From Roseibacillus persicicus (GTDB lineage Bacteria; Verrucomicrobiota; Verrucomicrobiia; Verrucomicrobiales; Akkermansiaceae): a stretch of 64,000 nucleotides of DNA. Each line of letters starts with the position of its first letter. Position 1 is the first letter of the stretch. A program made the translations under genes and the position numbers. Below the pieces are notes generated by a model. That model was not told the origin of the DNA and did not search any database. It saw only the letters and a program-made list of their open reading frames with translations. Location: assembly GCF_014651675.1 (NCBI RefSeq), contig NZ_BMXI01000007.1, positions 124,001 through 188,000 on the forward strand. Reading direction: 5' to 3'. Positions 1 through 64,000 of this stretch are shown piece by piece.

Positions 1-81
1 AATTGCTTGCAGCTCTTGACTCTTCGAAGGGGTAGGTTTTTCTAACAGACTATTGAGAGGTGCTCCAGAAGGAGGTGTCAT
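1..81 (-). CDS. Possible 5' end of a gene leaving the window at the left edge
   Basis: An ATG at 81 opens a minus-strand frame of 27 codons that stays open to the window edge. It begins M-T-P-P-S-G-A-P-L. It lies just beyond the terminator of the next gene upstream. There is no recognisable domain in so short a stretch and no strong ribosome binding site, so it may be chance. Confidence 0.25.
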   Translation of the reverse strand, partial: MTPPSGAPLNSLLEKPTPSKSQELQAI

Positions 82-114
82 CGGAAAGCAAGCCCCAAGT
101 GGGAGTCTCTACCT

Positions 115-150
115 GAAAAAGCCGCAACCTGATGAGAGGCTGCGGCTTGA
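115..150 (-). terminator. Rho-independent terminator of the PEP-CTERM gene
   Basis: Read on the minus strand, an 8-bp perfect stem (AAGCCGCA with TGCGGCTT, at 119-126 and 141-148) is followed by a run of T. The 14-base loop has further internal pairing. It sits 34 bases past the stop of the PEP-CTERM gene and ends that transcript. Confidence 0.8.
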
Positions 151-183
151 GAGGATTGGTGCCAAGTCTGTTAGCCTCTTAGT

Positions 184-1233
184 TTAATCTCTGTGACGGC
201 GGAGGCCGAGGCCAATGAGAGCGAGGCCACCAAGAAGAGCGGCGGAAGGTTCGGGAATGGAGGTGAGTTGAACTTGCAGGTTGTTTCCTGAAATTTGGCT
301 CATCCAGCCCGCATTGACTGCATCAACGCTCAGGGTTGGGGCGCCGGTTACGGTGCCTTCCCAAGTCATCACTGTGTGCCAGATGTCGGGAGTGGCTCCG
401 CCGAGATCGTAAGGATCCAAGATTGAACCTGCGGCAAATGTCGCATTGCCTTGCAAGCCGGCCCCGTCGTCATCGACGTCGTCGATCAGAATCGTAGTCA
501 TGCCTCCGGCATCAATTCCGGTGCGGAGAACTCCGCCGCTAGCTTGCTCCCAATTGCCATCCAGGCTGGCTGAGGAGCCGATTCCGATCGTGATTGGCGC
601 GCTGCCGGCGACATGAAAAGTGCCGCCACCGAAGATCTCGACGTCATTGCGGTTGATGAAAGAGCCCGCCGTGATGTTGATCGTTCCGGTGCCAGAAAAC
701 CCGAGCTCGAGGCCGCCTCTTCCCAGAATCAGGTCGCCACCATTGACGTTGATGGTCCCGCTGGAATCGGCGGCACTACCCACCACAATTCGCCCTGCCT
801 CAAGGTTTGTGGTGCCACTCACAATATTAAGTATACTGTGCTTGTTAGCCCGCGTGCCGACATTCGCGCTGCTGCTGTTGGTCGCTCGGATGGTGTTGCC
901 TACACCTTGGTCCAGAGTGAGAGTGTGGGTGCCGCTATCAGCACCTGCGTTGCTTTCACCCATCAGCAGGCGTGCAAGACGATACTCGGTTGAACTATGC
1001 AATAGGTTGTTGGAGTCCAAATAACTCCAAGTCCCCGCATTCAAGGTGACATCGGAATCTCCCACTATGAGGATGTTGGAAGCGTTGCTTGCTGGAACGC
1101 TATCGCCGAGCCAGTTGTCGGGATCTTCCCAAGAGGTGCCGTCTCCATCGCCAGTGAATGTGTCCGCGTGGGCCGCCATACTGGTGAGGAGAACCCCCGC
1201 GAAGGTTGCGGTTTTTCTATATTTGTATTTCAT
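184..1233 (-). CDS. PEP-CTERM sorting domain protein
   Basis: A 349-residue exported protein. Residues 1-23 form a signal peptide ending A-H-A. The middle is rich in Gly, Ser, Thr and Asn with short beta-strand periodicity, as in passenger-like repeat proteins, and opens with a T-F-T-G-D-G-D-G segment resembling the start of the next gene's mature protein. The C-terminus is a textbook PEP-CTERM signal: I-P-E-P at about 326-329, a hydrophobic helix, then an R-R-H-R-D basic tail. In this family the tail is thought to direct processing by an exosortase and surface or exopolysaccharide attachment. No exosortase gene is in the window. It lies 29 bp downstream of the 1016-residue beta-repeat gene, so the two probably share a transcript. 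Its binding target or function cannot be told. Confidence 0.9.
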   Translation of the reverse strand: MKYKYRKTATFAGVLLTSMAAHADTFTGDGDGTSWEDPDNWLGDSVPASNASNILIVGDSDVTLNAGTWSYLDSNNLLHSSTEYRLARLLMGESNAGADSGTHTLTLDQGVGNTIRATNSSSANVGTRANKHSILNIVSGTTNLEAGRIVVGSAADSSGTINVNGGDLILGRGGLELGFSGTGTINITAGSFINRNDVEIFGGGTFHVAGSAPITIGIGSSASLDGNWEQASGGVLRTGIDAGGMTTILIDDVDDDGAGLQGNATFAAGSILDPYDLGGATPDIWHTVMTWEGTVTGAPTLSVDAVNAGWMSQISGNNLQVQLTSIPEPSAALLGGLALIGLGLRRHRD

Positions 1234-1262
1234 CTTATCTTTTTAGGTTATTGGGTAGAATG

Positions 1263-4200
1263 TTAATTTGTCGTCAAACTAGCTTGAACGCGGACGAAGA
1301 GTTTCTCCTCGGTCGGCAAGGTCGAGAGGGTGACGTCGACCGTTTGGTTGCCATTTCCATCTGTCACCCCTGCGGTCTGAGTTGCACCTGCATCCAAGGT
1401 CCAGTCGTCTGCTTCCAGCGTCGTGGAGGTGTAGACGGAGTAGGAGAGCTCTGTGCCCAGGGCGGGGTCGCGGCGGGTATAGCTGAAAGTGCCGCTGGAT
1501 CTATCGAGAACCATCTTGATGGGGTTCAGTGAACTTGCGTTGTTTGGCTCAAGTCCAAAAGCATACTCCTCAAAGTTGGAGAGACCATCGTTGTCGTCAT
1601 CGTCGCTTGCTTCGCCTGTTAGGCCAAATCCGACCGCCCAAGTATCGTAGTCGCCTCCATCAACGGGGTCAGAGGTGACAATGAGATGTCCTGTTCCTGA
1701 GAAGTGGGTGTCGTCCTGATTGGCCGCACCCGAGGAGGTGCTACCGTAGGTTCCGGCTGCCACTTGCACCCCATCGATGAAGAGCTTGTCGACGGTATCA
1801 CCCACTCCATGAGTGAGTTCAAGGTTGGCCGCGTTTGCAGATAGAGTGTTGTCGATGATGACGCTGGATGAATCCGCGAGAAAGGGGGTCGCAAGACTCA
1901 AGGTTCCATCATGAATGGTCGTGTTTCCGGTATAGGTGTTTGCTCCGGTCAGCACTTGGACGGTCGCTCCCGTGGAGGCTGCATCACCCAGTTGGAGGTT
2001 GAGGATACCCGCTCCATCGGAGATCACCCCTGGGAAGGTAAAGGTTCCTGCGGCGGAGCCTCCTCCGATTGTCAGCGTCGCTGGGGTGGCCGAACTGTTG
2101 GTGACGGTGCCTCCAGGCTCGGTGCTGGTGGCGGTTTCGAGGATCCCGAACGACTGGTCGGAGCCATTGAGGTCGAAGATGCCGGTATTGAGCTGAACGC
2201 TACCGGAGCCTTGAATTTGCCCCGAGCTCGTGCCAGTGATTTTCACGACACTTGCCGCATGATTTACAACCAAAGGGTTGTTCGCGACTGCTGCGCCGTC
2301 GGACTTGTTCAAGTTCACGTCTCCTTCGTTGACGATGAGGCCGTAGCGGGTGTTGTTGAGGCTTCCGCTAAGGGTGAGAGTTCCGGTGCCCTCTTTCGTC
2401 ATGGTCCGGCCTACCGTGGCGGGGTGATAGACGTTCTGGATTTCGATGTCACCAGCTCCCCCGAAGGTGGGGTTGCCCGTGTTGAAAATGTCCGTAGTGA
2501 TACCTCCGGGAGTGGAAGTGTTGTTATTGACCAGAGAGGCGGGTCCTGCTCCTCCGCCTGCAATGTCCTTGATTGTTTCATCAATGACAAATCCATTGAG
2601 GTCAATCGTGGCTCCAGCGCGAATTTCGGTGACTCCCAAGGGAACAACGATGGTTCTTCCCGAGAACGCAACCGAAACTCCAGTTGTGTCGGAAGCCACA
2701 GTAGGCGCAAAAGATAGCTCCACGCGCGGAGGGCTGAAGCTGGTGTCGATAGTAATAACCGTTGTGCCATCCGCAATGTTAGGTCCAGAGACGGCCATGC
2801 CGGTTTCAATTCCGGTGACATCCGCAACATCGAGCAAGACGTCTCCGACGAACATGTCCACCGAAGTGGTGACATCGAGATTCGAGAAGCTCACAGAGAC
2901 GCCTGTCGTATCGGTTGTTGCCGTGGGGGTCGCGGAGAGTTCCACCCGTGGAGGATCGAAGTTCGTGTTGACTGCGATGACTGTGGCTCCTGCCGGAATG
3001 TCTGTGCCGGTAACGGCCATCCCGACTTCGATGCCGGAGACATCGGCCACATCAAGCTCGGCCGACCCTACGAATAGATCGGCTGGGATGGTGAGGGGAC
3101 CATCGATGAGAGAGGTCATCCCGTTCGAGCCCAAAGCGTTGGCGTGACCGAGGATGGTAGTGCCATTGAAAGCGCGGAAGTCCCCGTTGAAAGTGGCCGC
3201 GCTGTCGGCATTGATCTCGAGAACGCCAGTGCCATTCATGCGCAGGGAGCTATCGGCGGGTGTTCCGGTGAGTCCAGTCAACGGGGTGGTGATTCCGTTC
3301 GAGTTAAAAGTGTCGATGATGGGGGCATTGAGGATGAGCCGGCCTGCATTCTGAGGCTGGAGCACGACTGTTTGCGCCTCTTCCCGATGGGTGAGAAAGA
3401 GTCCCGTGCCAGAGATGAGCAAATCACCATCTCCGATGACCCCGAATCCGCGGCCGCTGGCAGCGGTGTTCATGATTCCGCCCAATTCCAGGTCGCCGTC
3501 ACCACTAAAGTTTGTTGTTTGGTGATAGGTGACGACCTTGTCGATCTTGTCCGGGCCGACGAGGTCCAGTCCGGGGCTGGTGCTGAAGGTCGCTCCATTT
3601 CCTTGCATGTTAAAGCCACGGAGATTCGCCGAGTTCATACTAAAATCGCCTAGGCAGCCGGGACTACCAAGCTCCAAGTGACCGCCCTCAGCGTTCAGGA
3701 TGAAAGTGCTTCGCAGAGCATTCGTTCCTGCCGTCGGAGCGTTCAAACCAACTCCAGTATTATTTCCGGTTAGGATGACGGTGCCTGCTGCTCCGTCGGT
3801 GAGCATGCGATCGTTAGTGAAGTTGATATCTCCACTAAAGGTGACGCTACCGGCACCGGCCGCATGCTCGATGATGCGAGATTTGTTTCCTCCCTTTAAG
3901 GTGATTGGAAAGGAGATTTCCTGAGGGTTAGGGCTCTTTTGAAGAACGACGGTTGAGTTTCCTGCCAGACCTATCGTCACGGCTTCGGTGCCTCCGAGGA
4001 CAAAGGAGCCTGCGCCAGGCTCGAAGGTAATAGCTGGCGTCGCGTCCAAATCCAAAGCACTGACCCATGCTGCCCCTGGGATGCCGGGGTCAGTATCATT
4101 GGTGTTGGCGAGGCCGACGGAGCCATCAAAAATAACGCTCACTCCGGTGGGAGGAATCTCGATGTCACCCAGCCAGTTTGCATTTGTAGACCAGTTGGTA

Positions 4201-4313
4201 TCGGTGCCTCCACCGTCCCAAGTGAAGACTTGGGCACAAATCGTGGTCGGGAGGTTGGCTGCGAGGCAGAGTAAGAATGCCGAGCGAGGACTGAAAAGTC
4301 GTTTGAATTTCAT
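1263..4313 (-). CDS. Large secreted autotransporter-associated beta-strand repeat protein
   Basis: 1016 residues with a signal peptide (about 1-27, ending I-C-A-Q). The body is a long Gly/Thr/Asn-rich beta-solenoid-like region. Autotransporter-associated beta-strand repeats are clearest at about 642-673 and 788-808 (G-T-L-T-L-S-G and A-N-T-Y-T-G-N-T-T-I types). Residues 412-478 and 486-551 are a tandem duplication. Near 902-921 an Asp-rich D-D-N-D-G-L-S-N-F-E-E-Y motif resembles thrombospondin-3/EF-hand calcium loops of verrucomicrobial secreted proteins. The last 80 residues form a beta module (S-Y-S-V-Y-T-S-T...L-F-V-R-V) also seen in two other secreted proteins here. There is no outer-membrane barrel and no PEP-CTERM end, so it is not a classical autotransporter. 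It is probably a surface or matrix protein; its ligand is unknown. Confidence 0.85.
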   Translation of the reverse strand: MKFKRLFSPRSAFLLCLAANLPTTICAQVFTWDGGGTDTNWSTNANWLGDIEIPPTGVSVIFDGSVGLANTNDTDPGIPGAAWVSALDLDATPAITFEPGAGSFVLGGTEAVTIGLAGNSTVVLQKSPNPQEISFPITLKGGNKSRIIEHAAGAGSVTFSGDINFTNDRMLTDGAAGTVILTGNNTGVGLNAPTAGTNALRSTFILNAEGGHLELGSPGCLGDFSMNSANLRGFNMQGNGATFSTSPGLDLVGPDKIDKVVTYHQTTNFSGDGDLELGGIMNTAASGRGFGVIGDGDLLISGTGLFLTHREEAQTVVLQPQNAGRLILNAPIIDTFNSNGITTPLTGLTGTPADSSLRMNGTGVLEINADSAATFNGDFRAFNGTTILGHANALGSNGMTSLIDGPLTIPADLFVGSAELDVADVSGIEVGMAVTGTDIPAGATVIAVNTNFDPPRVELSATPTATTDTTGVSVSFSNLDVTTSVDMFVGDVLLDVADVTGIETGMAVSGPNIADGTTVITIDTSFSPPRVELSFAPTVASDTTGVSVAFSGRTIVVPLGVTEIRAGATIDLNGFVIDETIKDIAGGGAGPASLVNNNTSTPGGITTDIFNTGNPTFGGAGDIEIQNVYHPATVGRTMTKEGTGTLTLSGSLNNTRYGLIVNEGDVNLNKSDGAAVANNPLVVNHAASVVKITGTSSGQIQGSGSVQLNTGIFDLNGSDQSFGILETATSTEPGGTVTNSSATPATLTIGGGSAAGTFTFPGVISDGAGILNLQLGDAASTGATVQVLTGANTYTGNTTIHDGTLSLATPFLADSSSVIIDNTLSANAANLELTHGVGDTVDKLFIDGVQVAAGTYGSTSSGAANQDDTHFSGTGHLIVTSDPVDGGDYDTWAVGFGLTGEASDDDDNDGLSNFEEYAFGLEPNNASSLNPIKMVLDRSSGTFSYTRRDPALGTELSYSVYTSTTLEADDWTLDAGATQTAGVTDGNGNQTVDVTLSTLPTEEKLFVRVQASLTTN
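2661..3080 (-). repeat. In-gene tandem duplication (two units of about 66 codons, 74-codon period)
   Basis: The units 2880-3080 and 2661-2858 encode parallel segments that share D-x-F-V-G-x-x-x-L-D-V-A-D-V, G-I-E-x-G-M-A-V, P-P-R-V-E-L-S and D-T-T-G-V-S-V. The copies have diverged at many codons, so the duplication is not recent. Confidence 0.85.
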
Positions 4314-4575
4314 GGTTTGGTTGTGATCCTTTGAGGAGCGAGTGTTGTTTGTAGAAGTGAGGTTGTGAGGGGCCGCCGATTCGCTCTATTTCAGGAGATA
4401 TTCCGAAGAAAACCGTCAATAGACCAATGCCCCTCGAGCCGGCGGATATCCAAAGAGAACCGCCAGAACACCAAATCGTATCTGAGGCGAAAAACTCGTC
4501 TATGGGGCTTTTGTCCCATGGCTATTCTCAAATCTGCGGCATAAGGTGGAGACTGCTCGTTGAGCTGCGGAAAGA

Positions 4576-6579
4576 ATGAAAGTTGGAATCTCCATGCCAC
4601 TCGCCCTTGCGCTTCTGTGCGGGGTCTTTGGTGCGGTTGGGGTTCTTGCCGCAAAGCCACTTAATGAGGCTTCCATCTCTGAACTGGAGGAGAGGCGGGA
4701 CTCGATTCGAGCGGAACTGGAGCAGTTGGCGGTTCTGACTCTCCGCACCGGTGCGATGGGAACCTCGGGCTACCGTTCCTTTCCACAAGAGAAGCCCGAA
4801 ATCGAAGGTGAGTGGCTGCGAGTTGATTTCGATGAAGAGGCCATTGATGAAGTCGTGCTCGTCCCCACGCTTTGGCGCTATGATGACGAGGTGGGATATC
4901 TCTCCGACGGCTTTCCGGAAGCTTTCCGCGTTGTTGCTGGCCTACCCGGGGAAGACGAGGGGACGGTGGTCGCGGTTTACGATTCTTCTAACAACCTTTT
5001 GCCACGGGTTGCTCCGGTAGTGGTGCCGCTGGGAGGAATGGTTGCTTCTTGGATTCGTATTGAACCTACTCTTTTGACTCGGAGGAGGCGGGACTTGAGA
5101 TATATCTTCCAGTTGTCCGAAATCCTTGTCTTCAGTGGAGAGAAGAATATCGCTCTCCATCAGAAGGTGACCTGCGCTTCTGATGTTCCTCTCTCCGATG
5201 GAATCTGGAAGCCCGATCGGGTGACCGACGGGGGAATGCCTTACCTCATGGATTCCTCACGAGGCAGCGAAAGGAGCGCCCATTTTCAGGAGTCGAGCGA
5301 GGACCCGAGTCTGACACTGGACTTGGAGGAAGAGTATTTGATTTCCACAATTCATCTCCATGGCGCTTACCAGAGCAAGAGCGCGCCCCCGGAATTTAAT
5401 GTCAACAGAGGCATCCCCAGTCTCCTGATTGTGGAAGGAGCGAATCAAGCGGACTTTTCGGACTCCACTTTGTTGCTGAAGCATCAATTCAGGAGTATCG
5501 GCGAGTTTGCTCCCATTCTGATGTGGAATATCCCGCCGACCGAGTGCCGCTACGTCAGGATTTCCAGCGGATCGTTCGATGAGAAAATGGCGAACACCTC
5601 GAGCTATCAGGGTAGTGAGCAAATTGGCTTTGCTGAGGTCGAGTTTTTCTCAGGGGGCACGAATATCGCTTTTGAAAAAGGTCCGCCCGAAGGGAGCGGA
5701 ATCACCGGTGAAAGCCGGAAGAGTTTGGCCAAACTAACCGATGGACATAATATTTATGGATTCATTCTGCCGATTCGTTCTTGGATGAACCAACTTGCGC
5801 GACGACATGATTTGGAAGTGGAGTTGGCCTTGGTGAATCCCAGACTGGATGAGCTCTATGGAAGGCAGAAAGCTTCTTTGCTGCTCCTCAAGCGGCTCAC
5901 TATCGCACTGGTTTGTCTGGTTGCGGCGACTATTTTGATCGGGAGGCACCTTCGCCTGCGACAGGCTGCTCGGATAAAGGAGCGCTTCACAGCAGACTTG
6001 CACGACCATGTGGGGGCGAGTCTGCATGCCATTGGAATCCTCAGCTCCCACACCAAGGATATTGTCGACTCGCCAGACAAGCTAGCGATGGCTTTAGGGG
6101 AGATCGAGGCCATGACTCACCGTGCCAGCGAGGCCACGCGCTATCTTTGCTCGCAGCATATGGCGAAGGAGGCTCACGAAAACCTTTTGGCGGATTTGAG
6201 GAGGACCGCGGGACGGATGATTGCGAATCTGAGCTACACCTTCACGGTGGAGGGGGAAAGCTATCTTCAGCAACTCAGCCCTCGGGTACGTTCGGACTTC
6301 TTTCTGTTTTTCAAAGAGTGCCTCATCAACGTCAATCGGCATGCCGATGCTACGGAGGTGACCATTCTGATCGAGGCGGACTCTCGTGAGGTTCACCTGA
6401 GCATTTGCGACAATGGTTGCGGGATTGAGGAAAGGGCTGAGGGGACGGTTCCGCCCTCGCTTGCTCGTCGGGCGAGGTATCTCAGGTCCACCGTCAAGAT
6501 TGAGACGCCGCCCGATGGAGGATCGTGCATCTCGCTGGTGCTTCGCAACCGACGGCGATGGTTCCCGAAACTTTTATGA
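4576..6579 (+). CDS. Membrane sensor histidine kinase, NarL/HisKA_3 family
   Basis: 667 residues. A signal peptide (1-26) leads to a large periplasmic sensor of about 400 residues. It is built of beta-rich blocks: G-E-W-L-R-V-D-F near 78-85, then a segment around 190-360 with N-I-A-L, W-K-P-D-R-V-T-D-G and R-Y-V-R-I-S, which resembles a discoidin (F5/8 type C) sugar-binding fold. One transmembrane helix spans about 436-456. The cytoplasmic part has the HisKA_3 H-box D-L-H-D-H-V-G (His476) and a HATPase domain with N-box K-E-C-L-I-N-V-N-R-H (580-589) and G-box D-N-G-C-G-I (612-617). The cognate regulator overlaps its stop codon. The ectodomain suggests sensing of a glycan or other extracellular ligand; this is inference. 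It is divergent from the beta-repeat gene with 262 bp between them, so that operon is a possible target. Confidence 0.9.
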   Translation: MKVGISMPLALALLCGVFGAVGVLAAKPLNEASISELEERRDSIRAELEQLAVLTLRTGAMGTSGYRSFPQEKPEIEGEWLRVDFDEEAIDEVVLVPTLWRYDDEVGYLSDGFPEAFRVVAGLPGEDEGTVVAVYDSSNNLLPRVAPVVVPLGGMVASWIRIEPTLLTRRRRDLRYIFQLSEILVFSGEKNIALHQKVTCASDVPLSDGIWKPDRVTDGGMPYLMDSSRGSERSAHFQESSEDPSLTLDLEEEYLISTIHLHGAYQSKSAPPEFNVNRGIPSLLIVEGANQADFSDSTLLLKHQFRSIGEFAPILMWNIPPTECRYVRISSGSFDEKMANTSSYQGSEQIGFAEVEFFSGGTNIAFEKGPPEGSGITGESRKSLAKLTDGHNIYGFILPIRSWMNQLARRHDLEVELALVNPRLDELYGRQKASLLLLKRLTIALVCLVAATILIGRHLRLRQAARIKERFTADLHDHVGASLHAIGILSSHTKDIVDSPDKLAMALGEIEAMTHRASEATRYLCSQHMAKEAHENLLADLRRTAGRMIANLSYTFTVEGESYLQQLSPRVRSDFFLFFKECLINVNRHADATEVTILIEADSREVHLSICDNGCGIEERAEGTVPPSLARRARYLRSTVKIETPPDGGSCISLVLRNRRRWFPKLL

Positions 6580-7262
6580 TAGGAGAAATGAAAGAGAAGA
6601 TCCGGATTATGCTGGTGGAGGATAGCAATGAGTATCGCCATGTGATCCAGTTTGCATTCCGGGATGAACCGGGCTTCGAACTGGCGGGGGTCTTTGGCAC
6701 TGCGGAGCAGGCCCTGCGCAGTCTGAAAAGGCAGGCTGCCCGCGTGACTCCTGACGTGGTTTTGCTCGATCTGAATTTGCCCGGTATCTCCGGATTGGAA
6801 GCGCTTCCCGAACTCATCAAGTTGGCGCCTGAGACCAAGGTTCTCATTCTAACCCAGTCCGAGACAGAGGCTGATGTTCTCGGCACGATTAAAATGGGCG
6901 CATCGGGTTACCTGCTAAAGTCTTCGTCGATTCAGGAGATTCGCTCCGGCATACGAACGGTGGCCGCGGGGGGAGCGTCAATGGATTCTCGAATGGCTCT
7001 CTATCTTCTTAAGACCTTTCGGAAAGATCCTGTGCTGGCTGACAACGACTCCATTCTGTCAGAGCGCGAAATGGAGATTTTGCAGCTCATCAGTCAAGGG
7101 CTCGCGAGGAAAGAAATCGCTGATGAGCTCGACATCAGCCACAAAACGGTGGCCAATCACATCGCTCACATTTTTGAGAAACTCAATGTCCCCAATTCAC
7201 CAGCGGCGATCAATAAGGCTCACGAGAAAGGCCTGCTAGGTGGCGACGATCGAAGGGGATGA
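6576..7262 (+). CDS. NarL/FixJ-type response regulator
   Basis: 228 residues from the ATG at 6576, which overlaps the kinase stop in an ATGA arrangement. A second ATG at 6588 is possible. The receiver domain covers about 8-125, with acidic residues E15/D16, phospho-acceptor D65 in L-L-D-L-N-L-P-G, the switch Thr in L-T-Q-S, and Lys in L-L-K-S-S. A LuxR-type helix-turn-helix follows at about 155-205 (L-S-E-R-E-M-E-I-L, G-L-A-R-K-E-I-A, S-H-K-T-V-A-N-H-I). It is the DNA-binding partner of the upstream kinase; translational coupling supports a one-to-one pair. Its target promoters are not known. Confidence 0.92.
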   Translation: MIGEMKEKIRIMLVEDSNEYRHVIQFAFRDEPGFELAGVFGTAEQALRSLKRQAARVTPDVVLLDLNLPGISGLEALPELIKLAPETKVLILTQSETEADVLGTIKMGASGYLLKSSSIQEIRSGIRTVAAGGASMDSRMALYLLKTFRKDPVLADNDSILSEREMEILQLISQGLARKEIADELDISHKTVANHIAHIFEKLNVPNSPAAINKAHEKGLLGGDDRRG

Positions 7263-7269
7263 ATCGACT

Positions 7270-8742
7270 TCAGGGTCCCACAGGAGATGGATAGAGTGAG
7301 AACTTCTTCGCTATCTCCGCGACAATATGTGGATGCTGGTCGGCGATGTTGATCTTTTCGATAGGGTCTTTCTGATAGTCATAGAGTTCGTAGTCGAAAG
7401 ATTCTCCCTTGGGATTTCCCCATCGGACGAGTCGGTAGCGCTCGGTTCGAATTGCCCAACCCAATTTTTGCTTTGGGAAGCAATGGGTGATGTGATCGCG
7501 AACTCGGAGGTCGGGTTTGTGCAGAACCGGTTTGAGGCTCAGGCCATCGATTGGTTGAGGACCCTCTGGCGGTGGGAGGTTTGTTAGGTCAGCAAGAGTC
7601 GGAAAAATGTCGATGGTCGAGGCCAGTTGTTTGGTGGTCCCGGGGTTGATTCCAGGACCGGCGATGAGGAGGGGGATTCGCGTGGGCTGCTCGAAGTTGT
7701 CGTGCTTGCTAAAGCGGTTGTGGGTGCCGAGGTGCCATCCATGGTCTCCCCAGAGAACAACGTAGGTGTTCTTCGCGAGTCCGGTTTTTTCCAAAGTCTC
7801 TAGCACCCGACCGATTTGAGCGGAGACATAGCTTGTGCAGGCGTAGTAGGCCCGGATGAGTTCGCGTTGGAACTCTTCTTCTTCGTAGCGTTCTTCGCAG
7901 GGGAAGTAGTTGAAGACTTCGATGCCTTTGTTTCGCAAGGCATAGTGCGGGCTCCCTTCGGGCGCGGAGCGGACGGCTGACAGGGTGAATTTCTCGATGG
8001 GGTGAAGGTCGTAGTATTTCTTGGGAGCAGAGAAGGGGAGATGAGGCCGCGCAAATCCTGCGCAAAGGAAGAACGGCTGGTCGCTATCCTGATAGCTCTC
8101 CAGTAGTTCGATGGTCTTGTCTGCAGTGCGACCATCGGCGTAGGCATTGTCGGGGACCTCGGCAATTTCGATGGCAGCTCCTTTGCCTATTTTCTTTTCT
8201 TTTAGGTATTCTGTTTGTTCGTCTTGGCTTAGGTGACTGAGCTCGAAGAACACTTCCTCGCGACTGATATCGGAGTCCCGGCTTTCTGGTAGGAGGTATT
8301 CCACCACTTTGTCCTTATAAACCCTATCGAAGGAAGACGGGTCTCCCAGATTGCCATGTCCAACGTGGAAGACCTTACCGACGGAAACAGTCTCGTATCC
8401 GCCCTTCCTTTTGAAATGCTGTGGGAGAGTGACCGCGTCGGGAAAGCGGTCGCGCAGATTCGTTCCCAAACCGTAGAGCCCGGTTGAGGTCGAGAGGCTG
8501 CCTAACATCAGGTTGAATCGCGAGGGTGCGCAAACCGCCTGATTGCAGTAGGCCAGCTCGAAGCGCATACCCCGGTCGGCTAGGCGGTCGATGCCTGGTG
8601 TAATCGCCCACTCGTCTCCATAGCAACCAAGGGTCGGCTTGAGGTCATCGACTAGGACAAGCAGGACATTGGGCTTCTCCGCTTCTCCCGCAAGAGGCAA
8701 CAAAGAGAGAAGGGAAAGCAGGAGAATGAGAGGTCGGTTCAT
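7270..8742 (-). CDS. Secreted sulfatase, iduronate-2-sulfatase-like
   Basis: 490 residues from the ATG at 8742, chosen because a signal peptide (M-N-R-P-L-I-L-L-L...G-E-A) begins there. A longer reading frame extends upstream into the neighbouring gene and does not look coding. The sulfatase N-terminal fold starts with P-N-V-L-L-V-L-V-D-D-L. C-A-P-S-R (Cys71) is the formylglycine signature C-x-P-S-R. Later metal and active-site residues include G-K-V-F-H, R-P-H-L-P-F and W-G-D-H-G-W-H-L-G. The motif set and 490-residue length fit the iduronate-2-sulfatase-like branch, acting on sulfated polysaccharides in the periplasm or outside. It is second in an operon, 28 bp after another sulfatase. The maturation enzyme that makes formylglycine is not in the window. 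Confidence 0.9.
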   Translation of the reverse strand: MNRPLILLLSLLSLLPLAGEAEKPNVLLVLVDDLKPTLGCYGDEWAITPGIDRLADRGMRFELAYCNQAVCAPSRFNLMLGSLSTSTGLYGLGTNLRDRFPDAVTLPQHFKRKGGYETVSVGKVFHVGHGNLGDPSSFDRVYKDKVVEYLLPESRDSDISREEVFFELSHLSQDEQTEYLKEKKIGKGAAIEIAEVPDNAYADGRTADKTIELLESYQDSDQPFFLCAGFARPHLPFSAPKKYYDLHPIEKFTLSAVRSAPEGSPHYALRNKGIEVFNYFPCEERYEEEEFQRELIRAYYACTSYVSAQIGRVLETLEKTGLAKNTYVVLWGDHGWHLGTHNRFSKHDNFEQPTRIPLLIAGPGINPGTTKQLASTIDIFPTLADLTNLPPPEGPQPIDGLSLKPVLHKPDLRVRDHITHCFPKQKLGWAIRTERYRLVRWGNPKGESFDYELYDYQKDPIEKINIADQHPHIVAEIAKKFSLYPSPVGP

Positions 8743-8770
8743 GAACGCGGTGAGGGGAAGAATCCGAATT

Positions 8771-10366
8771 TTATTTGGAAAGAGGGCGAGGATAGACTCT
8801 CGTTTCTTGAGCCCACCGAAACCATTTGGCGACGAGTTCTTCCACTTTTTCGGGGTGAGTCTGAGCGAGGTTGTTGAGTTCGGTTCGGTCTTGAGAGAGA
8901 TCGTAGAGTTCCCATTTCTTGGCGAGGGGGCTTTCTTGGCCAACAACTTGTTCGCCCACCAACTTCCAATTGCCCTCCCGCAGCGAGGCGTTCTGCTGAT
9001 GCTCCAAGGCGATGCAATTTTTCCGCTCGAGAGGTTGAGAGATAAAGGATGGTCGCAACGAGATGCCGGAAAGGCTGGGAAGCTTTTTGCCCATTCTTTC
9101 GGAGGGATACTCGGCTCCTGCGACATCTAACAGGGTGGGGACGATGTCGTTGATGTGGGCGGTGGATCGATACCAGTCTTTCGCAGGAGCAATTTCCTTT
9201 GGCCAGTGAAGGAAGAAAGGAGTGGCGGTTCCTCCCTCGTGCGCATGGTGCTTGAAATAGCGGAAAGGAGTGGAACCCGCATTCGCCCAAGCCTGACCGT
9301 AGGTGTTCGCATGATTGCGATTGCGCTTTTCTACATCTCGGAATTCTCCGTTCCCCAGGACACTAAACTCTTGGCAAGCGCCGTTGTCCGATAGGAAGAG
9401 AATGAGGGTGTCTTCGAACAGTTCCTGTTCTTTTAACGAGGAGACAAGCTTTCCAATGTTTTGATCAACCCGGTCAACCATCGCGGCGTAAACTGCCATC
9501 TTGAGATCCATTTCATCTTTCTTCTCTTCAGTGAGCGTATTCCAAGCGGGGACCTTGCCGGGGCGGGGCGAGAGCTTCCATTTGGAGTCAATCAGGCCGA
9601 GCTCGATCTGTCGTTGATAGCGCTGCTCTCTCAGCGTGTCCCATCCGATGCGATACTTGCTGCGATACTTTGCGATGTCGTCCTCAAAGGCTTGCAAGGG
9701 CCAGTGTGGCGCGGTGTAAGCGAGGTAGAGAAAGAAGGGCTGCTCACTGCGATTCTCGTGTTCAGTGATGAACCGGATGGCATAATCGGTGAAGGCATCG
9801 GTGGTGTAGAAAGCCTCGTCTGTGGTGGACGGAGGATTGACCAGGGGAGTGTTGTCCAAGGTGATGTCGCGGGGTGCCTCCGGATAGAAAAAGCGGGTGG
9901 CACCGGTGATGCAGCCATAGAATTGATCGAAGCCACGCTGCCGTGGCCAACGCTCCTTTTCATGAAAGCCCAAGTGCCACTTTCCCGTCATCAGGGTCGC
10001 ATATTCGGCGGGTTTGAGGAGTTCGGCTAGGGTGGCGCAATTGCGATTGAGATATCCTTGATAGGCTTCGGGTTGGGCATCTCTCTGCTTGTCAGGCGAA
10101 TTGGTCATGTGGCCGATTCCTGTCTGATGAGGATTAAGCCCGGTCATCAAAGTGGCGCGGGAGGGGCAGCAACGTGCGCCGTTGTAGAAGCTCGAGAAGC
10201 GCACGCCATTCCTTGCCAGAGCGTCGAGGTGAGGGGTCTCAATTTCTCCTCCCATGTAGCCCAAATCTGAAAAACCCAAATCGTCCACCATGATCAAAAT
10301 GATGTTGGGGCGCTCGGTCGCGGTCGCGAGACCGAGTAGGAAAAAGAGAAGGAGGAAGCTTTTCAT
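8771..10366 (-). CDS. Secreted arylsulfatase
   Basis: 531 residues from the ATG at 10366. An in-frame ATG lies 13 codons upstream, but the signal peptide (M-K-S-F-L-L-L-F-F...A-T-A) starts here. Sulfatase signatures are I-I-L-I-M-V-D-D-L-G, the formylglycine motif C-P-S-R-A-T (Cys67, preceded by another Cys), G-K-W-H-L-G, T-A-P-H-W-P and F-L-S-D-N-G-A. The H-E-G-G-T-A-T-P-F stretch is typical of arylsulfatase A-type enzymes. It should remove sulfate esters from polymers or aryl sulfates outside the cytoplasm. It is the first gene of a two-sulfatase operon. Confidence 0.92.
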   Translation of the reverse strand: MKSFLLLFFLLGLATATERPNIILIMVDDLGFSDLGYMGGEIETPHLDALARNGVRFSSFYNGARCCPSRATLMTGLNPHQTGIGHMTNSPDKQRDAQPEAYQGYLNRNCATLAELLKPAEYATLMTGKWHLGFHEKERWPRQRGFDQFYGCITGATRFFYPEAPRDITLDNTPLVNPPSTTDEAFYTTDAFTDYAIRFITEHENRSEQPFFLYLAYTAPHWPLQAFEDDIAKYRSKYRIGWDTLREQRYQRQIELGLIDSKWKLSPRPGKVPAWNTLTEEKKDEMDLKMAVYAAMVDRVDQNIGKLVSSLKEQELFEDTLILFLSDNGACQEFSVLGNGEFRDVEKRNRNHANTYGQAWANAGSTPFRYFKHHAHEGGTATPFFLHWPKEIAPAKDWYRSTAHINDIVPTLLDVAGAEYPSERMGKKLPSLSGISLRPSFISQPLERKNCIALEHQQNASLREGNWKLVGEQVVGQESPLAKKWELYDLSQDRTELNNLAQTHPEKVEELVAKWFRWAQETRVYPRPLSK

Positions 10367-10503
10367 CTGGGCGAAGAATGGACGCGACTGGAGGTTTGCA
10401 TGCAAACGAAGGCAAAGGTTACGTCGAGGACCTTTGCCCTATATCGCCGAGATACACCCCATCCAGGGGGCTTGACCGAATGTTGTTAGAGTTGCTGGCC
10501 GCC

Positions 10504-11391
10504 TCAACGGTCGATTATTGAACGGACCCATTCGAGATGACTCTGTTGGTAGTTCGTGAGGTTCGCTGTCGGGAGGTGATCGCGGTAGATCTCGCGAATC
10601 GCCTCTTCGGTGAGCAAATGATAGTGGGGCTTCTCGAACTGGTCGATCCAGTTTCGAGGGTCGAAGGATGGGTCGAAGCTGGTGCGAGGCTCGGTGGCAA
10701 TGGCTTCCAAGCTGCGAATGAGGGGATTGGTAAAGAGTTGCGGCTTGAGTTTCCGCACTTGGCGGGAGGTTTCCTTACGGGCCTTCGACAGGCTTGTTTG
10801 TTTATTCCAGTCGCGCAATTTGTTGCCGATTAAACCGGCCCCGGCTTTGGAGGCCTTGGCCCCGACAGAGGGGAGGAGTCCCTTGACTGCGATGCCGATG
10901 CCAACGAGGGGATTCACCAGTGCAACCGCACCTCCAATAATCAGGAGACCGCCACTGAGCTTTTGGGTTTCGTTGTCGATTTGGTCGGCGACTTGATCGA
11001 GGAGGTCTGCAAACTCCGAGCTACCGGTCACGGTTTGGGCCTTTTCGCTGACGGCCTGTTGAATGAGCTCTTGCTCTAACAGTTCTTTGCCAGCTTCGTC
11101 TGGAACGTGAAAGACGCGGAGCTTGGGGAGTGAGTTGGTGGCTCCGATGTCGGGCGGAAGGATGCGTTTTGTATAGATGGCGTGAGCTCTTTCGGAGCCC
11201 CACAGGGGGATGAGCAGGTAGTGGGTTTCGTCGAACTCGGTATTCTCGGTTGCGGTTGCAGAGAGTGCCCCGAAGAGAGGAGTGCCCTTAAAAACCTCAT
11301 TGACCGACTTGAGGCCTGATTCGGTTAGTGACTTGGCCAATTCCCCGGCATCACTCGCCCGTTCGGTCAACTTTTGCAGTAGCTCGTTCAT
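10504..11391 (-). CDS. Hypothetical protein with central hydrophobic Gly-rich segment
   Basis: 295 residues that I do not recognise. There is no signal peptide; the N-terminus is helical and charged. A hydrophobic Gly/Ala-rich stretch around 145-180 (L-L-I-I-G-G-A-V-A-L-V) could be one or two membrane helices. A basic helical region rich in Arg and Lys follows, and the C-terminus has aromatic and His residues (F-E-K-P-H-Y-H-L-L). It reads in the same direction as the DUF1080 gene, which ends 19 bp before it, so they may be co-transcribed. Function unknown. Confidence 0.7.
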   Translation of the reverse strand: MNELLQKLTERASDAGELAKSLTESGLKSVNEVFKGTPLFGALSATATENTEFDETHYLLIPLWGSERAHAIYTKRILPPDIGATNSLPKLRVFHVPDEAGKELLEQELIQQAVSEKAQTVTGSSEFADLLDQVADQIDNETQKLSGGLLIIGGAVALVNPLVGIGIAVKGLLPSVGAKASKAGAGLIGNKLRDWNKQTSLSKARKETSRQVRKLKPQLFTNPLIRSLEAIATEPRTSFDPSFDPRNWIDQFEKPHYHLLTEEAIREIYRDHLPTANLTNYQQSHLEWVRSIIDR

Positions 11392-11410
11392 CAGGACCGA
11401 ATTGGATTTT

Positions 11411-12217
11411 CTATTGGGTATTTTGAGTTGTTTGCTGGGGCAAGGGTTTCAGCTCAATGTTGCGGAACCAGATGGGCTGGCCCTCGGCCTGTAGGGCGAG
11501 GTGACCGAATCCCAGTTCGATGGGCGCTCCTTTTTCCAGTAGTTCCTTCGTGGAGACCACGTGGCCCTTTGGGTCCAACTGTGGGGCTTGGTAGCGGAGG
11601 ACTTCCTTGCCGTTGACGCGGTGAATTACCTCCTCCGAGCCGTGAACTTCGAGTTCGATCGTGACCCACTCTTCGGGGGCGAGATTTTCAGCTGAGGACT
11701 GCACGATGTGGTCGGTGACGAGTTCTCCTTCCACTTCGATATTCGTGCCCGGCGTGCAGACGTTACCGGTAGGACGCTTGCCTTTTCCTTCGTCGGCCAG
11801 GAATTGAAACTCCAGGCTCACGGGGAAGCTCTGCTCCAGGCTCATGCTTTGGGGCGGTTGGCTATGGAACATGACGCCGCTGTTGAGGTTCACATAATGC
11901 GGGGCATCGGCCATCATTGGCCCGTCGAAGCGATACTCCAGACGCAAGATGTAGTGGGAGTAAGCGAGGTTGCTGTAAAGGTGGCCAAACTGGTTGTCGA
12001 ACTTCTCGTAGTCCTTGTAGGAGGCCTTCAGAATGCCGTCCTCCACGACGAAGGTGTTGTGGGCGTTGCTGCCGAGAGGATGTCCCGCAATTTTGGGAGT
12101 CCAACCGGTCAGGTCTTTGCCATTGAAGAGACTGACCCAGCCTGCTTCCTGCTCGTCAGCGGCGAGAGTGAAGTGGGATAGGAAGAGGGCACCGAGAGCA
12201 AAATAAGAACAACGCAT
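11411..12217 (-). CDS. Secreted 3-keto-disaccharide hydrolase domain (DUF1080) protein
   Basis: 268 residues. The signal peptide ends T-L-A-A near residue 20. The rest is one DUF1080 (3-keto-disaccharide hydrolase, PF06439) domain with the usual opening W-V-S-L-F-N-G-K-D-L-T-G-W, an N-S-G-V-M-F-H segment, E-W-V-T-I-E-L-E-V and a closing I-W-F-R-N-I-E-L-K-P. The family has a concanavalin-like jelly roll and is abundant in Verrucomicrobiota and Planctomycetota; some members cleave 3-keto-glycosides. Specificity cannot be read from sequence. The nearby sulfatases make a role in polysaccharide use reasonable. Confidence 0.88.
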   Translation of the reverse strand: MRCSYFALGALFLSHFTLAADEQEAGWVSLFNGKDLTGWTPKIAGHPLGSNAHNTFVVEDGILKASYKDYEKFDNQFGHLYSNLAYSHYILRLEYRFDGPMMADAPHYVNLNSGVMFHSQPPQSMSLEQSFPVSLEFQFLADEGKGKRPTGNVCTPGTNIEVEGELVTDHIVQSSAENLAPEEWVTIELEVHGSEEVIHRVNGKEVLRYQAPQLDPKGHVVSTKELLEKGAPIELGFGHLALQAEGQPIWFRNIELKPLPQQTTQNTQ

Positions 12218-12297
12218 TAGTGATAACTAACGGCGAATGGATGGCTCCGCAATCCCGCATTCGCCTTGGGTCATTTGCCCCGATTTACGCTGAGGAT

Positions 12298-12993
12298 TTA
12301 GTTCTCCTTTTGCTGGACCGGTCGATAGTCATTGAAGGCGAGGACGCGGGGAGCCCTGCGATTGGGTTCTTGGAAGATGAAGGCCACCTTGCGAGAGCGG
12401 GAGTCGTGAGGCCAGGTGGTTTCACAAATGGGATAGACGGGGTCGTCCTTCTGGAGTCGGTAAGCGAGGTTGATGGAGAGATTCTTTTGTGCACTATCCG
12501 GGGCTTGGGTTCTTCCTTGCGAGCGAGGCTTCAGAGCGAGTTTTTCCTCGCCGACCTGACCGGCTACGGTGGCGGAGGTGAGATTGAACCAAAGGATTTC
12601 CCCGGTCTTGAATTGGTCGAACTTGGCGTTCACCAATTGGGGGCGAATGGGAGCAACGGAATTTGATTCGTCCGTCGAGAGGAGAAGATAAAAGTCCGAG
12701 GTGCCTGAGGGCACTTTCACGGAAGGAGAGCCCGCAGGCACTTCCTCCAGAGTGGAAACTTGGTTTGGAGTGAAAAAGAGGGTGAGCCCTTCGGTTCCCG
12801 GGAGGGTGTAGGTGGGAGAAAAGTTCATTCTCGGGAGTTCGACTTCCCGGCTTTCCTTTCCGTCGAAGAGAAAAAGCGTGGTGGGCGAACTACTCGGTGC
12901 ATTCAAAAAGAGAATGCGACAAGTGCGCTTGGTCGGAGTCTCTGCCGCCGAGACAAATTGTTGCAGGAGGATGAGGAGAAGTAATGTTTTCAT
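12298..12993 (-). CDS. Small secreted hypothetical protein
   Basis: 231 residues from the ATG at 12993, where a clear signal peptide begins (M-K-T-L-L-L-L-I-L-L...S-A-A). The mature part is Ser/Pro/Thr-rich and beta-like with L-F-L-F-D-G-K-E-S and F-Y-L-L-L-S-T-D-E-S. It starts 22 bp after the stop of the large prepilin-like gene and reads the same way, so the two are likely an operon and may act together at the cell surface. I do not recognise the family. Confidence 0.7.
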   Translation of the reverse strand: MKTLLLLILLQQFVSAAETPTKRTCRILFLNAPSSSPTTLFLFDGKESREVELPRMNFSPTYTLPGTEGLTLFFTPNQVSTLEEVPAGSPSVKVPSGTSDFYLLLSTDESNSVAPIRPQLVNAKFDQFKTGEILWFNLTSATVAGQVGEEKLALKPRSQGRTQAPDSAQKNLSINLAYRLQKDDPVYPICETTWPHDSRSRKVAFIFQEPNRRAPRVLAFNDYRPVQQKEN

Positions 12994-13015
12994 TCGGTAG
13001 GATCGGGATGGGAAA

Positions 13016-16000
13016 TTAGACTTCATCGGGTTTGAGCCAGCGGAACTGGACGACTTCGAAGCGGCGACCAAAGCGCTGGTTCTCCTCCGCGAGGGGGGCA
13101 TGGGTGATATTGGCGGCGTCTTTGGAGGCTGCCACGAAGTCGCGCGATCGCCGGACGACGGCTTCACAGGTTGCGGTGGCGACAACCCTACCGCTGGCAT
13201 CACGAGAGTCTCCATAGGCTCTGATGGTGAAGGTGTCGTCCCGAGCGGTAAGGATGGGAGCGAGAGGACGAAGAATATCGGCCTGGCGGGTCCAGCCGGG
13301 GAGACCAAAAGCGCTTTCTCCAACGGCGGCTTCGGGGAAGGCATAGCTGGCCTTGGCGAGTTCAGCTAGATCGCCGCCCCCGGCATCGCGGGAGAGTGCG
13401 GCGAGGGTTCCGTAGGGTCCGGAGCTCCCTTTTCCTAATTGATTGAGAGCGGTTTGCAGTGCGCCGGCGAGAGCGAGTTCGCCGGAGGAGAGTTGGCGGT
13501 TGATGAACTCGGAGAGGCTCAGGAATGGACCTCGGGCGCGAATTTGGGTCACGAGATTTTCTGCCAGCTGATCCAACATCTGGTCGCTGAACCGGCGGTA
13601 GCCAGTGAACTCCGAGCTTTCGAAGAAGGCCCCCGAGGTGCCAGGTTGACCCGCTTCCACATCGCCCGCGATTGGGAAGCGAGATATCGCGTGGTCACCT
13701 CGGTCGGAAAGCAAGACGCTGGTTTCCTGCCCGTTGAAGGAGAGGTAGGGGACGGACTGATCGCGGGCATGCTTGAGAAGCGCTTTCCATGCAGGGAGGG
13801 ATACCGAATTAACATTGAACATGCCTTCCACCTGTAGTCTGGCGGCGATGGTTTGCCAGGAATCGGACTCATCGATTTCCTCTAACAGTTCTCCTGACTG
13901 ATCGTTCTGGTCTTCGGGGAAAAGGTGGTAGGAACGATTGTCGAGGGGCGTTTCTCCCGCGACGAAGTCGGCGAAGACATCGGAAAGACTTTCTCCTCCG
14001 CGACCAAAGGTATCGGGGCGGTCGCTGATGGAGGAGACGAACCAGTCATCAAAGAGGAGGTGATTCGCGCAGTAGGCATCATCGTGTTGGAGATTCTTCG
14101 AGTTGCTGGGGGCTCCAGGATTGACCACCGCGTTGGGGGGAATGAGAGGAGTGGCGTCACTGTTCGCGATGACATTAAACTGATAGGGAGGAATCGGGTT
14201 CTCATAGCGGAGGTCCCAGTTTTGGAGTTCAGCCAGAGAGCAGATGGGGCGGATCGGGAGCTCGGCAGCGACCACGCGGGAAAGGCCGCTGCTTTTGTCG
14301 AAGCCACTAACGATGTATCCGCTGTGGTTGTCCTCGCCCGCGTTTGGCAAGCGGCTGTCTCCAGGGGCGTGCTTGATGAAGCTGTAATCGAAGGGCGAGT
14401 TTACAGGATGAAGAACACCGGGATACTCATGTCCGATGGAGTCCTCGATGGAGGCCTTGGAGCCCATTGCGGTGTAGTTGACGAGGGGGCTGGACTGAAG
14501 GAAACCCCGGGCCGGGAGGTGGGACTCGCTTGCTAATCGGGTTCCGAAAACGGTGGAGAGAAAGGGAACGGGATTGTTGAGGATCTCGCCTGCGGAAGGT
14601 TGGGTGAGTTCGCTGGAGGTGATGGGCGGGTAAACCTGATTGGCCATCTCTCTGGTATAGACCATGCGGTAGACGAGGTATCGCTCGTTGCTGGAAGCGG
14701 GCCCCATATCGAGGTAGATACCCACTCCTTCGCTGATGTCATCGTAGGCAGTGTCGAATTTGACATCGACGCGCACGAGGTCGGTGGCTCGCACTTTGGC
14801 CGGATTACCGCTGGCGTCTTTGACCACGAAAAGGTGGCCGCCTCCTGGCATATAGCCGGGGGAAAGATCGAGCGACGAGCTTCGGTCCACTCCAACCGGA
14901 ACGTTGCCACCTGCGCTAAAGACACGCGTTTCGCCGGGAGCAAGAATGACCGGGCGGGTGATGCGGTAGTTCAAGCTGGTTTGGCTACTCAATGGCTGGA
15001 ACCCCTGGCTTTCACTACCTGAGAGAAGACTTCGATAGCGGCGATCGGCGCGGGCCACCCGGTAGCTGAAGGAACAGGGGAGGTTGCGTTGCAGTGAGAG
15101 CCGGAGTGGAGAGACTCGCAAACCGACATTGTAGGGGTTCCAGAGGGTAACAACCGGATTGACCAAAAGCTGCAACTCCAATTCGCCTGAAGAACTTGGA
15201 CCATCGGCGGAGACTGCAGTGCGGTGGGAAAAGACCCAGTGAATGCGTGCGACGACTGGAGAAGTCCGAACCTGATGGAGAAACTGAAAGCTGGTGGCGG
15301 CATTGGCGATATCAGAGGCTTGCGAGCTCACGGTGGCGACACCCGAGGTGGCGGATCTGACATCTTTGTAGAATGTGGCCCATTCCTTCAGGTGGTGCCA
15401 GGAGGCGGCGGCGCCGTGCTGATAGATTGGAGCGCTCCCAGTGCCAGCGCGGTAGTCTGCCCAAGGGAAAAAAATGGATGATTTGGCCTGAGGGCTTCGC
15501 GCCATCGGCCGGTCCATCAAGATGGTGCGGTCGGGGGAGAGCCGGAAAACTGGAAGCGTGTCACGCGGGAGGGAGTCCCACTTTTCAGTAAAGAGGGAAA
15601 GGTCCTTGCGCCAGCCTCCAGTGGCGACATTTGTGAGAAGCCCTTCCGATGAAGTGGTAAAGTCGTGGAAAGTCTGGGGTGGTTTTTTGTTGGAATTCTC
15701 CCCAGCCAGAAAGTGTGAGGATGCACGGGAGATGACTTTGTCTGCAGCTTCCGGATTGTCTAGAAGCTGTTCCAATCCCAAGGACTCGGGATCGGCGGTG
15801 GCATGGGTTCGCATCATGACCGACCATTCTGCGGGAGTTCCTTGTTCGGGTTCGTGGATGTTTGGAAGGTGCGCTTTCTGATTTTCCCCCGAAACCCACC
15901 AGGCGAGGGCACCTTCTCCACGATTGAGAATCGAGGGTTCAACGTGGACTTGGCGGGGATCATTTGCGCCGAGGCTTCCTTTCGCTAGCAAAGGGACTGA

Positions 16001-16603
16001 ATTTTTTCGTTGGGTCTGGCTCAGCAGGCCATCGACTTCGCTCGGATCCGTGGTGTCTTCTGCTCCCGAAACCAACCAGCCGAGAAAGCGTCCATTGGAT
16101 GAGTTCACTGCTCGCTTCTTGGATGAATAGTCGGGAGGAATAGGCCGCCCAGCCAATGCTCCGGAGCTCTGGTGGTCCGAGCCCTCCCAACTTTTCCAAA
16201 CCCCCAGCGCGGGAGGATTGGTTTCATCGAGTAGTTCGGCTGATGCTGTGACCCGGGTATCGCTGCCAGCTAGTTTCTGTAGCTGTCCGATCGCCAAGGC
16301 GAGGGCCAGACGGGCGTTGGCGCGGGCCTGGAGTTGTGCTTCTCCCGCTTGTGAGCTTCGCACAGAGGTGGCCCCGAGCGAGAGAAGACCTACTGCAATG
16401 AGACTGAGAAGAACCATCATGGTGATGGTGACGATTAGAGAAAAGCCGCTACGAAAGGTGGCGCCGGGAGGGAGGTGCGCGGATGAAGGGGTCGCTTGCC
16501 TCCGTGGGAGTTCCCCGCCGTTTTTTAGAGAAACGAGTAGCGGCACGCGGCGCGGGGGTCTTGGAGCATCCTTGCAAGTTGGCTGGCGATACTGGGTTTC
16601 CAT
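13016..16603 (-). CDS. Very large type IV prepilin-like secreted protein (Verru_Chthon cassette A-like)
   Basis: About 1195 residues from the ATG at 16603; in-frame ATGs at 16666 and 16711 are alternatives. The key feature is a prepilin-like helix beginning G-F-S-L-I-V-T-I-T-M-M-V-L-L, followed by R-A-N-A-R-L-A-L-A-L-A-I-G-Q-L-Q. This resembles the N-terminus of the large proteins called Verru_Chthon cassette protein A, here without the usual B, C and D partners beside it. The remainder is a large beta-rich extracellular region ending in a domain with two R-x-R-D/S basic patches. The 50 residues before the helix are unusually Pro/Arg-rich, so the leader is long for a prepilin. It probably uses the type II secretion/type IV pilus system for assembly; the role is unknown. 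Confidence 0.75.
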   Translation of the reverse strand: METQYRQPTCKDAPRPPRRVPLLVSLKNGGELPRRQATPSSAHLPPGATFRSGFSLIVTITMMVLLSLIAVGLLSLGATSVRSSQAGEAQLQARANARLALALAIGQLQKLAGSDTRVTASAELLDETNPPALGVWKSWEGSDHQSSGALAGRPIPPDYSSKKRAVNSSNGRFLGWLVSGAEDTTDPSEVDGLLSQTQRKNSVPLLAKGSLGANDPRQVHVEPSILNRGEGALAWWVSGENQKAHLPNIHEPEQGTPAEWSVMMRTHATADPESLGLEQLLDNPEAADKVISRASSHFLAGENSNKKPPQTFHDFTTSSEGLLTNVATGGWRKDLSLFTEKWDSLPRDTLPVFRLSPDRTILMDRPMARSPQAKSSIFFPWADYRAGTGSAPIYQHGAAASWHHLKEWATFYKDVRSATSGVATVSSQASDIANAATSFQFLHQVRTSPVVARIHWVFSHRTAVSADGPSSSGELELQLLVNPVVTLWNPYNVGLRVSPLRLSLQRNLPCSFSYRVARADRRYRSLLSGSESQGFQPLSSQTSLNYRITRPVILAPGETRVFSAGGNVPVGVDRSSSLDLSPGYMPGGGHLFVVKDASGNPAKVRATDLVRVDVKFDTAYDDISEGVGIYLDMGPASSNERYLVYRMVYTREMANQVYPPITSSELTQPSAGEILNNPVPFLSTVFGTRLASESHLPARGFLQSSPLVNYTAMGSKASIEDSIGHEYPGVLHPVNSPFDYSFIKHAPGDSRLPNAGEDNHSGYIVSGFDKSSGLSRVVAAELPIRPICSLAELQNWDLRYENPIPPYQFNVIANSDATPLIPPNAVVNPGAPSNSKNLQHDDAYCANHLLFDDWFVSSISDRPDTFGRGGESLSDVFADFVAGETPLDNRSYHLFPEDQNDQSGELLEEIDESDSWQTIAARLQVEGMFNVNSVSLPAWKALLKHARDQSVPYLSFNGQETSVLLSDRGDHAISRFPIAGDVEAGQPGTSGAFFESSEFTGYRRFSDQMLDQLAENLVTQIRARGPFLSLSEFINRQLSSGELALAGALQTALNQLGKGSSGPYGTLAALSRDAGGGDLAELAKASYAFPEAAVGESAFGLPGWTRQADILRPLAPILTARDDTFTIRAYGDSRDASGRVVATATCEAVVRRSRDFVAASKDAANITHAPLAEENQRFGRRFEVVQFRWLKPDEV

Positions 16604-16827
16604 AGCCCTACCATGTTGCGATGAATGGAAACCTGACGGTAAAAAGAAACTTTTCTTATCCAACATTAGGGTCACTCGATTAGAGTTGAGAATTTCCTGA
16701 AGCTTTCGCAATTTGCAGAGGGACTGCCTCTTTGACTGCTTGAAAAGTGTGAAAAAGTTGTCAGGCTACTTCGCTAGGAGTAGTTTGAACTCGTTAAGGG
16801 TTGGCTCTCCGTTTTTCTTTAATCCTG

Positions 16828-17469
16828 ATGTCCAGTCTTTCCAATCCTTCAAGTGCTTTGCCTGGCTCTCTAGCCTATTGTGAAGTGAGAAAGGAAAAGT
16901 CGGAGAGTGAAGAGTTGGCGGTCGATCCCCAGAGCGCGGAAAAATTCTCTTCATTGTTGACCTTGGTCAGACCTTCGTTGGCAGCCTACCTGAGTTCCTT
17001 CTTGAGGGATCGGGGGGAAATTGAGGACTGCATGCAGGAAGTCTTTCTCGTCGTTTGGAAGAAGTTCCATCTCGATTGGGACGAGGTTGACTTTCGGAAA
17101 TATTCCTTCACGTGCGCCCGTTTCAAGGCCCTGAACCTCCTGAGAAAAAAGGGAGTGCGGTCCATGGTTTTTCTGGACCCGGAAGTCTCGGAGCTCATCG
17201 GAGATCGGGTGTGGAGTCTTGCGGAGCAGAGCTCGCGGCAAGAGGAGAAGGAGAATGTCCGGGCGCTCGAACAGTGTGTTTCTGCCCTGGGGGAGGAGCA
17301 GAAGAGGATTCTCAATGCTCGCTATGGGGGCGGAGAGGGGGAGACTTTGGAGGAATTGGCAAGTAAGATTTCCCGTAAGCTTCCCACTCTGTATAAGCAA
17401 CTTGAGCGACTGCGAACTGCGTTAAGAAATTGTGTGGAGCAACGTATGAAACAGGACTCGCATGGCTGA
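16828..17469 (+). CDS. ECF-type RNA polymerase sigma factor
   Basis: 213 residues from the ATG at 16828; a TTG nine codons upstream is possible. Region 2 is seen in F-S-S-L-L-T-L-V-R-P and D-C-M-Q-E-V-F-L-V-V-W-K-K (a variant of the D-x-x-Q-E/D-x-F core), with F-T-C-A-R-F-K-A-L-N-L-L-R-K-K completing it. Region 4 lies near 155-205 (L-G-E-E-Q-K-R-I-L, E-T-L-E-E-L-A). It is typical of the short sigma factors common in Planctomycetota and Verrucomicrobiota. Its last 8 bases overlap the anti-sigma gene, so the pair is co-expressed. Likely targets include the secreted proteins downstream, by analogy only. Confidence 0.9.
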   Translation: MSSLSNPSSALPGSLAYCEVRKEKSESEELAVDPQSAEKFSSLLTLVRPSLAAYLSSFLRDRGEIEDCMQEVFLVVWKKFHLDWDEVDFRKYSFTCARFKALNLLRKKGVRSMVFLDPEVSELIGDRVWSLAEQSSRQEEKENVRALEQCVSALGEEQKRILNARYGGGEGETLEELASKISRKLPTLYKQLERLRTALRNCVEQRMKQDSHG

Positions 17470-18823
17470 CCTTTCTTCCCCCGATTCCTTCCCAGATGAT
17501 GAAGTCGTTGGTCTGGTAGATGGGCTGATTGATGGTCATTTGGACGAGGAGAGTCAGCGCCGACTGGAAGAGCTCCTCAAGTCGGATTCCAGATTGGCTG
17601 ACTATTGTGCCGAACGCATTCTCTTCAACTCGAAGCTGGCCGATCTGGTGGCACCGTCTCGCCTGGAATTGATTCAAAACCGGCGGCTTCTCATTGAAGG
17701 CAATGGAGAGGACCGGAGGGTGGTGGTGGGGCAATCGCAGATGGCGCAAATCGGAGGCCGGAGTGGCGATCTGTTCTTGGCTGGGCCGGAGGGAAAGTCC
17801 CGTCCGTCTTGGTGGATGAGTGCGCTGCCATGGTCATTGGCGGCCCTGTTTGCGGTGGGTGCTTTCTTCGTCTGGTCTTTTCAGAATCGACCGGCACCAG
17901 AAACAGTTTTCCCGGAGCAAGTCTCTACCCGAGCAGCAGGGGCCACCCCGTGGTTTCGCAAGCCGACCTCGGCCAGTGAAACAAAATATTGGCTTCAGAA
18001 CATGGCTTGGCATCGCTTCAGTCTTAACGAGATGAAGGCGGCCACCGGTTTGCCCAAGGATGAGATTTCAAGTGCGCTGGAGAAGTATGGAATCAAAGAC
18101 GAAGCGCCGACCTTGAAAGACGACAAGCTGTTGGTGCTGCCCTACCCGGGGGGGCGCCATCCTCGTCTGGGCTATCAAAAGCACGCCGTCAATCCCCGGC
18201 GCGATACGAAGATCAGCGTCTTTACCCCTTGGGACGCTGACGGTTATGTGGTGTTGGATGTGCCGGAGGCGATTAATCTCGATCGCTTCGTCTACTACCT
18301 GTCGCATTCCGACCTGCCTACCTTCTGGAGCCTGCAGGGCTATCAATTGCCGCCACTGGAGTGGGAACGCCATGAGGACGGGAAGTTGAGCTATGAACGA
18401 CATTTTCCCAATGGAGTCTCCTTTGGTGCCGAAGTCACTCCCGGAAAAAGCGAGCTTCGACTGCAAGCATGGTTGCGGAATGAGAGCGCCTCGGAACTGC
18501 GAAATGTGAATCTGCAGAATTGTGTCTTGCTCGGGAGGGCCGAGGGGTTCTCCGAGCAATCGATGGACAATAAGGTTTTTAAAGATGGTTTTGCCGCGGC
18601 CCGTAGTGCGGATGGGCAACGGTGGGCGATCGTAAGCTGGGGCGAAACCGCCCGCCCGTGGGGGATCTCCGAGTGTCCGTGCATTCATTCGGATCCTAGG
18701 ATCAAGGTCTGCCACCCGGGCGAAACGGTGGAGCTAAGAGGGTGGTTCTCCTTTTACGAGGGGGCGGATCTGGATGCCGAGCTTGAGAGGATTAAGTCCG
18801 TCGGCTGGGTGGGGGGACTTTAG
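17462..18823 (+). CDS. Anti-sigma factor with large periplasmic sensor domain
   Basis: 453 residues. The N-terminal 75 residues are helical and acidic (V-D-G-L-I-D-G-H-L-D-E-E), as in anti-sigma domains that mask an ECF factor. A single transmembrane helix lies at about 119-138. Outside is a roughly 310-residue ectodomain. Its first part (W-H-R-F-S-L-N-E-M-K-A-A-T-G-L) looks like a small helical bundle. The rest is a beta-sandwich ending with a Cys-containing motif (E-C-P-C-I-H-S-D-P, then H-P-G-E-T-V-E-L-R-G-W). The gene overlaps the sigma factor gene by 8 bp. I infer that the ectodomain senses an envelope or extracellular signal and releases the sigma factor; the ligand is unknown. Confidence 0.8.
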   Translation: MADLSSPDSFPDDEVVGLVDGLIDGHLDEESQRRLEELLKSDSRLADYCAERILFNSKLADLVAPSRLELIQNRRLLIEGNGEDRRVVVGQSQMAQIGGRSGDLFLAGPEGKSRPSWWMSALPWSLAALFAVGAFFVWSFQNRPAPETVFPEQVSTRAAGATPWFRKPTSASETKYWLQNMAWHRFSLNEMKAATGLPKDEISSALEKYGIKDEAPTLKDDKLLVLPYPGGRHPRLGYQKHAVNPRRDTKISVFTPWDADGYVVLDVPEAINLDRFVYYLSHSDLPTFWSLQGYQLPPLEWERHEDGKLSYERHFPNGVSFGAEVTPGKSELRLQAWLRNESASELRNVNLQNCVLLGRAEGFSEQSMDNKVFKDGFAAARSADGQRWAIVSWGETARPWGISECPCIHSDPRIKVCHPGETVELRGWFSFYEGADLDAELERIKSVGWVGGL

Positions 18824-18982
18824 TCGTTCGGCAAGAGGAAGGATTAGAAAAAATGAGATTCTTTGTCAGGAATCCTTTCTTCAGGTGATGGATAGAAGTA
18901 CTGCGAGCGTTCGGGCTGGCGCATTCCGGCGAAATATTCGTGGAAGTCCCTGTCCTTCAGGTCGCAGTGCCCATCTAAAACC

Positions 18983-21382
18983 ATGAAAAGAAACTCAATA
19001 TTGTCTGCACTGTTCTTGGGGGGCTGTCTCCCAAGTCTTTCAGGACAAACGCTACTTTACTCTGATCATTTCGACACCGGCGCGACGGAGAGAATCGCTC
19101 TCGATAGCTCGGATACGACTAGCCGCTTCGGCGGCACTCTCGCAACGGAAGCCGGAGTTGCTCTCCAGTCCTATGGCGCCCTCCAATTCATCGATAATGA
19201 CCAGCTGGACCTCGTGCAGGGGGGCGGAGTGCGCTTTGGTCCAGAGACCAGTCGCTTCAATTGGGCCTCCGAGGCGACTGGTGCGGCAATTCTCGCGGAT
19301 GGAGGCTTCAAGGTCACCTTCGATTGGATTCACACGGGGGAGGATTCGGAATGGATTGCTTGGAAGGTCGGGACACCGAACTCGGATTCTGGGGTGAATG
19401 CGGGAGAAGTCGATCATGCGGTTCTGATTCGTCAGGGAGCGACGGGTTCCAATCAGTATAACGAGCGGTGGGATAATGGTTCGAATTCAGGGTATAGTGG
19501 AATCAGTCACAATCCTGATGTGGGCAATCTGAAGACCTACAGCGTGACCCTGACCTATACTTTTGACTCCTTTGATGATGGTTCAACTGTCAATTTGAGG
19601 GCCGTGGTCGATGGCATCTTGATCGTCAACGATCTCTTTACGTGGGATAACAACGGGGGAGCGCTCCATATGGAAATGGCGAGTGGCACGGCCAACAATC
19701 TCGTTGATAATCTGGCTATCAGCACTCTCGACGGTTTGGTTTTTGATACCACCCTCGAGGGTACCACTTTCATTTCGGGAGATCCCGTTGGCACACCGAT
19801 TGGATACTTGGAAGCCGCTTTGGGAGTCAACCCGGTGAACTCCAACTTCACCTTCGTGACGGGGGAAGGTGATACCGACAATGGCCGGTTCGCTATTGAT
19901 GGCGATGAGCTTCAGGTTGGAAGCGACTTCACCGGAGCCAACTCGGTAGACGGTCAAGAGTTCTCGATTCGCGTCTTGGCGACAAGTTCTGAAGGAGGAG
20001 GTGAGTCTTCTGAGCGGAGCTTCACATTGACCGTGAGCAAAGATGATGATCTCGATGAGCTTCCGGATGAATGGGAGTTGCGCTGGGCTCCTGACCTGCA
20101 GACTCTGGATGGTCTTTCCTTCAGCGCGGATGCCGACTCCGATACTTTGCTGGATAGTGAGGAATACCAGCTGAGCCTGGGGGGATTTCTCGGGTATCCC
20201 GCCTATCCCGATATTGACCCTACCGATCCTGATACCGATGGGGATGGAGTTCTTAGCGATGGGGACGAGCTCTTTCCTACCGAAGGTTTCAGAGTTCCCA
20301 CCAATCCGACTCTCCTCGATACGGACTACGACGGGCTCTCTGACGTGGCTGAAACCAACACTGGAACCTATGTTGATGCCAATGATACCGGCACCGACCC
20401 AACTGACCAGGATACGGATGATGACGGTTCCCGTGATGGTTGGGAGCTGGCCAATCTCGGACAAGCGGCAATCTTCGATGCCTCTCAATTTCCCCCATCG
20501 CTCAGCAACAAGGTGACTGTGAATCAATTCACGGATTTGGCCAGTAGTGGGATTAGTTCATCCAAGTCTTATACGCACAAGATCAGTGGCGGTGGTCCGG
20601 CAACGATTGATGGAGTGGTCTTCGATGTTCTCACAAGTGAAGCCGCAATCCCCAACTTCACGTGGGAAGCACCAGTCTACAATGAGTTTACGAACTCGGA
20701 GTTCAACAGTTGGGTTCCGGCCAACGGCGGGGTGAGTGCTCAAGGGCTTCTGGAACTTTTGGGGACCTTCGTTTATTCCTCGGGTGACCCGGGGGCGGAG
20801 CAGACCTTTACTCTCTCGGGATTAACTCCAGGTGAAGACTACCTCCTGAAGATCTATGTCCGGACTTGGGACTACAGCGGTGGGGCCAATGATACGGGAC
20901 GGCCTGTCGACTTGACCTTCACCAATGGCTCGGAAGTTGAGATTCCGTATGGGGCGATCGCTTTGGATCGCCCGGGTATCGTGCTCGGTACCGCAAACAA
21001 TGATGATGCCTACTATTTGACCTATGCCTATACGGCGCAGGGAACAGAGGTTGTGGTGAAGGCGGGGGTCAACCCGGGTGCCCGAACTAACAGTGGTTCC
21101 CTTCATCTCTACGGGCTCACGAATGAATTGGATGGGGTGGTTCTCCAGGACCTCTCAATCACGGATTCGAACTTGGATAGTGCGGGCAACTTCACGCTCT
21201 CATTTAGTGGTTCTCCGGCTACCACTTACCAGGTCACCAAGTCTGCGGATCTGTCGTCAGGCTTTGAGCCCTTGGAATCTCCCTTGTCGCCAATGACTGA
21301 TGGCAATGGTGAAGGTCAGGTCACGGTGCCGGTCTCGGAGTTCAATGGTGAAGCCCGCTACTTTCTTCGTATCGAGCAATAG
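18983..21382 (+). CDS. Secreted multidomain protein with cadherin-like and thrombospondin-3-like repeats
   Basis: 799 residues with a signal peptide (1-21, ending L-S-G). Residues 22-250 form a beta-sandwich domain closely matched by the next gene (shared W-I-A-W-K-V-G-T-P-N, G-V-N-A-G-E-V-D-H-A, F-T-W-D-N-N-G-G). A cadherin-like repeat follows at about 255-350, then Asp-rich thrombospondin-3-like calcium repeats at about 354-490 (D-P-T-D-P-D-T-D-G-D-G). A further beta domain precedes a C-terminal module (T-Y-Q-V-T-K-S-A-D-L...A-R-Y-F-L-R-I) shared with other secreted proteins here. There is no PEP-CTERM signal. It is probably a calcium-stabilised surface or matrix adhesin, downstream of the sigma/anti-sigma pair. 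Confidence 0.85.
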   Translation: MKRNSILSALFLGGCLPSLSGQTLLYSDHFDTGATERIALDSSDTTSRFGGTLATEAGVALQSYGALQFIDNDQLDLVQGGGVRFGPETSRFNWASEATGAAILADGGFKVTFDWIHTGEDSEWIAWKVGTPNSDSGVNAGEVDHAVLIRQGATGSNQYNERWDNGSNSGYSGISHNPDVGNLKTYSVTLTYTFDSFDDGSTVNLRAVVDGILIVNDLFTWDNNGGALHMEMASGTANNLVDNLAISTLDGLVFDTTLEGTTFISGDPVGTPIGYLEAALGVNPVNSNFTFVTGEGDTDNGRFAIDGDELQVGSDFTGANSVDGQEFSIRVLATSSEGGGESSERSFTLTVSKDDDLDELPDEWELRWAPDLQTLDGLSFSADADSDTLLDSEEYQLSLGGFLGYPAYPDIDPTDPDTDGDGVLSDGDELFPTEGFRVPTNPTLLDTDYDGLSDVAETNTGTYVDANDTGTDPTDQDTDDDGSRDGWELANLGQAAIFDASQFPPSLSNKVTVNQFTDLASSGISSSKSYTHKISGGGPATIDGVVFDVLTSEAAIPNFTWEAPVYNEFTNSEFNSWVPANGGVSAQGLLELLGTFVYSSGDPGAEQTFTLSGLTPGEDYLLKIYVRTWDYSGGANDTGRPVDLTFTNGSEVEIPYGAIALDRPGIVLGTANNDDAYYLTYAYTAQGTEVVVKAGVNPGARTNSGSLHLYGLTNELDGVVLQDLSITDSNLDSAGNFTLSFSGSPATTYQVTKSADLSSGFEPLESPLSPMTDGNGEGQVTVPVSEFNGEARYFLRIEQ

Positions 21383-21438
21383 GTCCATTCCTGAAAAATA
21401 CAAAATTGACGCTCACGAGAAGTGGGTTTCTACGAAAG

Positions 21439-22290
21439 ATGAAATTGAAAAGAAATATGATGAAGGAGAATTTTGGCAAGGGGAGGGCGCAGAATCGTGG
21501 GGCGCTAATTGCTCTGGGGTTGCTCGCTACCTTGGGAATGGCGGAAGGCACGATCGTGCTTTATTCCGATAACTTCAACGGGCCTGATAGTGGGTCTTTT
21601 GACGCGGCGTCGCCTCCTGATGGACTACGGGTTGGCGGAGCGGTTGCTGGACCCGCGAGCTACTTGCAATCCTTTGGGCAGCAGCAGGGAATCCTCGGAG
21701 CTCAGCTGGACATGACCGATGGCGGTGGCTTGCGTTTCGGTCCCGAGACTTCTCGGTTTGACTGGGCGGCTGGTTCTACCGGAGGGGATATCTTGGGCGC
21801 GGGAGGAATCAAGGTGACCTTCGATTGGATCCATAGTGGAACCTCGACTGAGTGGATTGCCTGGAAGGTGGGAACCCCCAACGGTGATTCCGGAGTCAAT
21901 GCTGGCGAGGTGGATCACGCTCTTCTCATCCGTCAATCCGCGACTGGAGGAGGTGAGACCAACGAAAGATGGGATAATGGCGCGAATCAGGGCTACTCGG
22001 GTGTTGCGCATGATAGCGCTGCCGGCACCCATGCGGTCGAGTTGGTTTACACTTTTGGTTCCTTTGCTGATGGAACGGATGTCAATCTGGTTGCAACGGT
22101 TGACGGGGTTCGCATCGTTGAAGACACCTTCACATGGGACAACAATGGTGGAAGTCTTTTCATGGAATTGGCGACTGGCACGACAGAAAATTTTGTCGAT
22201 AACCTTGTTGTTAGCACCGTCCCCGAACCCTCTGTTTCTCTGCTGGGATTGGCTGGATTGGGTTGCCTTCTTCGTAGAAGAAGAGGCTAG
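21439..22290 (+). CDS. PEP-CTERM protein, paralogue of the preceding protein's N-terminal domain
   Basis: 283 residues from the ATG at 21439; ATGs at 21457 and 21460 are also possible. The signal peptide ends near M-A-E-G. The whole mature body is one beta-sandwich domain very like residues 22-250 of the 799-residue neighbour, with long identical stretches such as W-I-A-W-K-V-G-T-P-N and V-N-A-G-E-V-D-H-A. It ends in V-P-E-P, a hydrophobic helix and R-R-R-R-G, a PEP-CTERM signal. So the same domain is delivered to the surface once by PEP-CTERM sorting and once fused to calcium-binding repeats. It lies 56 bp behind the longer paralogue. Confidence 0.9.
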   Translation: MKLKRNMMKENFGKGRAQNRGALIALGLLATLGMAEGTIVLYSDNFNGPDSGSFDAASPPDGLRVGGAVAGPASYLQSFGQQQGILGAQLDMTDGGGLRFGPETSRFDWAAGSTGGDILGAGGIKVTFDWIHSGTSTEWIAWKVGTPNGDSGVNAGEVDHALLIRQSATGGGETNERWDNGANQGYSGVAHDSAAGTHAVELVYTFGSFADGTDVNLVATVDGVRIVEDTFTWDNNGGSLFMELATGTTENFVDNLVVSTVPEPSVSLLGLAGLGCLLRRRRG

Positions 22291-22351
22291 GGAAACCAGT
22301 TTTTTTGGGGCTGAGGTTGTTTGTTGTATGGGAGCAAACAGCCAGACAGGT

Positions 22352-22386
22352 AAAAGCCGACTCCGTTTGTGGAGTCGGCTTTTTGC
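22352..22386. terminator. Bidirectional rho-independent terminator
   Basis: A 12-bp perfect stem (AAAGCCGACTCC with GGAGTCGGCTTT) around a 6-base loop has T runs on both sides. It separates the convergent PEP-CTERM and carboxypeptidase genes and can serve both. Confidence 0.9.
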
Positions 22387-22403
22387 TTTTGGCAGACGAA
22401 GGT

Positions 22404-23873
22404 TCAGGCTGAGAATCTGCTCCGCAGATGGGTGAGATAGTCGGCGCCTTCGGTGGGACGTCCGGTTGCGGACTTCATCAACTCTTGTGGAAGAAGAGTG
22501 GCTCCCTTGCTATGAATCTCTTGCTGAAGCCAGCTCAGTAGGGGCGCGGTATCCGCCTTTGCAAACGCCGTGGAGATCGTGGAACTGCCCATGGCGGTTT
22601 GGAAAAGCTGGGCGGCGTTGAGGTTTCCGAGGGAGTAGGTCGGGAAGTAACCTAGTCCACCCATGGCCCAGTGGATATCCTGAAGGCAGCCTTCGGTATC
22701 GGTTGATGGCACCATATTGAAGAGTTGCTCGAAGCGGGCGTTCCACGCGGCGGGAATGTCCTTCACTTGCAATTCGCCATTGAGCAGCTTGCGCTCCAAT
22801 TCGAATCGCAAGAGGATGTGCAGGTCGTAGGTCGCCTCGTCGGCTTCCACCCGGACAAAGGTGTAGTCGGAGCGGTTGATTGCGATGAGGAATTGGTTGA
22901 GGTCTAGGGCGCGTAGATGGGGAAAGAGTTCTTGAGCGCGTGGCAGCCATTTTTCCCAAAAAGGGCGGGAACGTCCCACGTGATTTTCCCAAAGGCGGGA
23001 TTGGCTTTCATGGATGCCCAGGGAAACCGGGTCCCCGGAGGGGAGGTGGGCCTGATCGCTGGGCGTGCCCTGCTCGTAGAGTCCGTGGCCTGCTTCGTGC
23101 AAGATACCGAAGAGAGAGGAGGCAAAGTCGTTTTCGTCGTAGCGAGTTGTTAGTCGCACATCGCAGGGGCCAAGGGTCGTGCAAAAGGGATGTGTCGTGG
23201 TGTCGATGCGGCCAGCTGAAAAGTCGAATCCGATGGACTCTGCGATTTCGCGGTTGAGGGTTTGCTGGGACTCAATGGGCGCGGGCCCCAACAAGAGGTC
23301 CGCAGGAATCTGCCGGGACGCTTCTACCGCCTGAGCTGCGATATCAACGAGGTCATCTTGGAGAGTGTCGAACAGGTTGGCCACTTCGGTGGTGTTTGCT
23401 CCGCGCTCGTAGCAAGAAAGCAGAGCGGTGTAGGGCTCGTCCTCGTAACCCCACAATTCCGCCTTTTCGCGGGCGATAACCAGGAGCTTTTCCAGGTGGG
23501 GAGCGAAGGTGGCGAAGTCGTTGTCAGCACGAGCCTTGGCCCATGCCGCCTTACCCATGGAAGAGGCCTGGGACTCCTTTTCAACCAAGGCTTGGGGGAT
23601 CCGGGTGGTGAGATCGAAGTGGTGCCGCAACTCACGTAAGTTTGCTTCTTGCCCCGAGAGGGCTTCGGCTTCGGCATCTTCCAATGCTGCGCGGAAGGAG
23701 TCACTGGTGCCCAACTCGTGGATCTTTCCAGATAGCAGGGCGAGTTGGTCCGCGCGGTGTGCGACGCCTCGCTCAGGGAGATAGGTTTCCTGATCCCAGC
23801 CCAGAGTGGAGGCGGCTGAGGCATAGAGATGTTTTTCGCGAAGTCGTTCAGAGAGGCGGTCGAAGGCTGACAT
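22404..23873 (-). CDS. M32 family metallocarboxypeptidase (carboxypeptidase Taq)
   Basis: 489 residues from the ATG at 23873, which matches the usual family length of about 500. The zinc site H-E-A-G-H is at about 259-263, with the third ligand in I-H-E-S about 25 residues later. The family markers W-D-Q-E-T-Y-L-P near the N-terminus and R-Y-D-E-N-D-F before the zinc site are present. It is a cytoplasmic enzyme removing C-terminal residues from peptides. It is divergent from the diadenylate cyclase gene, the two starts being only about 20 bp apart. Confidence 0.93.
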   Translation of the reverse strand: MSAFDRLSERLREKHLYASAASTLGWDQETYLPERGVAHRADQLALLSGKIHELGTSDSFRAALEDAEAEALSGQEANLRELRHHFDLTTRIPQALVEKESQASSMGKAAWAKARADNDFATFAPHLEKLLVIAREKAELWGYEDEPYTALLSCYERGANTTEVANLFDTLQDDLVDIAAQAVEASRQIPADLLLGPAPIESQQTLNREIAESIGFDFSAGRIDTTTHPFCTTLGPCDVRLTTRYDENDFASSLFGILHEAGHGLYEQGTPSDQAHLPSGDPVSLGIHESQSRLWENHVGRSRPFWEKWLPRAQELFPHLRALDLNQFLIAINRSDYTFVRVEADEATYDLHILLRFELERKLLNGELQVKDIPAAWNARFEQLFNMVPSTDTEGCLQDIHWAMGGLGYFPTYSLGNLNAAQLFQTAMGSSTISTAFAKADTAPLLSWLQQEIHSKGATLLPQELMKSATGRPTEGADYLTHLRSRFSA

Positions 23874-23892
23874 GGGAAGAGTCTTTGGAAGG

Positions 23893-24768
23893 ATGAGCAG
23901 CTTGACGAGCGGAATTTGTTCTCGAGCGGTGTCATTGCTCTTTCGGGTCTGCAAGGGAGGTGCTATCTTCGCCGCCTTGTATTGGGAAGCATTCCAGAAT
24001 CATTGGCGGGACGGGGTCGAGATCCTCGTCTTGTGGCTTGTTATTTATCAGCTATACCGCGCTTTTCGGGCGACGCGGGGAGCGCGCATCCTGGTGGGAC
24101 TTGCCACGGTTCTCATCGGTTTTATTCTGATTTCCAGCTTGTTGGAACTTCCGGTTATCAGCTGGATTCTACGGCAGGCGGTTTTCGTGCTGGCTTTCGC
24201 GCTGCTCATCATTTTTCAGCCGGAGATACGAAGTGCCTTGGCTAAAATCGGCAGCTCGCGCTTTCTCTCATTTAACTCGGGGCAGCGCAAGTTTGTGAAC
24301 TTGTTAGAGGACTCAGTGGTGCAGCTTTCCAAGAAACGGTTTGGAGCTCTTTTCGCCCTCGAGCGGAATATTTCATTGAAGGACATTCAGACGACGGGGG
24401 TGGAAATGGACAGTGAGCTGTCGGTGGAATTGGCGATGACTCTTTTCTTCCCCAAATCCGCGCTACACGATGGGGGCGTGGTGTTGGATGAAGAGCGCAT
24501 TGCGGCCGCCGGATGTGTATTCCCCGTCACCCAGCGAGACATGAGCGACCGCTCCCTGGGCCTACGACATCGGGCGGCGATTGGATTGTCGGAGGAAACC
24601 GATGCGGTGGCGATCGTCGTCAGTGAGGAGACCGGGATGATTTCCATCGCAGTCGACGGCAAGTTGGAGCGCTTCAAAAATGAAGCCGAATTTCGTGAGC
24701 GCCTGGAGGCGATTTTCTTAAACCATGAGCAGCAAAAGGACAGTTCGGCCGCAGAATCTGACAGCTAA
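23893..24768 (+). CDS. cdaA: Diadenylate cyclase CdaA (DacA) family
   Basis: 291 residues from the ATG at 23893. An ATG at 23872 would overlap the divergent gene, and a TTG at 23977 would give the usual short CdaA N-terminus (N-H-W-R-D-G-V-E-I-L-V-L-W-L), so the start is unsettled. Three membrane helices fill the first part, followed by the DAC domain with N-L-L-E-D-S-V-V, S-A-L-H-D-G-G-V-V and R-H-R-A-A-I-G. These motifs bind ATP and make cyclic di-AMP. The catalytic D-G-A of characterised enzymes reads D-G-G here. The next gene encodes a stub of the CdaR partner and overlaps by 44 bp. Confidence 0.92.
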   Translation: MSSLTSGICSRAVSLLFRVCKGGAIFAALYWEAFQNHWRDGVEILVLWLVIYQLYRAFRATRGARILVGLATVLIGFILISSLLELPVISWILRQAVFVLAFALLIIFQPEIRSALAKIGSSRFLSFNSGQRKFVNLLEDSVVQLSKKRFGALFALERNISLKDIQTTGVEMDSELSVELAMTLFFPKSALHDGGVVLDEERIAAAGCVFPVTQRDMSDRSLGLRHRAAIGLSEETDAVAIVVSEETGMISIAVDGKLERFKNEAEFRERLEAIFLNHEQQKDSSAAESDS

Positions 24769-24949
24769 GGTCGCCTCACTGGTGCTGGCTGTGATTGTGT
24801 GGTTTTTGATTAAGGACCTCTTGGAGAATCAGCGCCGGAATGGCGAGCCCGACATCGAACCTGCGATTCTCGGACCAGCCATCAACCCTGATCTACAGGG
24901 CACGGACGTATTGACGGAGCCCAAGAAAGAGACCCCGACGGTCCACTAG
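24725..24949 (+). CDS. Short membrane protein resembling the N-terminus of CdaR/YbbR
   Basis: 74 residues: a basic N-terminus, one membrane helix (A-S-L-V-L-A-V-I-V-W-F-L-I) and a 45-residue tail rich in Pro and Glu. It overlaps cdaA by 44 bp. Its place and its N-terminal helix (N-L-T-A-K-V-A-S-L) match CdaR, the membrane regulator normally coded after CdaA, but the extracytoplasmic YbbR repeats are absent. Either CdaR has been reduced to its anchor in this lineage or this is a dedicated small partner. No stray YbbR-coding sequence follows, as bioD begins 5 bp on. Confidence 0.7.
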   Translation: MSSKRTVRPQNLTAKVASLVLAVIVWFLIKDLLENQRRNGEPDIEPAILGPAINPDLQGTDVLTEPKKETPTVH

Positions 24950-24954
24950 TAGAT

Positions 24955-25611
24955 ATGAGAGGAGGCATTGTGGTGACCGGCACCGATACCGGATGTGGGA
25001 AAACTTGGTTTTCGTGGTTGTTGGTGAAGGCCCTGCGGGCAAAGGGCGTCGATGCGGTAGGCTGGAAGCCGATGTGTTGCGGCGACCGGGAGGATGCCTA
25101 CGCTTTGGAGGATGCTAGCGACGGTCGGCTGACCATTGATGAGGTCAACCCGATTTGGTATCGGACCCCGATTGCGCCGTTCCCAGCTTCGGAACTGGAG
25201 GGAGGCGCGTTGGGTTTAGCTACACTGGTTGCCTTGGGTCAAGGACTGCAGGAGCGGCATGAGATTGTGATTTGCGAAGGCGTGGGAGGCTGGGAAGTAC
25301 CGCTGACAGCGAAAGAGAATTTTTCGGACTTTGCGCGTATGTTGGATTGGCCGATTGCGCTGGTAATCGGAAATCGTTTGGGAGCGCTCAATCACACCTT
25401 TCTGACCGTGGATGCGATCGAAAGAAAAGGCTGTCGTCTCCAGGCCGCGGTCTTGAATCAGGTGATTGAAGAGCAGGATGTGGCCGGAGTCACAAACCGC
25501 GGTGTGATAGAGCAACGTTTGCCCGGCAAGGTGGTGGGTGAGGTGATGCACGGAGCCGAGGTGCTGGAAAGCGAGATTCTCGCGAGTCTGGAAGCGACCG
25601 GGCGCGATTGA
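24955..25611 (+). CDS. bioD: ATP-dependent dethiobiotin synthetase
   Basis: 218 residues. The P-loop is G-T-D-T-G-C-G-K-T at 8-16. K-P-M-C-C-G and C-E-G-V-G-G-W-E-V-P correspond to the substrate and Mg-ATP motifs K-P-x-x-x-G and E-G-A-G-G-x-x-V-P. It closes the ureido ring from 7,8-diaminopelargonate and CO2 in biotin synthesis. It starts 5 bp after the CdaR-like stub, so it is probably in the cdaA operon. No other bio genes are in the window. Confidence 0.9.
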   Translation: MRGGIVVTGTDTGCGKTWFSWLLVKALRAKGVDAVGWKPMCCGDREDAYALEDASDGRLTIDEVNPIWYRTPIAPFPASELEGGALGLATLVALGQGLQERHEIVICEGVGGWEVPLTAKENFSDFARMLDWPIALVIGNRLGALNHTFLTVDAIERKGCRLQAAVLNQVIEEQDVAGVTNRGVIEQRLPGKVVGEVMHGAEVLESEILASLEATGRD

Positions 25612-25721
25612 GCCGTCACACTTGGCTGGAGCAGGATGGGTCTGCAGTTGGGAAGAGTGCACGCGGCGGGGAAGATTCTCCCAGTTTGACCTTTTCCCTC
25701 AAATCATGCAGATTTTGAGGC

Positions 25722-26795
25722 ATGAAGAACCTCTTGTTGTTTCTCGCTTTCTGTCTTCCTGTCACCCTGGGGGCGGAGGATGCTCCGGTTGTTCCCAACG
25801 ACCTGCTCCGCAAGGCCTTGGAGTGGATGGAATCCGAAGATCCCGCTCGGAGAAAGGCTGCCTACAGCACGATTCAACTCTTGAGTGAAGAGGCGCTGCC
25901 AAAGTTCCAAACTGCACTTTTTGCGGCGAAAAGTCATCACGAGAAGCGACTTGGAAGAATTCTTTCGGGTGGTCGGGATAATGCTTATCAGGAGTTGGAA
26001 CCTGTTCTGGAGGAACTCACCACCGAGCGAAAGCGGGTCTATGACCTGATCAAAATCGATTACAAGAAGGACGCTTCCAAAATCAAAATGTTGCGCAACG
26101 AGGTCGAGTCAGTGGACCGTATCTACCAACGAGCGATTCGATTTTCAGCCAATGATCTTTCGCCGCTCACCACACAGGTCGAGCAGGTCGCACAGGCTCT
26201 CGTGGAAATTGAAACCGAGCTGGCCCGCATTGAGAGCCACCGCGAAGGTGAGGACTATGAGCCTGATGACAGTGACCTTCAGCGGCAGTGGAAAGAGGCC
26301 CTCGAGGAGACCTATGACGGTGAGCGCTTTATTAAATTTCAAAAGAACCGTGATGTCTTTCTGCAGGAATTGTCCACGCTAGCGGCGGCGAACAAACACA
26401 ACAAGGACTCGGCTTGGGCGAGCGCTTCACAGAAGGACTTTGCGGATCTCCTCAATCAACAGCGCGCGATTATGGGGCTTCGTCCACTGCACTTGGAGGA
26501 GAAGCTATCGTTCGCGGCAACCGATCACTCCAAGGATATGAAAGCGCTCGGTTTCTTTGCCCATGAGTCGCCGGTCGAAGGCAAGAAAACTCCCGGAGAC
26601 CGGGCGCGCAAGGCTGGATACACTGGCGGATGGAGTGGAGAGAATATCTTTATGGGGTCCGGATCCCACGCCTCCGCTTACAACGCATGGTTTGCTTCGG
26701 ACGGCCACCGCTTCATCATGTTCGCCAATGGTCCCAACGAATTGGGAATCGGTCCGGTGGGCGGGCATTGGACCATGATGACCGGCCGTCGCTAG
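25722..26795 (+). CDS. Secreted CAP (SCP/PR1) domain protein
   Basis: 357 residues. The signal peptide ends L-G-A-E near 19. The middle (about 25-230) is mostly charged alpha-helix and probably coiled. A CAP domain fills the last 120 residues: L-L-N-Q-Q-R-A-I-M-G-L-R-P-L, F-A-A-T-D-H-S-K-D-M, F-F-A-H-E-S-P, G-Y-T-G-G-W-S-G-E-N-I and W-F-A-S-D-G-H-R. These carry the conserved His/Glu residues of the cavity. Bacterial CAP proteins are extracytoplasmic, with roles from peptidase-like to lipid or wall binding. It ends one base from a convergent small membrane protein gene. Confidence 0.88.
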   Translation: MKNLLLFLAFCLPVTLGAEDAPVVPNDLLRKALEWMESEDPARRKAAYSTIQLLSEEALPKFQTALFAAKSHHEKRLGRILSGGRDNAYQELEPVLEELTTERKRVYDLIKIDYKKDASKIKMLRNEVESVDRIYQRAIRFSANDLSPLTTQVEQVAQALVEIETELARIESHREGEDYEPDDSDLQRQWKEALEETYDGERFIKFQKNRDVFLQELSTLAAANKHNKDSAWASASQKDFADLLNQQRAIMGLRPLHLEEKLSFAATDHSKDMKALGFFAHESPVEGKKTPGDRARKAGYTGGWSGENIFMGSGSHASAYNAWFASDGHRFIMFANGPNELGIGPVGGHWTMMTGRR

Positions 26796-26796
26796 G

Positions 26797-27180
26797 TCAC
26801 TCGGATGGCTCTTCATCCGGTTGCCTGCTCTCGACTGTATTCGTCCTGTTTCTATTTTCAGTCTCTTTCGCGGCGGAAAGAGGACTGATGAGGGCGATAG
26901 GTAAGGTGATGGAGACCAATATGATGAAGAACAGAGTGGGAATAGCTAGATAGAAAGCTGATTTGGTTTGTTTGCAACAGATGAGCGTGAGCAAAAGAAC
27001 GGCAAAGGCGATAAAGAATCCTCCCGGCATGAGGCCTGACGTTTTCAGAAGAGTCTGATTGAAGGTGGGCAAGGTGAGTTCGAGATCCATGTATATCTTT
27101 CGATATTTGGATGCCATTGCGAGGCAACCAAAACCGGCGCCCAAAGAGAGAATGGCTACGATGATTGAGAAGATACGCAT
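26797..27180 (-). CDS. Small membrane protein of unknown function
   Basis: 127 residues with three predicted membrane helices (about 3-22, 52-70, 77-100) and a charged C-terminal tail rich in Glu, Asn and Arg. The segment between helices one and two (Y-R-K-I-Y-M-D-L-E-L-T-L-P) is amphipathic. It is last in the minus-strand rluD operon, 25 bp after the FAD monooxygenase. I do not recognise the family. Confidence 0.65.
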   Translation of the reverse strand: MRIFSIIVAILSLGAGFGCLAMASKYRKIYMDLELTLPTFNQTLLKTSGLMPGGFFIAFAVLLLTLICCKQTKSAFYLAIPTLFFIILVSITLPIALISPLSAAKETENRNRTNTVESRQPDEEPSE

Positions 27181-27205
27181 GGTGGCGAAAGGGTGGAGAT
27201 TTGTG

Positions 27206-28393
27206 CTAGGTCATCCTCGAACCAACCAAGCCGGCCATCGACCTGGTCATGAACTTGCGGGCTGGAGGAGTGTATTGCATGGTGCGGAAAAAGGCTTTGC
27301 GCAGTGGACTCAGCCACTGGTGGTCAGATTGAAACCATGGTGTCAATTGTCGCGTGGAAAAGCTATAGAAGGCCAGCTGAAAGTGTCGAGCTCTGGCATA
27401 TTGCGCGAGTGCTTCTGATTGCGGAAACCTCTCAAGACAGCGTGCGAGGGAGGAAGCGTCTTGCAGCGCCAGATTGACCCCTTGCCCCAACTGGGGGCTC
27501 ATTGCGTGGGCCGCATCGCCGAGAATGACCACCCCTTCGCGATGGCAGCAGGGCAGTCGCACATCGCCGTAGCGGGCGGTGAGCACTTGGGACCAGTCTT
27601 CGATTTGGGCAAGAAAAGGTTCCGCGCGCGGAGTGACTTTGAGGATTGTATCTTTCCATTTTTGCAATGGCTGGGATCGAATGAGCTCGTCGTCGGCGAG
27701 CTTGAGACTCCAGAAGAGGCTGACCAAATCGTGCTCTTCTTCCAGTTTTCGTCCGGTGGCGAGGAAGCCTGCCAATTGGCGGGTTCCGTTGACTACTTGA
27801 TAAAGTTCTTGGGTTGGGAAGGTGTCGTGATTGTGTCCGATAAACCAGTGCGCGCCCCACGGGTAACCACGGTTGATTCCTTTGGGAAAAAGCCTCTGGC
27901 GAAGAGTTGAGCGAGCACCATCGGCGACGATGAGGAGGTCGAACACTCGGCTCTGCTGGCCTGTGGCAGATTCTAGTATCCAGCCTTTTGATTCGCGTCG
28001 TGCACCGGTGACTTCCCAGTTCCAATGAACCGGCACACTCTCTTTCGCCATGGCGGCCAGCAGGTAATGGAGCAGAACGGGGCGGTGCAGTCCGAGCCCG
28101 AACAGATGATCGCCGAGCTCCTGATACTGGAGGTCTAACAGGTCACGTTCTTGCTGGTCGAGAACATGGAGCCGTTCGATTCGCGCTCCTCGTTCAAGCA
28201 CGGGTTCCAGAATTCCCAATTCATCGAGAACCGACATTCCGGAGGGCTGGAGAAGAAAGCCGGCCCCCACAGGTTCGCACGCAGGAGCCCGCTCAAAGAG
28301 TTCCACCCGATGTCCCTGCCGAGCCAAAAGGGTCGCGGAAGCGGGACCGGCCGACCCCAGCCCGACCACGGCAATGGAGAGGGGTTGCGCCAT
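27206..28393 (-). CDS. FAD-dependent aromatic-ring-type monooxygenase
   Basis: 395 residues. The N-terminal dinucleotide fold is V-V-G-L-G-S-A-G-P-A-S-A (canonical G-x-G-x-x-G) followed by E-R-A. A D-G-A-R-S motif and the second FAD motif G-D-A-A-H-A-M-S-P-Q-L-G-Q-G-V-N place it in the UbiH/salicylate hydroxylase group. It should hydroxylate a small aromatic or polyene substrate using NAD(P)H and O2. The gene starts 2 bp after the esterase gene. The C-terminal 40 residues are basic and aromatic. Substrate unknown. Confidence 0.88.
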   Translation of the reverse strand: MAQPLSIAVVGLGSAGPASATLLARQGHRVELFERAPACEPVGAGFLLQPSGMSVLDELGILEPVLERGARIERLHVLDQQERDLLDLQYQELGDHLFGLGLHRPVLLHYLLAAMAKESVPVHWNWEVTGARRESKGWILESATGQQSRVFDLLIVADGARSTLRQRLFPKGINRGYPWGAHWFIGHNHDTFPTQELYQVVNGTRQLAGFLATGRKLEEEHDLVSLFWSLKLADDELIRSQPLQKWKDTILKVTPRAEPFLAQIEDWSQVLTARYGDVRLPCCHREGVVILGDAAHAMSPQLGQGVNLALQDASSLARCLERFPQSEALAQYARARHFQLAFYSFSTRQLTPWFQSDHQWLSPLRKAFFRTMQYTPPARKFMTRSMAGLVGSRMT

Positions 28394-28395
28394 AG

Positions 28396-29247
28396 CTATT
28401 TCTCCCCGGCCTTCGGAGTCAGGGTGGCGGTGATGAACTCGGCAATGGCCAAGCGAGCTGGGTCATTGGGCTGCGCGATGTCGAAGGCTACCGATCCATG
28501 GTCGCGGTCTGGGATGACCAGTGTTTTCACCTCGGTTTTTCCAGCGCCTTTGAGAACCGCCGCGAGATAGAGGTTTTCTTCCACACGGGCAGCCATGTCG
28601 TTTTCGGCACAGAGAATGAGCGTGGGAGGAATGCCTTCCAGCGAACCATAGCGCACGGGCGAGGCGTCATCGGCGGTGATGATGAAGGGGTTGTCCGATC
28701 CAAAGCGTTCTTCTCGCACGGTGTAGTGGGTCATCGTTTGTCCACTGACTGGGATGAGGCCCGCGATGGCACTCCGCTCGAGCTTGTGGGCTTTCAACCA
28801 TGTCGGATCCATTCCGACCATGAGAGCCAGGTAGCCTCCAGCCGAATGCCCTCCGAGAAAGATTTTTTTAGGTGAACCACCCTGTTCGGAAATGTTCGTA
28901 ATCGTCCAGGCGATTGCGTTGGCAGTGTCTTCCACATAGGAGGGATACTTGGCTTTGGGGCTGAGTCGATAGTTCACCATCGCCACCGCAATGCCATCAC
29001 TGGCGAGGGCTTTTGCGATCGCGGTGTTGGATTCGTGGTCTTTAGAACCGCCCTTTAAGCCCCCTCCATGCAGCCAGACGAGAGTCGGAAAATCTTTTCC
29101 GGTTGGCAGGTAGAGGTCGAGTTTGCAGCGTTCGTTCTGATAAGCATCTTCTCCGCTGGGAGCATAGGGCAGGTCCTTTTGTACCGTAATGGTGGCGACC
29201 TCGGCGAAAAGAGGCAGGGCGGCGAACAAGAAGAGGAGTGTTTTCAT
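28396..29247 (-). CDS. Secreted alpha/beta-hydrolase esterase
   Basis: 283 residues with a signal peptide (M-K-T-L-L-F-L-F-A...F-A-E). The oxyanion motif H-G-G-G is at 60-63, the nucleophile Ser135 sits in G-G-H-S-A-G-G, and the acid and His are likely in L-C-A-E-N-D and R-D-H-G-S. It resembles the hormone-sensitive-lipase/BD-FAE carbohydrate-esterase branch, so deacylation of plant or algal glycans is possible. Its ATG overlaps the RluD stop (ATGA), giving translational coupling. Confidence 0.88.
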   Translation of the reverse strand: MKTLLFLFAALPLFAEVATITVQKDLPYAPSGEDAYQNERCKLDLYLPTGKDFPTLVWLHGGGLKGGSKDHESNTAIAKALASDGIAVAMVNYRLSPKAKYPSYVEDTANAIAWTITNISEQGGSPKKIFLGGHSAGGYLALMVGMDPTWLKAHKLERSAIAGLIPVSGQTMTHYTVREERFGSDNPFIITADDASPVRYGSLEGIPPTLILCAENDMAARVEENLYLAAVLKGAGKTEVKTLVIPDRDHGSVAFDIAQPNDPARLAIAEFITATLTPKAGEK

Positions 29248-30158
29248 GAGAGAGAAGGGTTGGGGAGCCAGGGTTGAAATTCGCTGGGAAAAGGCGCCTC
29301 GAAAAGAACCTCTTCGCCCGTCGCGGGGTGAGTGAACCCCAACTGGCGGGCGTGCAGCATCAGGCGATCGGTGTCGGGGAGGGACTTACTAGATTTCCCG
29401 TAGATGGGGTCGCAGAGGATGGGGGCACCGACGTGCTTGAGGTGGACGCGGATTTGATGGGTGCGGCCGGTGTGGAGGGTGCACTTTACGAGGCAGGTGC
29501 CGTCGCCGTGACGGTTGAGAACTTCGTAATCGGTGATGGCGGCTTTGCCCGAACCGGGATCAACGACTGCCATTTGTTGACGGTTGACCGGATGACGGCC
29601 GATGTTGGTGAAGATGCTGTCTTCTTCTTTCAGCGGAGGACGGGCAGTGACCGCGAAGTAGATCTTGGTGGTGGTTTCGCGTTCAGCAAATTGGGTGAGC
29701 AGCGACTTCATCGCCCGGTCGGTCTTGGCCACCACGATGCAGCCGGAGGTGTCCTTGTCGAGACGATGGACAATGCCGGGACGCTCCACGCCATTGATGC
29801 CGGCCAGTTGACCGTCGCAGTGAAAGAGCAAAGCATTGACCAAAGTGCCATCAGGATTGCCATTAGCGGGATGGACTACCATGCCGTGGGCTTTGTTGAG
29901 AACGATGAGGTCCTCGTCCTCATGCAGGATGTCGAGCGGAAGGTCTTGCGCAATGAGTTCAAGTTCGACGGGCTCGGGAATGGTGATTGAAATCAGGTCG
30001 CCGGGGTTGAGGGTCTGTTTGGGCTTGGCGCGAGAGTCGTTCACGAGGATGTGACCTTCCTTGACCAGCTCCTGCAGGCGCGACCGCGAATGTTCCTTCA
30101 GGCGGGACGCGAGGAAGGCGTCGAGGCGGGCGTGTTGGGTATCGATTTCGATTTGCAT
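29244..30158 (-). CDS. rluD: 23S rRNA pseudouridine synthase, RluD family
   Basis: 304 residues from the ATG at 30158. An N-terminal S4 RNA-binding domain (R-L-D-A-F-L-A-S-R-L, R-S-R-L-Q-E-L-V-K-E-G) precedes the RluA-type catalytic domain. The catalytic Asp is in H-R-L-D-K-D-T-S-G, and the motifs G-M-V-V-H-P and G-R-T-H-Q-I-R-V-H are present. It modifies uridines in helix 69 of 23S rRNA or a related site. It is first in an operon with the esterase and the monooxygenase. Confidence 0.92.
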   Translation of the reverse strand: MQIEIDTQHARLDAFLASRLKEHSRSRLQELVKEGHILVNDSRAKPKQTLNPGDLISITIPEPVELELIAQDLPLDILHEDEDLIVLNKAHGMVVHPANGNPDGTLVNALLFHCDGQLAGINGVERPGIVHRLDKDTSGCIVVAKTDRAMKSLLTQFAERETTTKIYFAVTARPPLKEEDSIFTNIGRHPVNRQQMAVVDPGSGKAAITDYEVLNRHGDGTCLVKCTLHTGRTHQIRVHLKHVGAPILCDPIYGKSSKSLPDTDRLMLHARQLGFTHPATGEEVLFEAPFPSEFQPWLPNPSLS

Positions 30159-30401
30159 GTGGAACGGATGGGGCGAGGAAGGTAGTGCCAGTAGGGAGCG
30201 ACTGATGGGGCGATTTTTGCAGGTTGGTATTGGGCTGGGTCGAAGGAAATTTGTTGAAGTGAAAATGAAGATCTTTGGCCTAGAAGGATAGAAGAAAAGT
30301 ATTGCGAGACAAGCGAAGTCCCCATCACAAAACCAAACCAACGGACCGCGAGTGCCCTCACTCGCCCCACTGAATCATTCGGTCAGTCAATCTGGGGGTA
30401 G

Positions 30402-30423
30402 GGCTGTTTTTGGCAAAACAGCC
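30402..30423. repeat. Inverted repeat, 9-bp stem with 4-base loop
   Basis: GGCTGTTTT and AAAACAGCC pair perfectly around TGGC. It is one of four palindromes within 220 bp. Confidence 0.7.
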
Positions 30424-30500
30424 GCGAGTGTTTGGGGACGGTCCCCAGGCCTTCGGCCGTCGTCCGCGAGAGAGCTTTTCGAAGATTCCTGAACTCTCGT

Positions 30501-30521
30501 GGTCCTTTTGTCAAAAGGACC
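30501..30521. repeat. Inverted repeat, 9-bp stem with 3-base loop
   Basis: GGTCCTTTT and AAAAGGACC pair perfectly around GTC. Like the repeat 90 bp to its left, it has a GC-rich base and a TTTT/AAAA top, so the two look like members of one element type. Confidence 0.7.
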
Positions 30522-30715
30522 CTACCGTGTTGATGGTGCAAGTGGGTTGCCCGTTGGGGGTAAGTTGCTGTTCATTGGCTCGGGGTTGCTGCGAGATTGA
30601 GCAAGTAAGCTTTGCTCTTCCCGGGTGGGTGAAAGAACGAACCGATCAACCGCAAAGCGGCAGCTAGCGCTGCGCGCGCTCCGAAATGTCTCTGCTCAAT
30701 CGCAAAGAACGAACT

Positions 30716-31966
30716 CTAACGGCGGCGGCGCTTGGGCGCGGGGGGACGCTTCTTGCGGACGGGCTTGGGCGGAGAGTCGTCGAGCAAGGCGGTGTAGATA
30801 TAGGGAAAGTTGTCGAGCTTCTTGCGCTCAATCTTGCGACTGATGAAGTTCTCAATCGAAGTGGCGCTGTCCAACTCGTCCGCTGTAAGAATGGTGAAGG
30901 CGTCTCCTTCTTTTTCCGCACGGCCGGTCCGACCAATGCGGTGGACATAATCTTCCGCGTTCTCGGGAACCCGATAGTTGATTACGTGGGTGACCCCGGA
31001 GACATCGATGCCACGAGCGGCGACATCGGTGGCGACCAAAATGTTGTAGGTTCCGTCCTTGAAACCGGCGAGCGCCTTCATGCGGTCACGCTGGTTGATG
31101 TCGGAGTGCATGGCGGCGACCTTGGCGTGGTCGTTGCCCTTCAGCATCGCGGTCACGGAGTCCGCTTCTTTCCGCGTGCGGGTAAAGACCATTACGGAGT
31201 CGAAATCAGTCTGGGTCAGCAGCGCCAGCAAAAGCTCGTCGCGCTGATCCATGGAGACGGGGTAAAAGGCGTGGGAGACAGTGGAAGCCACTTCGCGACG
31301 GGCGATTTGCACCTCAGCGGGGTCGGTGAGACACCACTTGGCGAACTGCTCGATCGTCGGAGGCATGGTGGCCGAGAAGAAGAGGGTCTGTCGATCGGTG
31401 GCGGGATTGGCGGGGCGTTTGCTCTCTTCGTCCGCTTCTTCCGCTGGCATTTTCCAGGGACAAAGGTTCACGATCTTGCGCACGATAGGGAGGAAGCCCA
31501 TGTCCAGCATGCGGTCCACCTCGTCGAGAATGAGAATCTTGATTTCACCGAAGCGCATGGTGCCGCGGTAGAAGTGGTCGACCAAGCGGCCGGGCGTCGC
31601 GACGACGATATCGGCTTTCGCAATGTCTTCGTCTTGCTTGCCATAGCCCACGCCGCCGTAGAGGAGGCAGACATGCAGACCGGTATGCTTTCCGTATTCT
31701 TCGAACTGCTCCGCGACCTGGTGGGCCAATTCGCGGGTGGGCTCGAGCACCAGAATCTGCGGCTTGCCTTTCTTTTCGATGCGGGAAAGGGAAGGCAGCG
31801 CGAAGGCTGCGGTCTTGCCGGTTCCGGTCTGGGATGCGCCAGTCAGGTCTCCGCCCTTCAGGATGATGGGAATCGCTTGCGCCTGGATTGGGGTCGGGTC
31901 GGTGTAACCCTTTTCAGTAACAGCACGCAGGATAGGTTCGGATAGACCGAGTTCAGCAAAAGACAT
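30716..31966 (-). CDS. DEAD-box RNA helicase, RhlE-like
   Basis: 416 residues from the ATG at 31966. The helicase motifs are complete: Q-motif with P-T-P-I-Q, Walker A A-S-Q-T-G-T-G-K-T, P-T-R-E-L-A, T-P-G-R-L, S-A-T, A-A-R-G-I-D and H-R-I-G-R-T-G-R. Motif II reads D-E-V-D rather than D-E-A-D. The C-terminal tail is short, Pro- and Arg-rich (R-K-K-R-P-P-A-P-K-R-R-R-R), as in RhlE-type enzymes that bind RNA non-specifically. Likely roles are ribosome assembly or mRNA decay, especially in the cold. Confidence 0.92.
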   Translation of the reverse strand: MSFAELGLSEPILRAVTEKGYTDPTPIQAQAIPIILKGGDLTGASQTGTGKTAAFALPSLSRIEKKGKPQILVLEPTRELAHQVAEQFEEYGKHTGLHVCLLYGGVGYGKQDEDIAKADIVVATPGRLVDHFYRGTMRFGEIKILILDEVDRMLDMGFLPIVRKIVNLCPWKMPAEEADEESKRPANPATDRQTLFFSATMPPTIEQFAKWCLTDPAEVQIARREVASTVSHAFYPVSMDQRDELLLALLTQTDFDSVMVFTRTRKEADSVTAMLKGNDHAKVAAMHSDINQRDRMKALAGFKDGTYNILVATDVAARGIDVSGVTHVINYRVPENAEDYVHRIGRTGRAEKEGDAFTILTADELDSATSIENFISRKIERKKLDNFPYIYTALLDDSPPKPVRKKRPPAPKRRRR

Positions 31967-32094
31967 CGCGGACGGTCTAGAGTGGCAGCGCGCAAGTAGC
32001 AAGACCGGAAAAACGCATGGCTACGGACCCGGGTAACGAGAGGAAAGGCGCAGGATGGTAAAAAGTCGCGCTGTAAGATCGCAGGAGCCCGCAT

Positions 32095-33906
32095 TCAGGC
32101 CGTCTCAGCTACCACTTCTTCCTCCTGGACCTTCACTTTGGTAAAGTGCCACGCCGCCAGCAGAGCGGCCAGGGTCGCGACTACCCATAGCGGCCACCAC
32201 TTGTCCTCGTCGGTGATTTGGTCGACCGCCGACGCGGTGAGACGGGTCAACTCGTTCTGCGAGTTCGCACTGCGCAAGTCAGCTTCCCGTGTGTCCGCAA
32301 AGTGGCTCGCCGATTTGAGAAGGAGAGTCTCGCCTTGTTTGACTTCGAAATAACCCGGCTCGCTGGGTGCACGGAGAACCTCGTTGGCCGCCTTTTCCGC
32401 CACGATCACTTTCGTGTCATCCTCCCCGGGGACGGCCACGGTGAGGGATTGCCCCGGCTTCCGGGCGAGGGGGATTTCTTGGTTGGTCTCGGTGTTCAGG
32501 GACTCGAAGGCCACCTTTTGCTCGCGTAATCCGGTGGTGAAACGGTGGAGCAGAATTACCGTGGAGGGCAGCTTCAGAGCATTGGAGAGCGAGAGGTCGA
32601 AGTTGAAAATCAAGTGTGATTTCGCCCCCCGGGTGGGCTTCCCCTCCTCGACGACGGGTAAGGTTTCGCGCAGAACAATGAGCGGTCTTTGCCCCTGCCA
32701 GAGAAGGACTTCATCGGAGGCGGTCACGGGGAAAGGGATGGTCTCGCGCGATTGCAAAGCCTGCCAGTTCAGGCCTTGGGTCAAGGGATGAGGTTCCGCC
32801 ACGATGCCGCCGGAAAGAAACTTTCGCGAGCGCGCAGTCTCGTTGATGGTGATGATGGAATGGGTCTCCGGCACGATGGGGAGCAGGGGATCGTAGGCGG
32901 AAAGGGTCAGGTCAGGAACGGCAGTAGCGCTGCTTTCCAGATTGGGGAAAAAGGCGAGGAAGCGCTTCTGAAAGTCCCCGAACTTTGGCGGCAACTGCGA
33001 GAGCGTCACCAGAGTCTTCGGCTTGGGTTTCACCACGGGCAGCTCGTTGTCCAGGGCGAAGGCATCGTCCGCCAGTTTCACGGTGAGGTAATCCGCCCCG
33101 GCAGGAAAATTGCCCGTCAAGGTCGTGATACCGTCTGCTCCCAAGGTCAGCTCGCGTTCCTCCGAGAGAGAACCATCGGGAAAGAGCACCTGCCAAGTCC
33201 GCGACTTTTCATCATCAGAGTAATTCCGCACCGTCGCTTGCCAGGACTGACCGTCCTCGGAAAAACTCAGGCCAGTGAACCCCATATTGTCAGTGGCCTT
33301 GCCCACCGCGAGCAACTGCGCGTCGAAGGGCAATTCCGTGCGCTCGAGATTGTCGGTCACGTAGATCAGGAGGCCCTCCCTCCGAATCCGCGAACGCGCC
33401 AGGCGCAGCGCCCCGTTCGGGTCCATCGCCCCCGCTGTCGGAGACCAATTCTCCAATACCGTAAGAGCCTCCTTCGGGTCGTCGCCGGAGTAGAGCAGAG
33501 GTTCGTTCGGATCCGAGGTCAGGAGATAGAGCTGCACCTTCGCGGCCGGCCCTTGCAAGCGGGGGAGTTCTTTCTCCAAAGTTGTCTTCAGCTCCTCACG
33601 AAAGACCGACATCGACGCCGACGAATCCAGCACAATGGCCAGCTGTTGGGTGGAGGTGGTATTGCGATAGCGCGGTTCCACCAGCAACCAGGTCAGCAGG
33701 AGAACCATCAGCAGCTGCAGCCAAAGCGGAACCGAGTTGGTCAGACGGTCAAAGCGTCGCCCCGAAGTCGATTCCCGCTGGGTCTGCTCAAGTAGAAACA
33801 AGGTCGAGACCGGAATCACCTGAGCCTGCCTTTGCAGAAAGTGAATCAGCAACACCGCCGGGATCCCAAGGAGAGCCAGCAGCCCGAGTGGATTGGTCAA
33901 AATCAT
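32095..33906 (-). CDS. BatA/vWA-domain membrane protein
   Basis: 603 residues. The N-terminus matches the BatA (aerotolerance) membrane region: N-P-L-G-L-L-A-L-L-G-I-P-A-V-L-L-I-H-F-L and a second helix near 60-78. A von Willebrand A domain follows with MIDAS D-S-S-A-S near 94-98 and T-D-N later. A beta-rich extracytoplasmic region ends with a C-terminal membrane helix (W-W-P-L-W-V-V-A-T-L-A-A-L-L-A). Family members usually sit with MoxR ATPase and DUF58 genes; those are not beside it here. Metal-dependent protein binding at the membrane is likely. Confidence 0.85.
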   Translation of the reverse strand: MILTNPLGLLALLGIPAVLLIHFLQRQAQVIPVSTLFLLEQTQRESTSGRRFDRLTNSVPLWLQLLMVLLLTWLLVEPRYRNTTSTQQLAIVLDSSASMSVFREELKTTLEKELPRLQGPAAKVQLYLLTSDPNEPLLYSGDDPKEALTVLENWSPTAGAMDPNGALRLARSRIRREGLLIYVTDNLERTELPFDAQLLAVGKATDNMGFTGLSFSEDGQSWQATVRNYSDDEKSRTWQVLFPDGSLSEERELTLGADGITTLTGNFPAGADYLTVKLADDAFALDNELPVVKPKPKTLVTLSQLPPKFGDFQKRFLAFFPNLESSATAVPDLTLSAYDPLLPIVPETHSIITINETARSRKFLSGGIVAEPHPLTQGLNWQALQSRETIPFPVTASDEVLLWQGQRPLIVLRETLPVVEEGKPTRGAKSHLIFNFDLSLSNALKLPSTVILLHRFTTGLREQKVAFESLNTETNQEIPLARKPGQSLTVAVPGEDDTKVIVAEKAANEVLRAPSEPGYFEVKQGETLLLKSASHFADTREADLRSANSQNELTRLTASAVDQITDEDKWWPLWVVATLAALLAAWHFTKVKVQEEEVVAETA

Positions 33907-34118
33907 TCGTCACCCAACCCTCCCGAATCCCAAGCCATCCGTCCAGCGGAGAAGCAAGGAATTGAGCCCTCTTGGGAGGCGGGGTGGGAGTGTGAGGAAA
34001 AACTCAAAAGCCAAAGACACAATGACCAAAGTTCCCTAGCTCAGCGGTCTCCCACGAACTCTGACCCTGCGAGTTTTCCAATGGAATTTCAACAGCCAGG
34101 AAAAACCAGATTGTCGCA

Positions 34119-34148
34119 TTGACAGGGAAGGGGGCGTGGGTGCATTCT
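34119..34148 (+). promoter_or_regulatory. Probable promoter of tRNA-Arg
   Basis: A perfect TTGACA at 34119-34124 is followed, after 18 bases, by CATTCT at 34143-34148, a fair -10 element. Transcription would start about 7 bases before the tRNA. Confidence 0.5.
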
Positions 34149-34161
34149 CCGCGCCCGCGTA

Positions 34162-34236
34162 GGGCCTGTAGTTCAATGGATAGAACGACGGTTTCCGGTA
34201 CCGTAGATCGGGGTTCGATTCCCTGTGGGCCTACCA
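34162..34236 (+). tRNA. tRNA-Arg (anticodon CCG)
   Basis: 75 bases fold as a full cloverleaf. The acceptor stem pairs GGGCCTG with TGGGCCT (three G-U pairs), the D stem is GTTC/GAAC, the anticodon stem is ACGGT/ACCGT and the T stem is CGGGG/CCCTG around TTCGATT. The anticodon CCG reads CGG (Arg). Discriminator A and the CCA end are encoded. Its last 49 bases are the target-site half of the island that follows, so the gene was rebuilt intact on integration. Confidence 0.96.
34188..34236 (+). repeat. Left attachment site (attL), within the tRNA gene
   Basis: 49 bases from the anticodon stem to the encoded CCA, identical to 52522-52570. Identity stops immediately outside on both sides. Confidence 0.95.
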
Positions 34237-34339
34237 CTCTTAACTCCTTGTTTTCTAGTGGATTGAGAGGTTTTTGAAGAGGTTCGTCTCTCTTTTTCAT
34301 TCGCCCGTTTTCGGCCCATTTCGGCCCTTTTTTCTGGTT

Positions 34340-34363
34340 AAATCGGATACAAAATGGATACAC
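34340..34363 (+). repeat. Putative integrase arm-type site, left copy
   Basis: 24 bases, 21 of them matching 52465-52488. The three differences are contiguous (AAA here, GGG there) and split two GGATACA/TGGATACAC half-sites. It lies 103 bp inside attL, in the same orientation as the right copy, as expected for integrase arm sites. Confidence 0.55.
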
Positions 34364-34540
34364 AGCTCAAGAAGCTGTTGCCTCTGATTCGACAGGATGG
34401 CTTCTCGCCAAGGTGCCCTTTAAGAGGCGCAGAGAGCCAATTCGCAAGAAATCTCCCGAAATCAAAGCGATGGTGTCTCGCTATCCTCCTGTTGACGTCA
34501 AGGAGGCCTGTTTGGTGACCCGGGAGAGCTAGCCAATAAT

Positions 34541-34929
34541 GTGGATTCTTCGCTGTTTACTGCACGCAAGTATCTTCAGGAATATTCAGTAAAGATTGAA
34601 AATATCGAAGATAGAGTCACCGAGACAATGCCTAATATTCTTGGGGAAGTAGGCTCTAGTCTGCAGTTGGCGACCACATCTTACTCGCGAGCTCACCGCC
34701 TCGGCATCAACCATCACATTGATTAGAGATCAGCAATGAGCAGCTAGACGCCCGCACAGTGGCCGCCAGCCTGGAGGGGGTGAAGAGCGCCAATCTTGTT
34801 TCAGTAAGCTCACTGGCCTCGACATGGCGCCCAAATAGAGCCTCGCTAAAGCAGGCAAAATGGAAGTGGAAATTTGAGCGGTTGGGAACCGCATCACTCG
34901 ACCTCTCCTTGATGGTGGACACCGAGTAA
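34541..34929 (+). pseudogene. Possible decayed coding sequence at island left end
   Basis: A frame at 34541-34726 (61 residues with S-V-K-I-E-N-I-E-D-R-V) is followed in another frame by 68 open codons at 34723-34929 (S-N-E-Q-L-D-A-R-T-V-A-A-S-L-E-G-V-K). The second has no ATG but has coding-like composition. Together they look like one gene broken by a frameshift. No family is recognisable. Confidence 0.3.
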
Positions 34930-35359
34930 TCAGGCCGAAATCGCGTTTTCACTATTGAGAATGCCGACTTCCGACAAAAAATGCCCCCTCTGGAAATGGC
35001 TGCAACCCTGATGCCTTCGTCTTATTGAGACCGATAACTTCCAATAACAGCCCGAATGCGGAATCCAAAAACACGGGATTATCGTGTCTGCTGGACAAGC
35101 GCTATCGCAAAGAGTGTTTGCTCAGAAAGTCGGCAACCTGGAGCACGCCCGGTCGGGGGGAACGAGGTAATATTCTTGAGTCAAGGAACCGTGGGGGACA
35201 GGCGAGCGACGGATAACTGGGAAGGAGGGGACGTGGTGTGGAATAGGGCAAAAAGCTGGACCCGTCCCACCCCTCACCCCCATGGCCCCATATAGCCCCC
35301 CTATACCTATATGCCTCCCTCTCTCAAAAATGTTCTCACGCGCATGCGAAGACCAATTA

Positions 35360-38300
35360 CTAGCTCGCCAGCTTCAGCATATCAAAGATGAGTCGGGCGA
35401 ACTTCTTCCCTTTCTCAGCGTTTCCAATCAGTTGCAGTTTCTGGTTCTGATGAACTTCGCTGCTGTCGAGGATGGCGTCGTAAAGAGCTTTTGGAAAATC
35501 TCCCAAGAGCGCCTGTTCCTCACTATTGTTCGCGAGTTGTTGCATAACCGAGCCATTCTCTTTCATCTTATCCCGAATGGTGTAGGCGTAGTTGACGAGG
35601 TCTTGCTCGGTCAGACCTTCGGTGTCGAAGAGGGCGTTCAGCTGCTCAATAATGGTTGAGAGAGCTTCTTCCTTCTTGTCTTTTGACCGAGCTGAGCCCG
35701 CAGCTTCACCTCCAGCCAGGCCGGTTTCTCCCTCCGCCGTTGCGAGAGCCAAGTCTTGTTGTCGAATCTTGGAAAGGCGGTAGTGGCTGAGCTCCACGTT
35801 GCTCAGGTCGATGGGGTCCTCGTCCTCAAAGCTTTCTCGCAAGAGCGGTCGCAAGGCGCGGGCGTAAAGGCTCAACTTTTCCAAGTCCTTGTCGTCATAG
35901 TCGACGATTTGGGACATGAACTCGTAGAACCGAACAAAGGTCCCGAGGTCCTTCTTGAAAATATCGAGGGCGTCCTTGTCACGTTTGGCCTCCTTGAACT
36001 GGTTCTCCGCATTGGCCATCAGGACCGCATCTCCAGTCTTCTTTGTCCGCTCGAAGAGTGATTTACTTTCCTTATAGTTCAGCAAGGCGGCCGTGTAGCG
36101 CACCTTCCAGCGTTCCACCGCCGGTTTGCAAATATTGCTAATCGCTGCATTGCTCTTTCCTTTCTGGAAAAAGACCTCCGCGAATTGCTCCACCTCTTGC
36201 CAAAGAAAAATGCCGACGGCACGGAGTTTGTCAAAGAGGTCGTAGACCAGGTTGGGATCCGAGACTTCGCTCAGGGTCGCCGTTTTGTAGTAGGGGAGAA
36301 AGGAGTCGAGGATGTCCTGGGGCTCGTTAAAGAAGTCCAAGACAAAAGTCCCCGATTCCGCTTTGCCGGGGTAGACGCGATTGAGGCGCGAAAGCGTTTG
36401 CACGCATTCCACACCTCCCAATTTCTTGTCCACATACATTGCGCACAGCTTGGGTTGGTCGAAACCGGTTTGGAACTTGTTGGCCACGATCATCACTTGA
36501 TAGTCCTCGCTATCGAAGGCTTTGCGCATGTCGCGGCCTTTCAAGCCCGGATTCATGTTGTGCTCGGTAAACTTTCGTCCCGTCAAACCGGAGACATTTG
36601 GGTCGGAGTCGTGGAATTCAACTTCTCCGGAGAAAGCCACCATCCCGTAGAGTTTATAGTAGCTTTTTTCGTGAATGTATTTGTCGAAGCCGAGCTTGTA
36701 GCGCACTGCTTCTTTGCGGGAGCTGGTCACCACCATGGCCTTGGCTTGGCCGCCTAACAAACCCATCACATTGTCGCGAAAGTGCTCGACGATGACCTGC
36801 ACCTTTTGTGCGATGTTATAGTCGTGCAGCCGGATCCATTGGTTCAGCTTTACCCTCGCTTTCTTGCTCTCGACTTCGCTATCAGCGCTTTGCACTTTGA
36901 GGGCGAGTTGGTAGGCCGTTTTGTAATTGGTGTAATTTTTGAGAACATCGAGAATGAAGCCTTCCTCAATGGCCTGACGCATCGAATAGACGTGAAAGGC
37001 CTCGGGCTTGTTCTGGGGAGAAGGGGCTTCAGTTGGCTTCGGCAAGCGCCCGAAGAGTTCCAAGGTCTTAGCTTTAGGGGTCGCGGTGAAGGCAAAGTAA
37101 CTGAGGTTGGCGGAGACCTTGCGGGAGGCCACCAATTCGGTGAGAAGCTCGTCGGTGCCGGTTTCTTCCTCTGGGTCTTTGCTCTCCTTCATGAGCACTT
37201 CCTTCAGCTGCCGTGCAGTGGAGCCCGTTTGGCTGGAGTGGGCCTCGTCGGCAATGATGGCGTAGGAGCGTTCCTTCAGGCTGACGCTGTTTTCAATCGC
37301 TTTCAGGACGAAGGGAAAGGTCTGGATTGTGACGATGATGATGGGCTGGGAATCCTCCAAGGCTTTGGCCAGTTTTTCGGATTTCGAGCCCTCTCCCTCG
37401 TCGCGATTGATGCGGCCCACCACGCCATCGGTTTGTTCAAATTGCGAGATCGTATCCTGCAGCTGGTCATCTAACACCGTGCGGTCGGTCACTACTATGA
37501 TGGAGTGAAAGACTTTGCTTCCGTCCGCAGCGTAGAGCGAGGACAACTGGTGAGCGGTCCAAGCGATTGAGTTCGACTTGCCCGACCCCGCACTGTGCTG
37601 CACCAGATACTTTTGTCCGGGGCCTTCCTCAGCGGCAGTGTCCACCAGCTTGTTCACGACATCCCATTGATGATAGCGTGGGAAGATGAGGGTTTCTTTT
37701 TTGTATTTCAGCCCATCCCAATTCTCTTTCTCCTCAATCTGCAGATGGACGAAGCTCGCCAGAATTTTGAGCAAGTTGTCGGGCAAGAGGACCTCGTTCC
37801 AGAGGTAGTCGGTGGCGTATTGATTGACGTCAGCGGGCGTTTCGTTCCCCGCCCCTCCTTCAGACGTTCCTTTGTTGAATGGGAGGAAAAAGGTATTCGC
37901 ACCCGCCAACTTGGTGGTCATGTAGACCTCATACTGGCTAACCGCAAAGTGCACCAAAGCGCCGCGTTTGAAGGTCAGGAGCGGCTCAGGCTTTTTCGTC
38001 GCAGGATCGGTGGGGAGACGGTCCTTGCAATATTGCTTCTTGGCCAGCTCCACTGCTTGCTTGAACTCCGACTTCAGCTCCAGCGTCACCACCGGCAGCC
38101 CGTTGACAAAGAGGACTAGGTCGATGCGCCATTTCTTGGACTTCGCCACGCCTGCCGACTTCTGGGGCGAGCCATACTGCGTGGCACTTTCCTCAACCAA
38201 TCCCGTAAGCTGCGGCTCTTCTTCTTTTTCACCCTTGGTCCAAGGGCTGTAGACGAGTTCCGGCACTACTCGCAGCCTGTTTTTGCTATAGCGGGCCAGG

Positions 38301-38671
38301 GTGTCGGGATTGAGGTCGTGCTCGGGCTTGAACTGGCAGAGGTCGAAGCGTGTTCCGCGATCTTTGATGGGGTGGCGTAAGACCCCCAAGGTGCCAAAGG
38401 TTCGCATCGTGCTATCCGCCGCGTTGGGGTCTGCTTTGTGAAGTTGCACCGCTACTCGTTCGAGAAATTTGCTTTCGGCGTTGTTCGGATAGAGTCCGCT
38501 GAACTTCTTCCACTGCTCCGGCTGCGTCTCTTGCACGAAGCCTAACAAGTCCTCCTCATACAAGGCCAACTCGCGATTGTAATTCGCCGGCGACCCCAGC
38601 AACCAGCCGTTGTCTAACAAGTGTTCGATCATCTCGTCTTGGAAGGTGCGCTCGTTGGTTTGGTCGCTCAT
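35360..38671 (-). CDS. hsdR: Type I restriction endonuclease subunit R
   Basis: 1103 residues, normal for HsdR. The nuclease domain has D184 and E198-L-K200 (R-I-D-L-V and L-E-L-K), a PD-(D/E)XK site. The SF2 translocase follows: Walker A H-S-A-G-S-G-K-S at 359-366, D-E-A-H at 475-478, S-Y-F-A-F-T-A-T-P-K and V-A-N-K-F-Q-T-G-F-D. It cuts unmethylated DNA at a distance after translocation, together with HsdM2S. It is the last gene of the defence run, separated from hsdM/hsdS by about 6 kb of accessory genes, and starts 76 bp after the DUF3037 gene. The reading frame is intact. Confidence 0.96.
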   Translation of the reverse strand: MSDQTNERTFQDEMIEHLLDNGWLLGSPANYNRELALYEEDLLGFVQETQPEQWKKFSGLYPNNAESKFLERVAVQLHKADPNAADSTMRTFGTLGVLRHPIKDRGTRFDLCQFKPEHDLNPDTLARYSKNRLRVVPELVYSPWTKGEKEEEPQLTGLVEESATQYGSPQKSAGVAKSKKWRIDLVLFVNGLPVVTLELKSEFKQAVELAKKQYCKDRLPTDPATKKPEPLLTFKRGALVHFAVSQYEVYMTTKLAGANTFFLPFNKGTSEGGAGNETPADVNQYATDYLWNEVLLPDNLLKILASFVHLQIEEKENWDGLKYKKETLIFPRYHQWDVVNKLVDTAAEEGPGQKYLVQHSAGSGKSNSIAWTAHQLSSLYAADGSKVFHSIIVVTDRTVLDDQLQDTISQFEQTDGVVGRINRDEGEGSKSEKLAKALEDSQPIIIVTIQTFPFVLKAIENSVSLKERSYAIIADEAHSSQTGSTARQLKEVLMKESKDPEEETGTDELLTELVASRKVSANLSYFAFTATPKAKTLELFGRLPKPTEAPSPQNKPEAFHVYSMRQAIEEGFILDVLKNYTNYKTAYQLALKVQSADSEVESKKARVKLNQWIRLHDYNIAQKVQVIVEHFRDNVMGLLGGQAKAMVVTSSRKEAVRYKLGFDKYIHEKSYYKLYGMVAFSGEVEFHDSDPNVSGLTGRKFTEHNMNPGLKGRDMRKAFDSEDYQVMIVANKFQTGFDQPKLCAMYVDKKLGGVECVQTLSRLNRVYPGKAESGTFVLDFFNEPQDILDSFLPYYKTATLSEVSDPNLVYDLFDKLRAVGIFLWQEVEQFAEVFFQKGKSNAAISNICKPAVERWKVRYTAALLNYKESKSLFERTKKTGDAVLMANAENQFKEAKRDKDALDIFKKDLGTFVRFYEFMSQIVDYDDKDLEKLSLYARALRPLLRESFEDEDPIDLSNVELSHYRLSKIRQQDLALATAEGETGLAGGEAAGSARSKDKKEEALSTIIEQLNALFDTEGLTEQDLVNYAYTIRDKMKENGSVMQQLANNSEEQALLGDFPKALYDAILDSSEVHQNQKLQLIGNAEKGKKFARLIFDMLKLAS

Positions 38672-38747
38672 GATAGCTGGCAGCTACTCTTTCTCAAAAG
38701 AATAGATAATGCAGCTCTATTTCCAAACTGGTGTGTCTGCTGTTTAC

Positions 38748-39602
38748 TTAAGCTGCGGACAGCAAGACCTCTTGCTCCAAGCGATTGCCGAAGTCTACCG
38801 CCTCGTCTTCCTCAATGAGGGCTACATCCTTCGAGGCTGCGAGAATCTTACGGGCATCGCTATAGGCGCGCTCATTTTGGCCTCCTTGTGGACCTCCGAG
38901 GAGAAAGTGCAAGCGATGGGGGTCTTTCGATTCAGAAAGAAACCCAGCTTCGGCGTGCCAACGATAGGCCTTTTGGCGAATGTCTTCTGGCTTGATGAGG
39001 TCAAAGGAGAGGGTTTGGTAGACATTCCATTTTCCGTTCTTCCAGGCATTCTCAAATTCGTGACTAGCCAGAGGGGCTACGATTCGGTGCTTGCGGAGAT
39101 GTCTCTTCACCGCTTCTCGAGCAAAGGCTTGGCGATATACCTCGCTATAGACTTTCGCCTCATCGCGTCGAAAGTTGTCGGTCACGTTGTAGTGACTCTC
39201 AATTTGGCCCTCAAAGAGGAGCTTCAATTCCTCCTCAGGGGACTCGCAGAGCCCACCGCTAGACAGGCCCCATTGGAGAGCCGCCGAATCAACGGGAATA
39301 ATCTTCACCGCCAAATCGCGTGCGCTTTCGGGTTTGTCGCCGAGCACTAGCTCTAAGGAAGTTTCGTGCAACTCAACGGACAAATCGTTAAAGCGAGTTT
39401 GGATTCGCTTCATCATTTTGCGGTAATCTTCTTTGTGAAAATCAGCAAAGAACTTGGAGAGGCGGCTAAATTTTTCGGTTCCTCGGAAGATGAGAGTCTG
39501 GCTCTTCGGTGCCCATAGCAGGACGCCGACATTCGCGAATTCCCCCGAAAGAGGCTCGTGAATGTATCGCAAGAAGCAGAAGCTGTAGGGCTCAAGATTC
39601 AT
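38748..39602 (-). CDS. DUF3037 domain protein, partner of HipA-like kinase
   Basis: 284 residues. The N-terminal 120 or so match DUF3037 (Y-S-F-C-F-L-R-Y-I-H-E-P-L-S-G-E-F-A-N-V-G-V-L-L). The C-terminal half is charged and less conserved. Its ATG overlaps the kinase stop in ATGA, so the two are made together. DUF3037 and HipA-like kinase genes are often neighbours; a toxin-antitoxin or defence role is suspected but not shown here. Confidence 0.82.
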   Translation of the reverse strand: MNLEPYSFCFLRYIHEPLSGEFANVGVLLWAPKSQTLIFRGTEKFSRLSKFFADFHKEDYRKMMKRIQTRFNDLSVELHETSLELVLGDKPESARDLAVKIIPVDSAALQWGLSSGGLCESPEEELKLLFEGQIESHYNVTDNFRRDEAKVYSEVYRQAFAREAVKRHLRKHRIVAPLASHEFENAWKNGKWNVYQTLSFDLIKPEDIRQKAYRWHAEAGFLSESKDPHRLHFLLGGPQGGQNERAYSDARKILAASKDVALIEEDEAVDFGNRLEQEVLLSAA

Positions 39603-40432
39603 TGTTTCGTCGGAAAAGAGTGCGCCGTGAGATAGCCGAAAAAATCGTCAACCCCAACTGACAGTCGTTCAAAATAAGCCGAAAGTTCGGAAAAGTCGAG
39701 CGAGGAGCTTGGGAAGGCCCCTGAGATCATGAGATGAAGTTCGCTATCGCCATGTTGGAGATTCCATTCCTCAAAAGAGTCCCAAAGACCATTGGCCAAG
39801 CCCTTGTCAGGATCGAGGCGGAGGTGGGGGAAGAGGCAGTGAGCGGAGAGTTGCATCATCGGAAGCGCCTTTCTCCACGGTCTGTCTTCGTCACGCAATG
39901 AGGTGATATGAGAGAAAGCCTTGTCGAAGTCCAGCATCGCGAGTTCTTCTCCGCGCCAGAGCAGGTTGGGATTGTCACTTCGTCGGTCGGAGTTCTGAAC
40001 CATGGCGTCAAAGGCATAGGCCGCGTTAATTTCCTCTTTGGGAATGGATTGCGGCGGCTTGGTGTCGAGCCATTGCTTCCAGTCGCTCCCGAGATGAACG
40101 GTGGCAAAGTTTGGGCCGTGGCTCCTTTCAATCAAATCAACGTAGTCCTTACCGTTGTGGTTTCGATAGTCCATCGCTCCGAACTCCAAGCCTGGGACCA
40201 AATTCACGACCACCGGCTCCACCGTTGTCAGCCCTAATTGTCGGGCCAGCAACAACGAGAAAAGTTCGCGCATGACCAGCTCCATGCGATGCCCGTAGCC
40301 AGCGTGACATTTGACGACAAGGGTTTCCCTTTTGCTTTGCCCGCCTTCCTGCGCAGTAACGAGAAAGGGCAAGTTAAGTCCCCGTGCCATTGGCTGGCGA
40401 AATTGAAGGGCTGTGAAGTGGCGGAGGGACAT
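39599..40432 (-). CDS. HipA-like protein kinase
   Basis: 277 residues, a compact HipA_2-type kinase without the N-terminal HipA couple domain. Putative ATP-binding K41 is in L-V-V-K-C, catalytic D149 and N154 are in N-S-D-R-R-S-D-N-P, and the Mg-binding motif is L-D-F-D at 167-170, so the active site is complete. HipA kinases phosphorylate translation factors such as GltX. Here there is no HipB HTH antitoxin; instead it is coupled to DUF3037. It starts 9 bp after the DUF262 gene in the same run. Confidence 0.85.
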   Translation of the reverse strand: MSLRHFTALQFRQPMARGLNLPFLVTAQEGGQSKRETLVVKCHAGYGHRMELVMRELFSLLLARQLGLTTVEPVVVNLVPGLEFGAMDYRNHNGKDYVDLIERSHGPNFATVHLGSDWKQWLDTKPPQSIPKEEINAAYAFDAMVQNSDRRSDNPNLLWRGEELAMLDFDKAFSHITSLRDEDRPWRKALPMMQLSAHCLFPHLRLDPDKGLANGLWDSFEEWNLQHGDSELHLMISGAFPSSSLDFSELSAYFERLSVGVDDFFGYLTAHSFPTKQ

Positions 40433-40441
40433 GCGAAGATT

Positions 40442-42280
40442 CTATTGGGGGAGTTCAAAAGCCCAAATCCGCTCACAAATCGCCTGATAGAGTTTCTGTC
40501 TTTCCTCGATATCGGCCTTCTTAAACTCGGGATGGGCTCGGAAGGGGAGATCGAGGATCTTGACCATATTGGTGAAATTCGGATTTTTAGTGTAGGTCTC
40601 GGCGCAGAGAGACTTCACGAGGAGGTTCTCTTTAAGATAGTGCGGTTGCTTCTGCTCGTAGGGCATCGCGTTGTAGGACTGGTTGGTTCCTCGAGGCAGG
40701 AGAATCAGGTTGCCGATGCTTTCACGGAATCGCTCGAAGTCAGCTGGATGGTCGAACTCGTCTTTGTGGCGCTCGAACTTGTTGGCCCAGATATGCTCAA
40801 TCTCCATCGGCTTGCCCTCAGGATACTGGTAATCTACGAAATTGGTGCTCAGGCCAGACTGCTCGTCAAGGAAGCCAGAGATACGAGCCAGGAGGAACTT
40901 GATGAACGGGCTGTTCGTCTTGTGTCGCCAGAACTTCTGCATCCCGTCCCAACTCTCCTCAATCTCGGCAACCTTGCCAGCGAGGATAGTGTGGAGTTCT
41001 GCCAGCGGTTTGCGCCGAATCTCCTTCGTCAGTGAACACATCGTATAGCGAATGGAACTCACTCCGAAGTTGCGGAAGTTCAGCGAGCGTCTCACGCAGA
41101 AGATCTCAATATACTTCGCTACCAAATTTATCTTCTGGTCGATGGTCTCGGCATCGTCGTCTAGGCAGAGGGGAGCCAGCATCAACTGGTAGCTCAGCGA
41201 GTCAGCAATGCCCCAGCTGTCGATGTAGTAGACGTGCTCCAGTGACTTGATGAAGTTCAACTGAGCCTCCCACAAGCGGACGTAGGCACGCTGAAAGAAA
41301 ACCAAGTCCTTGTTGAGAAATTGTTTGAAGTCTGCAGCAGAATCACTCCGCAAAGGAATCTGGTCGAGGTGTTCGCGGAACCAACTGTGGAAGCTACCAA
41401 TATTCTCGAAGTCCTCGTTTTTCGAACCCTTCTTACTCGGTCGAATCGTTTCGGCATATTGCGCTCGGAACCATGATTGGAAGAACCTCAGGTCTTCTTC
41501 ATCCTTATACTCATTCAGCTCCTTCATGGATCTCTTCCAAAGCCCATTGAAGGCCTCTCGGTCTTCGTCTGTTTTCAAGCGCGAAAGGAGATAACCCTTC
41601 AGCATCTCGGTAGAGGTGAGGCTCAATCCTCGGTCGTTCATGGTCTCGAAGATGGTGTAGGCGTTGTCATCCGAATGAGCGATGATTTCGACGAGAATCA
41701 CATTGTCCTTCATCCAATCGACAAAGAGGGGGAGAGCCTCTTCGTTAATCTCAGTGGGAAAGGCTTCGATGATGTCCTGATAACGCTTCGCCATATTCAG
41801 GGTCGAGTCATTGTCTTCCTTGGTGGGTTCGTAGTAGTCGTTCAGGAAGAGTTCGTCCAAGCACTCCTCCCTCTCTTCCACCGTGATGTTAAACGATTTT
41901 TTTCCATACTTGGTGGAGCAAATCATAGAGCGAATCTCGGCCTTCTCTTCGGCGTTGGTGAGACGGTGATAGAGAAAGATGAGGAAGAGGGAGAGCGAGG
42001 TGAGCCGCTGTTGACCATCAATAATGCTCAGCGTTCCTTCCTTCTGACTTAGGACGAAGGGGCCGAGGTAGTAGCTATTGTAGCTCTCCGTCTCGCCACG
42101 CTCATGGTCAGGTTGGTATTCGTTGAGGAAGGCATTCGCCAAGTCCGTTACAAGCTGCTCGATGTGGGTCTGGCCCCAGCTGTATTCTCGTTGGAAGTAA
42201 TCGACCGTGAATTTTCGGTTGCTCAGCACCTCCGACACAGTGCGGTCGCGGGCTTCGATTTTATTTTCGATTTTGCTCAT
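40442..42280 (-). CDS. GmrSD-like DUF262/DUF1524 protein
   Basis: 612 residues in one chain. The N-terminal DUF262 domain has Q-R-E-Y-S-W and the signature I-I-D-G-Q-Q-R-L-T (D-G-Q-Q-R at 88-92), a ParB/DndB-like NTPase motif. The C-terminal DUF1524 domain has I-E-H-I (H496) and I-G-N-L-I-L-L-P-R-G-T-N, an HNH-type nuclease motif. This is the layout of single-chain GmrSD-type type IV restriction enzymes, which cut glucosylated hydroxymethylcytosine phage DNA, and of related defence nucleases. It lies in the middle of the defence run, 54 bp after the preceding gene. Confidence 0.88.
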   Translation of the reverse strand: MSKIENKIEARDRTVSEVLSNRKFTVDYFQREYSWGQTHIEQLVTDLANAFLNEYQPDHERGETESYNSYYLGPFVLSQKEGTLSIIDGQQRLTSLSLFLIFLYHRLTNAEEKAEIRSMICSTKYGKKSFNITVEEREECLDELFLNDYYEPTKEDNDSTLNMAKRYQDIIEAFPTEINEEALPLFVDWMKDNVILVEIIAHSDDNAYTIFETMNDRGLSLTSTEMLKGYLLSRLKTDEDREAFNGLWKRSMKELNEYKDEEDLRFFQSWFRAQYAETIRPSKKGSKNEDFENIGSFHSWFREHLDQIPLRSDSAADFKQFLNKDLVFFQRAYVRLWEAQLNFIKSLEHVYYIDSWGIADSLSYQLMLAPLCLDDDAETIDQKINLVAKYIEIFCVRRSLNFRNFGVSSIRYTMCSLTKEIRRKPLAELHTILAGKVAEIEESWDGMQKFWRHKTNSPFIKFLLARISGFLDEQSGLSTNFVDYQYPEGKPMEIEHIWANKFERHKDEFDHPADFERFRESIGNLILLPRGTNQSYNAMPYEQKQPHYLKENLLVKSLCAETYTKNPNFTNMVKILDLPFRAHPEFKKADIEERQKLYQAICERIWAFELPQ

Positions 42281-42334
42281 GGATTAAGAAATAGATTGAG
42301 GAACATTTGCGAGTTCCTAGGATTAGGTGCTTTT

Positions 42335-43015
42335 TTACTCGTTGGCTTTCGATGCAATCTCGTAGGGGGATTCTCCACGTCGGTAGAGAGGCACTCCATG
42401 AGTTTTCGCTGATGCGAGAATGCGAGAGACGATCCTGTCTGTGCTTTCCTGTTCGAAGAGTTCGGAGACCTCGCAACAGAAGCCGTGAATGTTGTCTTCA
42501 GCAAGGTCCTTGGGCCAGTCGGCGTTGGGAGCTACCAGCTGTTTGACGAGGTTGTTCTCGATGAGTTGACGGGGGGGCTTCCAAGGTCCATCAAAGAGAA
42601 GGAAGAGCATTTTTGATTTCGATTCCTCGACCGGCTGGAACGTTTGGAGGTTCTCTTTATTGCGGTTTGCATCTTGGTTCTCATAGAATCCAGAGTCGTT
42701 GATAAGAATTGCGCAGAGAGTAACAAAATTTTTATTCTCGACGTTGATTCCTCGATGATTGCCGCTCCGGTAGTCAAAGCGGAACTCATAGTGATACATT
42801 CCCAGCCAATCCCAAGCAAAGTTGGTCAGAGAACCGGCCCCTGATCTCGGTTGAGGATTCGAAAATTTCGACCATCCACCACGAAAGGGAATGTCCAGTT
42901 CAGTGCTGATATACTTGAGAGAGTTCATCACCAATTTCTGGTAGTCATGCAGGAGGCGATAGGACTTGCGAACGTCTGACAGCAGGGTGGTATATTCTTC
43001 GGCTGATGCTTTCAT
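42335..43015 (-). CDS. Unknown partner of PD-(D/E)XK-like nuclease
   Basis: 226 residues that I do not recognise. The N-terminus is helical (V-R-K-S-Y-R-L-L-H-D-Y-Q-K-L-V). An aromatic-rich core follows (F-A-W-D-W-L-G-M-Y-H-Y-E-F-R-F), then a mixed hydrophobic stretch M-L-F-L-L-F-D-G-P-W. The C-terminal half is helical. It overlaps the nuclease gene by 4 bp (ATGA), so the two are translated together and may form a complex. No nuclease, kinase or membrane signature is seen. Confidence 0.75.
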   Translation of the reverse strand: MKASAEEYTTLLSDVRKSYRLLHDYQKLVMNSLKYISTELDIPFRGGWSKFSNPQPRSGAGSLTNFAWDWLGMYHYEFRFDYRSGNHRGINVENKNFVTLCAILINDSGFYENQDANRNKENLQTFQPVEESKSKMLFLLFDGPWKPPRQLIENNLVKQLVAPNADWPKDLAEDNIHGFCCEVSELFEQESTDRIVSRILASAKTHGVPLYRRGESPYEIASKANE

Positions 43016-43695
43016 TTTAAGTGAATGGCGGCTCCTAGTGAGGTGAGAAGTTGGCTGCTGGACGGCGAGTGAACCGGACTTTTAGGAAAGGTGAAACCAG
43101 AGAACCAAAGGACACTTGCAAATCCATGAAGATTGAGGGAGTCGACCACATCGTCAAGAATCCGTTGAGTGGCTCTGGACTGTGACGAAGGGCACTCTTC
43201 CTGTTCCATTGCGGAGAGAATTTTTTGGCATTGTTGCAGAAGGCTTGCCCATCTTAGAAAGTGGAAGGAGACCTCTGGCCAATCTGGCAAGGCCTGGGGT
43301 GAGGAGAAACCAAGGCCTCCAACGGCTAGGTAGTGAACATCTTGATTATCGGGACCGTAGTCATTTCCATAGGCCGTCACCTGAGCTCGCCATTGAGCGG
43401 GGTTCTGCATTTCACCATCCCATCGTTTGGCTTCTATAATGAGGTCAAATGACTGAAAGCGGATAAAGAGATCGGGTTCCACAAAGCGGCCATTCGGGGT
43501 GCCATCAGGTGACCATTTTGGCCACGGTTCGATTGTGAGGGGGTCGCCACAAAGGTTGGGTAAGGGATGGCCTGGGGGCGAAGAAGATGATGCCTTGAGA
43601 ACCTGCCAAAAGACTTCGACTGGCAAATGGAGAAGGCTCCCGAACACGGACGCGGTGAGGGTGTCCTCTTTCGGTGAAATGAACCGGGTTAGCAT
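43012..43695 (-). CDS. PD-(D/E)XK-like nuclease, hsdS-linked (B)
   Basis: 227 residues. The core E-P-D (D75) and, after a strand, I-I-E-A-K (E88, K90) is a standard PD-(D/E)XK site, followed by W-R-A-Q-V-T-A-Y in the usual helix position. The N-terminal 60 and C-terminal 100 residues match nothing I know. Its ATG lies inside the last codons of a leftover hsdS 3' end, which shows that it once followed a complete hsdS directly. It is coupled downstream to the 226-residue unknown protein. A DNA-cutting role in defence is likely; the trigger is unknown. Confidence 0.78.
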   Translation of the reverse strand: MLTRFISPKEDTLTASVFGSLLHLPVEVFWQVLKASSSSPPGHPLPNLCGDPLTIEPWPKWSPDGTPNGRFVEPDLFIRFQSFDLIIEAKRWDGEMQNPAQWRAQVTAYGNDYGPDNQDVHYLAVGGLGFSSPQALPDWPEVSFHFLRWASLLQQCQKILSAMEQEECPSSQSRATQRILDDVVDSLNLHGFASVLWFSGFTFPKSPVHSPSSSQLLTSLGAAIHLK

Positions 43696-43850
43696 GATTT
43701 TGAAGAGTCTGAATCAGTAGGGTTTTGCCAGTCGCGGACGTCGATCTTTCCGGTGACGGCGGCGGAGATGATGGCGGTGCTGCGTTTTTGCAGGAGGAAA
43801 CTCGGTTTCTGGGAAGCTGGTGTCTGGTTGGATCGCGAGTTTAAGCTTGC
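43689..43850 (-). pseudogene. Leftover 3' end of a second hsdS gene
   Basis: 43726-43796 matches 45043-45113 of the intact hsdS at 67 of 71 bases. It encodes the conserved C-terminal helix and tail ([19 protein letters not shown]), then its own 13 further codons and a TAA at 43689-43691. The frame stays open upstream to about 43850 with no start and unlike hsdS sequence. Only the 3' tip remains, so this is a duplication scar. Confidence 0.85.
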
Positions 43851-43917
43851 CTGAGAACTTTGGACCGCATCAGTGGGGTGGGCTGAGGGCTCGCGGTCCG
43901 GCCGGGAGGGTGGGGTG

Positions 43918-45018
43918 TTAGGGGCTTGTCTGGTGTGGGAGACCGCGTCCGAATTTATCTAGGAAGGCCACTAGCCCTGCTAGCTTCGGTTGCACATCTT
44001 TGAGGGACTCAAAGTAGTTCGAGGATAGGAGCAGGGAGTTCTCTGTTGTGAAACTGGATTCTCGCATTAGCTGCAGGGTGTCTCCTTCGGCTTCAATCAA
44101 GGCTTCCTTCATCTCTTGAGGAGAAAGCTCGTCGAGTCTTACCCCGAGATAAATGTTTAGTCTCTCCTCTTGAGCAGGGTAGCGGGCCAGGAAGAGTTTG
44201 CCCCGGCTCCACCGGTCGCAGGTGATCCATTTTCCCCAACCGCCGGAGCCAAGGCTCGAGTGTTCAATTTTCGCACTATTCTCTTTGATGAGTTCTTGAA
44301 CCCACTCGAGAAAGTTTTTCTCAAGATGGGCCAAATATTCCCTCTTCAGGGCTTCGGCTTTTTCAATTTCAGGGTAATAGCTCTCAGCGAGCCGGACACG
44401 TTCGTCGTTCATGGGGAGAGTGTAGAGTTCTTGTTGGAAGTGCTTTACGAAATCCTGCGCAAAAACGAGCCACTTTCCATTCTTGGAGTCACTCCAGGTT
44501 TCGAGGCGGGTTTCGAGGCGGGCGAGGAAGTCTTGATAGGTGACCCGCAGCCAATTCTTCCTTTGTTCACCCGGGAAGGGGGCGAGGATGACCTGTAGTG
44601 CGGCAATGCCGTGTTGTGAGCGGGTACGGACATAGGTTTCGTAGCTCTCGAAGGGGTTGTTTTCGTGATGCCGAATCTTGTTCTCAATGACGATCAGCCA
44701 ATCGTCGCCTTCCAACACGAGATCGAGGCGCTTCTTGTCAGAGGTAGGCACCTCCCGTTCGACACTGAGAATCCCCTTTAAGAATCTATCAAGGGGATAC
44801 TTGGGAGACGGCTGGAGAGACGCTAAGAAGCACTCTAGAAACAAGTTTCCAAAGCCGTGCTCTTGTTGGGGGTTGAGAAAAAACTGGAGCAGTTGCGAGG
44901 TGGGATTCTCGTAATAGCCCCTGCCGCCAATCGAAAGGAAAGTTGTTTCCTGAGTCCCTCCGCGATGCTGTTGGAGAGTGTCTAGCAGTAGCGTTAACTT
45001 TGCGTGTTCTGAAGTCAT
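43918..45018 (-). CDS. PD-(D/E)XK nuclease family protein, hsdS-coupled (A)
   Basis: 366 residues of the PDDEXK_4 type. The motif is R-L-D-L-V-L-E with D99, then L-I-V-I-E-N-K-I with E112 and K114, the E-x-K variant common in this group. An early Y-E-N-P-T-S-Q-L-L-Q-F-F-L-N-P also fits the family. The C-terminal 160 residues form a separate charged domain. Its ATG overlaps the hsdS stop by 4 bp, so it is made with the specificity subunit. Such single nucleases are frequent in defence loci but poorly characterised. It may be an independent restriction factor or an accessory to the type I complex. Confidence 0.85.
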   Translation of the reverse strand: MTSEHAKLTLLLDTLQQHRGGTQETTFLSIGGRGYYENPTSQLLQFFLNPQQEHGFGNLFLECFLASLQPSPKYPLDRFLKGILSVEREVPTSDKKRLDLVLEGDDWLIVIENKIRHHENNPFESYETYVRTRSQHGIAALQVILAPFPGEQRKNWLRVTYQDFLARLETRLETWSDSKNGKWLVFAQDFVKHFQQELYTLPMNDERVRLAESYYPEIEKAEALKREYLAHLEKNFLEWVQELIKENSAKIEHSSLGSGGWGKWITCDRWSRGKLFLARYPAQEERLNIYLGVRLDELSPQEMKEALIEAEGDTLQLMRESSFTTENSLLLSSNYFESLKDVQPKLAGLVAFLDKFGRGLPHQTSP

Positions 45019-46403
45019 GAGGCTTTCCTCTCTTTTGGGGGCTGCCAGTCGCGGACGTCGATCTTGCCGGTGACGGCGGCGGAGATGAGGGCGGTGCGGC
45101 GTTCTTGCAGGAGCCCTACGGTGCGTTTTGCCTTTGCTGTGAGAGAGTCAAACTTAACTACCTCAGTGTCGAGGAAGCTGACTATGGTCTTTTGCTCCTT
45201 AAGATTAGGAAAAGTGAAGTAGGCGGCCGCTAATAGCGACGAGCTGATAATCGACTGGTTAGCTAGCTTGTGGCTGAACACATTGAGATGGTTCCTATAT
45301 GCAGAACTGCAAAGAGTATAGAAGAGATAGCTTTTTAGAAGAACAGTTCCTTTCTCCCGCATGATTACGACATTTTGATTGGGGACCGCACCAGCTAAAC
45401 TTGGAGGGACTATTCCTACTTGTCCTACAGCGGACTCCAGAATTTTCGGATCACTTCCGACCATGCTAATTACGACATCATTCTTCTTAAGAATCACCCG
45501 CTTGTAGGCTGATACAATTTTTTCGGGTAAGAAGATTGATGGTTGAGTGACTGACTTTTTCTTAATATTCCCAGCTCGAATAAAAGGAACACCCTCATCT
45601 TGAAAGTGGGAAGAACTAAACCCAAATCCGTTTATCGTGTCAACATGCTGCTTTAAGGGGGAAACATTCCAATGCTCAGGCACCTTGCCGAGCCATTCGA
45701 TGCCGGAGTCTTTGAGGGGTGGGTGGGGGTTGAGGCCGACTTTTTGGGCGGCTTCTGGGGGGAGGCCTTTGGTGACGGCGTGGCTGATGACGGCTTGCCG
45801 TTTTTCTTTCAGCAGGGCGATCAGCTCTTGCTGCTTCTCAATCAACTCATCAATCTTCGCCGTCTCGTAGTCGAGGAATTTGGCGATTTGGATTTGTTCG
45901 GGGAGGGGAGGAATAGGAATCTTGATTGTGCCGAACGTGTCAGCTCGAACAACTTTACGGAGGCCCGTGTAAAATGGTTTCAGCCCTTTGAACGAGTCAA
46001 TGTGAAGAAAGTAAAAGCAGGCGTAGTTTGGGTTATAACGGGGCGACGTTCGATAGACATTGTAAGCGCCTGTTATCATTCCTTCGTGGAAGGATAGGCC
46101 GATTGAACGCGGCGTTTCATCAATATCAAAGAGGCAAAATATGAGTTCGTCAGGTGAGACTATTTGGTAAGAATTGAATTCTGCTGGAATTTTTCCCTCT
46201 CCGTTGCTGATGTCGCGGGTGATTACTCCTCTGAGGGTGAGGGAAAGAAGTTGAAAACTGGCATGGTCAGTTCCAACTAATTCGCGACGAAGTGTGAGGA
46301 CTTTCTTTGACGGTTCGACTTCCCAGTTAGAAGGGAAGTCGCCGAGCCACTCCACCTCAGAATCCCGATACTCCGGATACGGCTTGTATTTCCCCGCACT
46401 CAT
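45015..46403 (-). CDS. hsdS: Type I restriction-modification specificity subunit S
   Basis: 462 residues with the standard two half-repeats. The first target recognition domain covers about 20-190, followed by a central helix ([15 protein letters not shown]). The second covers about 230-425 and ends in the matching helix [19 protein letters not shown]-x-x-P-x-x-W motifs open each half. It sets the DNA sequence recognised by the complex. It overlaps hsdM by 4 bp upstream and nuclease A by 4 bp downstream. A copy of its 3' 71 bp survives 1.3 kb further on. Confidence 0.95.
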
Positions 46404-48712
46404 GAATGCACCTCCGCTAAGAGTTTCATGATTTCTTTGCTGACGGCGTCGAGGTCGCGGTCGATGTCAGCGAGGTCGCGGGGGGGTTGGTATTGGTAGA
46501 AGTGGCGGTTGAAGGGGATTTCGTAGCCCACGATGCCAATCTCGCCGTCGCGGGGGTCGGTCTTGCTGGCGTCGATCCAGGCGTCGGGGACGTGGGGGAG
46601 GACTTCGCGTTGGAAGTAGGCTTCGTTGAGGGCGTTGACGGTTTGGGTGGGGTCGAGGGGGACGTTCTCGTTGTCGCGCAGGTCGCCGTCGGGTTTGTAT
46701 TCAATGACTTGTTCGCCGACCTGGAAGCGACCGTAGAGGGGCGCGGCTTGTCCCTTCTTTTGAACCTTTTTAATAACCTTCGCGGCATCGGGGTTTTTCC
46801 AAGAGACTGCGGCGGTGATTTGCTTTTTCGCAGGGGCGTCGAGTTTGATTCCGGTGCTCTTGAGGGCGGCTTCGTAGCCGTTCATATCGTCGTGCTGTTC
46901 GCTGCCGAGGGTGGCTTGCAATTGGCGGGCGAGGAGGAGGATGTCGCGCTGGGCGAGCCACACTTTCTCCGCGAGGAGGTCTTTGAGGTGTTTTTCCTTG
47001 AGCTCGGGGAAGTCGGCCTTGAGGGCGACGCGAATCTCGGCTTCATGTTCGCTGAGCTGACCGTAGTTTTCCGCATCGTCGCCCTCGTCCGACCAGTCTT
47101 GGCCATACTCCTGATAGATCCACTGCATGGGTGCGTGGAGGGGCTTGGGGGCGAAGCGGAGGGTGGAGAGACGTTCGTCGCTGAATTGATAGGACTCGCG
47201 CAGGGGCCGTTCGATGGTGAGGCGGCGGTAGCCAAAGGCGTGGGTGGGGAAGAGCTTGGCGGCGAAGGTCTTGGGTGCTTCTTTTTTTGCATTGGAGGAC
47301 TGGCGGCCGCGAGTGCTCTTTGCCTCGGTGGGTTTGTCGAGGAGTTCGGGCGCGATATCGGCGAATTCCCCGAAGGCACGGGTGATTTTGGCAATGTCTT
47401 CCTCGCTCAGTTCGTGGCGCTTGGAGCCGAGGGATTTGTGCATCTTGTGGTGAAGGTGGACGCCATTGATGAGGATAACCTGGCCCTTGCGATCCTCGGC
47501 CTTCTTATTGGAAAGAATCCAGACGTAGGTCGCGATGCCGGTGTTGTAGAACATGTCGGTGGGCAGGGCCACGATGCCTTCCAAGAGGTCGGCCTCTAAC
47601 AGGTAGCGCCGAATCTCCGACTCGCCCGAGCCTGCTCCGCCGGTGAAGAGGGGAGAGCCATTGAGGATGATGCCGATGCGTCCGCCGCCGTCCTTGCTAT
47701 CGCGTAGCTTGCTGAGGAGGTGCATCAGGAAGAGGAGGGAGCCATCGGAGACGCGGGGGAGACCGGGACCGAAGCGCCCCCCGAAGCCTTGCACGCTGTG
47801 CTCTTCCTTAATGTCGCCCTCGATCTTTTTCCAATCCACGCCAAAGGGTGGGTTGGAGAGCATGTAGTCGAACTTGTCGTTGGGGAGCTGGTCGTTGGAG
47901 AGGGTGTTGCCGAGCTTGATGCGGTCCACCTCCTGCCCCTTGATGAGCATGTCGCCCTTGCAGATGGCGTAGGACTCGGGGTTGAGTTCTTGGCCAAAGG
48001 CGCGCATCACGGCGTTGGGGTTCATTTCGTAGACGTATTCCATGCCCGCAGAGAGGAAGCCGCCGGTGCCAGCAGTGGGGTCGTAGATGGTACGGATGAT
48101 GCCAGGCTTCTGGAGCGCGTCGTCATCTTCCATAAAGACGAGGGAGGTGGTGAGGCGGACGATGTCGCGCGGGGTAAAGTGTTCCCCAGCGGTGTCGTTG
48201 GAGCTTTCCGCAAAACGGCGGATGAGCTCCTCGAAGACGAGCCCCATCTCATGATTGGAGATGGCCTCGGGGTTGAGGTCGGCGGTGCGCACCCGCTGCA
48301 CGACCTTGTAGAGGAGATTGGCATCGGCAAGCTGGCCAATGAACTCGTTGAAGTTGAAATACTCGAAGATCTCGCGCGCATCACGGGAGAACTTGCGCAG
48401 ATAGGTCTCCAGGTTGGCCGCGATGCCCGCTTCCCCGAGCTTGCCGAGGTCCATGGGAGAGGTGTTGAAGAAGGTGAGCCCGGCGGCGCGGAGGAGGAGC
48501 TGTTCCTCGGCTTCCTCGGGGAGGTTCATGGCTGTGATTTTTTCGGCTTCGGCGAGAACGGCGGGCTTGCTGGCCTCCAGCACGCATTCGAGACGGCGCA
48601 GGAGGGTGAAAGGTAGGATGATGCGCCCGTATTGACTTTGGCGAAAATCCCCACGCAAGAGGTCGGCGAGGGACCAGATATAGGAAGCGAGGTTATTGGG
48701 TGTGTCGGCCAT
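46400..48712 (-). CDS. hsdM: Type I restriction-modification DNA methyltransferase subunit M
   Basis: 770 residues. An N-terminal helical HsdM domain precedes the N6-adenine methylase core. Motif I is D-P-T-A-G-T-G-G at 211-218 and motif IV is N-P-P-F at 287-290. The roughly 300-residue extension beyond the core ([10 protein letters not shown] and K-K-V-Q-K-K-G-Q) is longer than in classical EcoKI HsdM of about 530 residues but is common in other type I families. It methylates host DNA and joins HsdR for restriction. It is the first gene of the defence run; its promoter must lie in the 319 bp upstream. Confidence 0.95.
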
Positions 48713-49031
48713 GCCCCCGCATGAGAGCAGAAAAGGGCGGTAAGGGGGACCAAAGAATCTAACGAGAAGGTGTCATGGTCCTCTGTCAGAGTCTGATGAA
48801 AGATCTGACCGAAGTCTCATGGCACGAGCTTCAGCGTGACTTCCAACAAGGTTCTCAATCTCTTGGCAAGGAGTCCGGCTTCTTGACCTGAACAGCCCCG
48901 ACATTCATGGGGGGTTATTGGAAGGGCTGTCAACTTGATCTGAGCATTGTTCTGGTTGGCTCCACTGCCGCTTCTCACGCAAGGCGGAGTTCTTGAGAGG
49001 GGCTCAAAAACTATGGTCGCCTCCACACATT
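48713..49031. other. Intergenic region upstream of hsdM
   Basis: 319 bp between the primase gene and hsdM. A CTCCACA/TGTGGAG hairpin (49021-49041) straddles the primase 3' end and may end that transcript, although no T run follows. A 38-codon plus-strand frame (48775-48891) is preceded by GAGAAGG but has no recognisable product. The hsdM promoter should be here; no clear -35/-10 pair stands out. Confidence 0.5.
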
Positions 49032-50330
49032 CTATGTGGAGGAGGCAATCCAGCGATAGATAGTGGCTTTCCCCCTGCCTTCTTTGGAATGGGCTGTTCC
49101 GGGTACTACGACTTCTAAAATTTTGTGAGCCTCGAATGATGCTAGTATTTTTCTAGCTGTTTTAGGATCAACTCCCAGTCTCAAAGCTAGTTCACTATTG
49201 CTGAGGAAAAATTCTGGGGGCTTGACATCCTCGTTTTCCAACTGGGACAGATTTCGACATATTCTTGCAGCTGAGAGATGTGGCTCATTGAGGCCTTCGA
49301 GAGCCATTTTTTCAGAGTTGTTTAGACTCGTCTTCCATCTCTGGATGACTGCTTCCAGATGACTTTCTGATTCTCTTTTGTGCTGCTCAAAAGAGTCGGT
49401 GAAGATCTCAGCGTTGAGCTTGTAGAAGTAGTCAGAGAGTTCCCTCGCGAATTTTATTGAGACATTGTGCGCGAGGAAGGGGACAAGCTTAATGAGTTGA
49501 GCATTCCTTTCTCCCTGCCGGGGAGAGTAGATGTTTGCGATGAACCGCTTGTAGAGGGGGGCGAGATTGGGGTGACGAGCTAGATCTCGAGCGGCTTTCT
49601 CGGACATCTTGATCTTTGCTGCAAGAGAAGAAGGGGGGGAAGGGGGAGGGGATTCTTTTGAACGATTTCTAGGCTTTGTGATTTTATGTGATTTATAGCC
49701 ATTTTTGTCATTTATAGGGAATGGGAACGTAATGGACTGAAAGTTAGTCGTTAAAGGTTCGGCCTTGTTTGTGATTTGATAAGGGGCATTGCTGTCTGGG
49801 TGAATACCTCGAATGATCGTCTGATGGTGGTGTGATCGCCACTCGCCAAGATGGTTTCCGTCAGGGCCGACGAAATCAAATTTGGCTGGGTATTCTCCTC
49901 GCATATATAACCAAAGGTTCTCTCCTCGATAGCCTTTTGAGCGCAGTGTGTTTGCGAATACTGGGTTCAAATCCAAAAGCAGTTGACGGAAGTCTTCGTC
50001 ATCGCAGTCGATAGTTATGAGATTCGAAGACGGGGGGCCAAGAAGGACCCCCATATTGCCGTGTCCTTCAAGTTTACGCTGCCATTCAGGTGACTGGGAT
50101 TCTTCGAAGGAGGTGTTCTGCCATCCTGGGATTCGACACCCTTTTTGCCGCCTAGGAACCGGAAGAAGAACTGTTGGATTGGGAAAGAGTTCGTAGATTT
50201 CCGAGATGGAAGAGGGTTGCGAGAAGATGTTGTTCTCGGTTGCGTCAGACGGTTGCTGGGAGGTGCTTATAGGAGTCAGGTTCAACGAGTTCTCGAAAAG
50301 CTCGCCCTGTTCTTGGAGTGGGCGTCGCAT
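49032..50330 (-). CDS. Bifunctional DNA primase/polymerase (PrimPol, AEP family)
   Basis: 432 residues. The PrimPol core is at about 50-210: a V-L-L-G-P strand, catalytic acidic motif I-T-I-D-C-D-D (D108, D110), and the His motif H-H-H-Q-T-I-I-R-G-I-H-P at about 167-178. The C-terminal 100 residues contain a winged-helix segment (S-N-S-E-L-A-L-R-L-G-V-D-P-K-T-A-R-K-I-L). There is no helicase domain. Such proteins replicate mobile elements and prime plasmids or satellites. It is the third gene of a tightly coupled set, its ATG overlapping the DUF3820 stop (TAATG). Confidence 0.82.
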   Translation of the reverse strand: MRRPLQEQGELFENSLNLTPISTSQQPSDATENNIFSQPSSISEIYELFPNPTVLLPVPRRQKGCRIPGWQNTSFEESQSPEWQRKLEGHGNMGVLLGPPSSNLITIDCDDEDFRQLLLDLNPVFANTLRSKGYRGENLWLYMRGEYPAKFDFVGPDGNHLGEWRSHHHQTIIRGIHPDSNAPYQITNKAEPLTTNFQSITFPFPINDKNGYKSHKITKPRNRSKESPPPSPPSSLAAKIKMSEKAARDLARHPNLAPLYKRFIANIYSPRQGERNAQLIKLVPFLAHNVSIKFARELSDYFYKLNAEIFTDSFEQHKRESESHLEAVIQRWKTSLNNSEKMALEGLNEPHLSAARICRNLSQLENEDVKPPEFFLSNSELALRLGVDPKTARKILASFEAHKILEVVVPGTAHSKEGRGKATIYRWIASST

Positions 50331-50560
50331 TACTTTGGGGAGGTTTTTCGTCTAGACATCTCCTTGTCGAGGACCGTTGCGAGAGCGGGATCGTCGGTTT
50401 CGGAATGGAGCCACCACAGGTAAGAATCAGGGACTGTCTTGATGTCTTTCCCCGCATACTTTCCGAAGCAGAGAGTTGTCTTTTGTTGCGATTCGAGAAA
50501 CTTTGGCGGCCGTTCATGAAAGCCCCGATCTCCAATTGTGATTCTGCGGTTAGGGCTCAT
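50330..50560 (-). CDS. DUF3820-like small protein
   Basis: 76 residues from the ATG at 50560, chosen because a strong GGAGG lies 7 bases upstream. The recognisable core is F-G-K-Y-A-G-K-D-I-K-T-V-P-D-S-Y-L-W-W-L, the DUF3820 (putative quorum-sensing-regulated virulence factor) motif. The domain is found alone in mobile elements and attached to exonucleases. It is translationally coupled on both sides (TAATG with the HTH gene and TAATG with the primase). A helper role in replication is inferred. Confidence 0.75.
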   Translation of the reverse strand: MSPNRRITIGDRGFHERPPKFLESQQKTTLCFGKYAGKDIKTVPDSYLWWLHSETDDPALATVLDKEMSRRKTSPK

Positions 50561-50745
50561 TATTGTCCTCCTTCCAAATAGGCTAAGACGGCATCCCATC
50601 GGTATCTAACCGAAGACCCCCAGCGAATGCAGGGGAAGTTGGGATCGAGTTCGATTTTTCGGGTACTTACCCGGAGGCGTTTTGCTAGTTCCTTCTTGGT
50701 AAGTAGTCTTTCTTCGTTTTGCTCCTTTTGTTGTGAAGTCTTCAT
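50560..50745 (-). CDS. AlpA-like helix-turn-helix protein (excisionase-type)
   Basis: 61 residues forming one MerR/AlpA-type winged helix: R-L-L-T-K-K-E-L-A-K-R-L-R-V-S-T-R-K-I, then F-P-C-I-R-W-G-S-S-V-R-Y-R. Length, sequence and position next to an integrase fit excisionase or transcription regulators of integrative islands. It starts a three-gene unit with DUF3820 and PrimPol. A tandem 12-bp repeat about 120 bp upstream could be its operator. Confidence 0.8.
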   Translation of the reverse strand: MKTSQQKEQNEERLLTKKELAKRLRVSTRKIELDPNFPCIRWGSSVRYRWDAVLAYLEGGQ

Positions 50746-50817
50746 TGTTCGTTTCCTTGCGGATCAACCGAAATGAAAGAGCTCGTGACGAAGCGTGACC
50801 AGAAAAGATGAAAAACA

Positions 50818-50832
50818 GGGGACTAGGAGTCC
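50818..50832 (-). terminator. Short hairpin with T run upstream of alpA-like gene
   Basis: GGGACT and AGTCCC pair around three bases; on the minus strand CCTG and TTTTT follow. It could end read-through from the integrase side or act as an attenuator before the HTH gene. The small loop makes it weak. Confidence 0.4.
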
Positions 50833-50868
50833 CTTGTCACTCTCCAGTCTGAAAAGAGCGAAAACTCA

Positions 50869-50892
50869 TGTAGCCACTTGTGTGGCCACTTT
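50869..50892. promoter_or_regulatory. Tandem 12-bp repeat, candidate operator
   Basis: TGTAGCCACTTG is followed directly by TGTGGCCACTTT, two copies differing at two positions, with GTGGCCAC palindromic in the second. It lies upstream of the HTH gene, spaced like a regulator binding site. Confidence 0.4.
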
Positions 50893-50950
50893 TGGCGACA
50901 TTGAGTTAATTAAGAATTCCGTAATAAAATGCAGAATTGCTGAACTTCAC

Positions 50951-51061
50951 CTATTCGGATGGCAGAATCGTCCAATAAGCTTTAGCCGAAGCTGGAGTCA
51001 CTGCGTTGCGGTAGTGTCGAATCGTGGTAGGGGATTTGCGCCTCATCTCCCAAGCGATCAT
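50951..51061 (-). pseudogene. C-terminal remnant of a second tyrosine integrase
   Basis: 36 codons read W-E-M-R-R-K-S-P-T-T-I-R-H-Y-R and A-K-A-Y-W-T-I-L-P-S-E, then a TAG. They align with the end of the intact integrase (M-G-N-S-P-A-M-I-E-E-H-Y-K and A-K-A-Y-W-Q-I-A-P-I-E), including the catalytic Tyr. The remainder of the recombinase is missing. It overlaps a 48-codon frame by 4 bp. Confidence 0.75.
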
Positions 51062-51204
51062 AGGGAGCTTTCTGAAATTGGCGGTGGGTAAGTGTGGACA
51101 ATCTCATCAACGGTCAGGCCCAGAGAGCTAGGAGCTACTTGGCCTAGTTTGTCCGGGGGAGCTATGTCTTCGAAAAGGTCTTCAAAAAAATGACCTTTGA
51201 TCAT
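51058..51204 (-). CDS. Small open reading frame directly behind the integrase
   Basis: 48 residues: F-F-E-D-L-F-E-D-I-A-P-P-D-K-L and L-T-V-D-E-I-V-H-T-Y-P. It begins 5 bp after the integrase stop, suggesting coupling, and its end overlaps the integrase remnant. Composition is protein-like (acidic, amphipathic). No family is recognised; it may be a genuine short gene or a fused relic. Confidence 0.4.
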   Translation of the reverse strand: MIKGHFFEDLFEDIAPPDKLGQVAPSSLGLTVDEIVHTYPPPISESSL

Positions 51205-51209
51205 CAATT

Positions 51210-52424
51210 TCAAGTGCTTCGAATCTTTGAGATCTTGGCAATCTCTATAGGGGCTATCTGCCAGTAGGCTTTGGCATCATCGGGATCGACCAGATCTTTG
51301 TAGTGCTCCTCGATCATGGCGGGGGAGTTACCCATGAGTAGAGCTGTTTCTTCGAGGCTTTTGCAACGTTCCAGGTAGTAGCTAGCGAAGCTATGGCGGA
51401 GGACATTGGTCGGCCAGCTCTCGAGCCCAGCATTGGCTTTGGCGATATTGAGTCGACTTCGATAGATTTGCTCGGAGGGCATGATTGGCTTCTTGAGGGC
51501 GGCAAAAGGTTGAAGCCACTTTGCGAGATTCTCACTGATTGGGACGCTCCTCTTCTTCTTGGTCTTTGCTTTCGGACGAGAAATGAGAATTACTCCATGC
51601 TCACCTCGGGAAAGCTTGATGTCGTCCCATGTGAGCCTCTCGATTTCTGCTCGCCTTACTCCAGCAAATGCAGCAATTGCCAAAGCGGGAAGAATCTCAT
51701 CGGGAGCATGTTGAAGGAGCGCGTTGATCTGAGCTGGGGTAAAAATTTGAGGTTCAGTGAAGGCGTCCCACTTCTTGATTCGTTGAAAGGGATTTTCGTC
51801 TATATACTTCTTTGCCACCGCTTCAGTGAAGAGGCCGGACAGCGCCGCTCGGTAGTTGTTGCGAGTGCGAGCAGAAGCAGGATGGATTCGTCCTCTCTTG
51901 TCAGGGACTTTGAGATTGCTCAGCCAATCGTCGATGATCTCCTCATCAATGTTACAAACGAGCCAATCGGAGTAATCAGTAAGAAACTTCTCGATTCGTC
52001 CGATGGCAATTTTCACATGCTTCGTGCTGTTGGGACGCGTGCTCTTGCGTCCGGACGTTTCTCCTGATTCGAGAAGGGGGTAGTAGATGTTGGCGAGCTC
52101 TCTGAGCGTAATGCTCTTGAAACGTAGATGTGCTTTCTGCCGGTATTCTTCCACTGCGTCCATGAGACTTGGCTTCGTGACGTCTTCAGGCAGCTCGGCG
52201 AGCAGTTCACGGAAAGCCAGGACGGCCTTTCTCTCTTCCTTTGAGATGTCGGCGTGTTCGGTGCCACGCTCGCGTAGCTCCGCCGCTTTCAGATTGGAGA
52301 ACTCTTCGGCAGCTAATTTGGTTTTGAAATATGACTTCTTGCGCCCAGAACCGTCTCGGTAGGAGACGACGTAACGATACCGAGGATGATTGACCTTTCG
52401 TGGTTCGCTAACGACATTCGCCAT
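51210..52424 (-). CDS. int: Tyrosine recombinase (island integrase)
   Basis: 404 residues with an N-terminal arm-binding region, a core-binding helical domain (about 85-210) and a catalytic domain. R257 lies in A-G-V-R-R-A-E-I-E-R-L, R343 in V-L-R-H-S-F-A-S-Y, and the nucleophile Tyr375 in E-E-H-Y-K. Two positions usually His (340 and 366) are Asn here. It ends with A-K-A-Y-W-Q-I-A-P, a familiar ending in verrucomicrobial island integrases. Its start is 97 bp from attR, the usual place for an integrase recombining at a tRNA. Confidence 0.95.
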   Translation of the reverse strand: MANVVSEPRKVNHPRYRYVVSYRDGSGRKKSYFKTKLAAEEFSNLKAAELRERGTEHADISKEERKAVLAFRELLAELPEDVTKPSLMDAVEEYRQKAHLRFKSITLRELANIYYPLLESGETSGRKSTRPNSTKHVKIAIGRIEKFLTDYSDWLVCNIDEEIIDDWLSNLKVPDKRGRIHPASARTRNNYRAALSGLFTEAVAKKYIDENPFQRIKKWDAFTEPQIFTPAQINALLQHAPDEILPALAIAAFAGVRRAEIERLTWDDIKLSRGEHGVILISRPKAKTKKKRSVPISENLAKWLQPFAALKKPIMPSEQIYRSRLNIAKANAGLESWPTNVLRHSFASYYLERCKSLEETALLMGNSPAMIEEHYKDLVDPDDAKAYWQIAPIEIAKISKIRST

Positions 52425-52464
52425 AGGTCAACGAATGACTGCGAATTGGAGCGAAATCAAGAGG

Positions 52465-52488
52465 AAATCGGATACAGGGTGGATACAC
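52465..52488 (+). repeat. Putative integrase arm-type site, right copy
   Basis: 21 of 24 bases match the left copy at 34340-34363, in the same orientation. It lies between the integrase start and attR, 33 bp inside the core repeat. Confidence 0.55.
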
Positions 52489-52521
52489 GGATAATTTTTT
52501 CCTGTTATTAAAGGGTTGTCT

Positions 52522-52570
52522 ACGGTTTCCGGTACCGTAGATCGGGGTTCGATTCCCTGTGGGCCTACCA
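52522..52570 (+). repeat. Right attachment site (attR), partial tRNA copy
   Basis: 49 bases identical to the 3' half of tRNA-Arg (34188-34236), lacking the D arm and 5' acceptor strand. It is not a functional tRNA but marks the island boundary. Confidence 0.95.
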
Positions 52571-52792
52571 GTTTTTTCATCGTGCTTATTTTCATTGAGG
52601 ACGGTTCGCAATTTTTAGGCGCGTGAGGTATTTCTCTGAGGGTTGGGTGGAGGTTTGGTCGCATTGGGCAGAGTGGACCCACTGCATCTTTTTTGGATGT
52701 CTTTGCGACTATGGCAGGTCGTATACGAAAAAAACGGTCGTGAGAACACAGCTGTTTATGCAAGGAAAGATGGAGGTCGAATGATGCCTTCG

Positions 52793-52950
52793 CTAGGAGC
52801 GCTTGCGGCGGGGGAAGGCGAGTGACGACAGGGCTCGGGGACGGGAAGGACCGCCAAAGAGATGGTATTGATTGTAGTGCTCGATCCGCTATTGAGATTT
52901 ATTGCGAATGAGATTTCGTCAGTGACTCCGTCGGCGATGAAGGTGAAGTT
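52793..52950 (-). pseudogene. Remnant of a PEP-CTERM protein gene
   Basis: Read on the minus strand, 40 codons give F-T-F-I-A-D-G-V-T-D-E-I-S-F-A, T-I-N-T-I-S-L-A-V-L-P-V-P-E-P. After a frame change come A-L-S-S-L-A-F-P-R-R-K-R-S and a TAG at 52793. This is a PEP-CTERM signal with most of the hydrophobic helix deleted. The frame is closed upstream by TAA at 52951, so the gene body is gone. It lies in the 534-bp gap (52571-53104), which otherwise holds only the terminator of icd. Confidence 0.65.
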
Positions 52951-53012
52951 TTACATAGGAAGAGAACCGACCGCGCTGCCTCTGGGCTCTCGGTGGGTTC
53001 TCCGACTCATTC

Positions 53013-53060
53013 CCAAAAAAAGACCCCAGAGAGACGGTTGAAAGTCTCTGACTGGGGTTT
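53013..53060 (-). terminator. Rho-independent terminator of isocitrate dehydrogenase gene
   Basis: On the minus strand an interrupted stem (ACCCCAG and AGAGAC paired with GTCTCT and CTGGGGT) is followed by CTTTTTTT. It is 45 bp past the stop of the gene at 53105. Confidence 0.85.
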
Positions 53061-53104
53061 GCGAGGGGTCAGGCCGGTTTCACCCGATTGCCTAAGGGTC
53101 AGGC

Positions 53105-57030
<3,926 letters not shown>

Positions 57031-57034
<4 letters not shown>

Positions 57035-58101
57035 AGTTCTTTGCCTTTCAGCTTTGCCTTAATGGTGGGAACAATCTCGGAGAGCTCGTCGACAACGGTA
57101 AAGTGAGAAGGGTCACAATAGCGCTCCAGTAGATCGACGAGGGGGGCCCAGAAGTGGGTGCCATTCTCGTCGCGGCGGTTGAAGATGACGACTGGCTTGT
57201 TCTTCATCAAATCGTTCCCCTGTTGGTGGAAAATCATTAGAGCGAGAAGCTCCTGCACGGAGCCTGCGCCGCCGGGGAAGATGACGAAGGCGTCCGAGTT
57301 CTCGATCATCACTTCCATGCGGGTATAGATATCGTCTCGCAACCAGAAGCAGGACAGGCCTTCAGGCAAGCCTTCCAAGCGAATGATGTGGGGCACATTG
57401 GAGCCTGCAGTCCAGCCCCCGGCAGACACCGAGCCTCTCACAACCGCTCCCATGATTCCGCTTTTGCCGGCTCCGGAGACACAACCCAGGTTGCTCTCGG
57501 CGAGCTCGCGGCCCAGTGCCTCGCCGTCGGCAAGGTAGTCCTCCTTCTCGATGGTGGCGGAGCAGAAGACGCAGACATTGGCGAGAAGGTCGGCGGGTGC
57601 GGGCTGGTTGGCATCATCGGGGAGAACTGGTGGATCTGCCAGCGGCTCGCGGTCGATGGGGGGGAGTCCCTTGTCGCGGAAGGCGCGGAGAGCTTCCGTC
57701 ACTCCCTCTGCAGAATCGGCGACGAGGAGATAATCCCGGTGGTCTTGTTTGATGGTGCCGAGGGCATTGAGGTGGTCCAGCAATTGGAAAACGATGTCCC
57801 ATGAACCGTCGTCGTTAAGAATGACCGTCGGCTTGTCGGCGAGGTGTTTGTCCAAGGTCTGATAGCCGACGAAGATGGAGATGGCCTTGAACATGTCTTC
57901 CAAGCTGGCTCCGGGGGTGAAGACGAAGGCTTGGGACTCGATGATCTTTTTCTCGATGTTTGTGAGAGTGATCTTTTGGTCTCCATTGGAGTTGTAGATA
58001 TCCCACCCCGCGTTGAAGAGGTGAAAAAGAAGGCGGGCGCGGGTGGAGCGGCTGGGGTCTTCGGGACCGATGACGGTACCGGAAAGGCGAACGTTGGGCA
58101 T
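57031..58101 (-). CDS. LOG-family protein with two LOG-like halves
   Basis: 356 residues from the ATG at 58101. The C-terminal half is a full LOG domain: C-V-F-C-S-A-T, G-C-V-S-G-A-G-K-S-G-I-M-G-A-V and P-G-G-A-G-S-V-Q-E-L, a variant of the P-G-G-x-G-T-x-x-E nucleotide motif with Ser for Thr. The N-terminal half has a second, weaker copy (F-V-F-T-P-G-A-S-L-E-D-M-F, K-P-T-V-I-L-N-D-D-G) lacking the full motif. LOG enzymes hydrolyse nucleotide 5'-monophosphates to base and ribose 5-phosphate. A tandem protein with one degenerate half is unusual. Confidence 0.8.
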
Positions 58102-58254
58102 AGTGGGGTTCTGAGATGTGGATTGAGCGTTCCCTTCATGAGGGCACACGCGTGGCAGGAGAGACTACCCTAAATTCACGGCTTGCGGGTAAAATTTCTG
58201 TCCTCCCCGTCATTCAACACGAAGAAAGTCTCCGATTGATGGCTGTTTTTGGCC

Positions 58255-59868
58255 CTAAGCTCCTTTGCTCACCAGGCAGGCTCCGACAAAAGAGTAGAAG
58301 AGGGGATGAGGGTAGTTGGGCTTGGACAAAAACTCTGGATGGAACTGGGCCGCCACAAAGTAGGGGTGCTGGGGAAGCTCGATGATTTCCACCAGACCCT
58401 CATTGGCTGAGACCGAAGAGATGACGAGACCCGCCTCCTGAATGCGGTCGAGGTAATCGGAGTTGAACTCATACCGGTGACGGTGCCGCTCCTTGATCTC
58501 GGCCGCTCCTTGGTAAATTTCCGAGGCCTTGGTGTCGGGATAAAGGATAGAGGTTTGTAGCCCCAGACGCATGGAGGCACCCATGTCGCGAATTCCCTTT
58601 TGCTCCTCCTGCAGACAGATCACGGGTTCGCTGCAGTCTTTGTCGAACTCGGTGGAGTTGGCTCCGGTGATGCCGCAGACATTGCGGGCGAATTCAATGG
58701 TCGCGATCTGCATACCAAGACAAATTCCAAAGAAAGGAATGTTGTTCTCGCGTGCATGCTGCGCGGTGAGGATCTTGCCTTCCACGCCACGATCACCGAA
58801 GCCGCCGGGAATGAGGATCCCGTCGACCTTGCCAATCACTTTGGCTGCACCGTGCTCTTGCACTGCCTCCGCATCCACGCGGATGACATTGACACGCGTC
58901 CGGTGGGCTGCACCGGCGTGGGTGAGGGATTCGTAGATGGACTTATAGGCATCCTGCAGCTCGATGTATTTGCCGACGACGGCGATATCGACCGAGTTCA
59001 CGGGGTTGACGATACGATCCACAAAGTCCTCCCAGTCCGATAAATCGGGGGTGGGGGAATCCGTCATGCCGAGGCGATCGACTACCAGGCGGTCAATCTT
59101 GTCGCGGCGAAGGTCGAGAGGGCACTGGTAAATTGTGTTTTCGACATCGCGGAAGGCCACGACATTCTTTTTCTCCACGTTGCAGAACATCGCGATTTTT
59201 CTGCGGTTGTCTTCATCGAGGTCATGCTCGGTCCGGCAAATGATGATGTCGGGCTGAATACCGATTTCCCGCAACTTGGCCACGGACTGCTGGGTGGGCT
59301 TGGTCTTGATTTCGCCTGCGGCGCGGATCAGAGGAAGCAAAGTGACGTGGATGAAGCACACGTTTTCTCTGCCTACTTCCAAGGCAAATTGGCGCAAGGC
59401 TTCCAGGAAAAGAGTGCCCTCAATGTCTCCCACGGTTCCGCCGATTTCAGTGATCAGGATCTCCACATCGGGATTGGCCTTCGTGACGTCAAAGAGTCTT
59501 TTCTGAATCTCGTCCGTGACGTGTGGGATATATTGCACGGTCTTGCCGAGATATTTCCCTTCGCGCTCATTGCGGATCACGGTCTCGAAGACCTGACCCG
59601 AGGACAGCGAGTTGAGTTTGGAAAGATTGCTGGAGGTGAACCGCTCGTAATGCCCCAGATCGAGGTCGGTTTCGGCTCCGTCATCGAGGACGTAAACTTC
59701 CCCGTGTTGATAGGGAGACATCGTGCCGGGATCGACATTGAGGTAGGGATCGAACTTTTGGATCATGACCTTGTGGCCACGGTGTTCGAGGAGAGCTCCG
59801 ATGGAAGCTGCTGCCAGTCCTTTCCCAAGAGAGGAGACAACGCCTCCGGTGACAAAGATGTATTTCAC
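58255..59868 (-). CDS. pyrG: CTP synthase
   Basis: 537 residues, complete. The start is GTG at 59868, in GTGA overlap with kdsB. The amidoligase domain begins [16 protein letters not shown]. The glutaminase domain has G-I-C-L-G-M-Q (Cys nucleophile) and H-P-E-F near the end. It makes CTP from UTP and glutamine. Coupling to kdsB is meaningful because KdsB uses CTP. Confidence 0.97.
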
Positions 59869-60641
59869 GGCTGTGTGGTGTTTTGCGTTTCGTGCAGACG
59901 GGTGAGTAGGTTTTCGAGAAGAGAAACTTGTTCGGGCGTGTCGAGGCCAATGGCTTCATGGTCTGTTAGAACCACCCGGATGCGGGCTCCATGATGCAAG
60001 GCGCGCAATTGTTCAAGAGATTCCGCAATTTCCAGAGGCGCTGGTGGCCATTGAACGAAGTCCCGGAGAAAATCCGAGCGGTAACCATAGAGCCCAATGT
60101 GGCGAAGCGGTTGAACGGAGTCCGCCACCCTCGCGAAGGGGATGGGAGAACGCGAAAAATAAAGTGCGTCATTGCAGGCGTTGAGGACGACCTTGACGAT
60201 GTTGGGATCCTGCAACTGTGCGGTGTCCTGCAACGGGGAGGCCGCAGTGATGAGGTCGATGCTGGCATCGGCTCCCAGCTGGCTGGCCAGTTGATCGACG
60301 AGCGCGGGCTCAATGAGGGGCTCGTCCCCCTGGATGTTGATAAAGTGGGTGGCAGAAGGAAAGCGAGCGGCAGCTTCCGCAATGCGGTCGGTCCCCGTGG
60401 GGTGCTCGGCAGAAGTCATCACGACCTCCATGCCGAAGCTCTGGGCGGCTTTTTCAATCCGTTCGTCATCGGTGGCGACAACGATTTGGTCGAGCTGTTC
60501 ACACTGGCGGGCACGAGCGCACACGTGCTCCAAGAGGGGTTTGCCACAGAGACGAAAAAGCGGCTTTCCGGGAAAGCGGCTGGAGGCCCAGCGGGCGGGA
60601 ATGACCCCGATGATTTGCGGTGATGCGGTAGAGTTGTTCAA
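59865..60641 (-). CDS. kdsB: 3-deoxy-manno-octulosonate cytidylyltransferase
   Basis: 258 residues. The start is TTG at 60641; no in-frame ATG lies before residue 70, and conserved sequence begins at residue 11. Motifs are [31 protein letters not shown] and I-N-I-Q-G-D-E-P. It activates KDO as CMP-KDO for lipid A assembly, so the organism has an LPS-bearing outer membrane. Its stop overlaps the pyrG start. Confidence 0.95.
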
Positions 60642-60771
60642 GCGGCGAGCATGGGTTTCGAAACCCTAGGAAAATTTTAGACGGTTCGCCAAGGTTTTGC
60701 CGTCATGGTGACGAACTTTGCGAACGAATGAATGGACGCGGGGGGCGTCTGGTTGCTTAGGTGCGAACAGG

Positions 60772-62373
60772 ATGAAGGAAGTTCACGAAGCATTCGGCTG
60801 GATTGATTGGAGCGTGGTGGTGGTCTACATGATTTTTACCACGGTTCTGGGCGAGCGGCTCTCGGGGAAGCAGGCGACCATCAAGGACTTCTTTTTGGGA
60901 GGAAAGTCTCTGCCCTGGTGGGCGGTCACAGGGTCGATGATTGCGACCGAGATCAGCGCTCTCACCTTCATTGGGGTTCCCGGCGGAGTGTATGCCGCCC
61001 AGGGGGACTGGACCTATCTGCAGTGGGGAATCGGTTCCATCATCGCTCGCTTCGCGGTCGGCTATTGGTTGGTCCCGCTCTATTATGAAAAAGAAATTTA
61101 TTCGCCCTATGACTTTATGGGAAACCGTTTGGGCGAAGGCGTGCGGCGTCTAGTGACTGGATTGTTTTCCCTCGGGGCGGTGCTGGGAGCAAGTGTTCGG
61201 GTCGTGGTCACTGCGGTGATCCTGAAGGCCGTTACAGGCATGGACGCGATGCTTTGCATCGTGGTGATTGGGGCCTTTGCTGTCCTCTGGACCTTCCTGG
61301 GGGGCATGCAAACTGTAATCTGGACTGATGTCATTCAGTTCTGCCTGTTCATTCTAGGCGGCCTGCTGGCGCTCGGCTGGTTGGTCGGGACCTTGGGCTG
61401 GGATCAAATCGTCAGCCTGAACCAGTCGACCGCTCCCGATGGCACCGCCATCGACAAGATGCGGATCTTCAATCTTGCTTCACCGTTCACTGAGGAGGGT
61501 CGAGCTTTGAAATACACGCTCTGGGTCGGACTGTTGGCGATGCCTTTCCAGAACTTCGCGGCCTTCGGGATCGACCAGCTCAACACCCAGCGCATGTTCT
61601 GCTGTGGCAGTGCCAAGGACGCTCGCAAGGCGATGTGCTGGAGCTCTGTCTCCATCGTAATTACGCTGGTGATGCTGGCAGTGGGTTCAGGTCTCTTCGC
61701 CTGGTATCAGGTTCATCAGCCCAATGCGGATTTGGCGGCGGCATTTGCCAAGGACACCAACAATGTTTTTCCGGCTTGGATCGTGACGGTGATTCCAACC
61801 GGTCTATCCGGATTGATTCTTGCAGGCGCCTTTGCTGCTGCGATCTCGAGTCTGGATTCCGTCTTGGCGGCTCTCTCCCAGACGAGTTTATCCATTTTCT
61901 ATGGGAGAAAAAATCTTGAGGATGAAAGCAAGGGCAAGGAAAGAGTCATGCAGTCGCGCATCGCGGTCTGCATCTGGGGAGTGGTGCTGACGATCGTGAC
62001 GCTGGGGCTGTGGATTGCGTATGAGAATAACAAGGACAACGACCTCATTGGGCTGGCCTTCGGGATGGTAGCCTACACTTTCGGTCCCTTGCTGGGCATC
62101 CTGCTCGCCGCAATTTTCTTGAAAGGGCGGAACCTCACTCCCGGACTGATTATTGGGTCGTTTCTTTCCATTTTCTTCGTTGCTTGGTTCCGTCCCGAGA
62201 TCTTGATATTTTTCGAGAGCGTGGGAGCCAAAGACGTGGCTGAGGCCATCGTAAACAGCCGTCCCACCTTGGTCTCCGAATGGTTCTTTCCCATCAATGC
62301 CGGTCTCACGCTGTTCTGTGGCTGGATTGGAAAAGTGATTCTGGATTCGATCGCCAGAAGAAAAGCCGACTAG
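60772..62373 (+). CDS. Sodium:solute symporter (SSS family)
   Basis: 533 residues from the ATG at 60772; a TTG 18 codons upstream keeps the frame but adds no conserved sequence. About 13 membrane helices. Family hallmarks are F-F-L-G-G-K-S-L-P-W-W, G-S-M-I-A-T-E-I-S-A-L-T-F-I-G-V-P-G in helix 2 with sodium-binding positions, and G-A-F-A-A-A-I-S-S-L-D-S-V-L-A-A-L-S in helix 9. It imports a solute with Na+; sugars or carboxylates are most likely in this branch. No catabolic operon partner flanks it. Confidence 0.9.
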   Translation: MKEVHEAFGWIDWSVVVVYMIFTTVLGERLSGKQATIKDFFLGGKSLPWWAVTGSMIATEISALTFIGVPGGVYAAQGDWTYLQWGIGSIIARFAVGYWLVPLYYEKEIYSPYDFMGNRLGEGVRRLVTGLFSLGAVLGASVRVVVTAVILKAVTGMDAMLCIVVIGAFAVLWTFLGGMQTVIWTDVIQFCLFILGGLLALGWLVGTLGWDQIVSLNQSTAPDGTAIDKMRIFNLASPFTEEGRALKYTLWVGLLAMPFQNFAAFGIDQLNTQRMFCCGSAKDARKAMCWSSVSIVITLVMLAVGSGLFAWYQVHQPNADLAAAFAKDTNNVFPAWIVTVIPTGLSGLILAGAFAAAISSLDSVLAALSQTSLSIFYGRKNLEDESKGKERVMQSRIAVCIWGVVLTIVTLGLWIAYENNKDNDLIGLAFGMVAYTFGPLLGILLAAIFLKGRNLTPGLIIGSFLSIFFVAWFRPEILIFFESVGAKDVAEAIVNSRPTLVSEWFFPINAGLTLFCGWIGKVILDSIARRKAD

Positions 62374-62459
62374 GTGTTTTTTCGATAGGAGAAGGATCCG
62401 GGGGAAAATGAAATTTCAGCCTTTATGGCACAATTTCGCGAAAAAAGTCTCCTGCGCGT

Positions 62460-62486
62460 TTGACACTGGGGGCGCAAGTTTATTTA
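62460..62486 (+). promoter_or_regulatory. Candidate promoter of the Pro/Ala-rich protein gene
   Basis: A perfect TTGACA (62460-62465) and TATTTA (62481-62486) are 15 bases apart, a short spacer. The region after it is AT-rich and leads to the start at 62546. Confidence 0.4.
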
Positions 62487-62545
62487 ACTACTAACACGAT
62501 TATCACCAAGAACTGGAGAAGTTCGTAAACACACACCATCACACT

Positions 62546-63238
62546 ATGAGCGACGAGGCACCAAAACCACCAAAGCCGATGACCAAAACTTCGGCTGTTC
62601 CATTGAAGAAAGAAACTGTGCGGGTTACCCTGAAGGCTTCTGACGCACCTGCTCCTTCGGCGTCTACTCCGCCTGCGCCAGCGGCTCCCTCCGCACCCGC
62701 AGCGCCTTCTGCTCCAGCCGCTCCTTCGGCCCCGGCAGCACCAGTTGCTCCAAGCGCGCCGATGGCTCCCAAGCCGCCTGCAGCTTCCGTTCCCGCGGGA
62801 CCTCCCAAGCCTTCCGCGCCCGCACCTGCTCCGACTGTTGCTTTGAAGACAGCTGGCGGCACGATTGGCGGCGCACCCGCACCGGCTCCTACCGTGCCAT
62901 TGAAAGTCGGTGGTGCTGCTCCGGCTTCCGCTCCTTTGAAGACCCAGCCTTTGACCGGCGGTCCTGGCACTGCGCAGCTTCCCAAGGCGACCGTTCCTCT
63001 CGGTGGAACCCAGGCCCTTGGCCAGCCGACTGGATTGCAGACTACTCCCGGAACCATCGGCGGCTTCGACGATGATGATGAGGAAGAAGAAAACGCAACA
63101 CTCACCTCCGTCCTCGCCATCCTGGCGCTGGTAGCGGCGATTGCGGCTCTGACTTTCCAGTTTCTGACTGCGAAGACTTGGGTTGATAACACCACCCCTG
63201 ACGCCCGCGTTTGGTCTGACTACACTGGCCTCGAGTAA
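62546..63238 (+). CDS. Pro/Ala-rich protein with C-terminal membrane anchor
   Basis: 230 residues. Residues 30-165 are low-complexity Pro/Ala/Ser with repeated A-P-S-A-P-A-A-P units and three T-V-x-L-K-T/V motifs (T-V-A-L-K-T, T-V-P-L-K-V, T-V-P-L-G-G). An acidic run D-D-D-D-E-E-E-E precedes a single membrane helix (L-A-I-L-A-L-V-A-A-I-A-A-L-T-F) near the C-terminus, then a 25-residue tail. With no signal peptide, the long part is probably cytoplasmic and the protein tail-anchored. There is no obvious ribosome binding site. A 23-residue peptide gene follows 18 bp on. Function unknown. Confidence 0.75.
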   Translation: MSDEAPKPPKPMTKTSAVPLKKETVRVTLKASDAPAPSASTPPAPAAPSAPAAPSAPAAPSAPAAPVAPSAPMAPKPPAASVPAGPPKPSAPAPAPTVALKTAGGTIGGAPAPAPTVPLKVGGAAPASAPLKTQPLTGGPGTAQLPKATVPLGGTQALGQPTGLQTTPGTIGGFDDDDEEEENATLTSVLAILALVAAIAALTFQFLTAKTWVDNTTPDARVWSDYTGLE

Positions 63239-63256
63239 CCTTAATCTTCACCTATT

Positions 63257-63328
63257 ATGGCTGTATCTATTATTACTTTCGTTCTTGCTCTCGCTGCTGC
63301 TGCCCTTGCTTTTCTTGCGTCGCAGTAG
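63257..63328 (+). CDS. Very small hydrophobic membrane peptide
   Basis: A 23-residue frame, M-A-V-S-I-I-T-F-V-L-A-L then A-A-A-A-L-A-F-L-A-S-Q, is one hydrophobic helix from end to end. It lies 18 bp after the Pro/Ala-rich gene and before a strong terminator, so it would be on the same transcript. The neat composition and placement suggest a real small membrane peptide. Confidence 0.55.
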   Translation: MAVSIITFVLALAAAALAFLASQ

Positions 63329-63381
63329 GTCGTGGAGAATGAGCCCGACGGGCATTTGAAATTCCTTTTCTGAGAGACAAG

Positions 63382-63405
63382 GGTGGCGCTTGACGCCACC
63401 TTTTT
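63382..63405 (+). terminator. Rho-independent terminator
   Basis: A 7-bp perfect stem (GGTGGCG with CGCCACC) around CTTGA is followed by TTTTT. It ends the Pro/Ala-rich protein and small-peptide transcript before trxA. Confidence 0.9.
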
Positions 63406-63423
63406 GCTGTACATAGTTCTCGC

Positions 63424-63744
63424 ATGGCATTGCAATTTACCAACGATAATTTCCAGACCGAAGTCCTCGAATCCGAAGTCCCCGTGCTGGTCGACTTTTG
63501 GGCCGAGTGGTGTGGACCTTGCAAAAGTGTGGCCCCCCTCGTGGATGCGGTTGCCGGCGAGGTCGAAGGAGTGGCCAAGGTCGGCAAGGTGAACATCGAC
63601 GAAGCAGGAGAACTGGCGCAGAAGTATGGCGTCTCGTCGATTCCGACCTTCTTGTTTTTCAAGGGAGGACAGGTGGTTGATACGATCGTGGGAGCACGCG
63701 TGACGCAGGATAGTTTGCGCGAGCAGCTTGAGGCTTTGGCCTAA
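63424..63744 (+). CDS. trxA: Thioredoxin
   Basis: 106 residues, the standard length. The redox site is W-A-E-W-C-G-P-C (Cys30 and Cys33), the cis-Pro is in S-I-P-T-F, and the C-terminal G-A-R motif is present. It reduces protein disulfides in the cytoplasm. It has its own space between two terminators, so it is a single-gene unit. Confidence 0.97.
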   Translation: MALQFTNDNFQTEVLESEVPVLVDFWAEWCGPCKSVAPLVDAVAGEVEGVAKVGKVNIDEAGELAQKYGVSSIPTFLFFKGGQVVDTIVGARVTQDSLREQLEALA

Positions 63745-63810
63745 CTTCCCAGCGAGGTGATTTCGTTCTGAGACCAGAATGGAATTTCCGAGCCCACAAA
63801 TTTTCAATAA

Positions 63811-63845
63811 AAGCTGCTGCCTTCATTTAGGCGGCAGTTTTTTTG
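63811..63845. terminator. Terminator after trxA, probably bidirectional
   Basis: CTGCTGCC pairs with GGCGGCAG (one G-U) around a short AT-rich loop, followed by seven T. On the other strand CTTTTATT follows, so it can also end the gene entering from the right edge. Confidence 0.85.
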
Positions 63846-63873
63846 TCTGGGTGATGAGGTAATCGATTGAGCC

Positions 63874-64000
63874 TCAGTTCATCCAAGGATGCTCGGGACA
63901 CAGTGCAAGAAGCCGATGAAACGGGGACAGGCCGTTGAGGGTGTCTTCCCAAAGACTTTGGTCATGAGTCATTCCCAACAGACTTTCTGGCGGGGGACTG
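63874..64000 (-). CDS. 3' end of a gene entering from the right edge
   Basis: An open minus-strand frame of 41 codons ends at TGA 63874. It reads L-L-G-M-T-H-D-Q-S-L-W-E-D, then F-H-R-L-L-A-L-C-P-E-H-P-W-M-N. The composition and the terminator placed just after it support a real gene. Too little is present to name the product. Confidence 0.6.
   Translation of the reverse strand, partial: SPPPESLLGMTHDQSLWEDTLNGLSPFHRLLALCPEHPWMN

What the first reader, a model, noticed from the sequence alone, without database searches (positions are those of the whole stretch)
43689..45113. hsdS 3'-end duplication marks a module insertion
43726-43796 repeats the last part of the intact hsdS (45043-45113) at 67 of 71 bases. 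Nuclease A begins in the stop of intact hsdS and nuclease B begins in the stop of the leftover copy. The simplest reading is recombination at the conserved hsdS 3' end that slipped one nuclease module in front of another. This would be a general way for type I loci to collect accessory genes.
Basis: partly seen in the sequence, partly recalled or inferred. Interest (0 to 1): 0.8.

Follow-up and report, generated by a model that had tools for sequence, protein, structure and literature searches.

The report
Scar of a defence-gene insertion
A short broken copy of the end of a restriction gene probably marks where an extra nuclease gene was slipped into a bacterial DNA-restriction operon, and some related operons carry similar scars, which suggests how such operons pick up extra genes.

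Summary
The repeat is real: 67 of 71 bases, two copies in the genome. The leftover has no start codon and changes two residues invariant in 72 related HsdS tails, so it is a dead stump. But 67/71 alone proves no local duplication: the intact tail matches hsdS genes of other loci at 67-68/71. No locus with hsdS directly followed by either nuclease was found. The general idea holds: in 80 loci of the same type I subfamily, stumps of backbone-gene ends accompany accessory genes in 12, or 12 of 272 ends against 4 of 633 control ends. In Pseudomonas an empty, a loaded and a composite locus exist; the composite keeps an empty-type hsdR 5' stump and an hsdR with loaded-type start and empty-type body. 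Best reading: nuclease A entered an operon already carrying B by recombination at the hsdS 3' end, a form of 'insertion with long target duplication'. Several inserted genes match candidate anti-phage families, so this suggests how 'embedded' defences get in. The operon sits in a tRNA-Arg island with an integrase.

The parts
43689..43796 (-). leftover hsdS 3' stump; conserved block 43726-43796, own 3' extension and stop TAA 43691-43689
   Evidence: 67/71 to the intact tail, no start codon, K and S at two positions that are E and R in 72 of 72 tails
45043..45113 (-). matching block in the intact hsdS 3' end
45015..46403 (-). intact hsdS (specificity subunit)
   Evidence: Pfam Methylase_S and PADLOC Specificity_I
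43918..45018 (-). nuclease A, PD-(D/E)XK, PADLOC candidate PDC-S26; start overlaps hsdS stop (ATGA)
   Evidence: Pfam PDDEXK_4 E 1.9e-15; PDC-S26 E 1.1e-69
43797..43917 (-). 121 bases between nuclease A and the stump; joint of the proposed insertion at about 43797
   Evidence: no similarity to hsdS upstream of the block
   Evidence: PDC-M15A E 4.2e-57; no Pfam match
42335..43015 (-). partner of B, PADLOC PDC-M15B
   Evidence: E 7.4e-45
40442..42280 (-). DUF262/GmrSD-type protein; relatives (BLAST cluster c3) sit between hsdS and hsdR in four of 80 related loci
39599..40432 (-). HipA-like kinase, PADLOC PDC-M66A
38748..39602 (-). DUF3037 protein, PADLOC PDC-M66B
35360..38671 (-). hsdR (restriction subunit)
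46400..48712 (-). hsdM (methylase), 67-80% identical in the 80 best loci found
34188..52570 (.). presumed integrative island that carries the operon: last 49 bases of tRNA-Arg(ccg) (34188-34236) repeated exactly at 52522-52570, integrase at 51210-52424

Best explanation
The leftover is the stump of an hsdS 3' end, left when a module carrying an hsdS 3' end followed by nuclease A entered an operon that was already hsdM-hsdS-nuclease B and following genes. One joint was made by recombination in a conserved backbone gene (the hsdS tail block or further upstream); the other lies at about 43797, where foreign DNA meets the resident hsdS tail. The result is additive: hsdS stays whole, A starts in its stop, and B keeps its original leader, the stump. 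The same process, insertion with duplication of a backbone-gene end, works at the ends of hsdM, hsdS and hsdR in this type I subfamily and brings in candidate defence genes. Shown: the structures, the excess of stumps over control gene ends, and a mosaic with its crossover in one Pseudomonas locus. Inferred: that the window's stump arose the same way, how much of hsdS came with A, translational coupling, and the recombination enzymes.
For: Repeat, no start codon, residues unseen in 72 tails. Each tail has its own 3' extension and its own downstream gene. Stumps: hsdM 3' L092, L095, L101, L106, L142; hsdS 3' L141 and the window; hsdR 5' L080, L115, L123, L133; hsdR 3' L121, L138 (between them). 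Rate 12/272 ends against 4/633 control ends, p 2.4e-4; at 45 bases or more 11/272 against 2/633, p 6.6e-5. The five hsdM stumps run into the next gene's start with stop and start codons adjoining or overlapping, as the window's stump does before B. Composite L133 = hsdS-c2-stump-c5-c6-hsdR, while L100 has c2 alone and L103 has c5-c6 alone. Pseudomonas: the stump of L123 matches empty locus L193 at 70/74; its intact hsdR begins like loaded locus L196 and continues like L193, 16:4 then 8:35 sites, p 4.7e-6 at the best-fitting cut. In 6 of 10 stump pairs measured (window and L059 apart) synonymous divergence is over five times the nonsynonymous, so those copies were two working alleles. Outside the subfamily: L197 hsdR 5' (95% over 160 bases) and L059 hsdS 3' (93% over 154).
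Against: No hsdS-A or hsdS-B direct locus found. The intact tail is equally close to other loci's tails, so the window's repeat cannot date or source the event. The window pair has 1 synonymous and 3 nonsynonymous changes, too few to tell a foreign allele from a local copy; L106, L133, L142, L197 and L059 also lack a strong synonymous excess. hsdS 3' stumps are the rarer kind (1 of 72 besides the window). The mosaic concerns hsdR, not hsdS, and only about five of its loaded-type sites lie inside hsdR. Nine of the 12 stump loci (not L092, L123, L133) are MAG or 'uncultured' records by title, where chimeras are possible. The loci are not fully independent, so p values are optimistic.
Confidence: 0.72

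Rival explanations
1. The operon once held two hsdS genes, as in specificity-switching type I loci; the second decayed to its tail and nuclease A lay between them.
For: Type I loci with duplicated hsdS are known (PMC7394358, search listing only). The leftover shows decay at invariant residues.
Against: No trace of hsdS upstream of the block. No second full hsdS recognised in the 80 relatives. Does not explain stumps of hsdM and hsdR.
Confidence: 0.13
2. A version inside the best explanation, not exclusive of it: hsdS and nuclease A came as one unit that replaced the old hsdS except its tail (allele swap plus insertion), rather than a tail-plus-A cassette.
For: HsdS is mostly about 30-40% identical between loci whose HsdM is 67-80%, so hsdS seems to be exchanged often; both tails have their own extension.
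Against: No relative carrying this hsdS was found to test it. In Pseudomonas L123 the incoming piece brought only the first codons of hsdR.
Confidence: 0.4
3. A site-specific element integrated at the hsdS 3' end, so that the repeats are attachment sites.
For: Gene 3'-end duplication is a mark of integrases (general knowledge), and the whole island looks bounded that way at tRNA-Arg.
Against: No recombinase recognised between the repeats, where nuclease A is the only gene with a family match; in relatives different gene ends, also 5' ends, and lengths of 35 to 354 bases.
Confidence: 0.04
4. The leftover is kept because it serves as leader for translating nuclease B (compatible with the best explanation).
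For: Stop and start overlap at B; similar at hsdM stumps and at the hsdR stump in L197; in L196 the first nine hsdR codons are fused to the cargo gene.
Against: No start codon in the leftover frame and residues at invariant sites changed.
Confidence: 0.2

Closest known systems
Insertion with long target duplication (Nobusato et al. 2000; seen only as cited in passages of PMC3031569 and PMC1643837)
   Same: Restriction-linked genes inserted with long, variable duplications of the target
   Different: There restriction systems insert into a genome; here accessory genes insert inside or beside a type I operon, at the ends of its own genes, and stack
Defences embedded in immune-system operons, 'guilt-by-embedding' (Payne et al. 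2024 preprint, not held; cited in PMC12255303, passages read)
   Same: Candidate defence genes between hsdS and hsdR; that the PADLOC PDC names stem from that work is recalled, not checked
   Different: The passages read treat embedding as a clue to function; no end stumps or crossover appear in them
RptR-RMS-DarTG island of enteropathogenic E. coli (PMC12255303, passages read)
   Same: A toxin-antitoxin pair between hsdS and hsdR; the site is called a potential recombination hotspot
   Different: No stump described in the passages read; another set of genes
Type I loci with duplicated hsdS genes (PMC7394358, search listing only)
   Same: More than one hsdS 3' end in a locus
   Different: There distinct hsdS genes switch specificity; here only a dead tail beside an inserted nuclease

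Membership tests
Insertion with long target duplication | Direct duplication of target sequence flanks the insert | tested here: met
   67/71 bases flank nuclease A; 12 of 80 relatives show such ends
Insertion with long target duplication | Related genome with the empty, unduplicated site | tested here: inconclusive
   Not found for the window; found for relative L123 (empty L193)
Insertion with long target duplication | No transposase or integrase in the insert | tested here: met
   Nuclease A is the only gene with a family match between the repeats
Embedded defence module in a type I operon | Candidate defence gene between hsd genes, same strand | tested here: met
   PDC-S26, PDC-M15A/B, PDC-M66A/B between hsdS and hsdR
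Embedded defence module in a type I operon | Anti-phage activity | not testable with these tools
   No experiment
Type I locus with duplicated hsdS | Second full-length hsdS in the locus | tested here: not met
   Only the 71-base block beside the intact gene; no other hsdS-like sequence in the slot
Type I locus with duplicated hsdS | Inverted repeats or a recombinase for switching | not tested
   No search for inverted repeats was made
Site-specific integrative element at hsdS | Recombinase within the insert | tested here: not met
   None recognised between 43797 and 45042

The most novel reading that the evidence does not exclude
The conserved ends of hsdM, hsdS and hsdR act as general docking sites: any DNA carrying a defence module next to such an end can be added by homologous recombination, keeping backbone proteins and the neighbouring start signals intact, and the resulting direct repeats allow the module to be lost again or moved to other type I operons. 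Type I operons would then be recombination-driven cassette collectors, a recombinase-free counterpart of integrons, and this would be a main way defences become embedded.
Probability: 0.3. Interest if true: 0.8.

Novelty: new variant of a known kind. Interest (0 to 1): 0.6.

Why it matters
Candidate anti-phage genes are sought because they sit inside type I restriction operons, but how they get there is, as far as I know, not settled. Stumps of backbone-gene ends are a readable record of the entries: they can give order (here A after B), direction, and sometimes the crossover point, and they can be scanned for in all genomes. If the docking idea holds, operon gene ends predict where new defence genes will appear.

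Tried and rejected
Tried without result: viral contigs for nuclease B (no relative); plasmids with the Vibrio homologue of B (only the two already known records). E. coli genomes with an hsdM of the subfamily (284 of 5,426 genomes match, 110 over at least 80% of the query): four loci read; L152-L154 have no gene between hsdS and hsdR; L155, matching over only 40% of the query, has a DUF5655 gene there and shows no use for the question. Three plasmid loci of the subfamily (L156-L158) also have no annotated gene between hsdS and hsdR. Of 57 plasmid records with A's family, five regions were read: three with type I genes, two without. Considered and rejected: a retroelement template repeat for L121, because the mismatches are mixed and mostly synonymous, not adenine-specific by eye; the repeat at four junctions of L132, which by eye is an inverted-repeat element; the weak tail match in L068/L066 (9.4 bits); L116, probably a frameshift; L198, an operon remnant rather than an insertion. 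The self-repeat scan also lists repeats of other kinds, set aside by eye: conserved blocks inside hsdS in many loci, and intergenic repeats in L092, L099, L101, L104, L120, L131, L136 and L137 (in L137 partly with hsdR). Left out of the 12/272 count: hsdM 5' (1 of 77, a whole second hsdM in L134) and hsdS 5' (1 of 71, 18 bases in L131). The window itself is not in that count. Control ends are of open frames of 200 or more codons, not verified genes. L096 and L097 are near-identical in this region, and L081 and L104 have the same 71-base tail, so loci are not fully independent. L196 and L194 appear to be the same records as L103 and L105 (equal contig lengths).
Full report
Observation. The two copies match at 67 of 71 bases with abrupt edges, and the genome holds no third copy at E 1e-3. 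The operon on the minus strand reads hsdM, hsdS, nuclease A, stump, nuclease B, B's partner, a DUF262/GmrSD protein, a HipA-like kinase, a DUF3037 protein, hsdR. PADLOC names A as PDC-S26, B and partner as PDC-M15A/B, and the kinase pair as PDC-M66A/B, all candidate defence families. The stump frame is open for 89 codons but has no start codon, and it carries K and S where 72 of 72 related tails have E and R.

What the repeat does and does not prove. The block [23 protein letters not shown] is almost invariant in 72 HsdS proteins of the same type I subfamily; the subfamily was sampled as the best 80 of 240 confirmed loci, with HsdM 67-80% identical to the window's. At DNA level the window's intact tail matches L142 at 68/71 and L081 and L104 (one and the same tail sequence) at 67/71, as well as it matches the leftover. 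The leftover's own best match is the intact tail, 67 against 64 at most. So the repeat shows that a second hsdS end was once here, but not that it was copied from the first. One synonymous and three nonsynonymous changes separate the pair.

Search for the simple arrangements. In 387 genomes sampled from the phylum, B was found in its own genome and once weakly elsewhere, in a 79-residue frame with a stop, and A's family in 12 genomes including its own; the short flanks of the other 11 hold nothing similar to the window's hsd genes, nor do wider stretches around two of them, L064 and L065. None of the 80 related loci has A or B at tblastn E 1e-4, though some end early. On plasmids, A's family lies between hsdS and hsdR in V. 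alginolyticus and A. towneri and behind hsdR in S. kushneri, but without annotated hsd genes in the Klebsiella and Cupriavidus regions read; five of 57 records were read. B with partner lies behind hsdS and a Fic gene in V. rumoiensis, and without annotated hsd genes nearby in Ochrobactrum. These type I operons are of other families by their low similarity.

Generality. A scan of 81 loci for direct repeats within the operon, a profile scan for the six ends of the three hsd genes and a nucleotide search from those ends show, between them, partial copies of backbone-gene ends beside accessory genes. hsdM 3': L092 (35 bases), L095 (128), L101 (216), L106 (65), L142 (67). hsdS 3': L141, besides the window. 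hsdR 5': L080, L115, L123, L133. hsdR 3': L121, L138. 12 of 272 such ends have a copy within 6 kb, against 4 of 633 ends of open frames outside the operon, Fisher p 2.4e-4; with copies of 45 bases or more 11 of 272 against 2 of 633, p 6.6e-5. The outer 5' end of hsdM and the 5' end of hsdS gave one hit each, of other kinds. The hsdM stumps lead into the next gene's start with stop and start codons adjoining or overlapping, which is how the window's stump leads into B. A search for the tail peptide in the 387 genomes gave 33 places in 29 genomes; five lie in frames under 140 residues: the window's stump, G158 (L059), G192, and two at contig ends that decide nothing. L059 has an hsdS 3' copy at 93% over 154 bases, and a Pseudomonas genome of another subfamily (L197) an hsdR 5' copy at 95% over 160 bases. 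Genes in stump loci include RhuM, YhcG/DUF1016, Schlafen-AlbA, Fic, GmrSD pairs, a KAP ATPase, a PIN-domain protein and a reverse transcriptase; several match PADLOC candidates.

Stacking. Cargo clusters show intermediate states: L100 has hsdS-c2-hsdR, L103 has hsdS-c5-c6-hsdR, and L133 has hsdS-c2-[hsdR 5' stump]-c5-c6-hsdR (stump). Cluster c4 (RhuM by its member) sits both between hsdM and hsdS and between hsdS and hsdR in L101. In 24 of 64 loci with both genes measured, under 200 bases lie between the hsdS tail and hsdR.

Mechanism read in one case. In 298 Pseudomonas genomes, 47 HsdR heads lie in 42 genomes; three have frames under 200 residues, two of these with an intact hsdR nearby. L123 has an empty relative in L193 (HsdM 97%, HsdR 98% protein identity) and a loaded relative in L196. 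The stump in L123 matches L193 at 70/74 and L196 at 56/74; the hsdR as a whole matches L193 at 3097 and L196 at 2776 of 3249 bases. At sites where L193 and L196 differ, L123's intact copy is L196-like up to alignment column 114 and L193-like from column 119 on (16:4 then 8:35, p 4.7e-6 at the best-fitting cut, hence optimistic). Most of the first 20 sites lie upstream of or at the start codon; about five lie in hsdR itself. So the crossover lies within the first codons of hsdR, next to the block for FQNDML. L193-like bases make up 32 of the 34 stump sites that match one of the two. In L196 the cargo gene itself begins with nine codons like the start of an empty-type hsdR. In L095, L101, L080, L115, L123 and L121, synonymous divergence between stump and intact copy is 0.29-0.71 against 0.03-0.06 nonsynonymous: both were working alleles before they met, so these insertions joined DNA of two lineages. 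L106, L133, L142, L197 and L059 are less clear.

Setting. The operon lies between an exact 49-base repeat of the tRNA-Arg(ccg) 3' end, with a phage-type integrase beside it, so it is probably an integrative island. Such islands could bring a second copy of the operon into a cell, a donor for the recombination proposed (inference).

Literature. 'Insertion with long target duplication' was described for restriction genes in Helicobacter (Nobusato 2000, seen only as cited in PMC3031569 and PMC1643837). Embedding of defences between hsdS and hsdR is known (PMC12255303, passages; Payne 2024 preprint not held). Searches, in a library without bioRxiv and most subscription journals, did not turn up a description of hsd end stumps as entry marks; their results were seen as listings, with passages of three papers, so this is weak evidence of absence.

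Verdict. Observation confirmed; interpretation partly supported for this locus and, as a general process, supported in this subfamily with two cases outside it. I rate it a new variant of a known kind.

Noticed in passing
34188-34236 and 52522-52570; integrase 51210-52424: The last 49 bases of tRNA-Arg(ccg) are repeated exactly 18.3 kb away beside a phage-type integrase: the type I operon probably sits in an integrative island.
   Followed up: partly
L121:17178-19581: A reverse-transcriptase gene with a small upstream ORF lies behind hsdR and is followed by a 354-base copy (91%) of the hsdR 3' end.
   Followed up: partly
L196:5607-7265, minus strand (apparently the same record as L103): A GmrSD-type cargo gene begins with nine codons like the start of an empty-type hsdR, in frame, as if it had taken over the hsdR start.
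   Followed up: partly
L141:14651-15492: The hsdS tail plus the start of the following small gene is repeated after a PIN-domain gene, perhaps a tandem toxin-antitoxin insertion.
   Followed up: no
L059:12170-14608: An hsdS 3' stump lies right behind a copy of the 5' part of a downstream gene: two nested duplications.
   Followed up: no
L198:7738-8308: A remnant with only an hsdS tail and an hsdR head in native order.
   Followed up: no
L132:2763, 4213, 4873, 5732: A repeat of about 35 bases or more recurs at four gene junctions of one type I operon.
   Followed up: no
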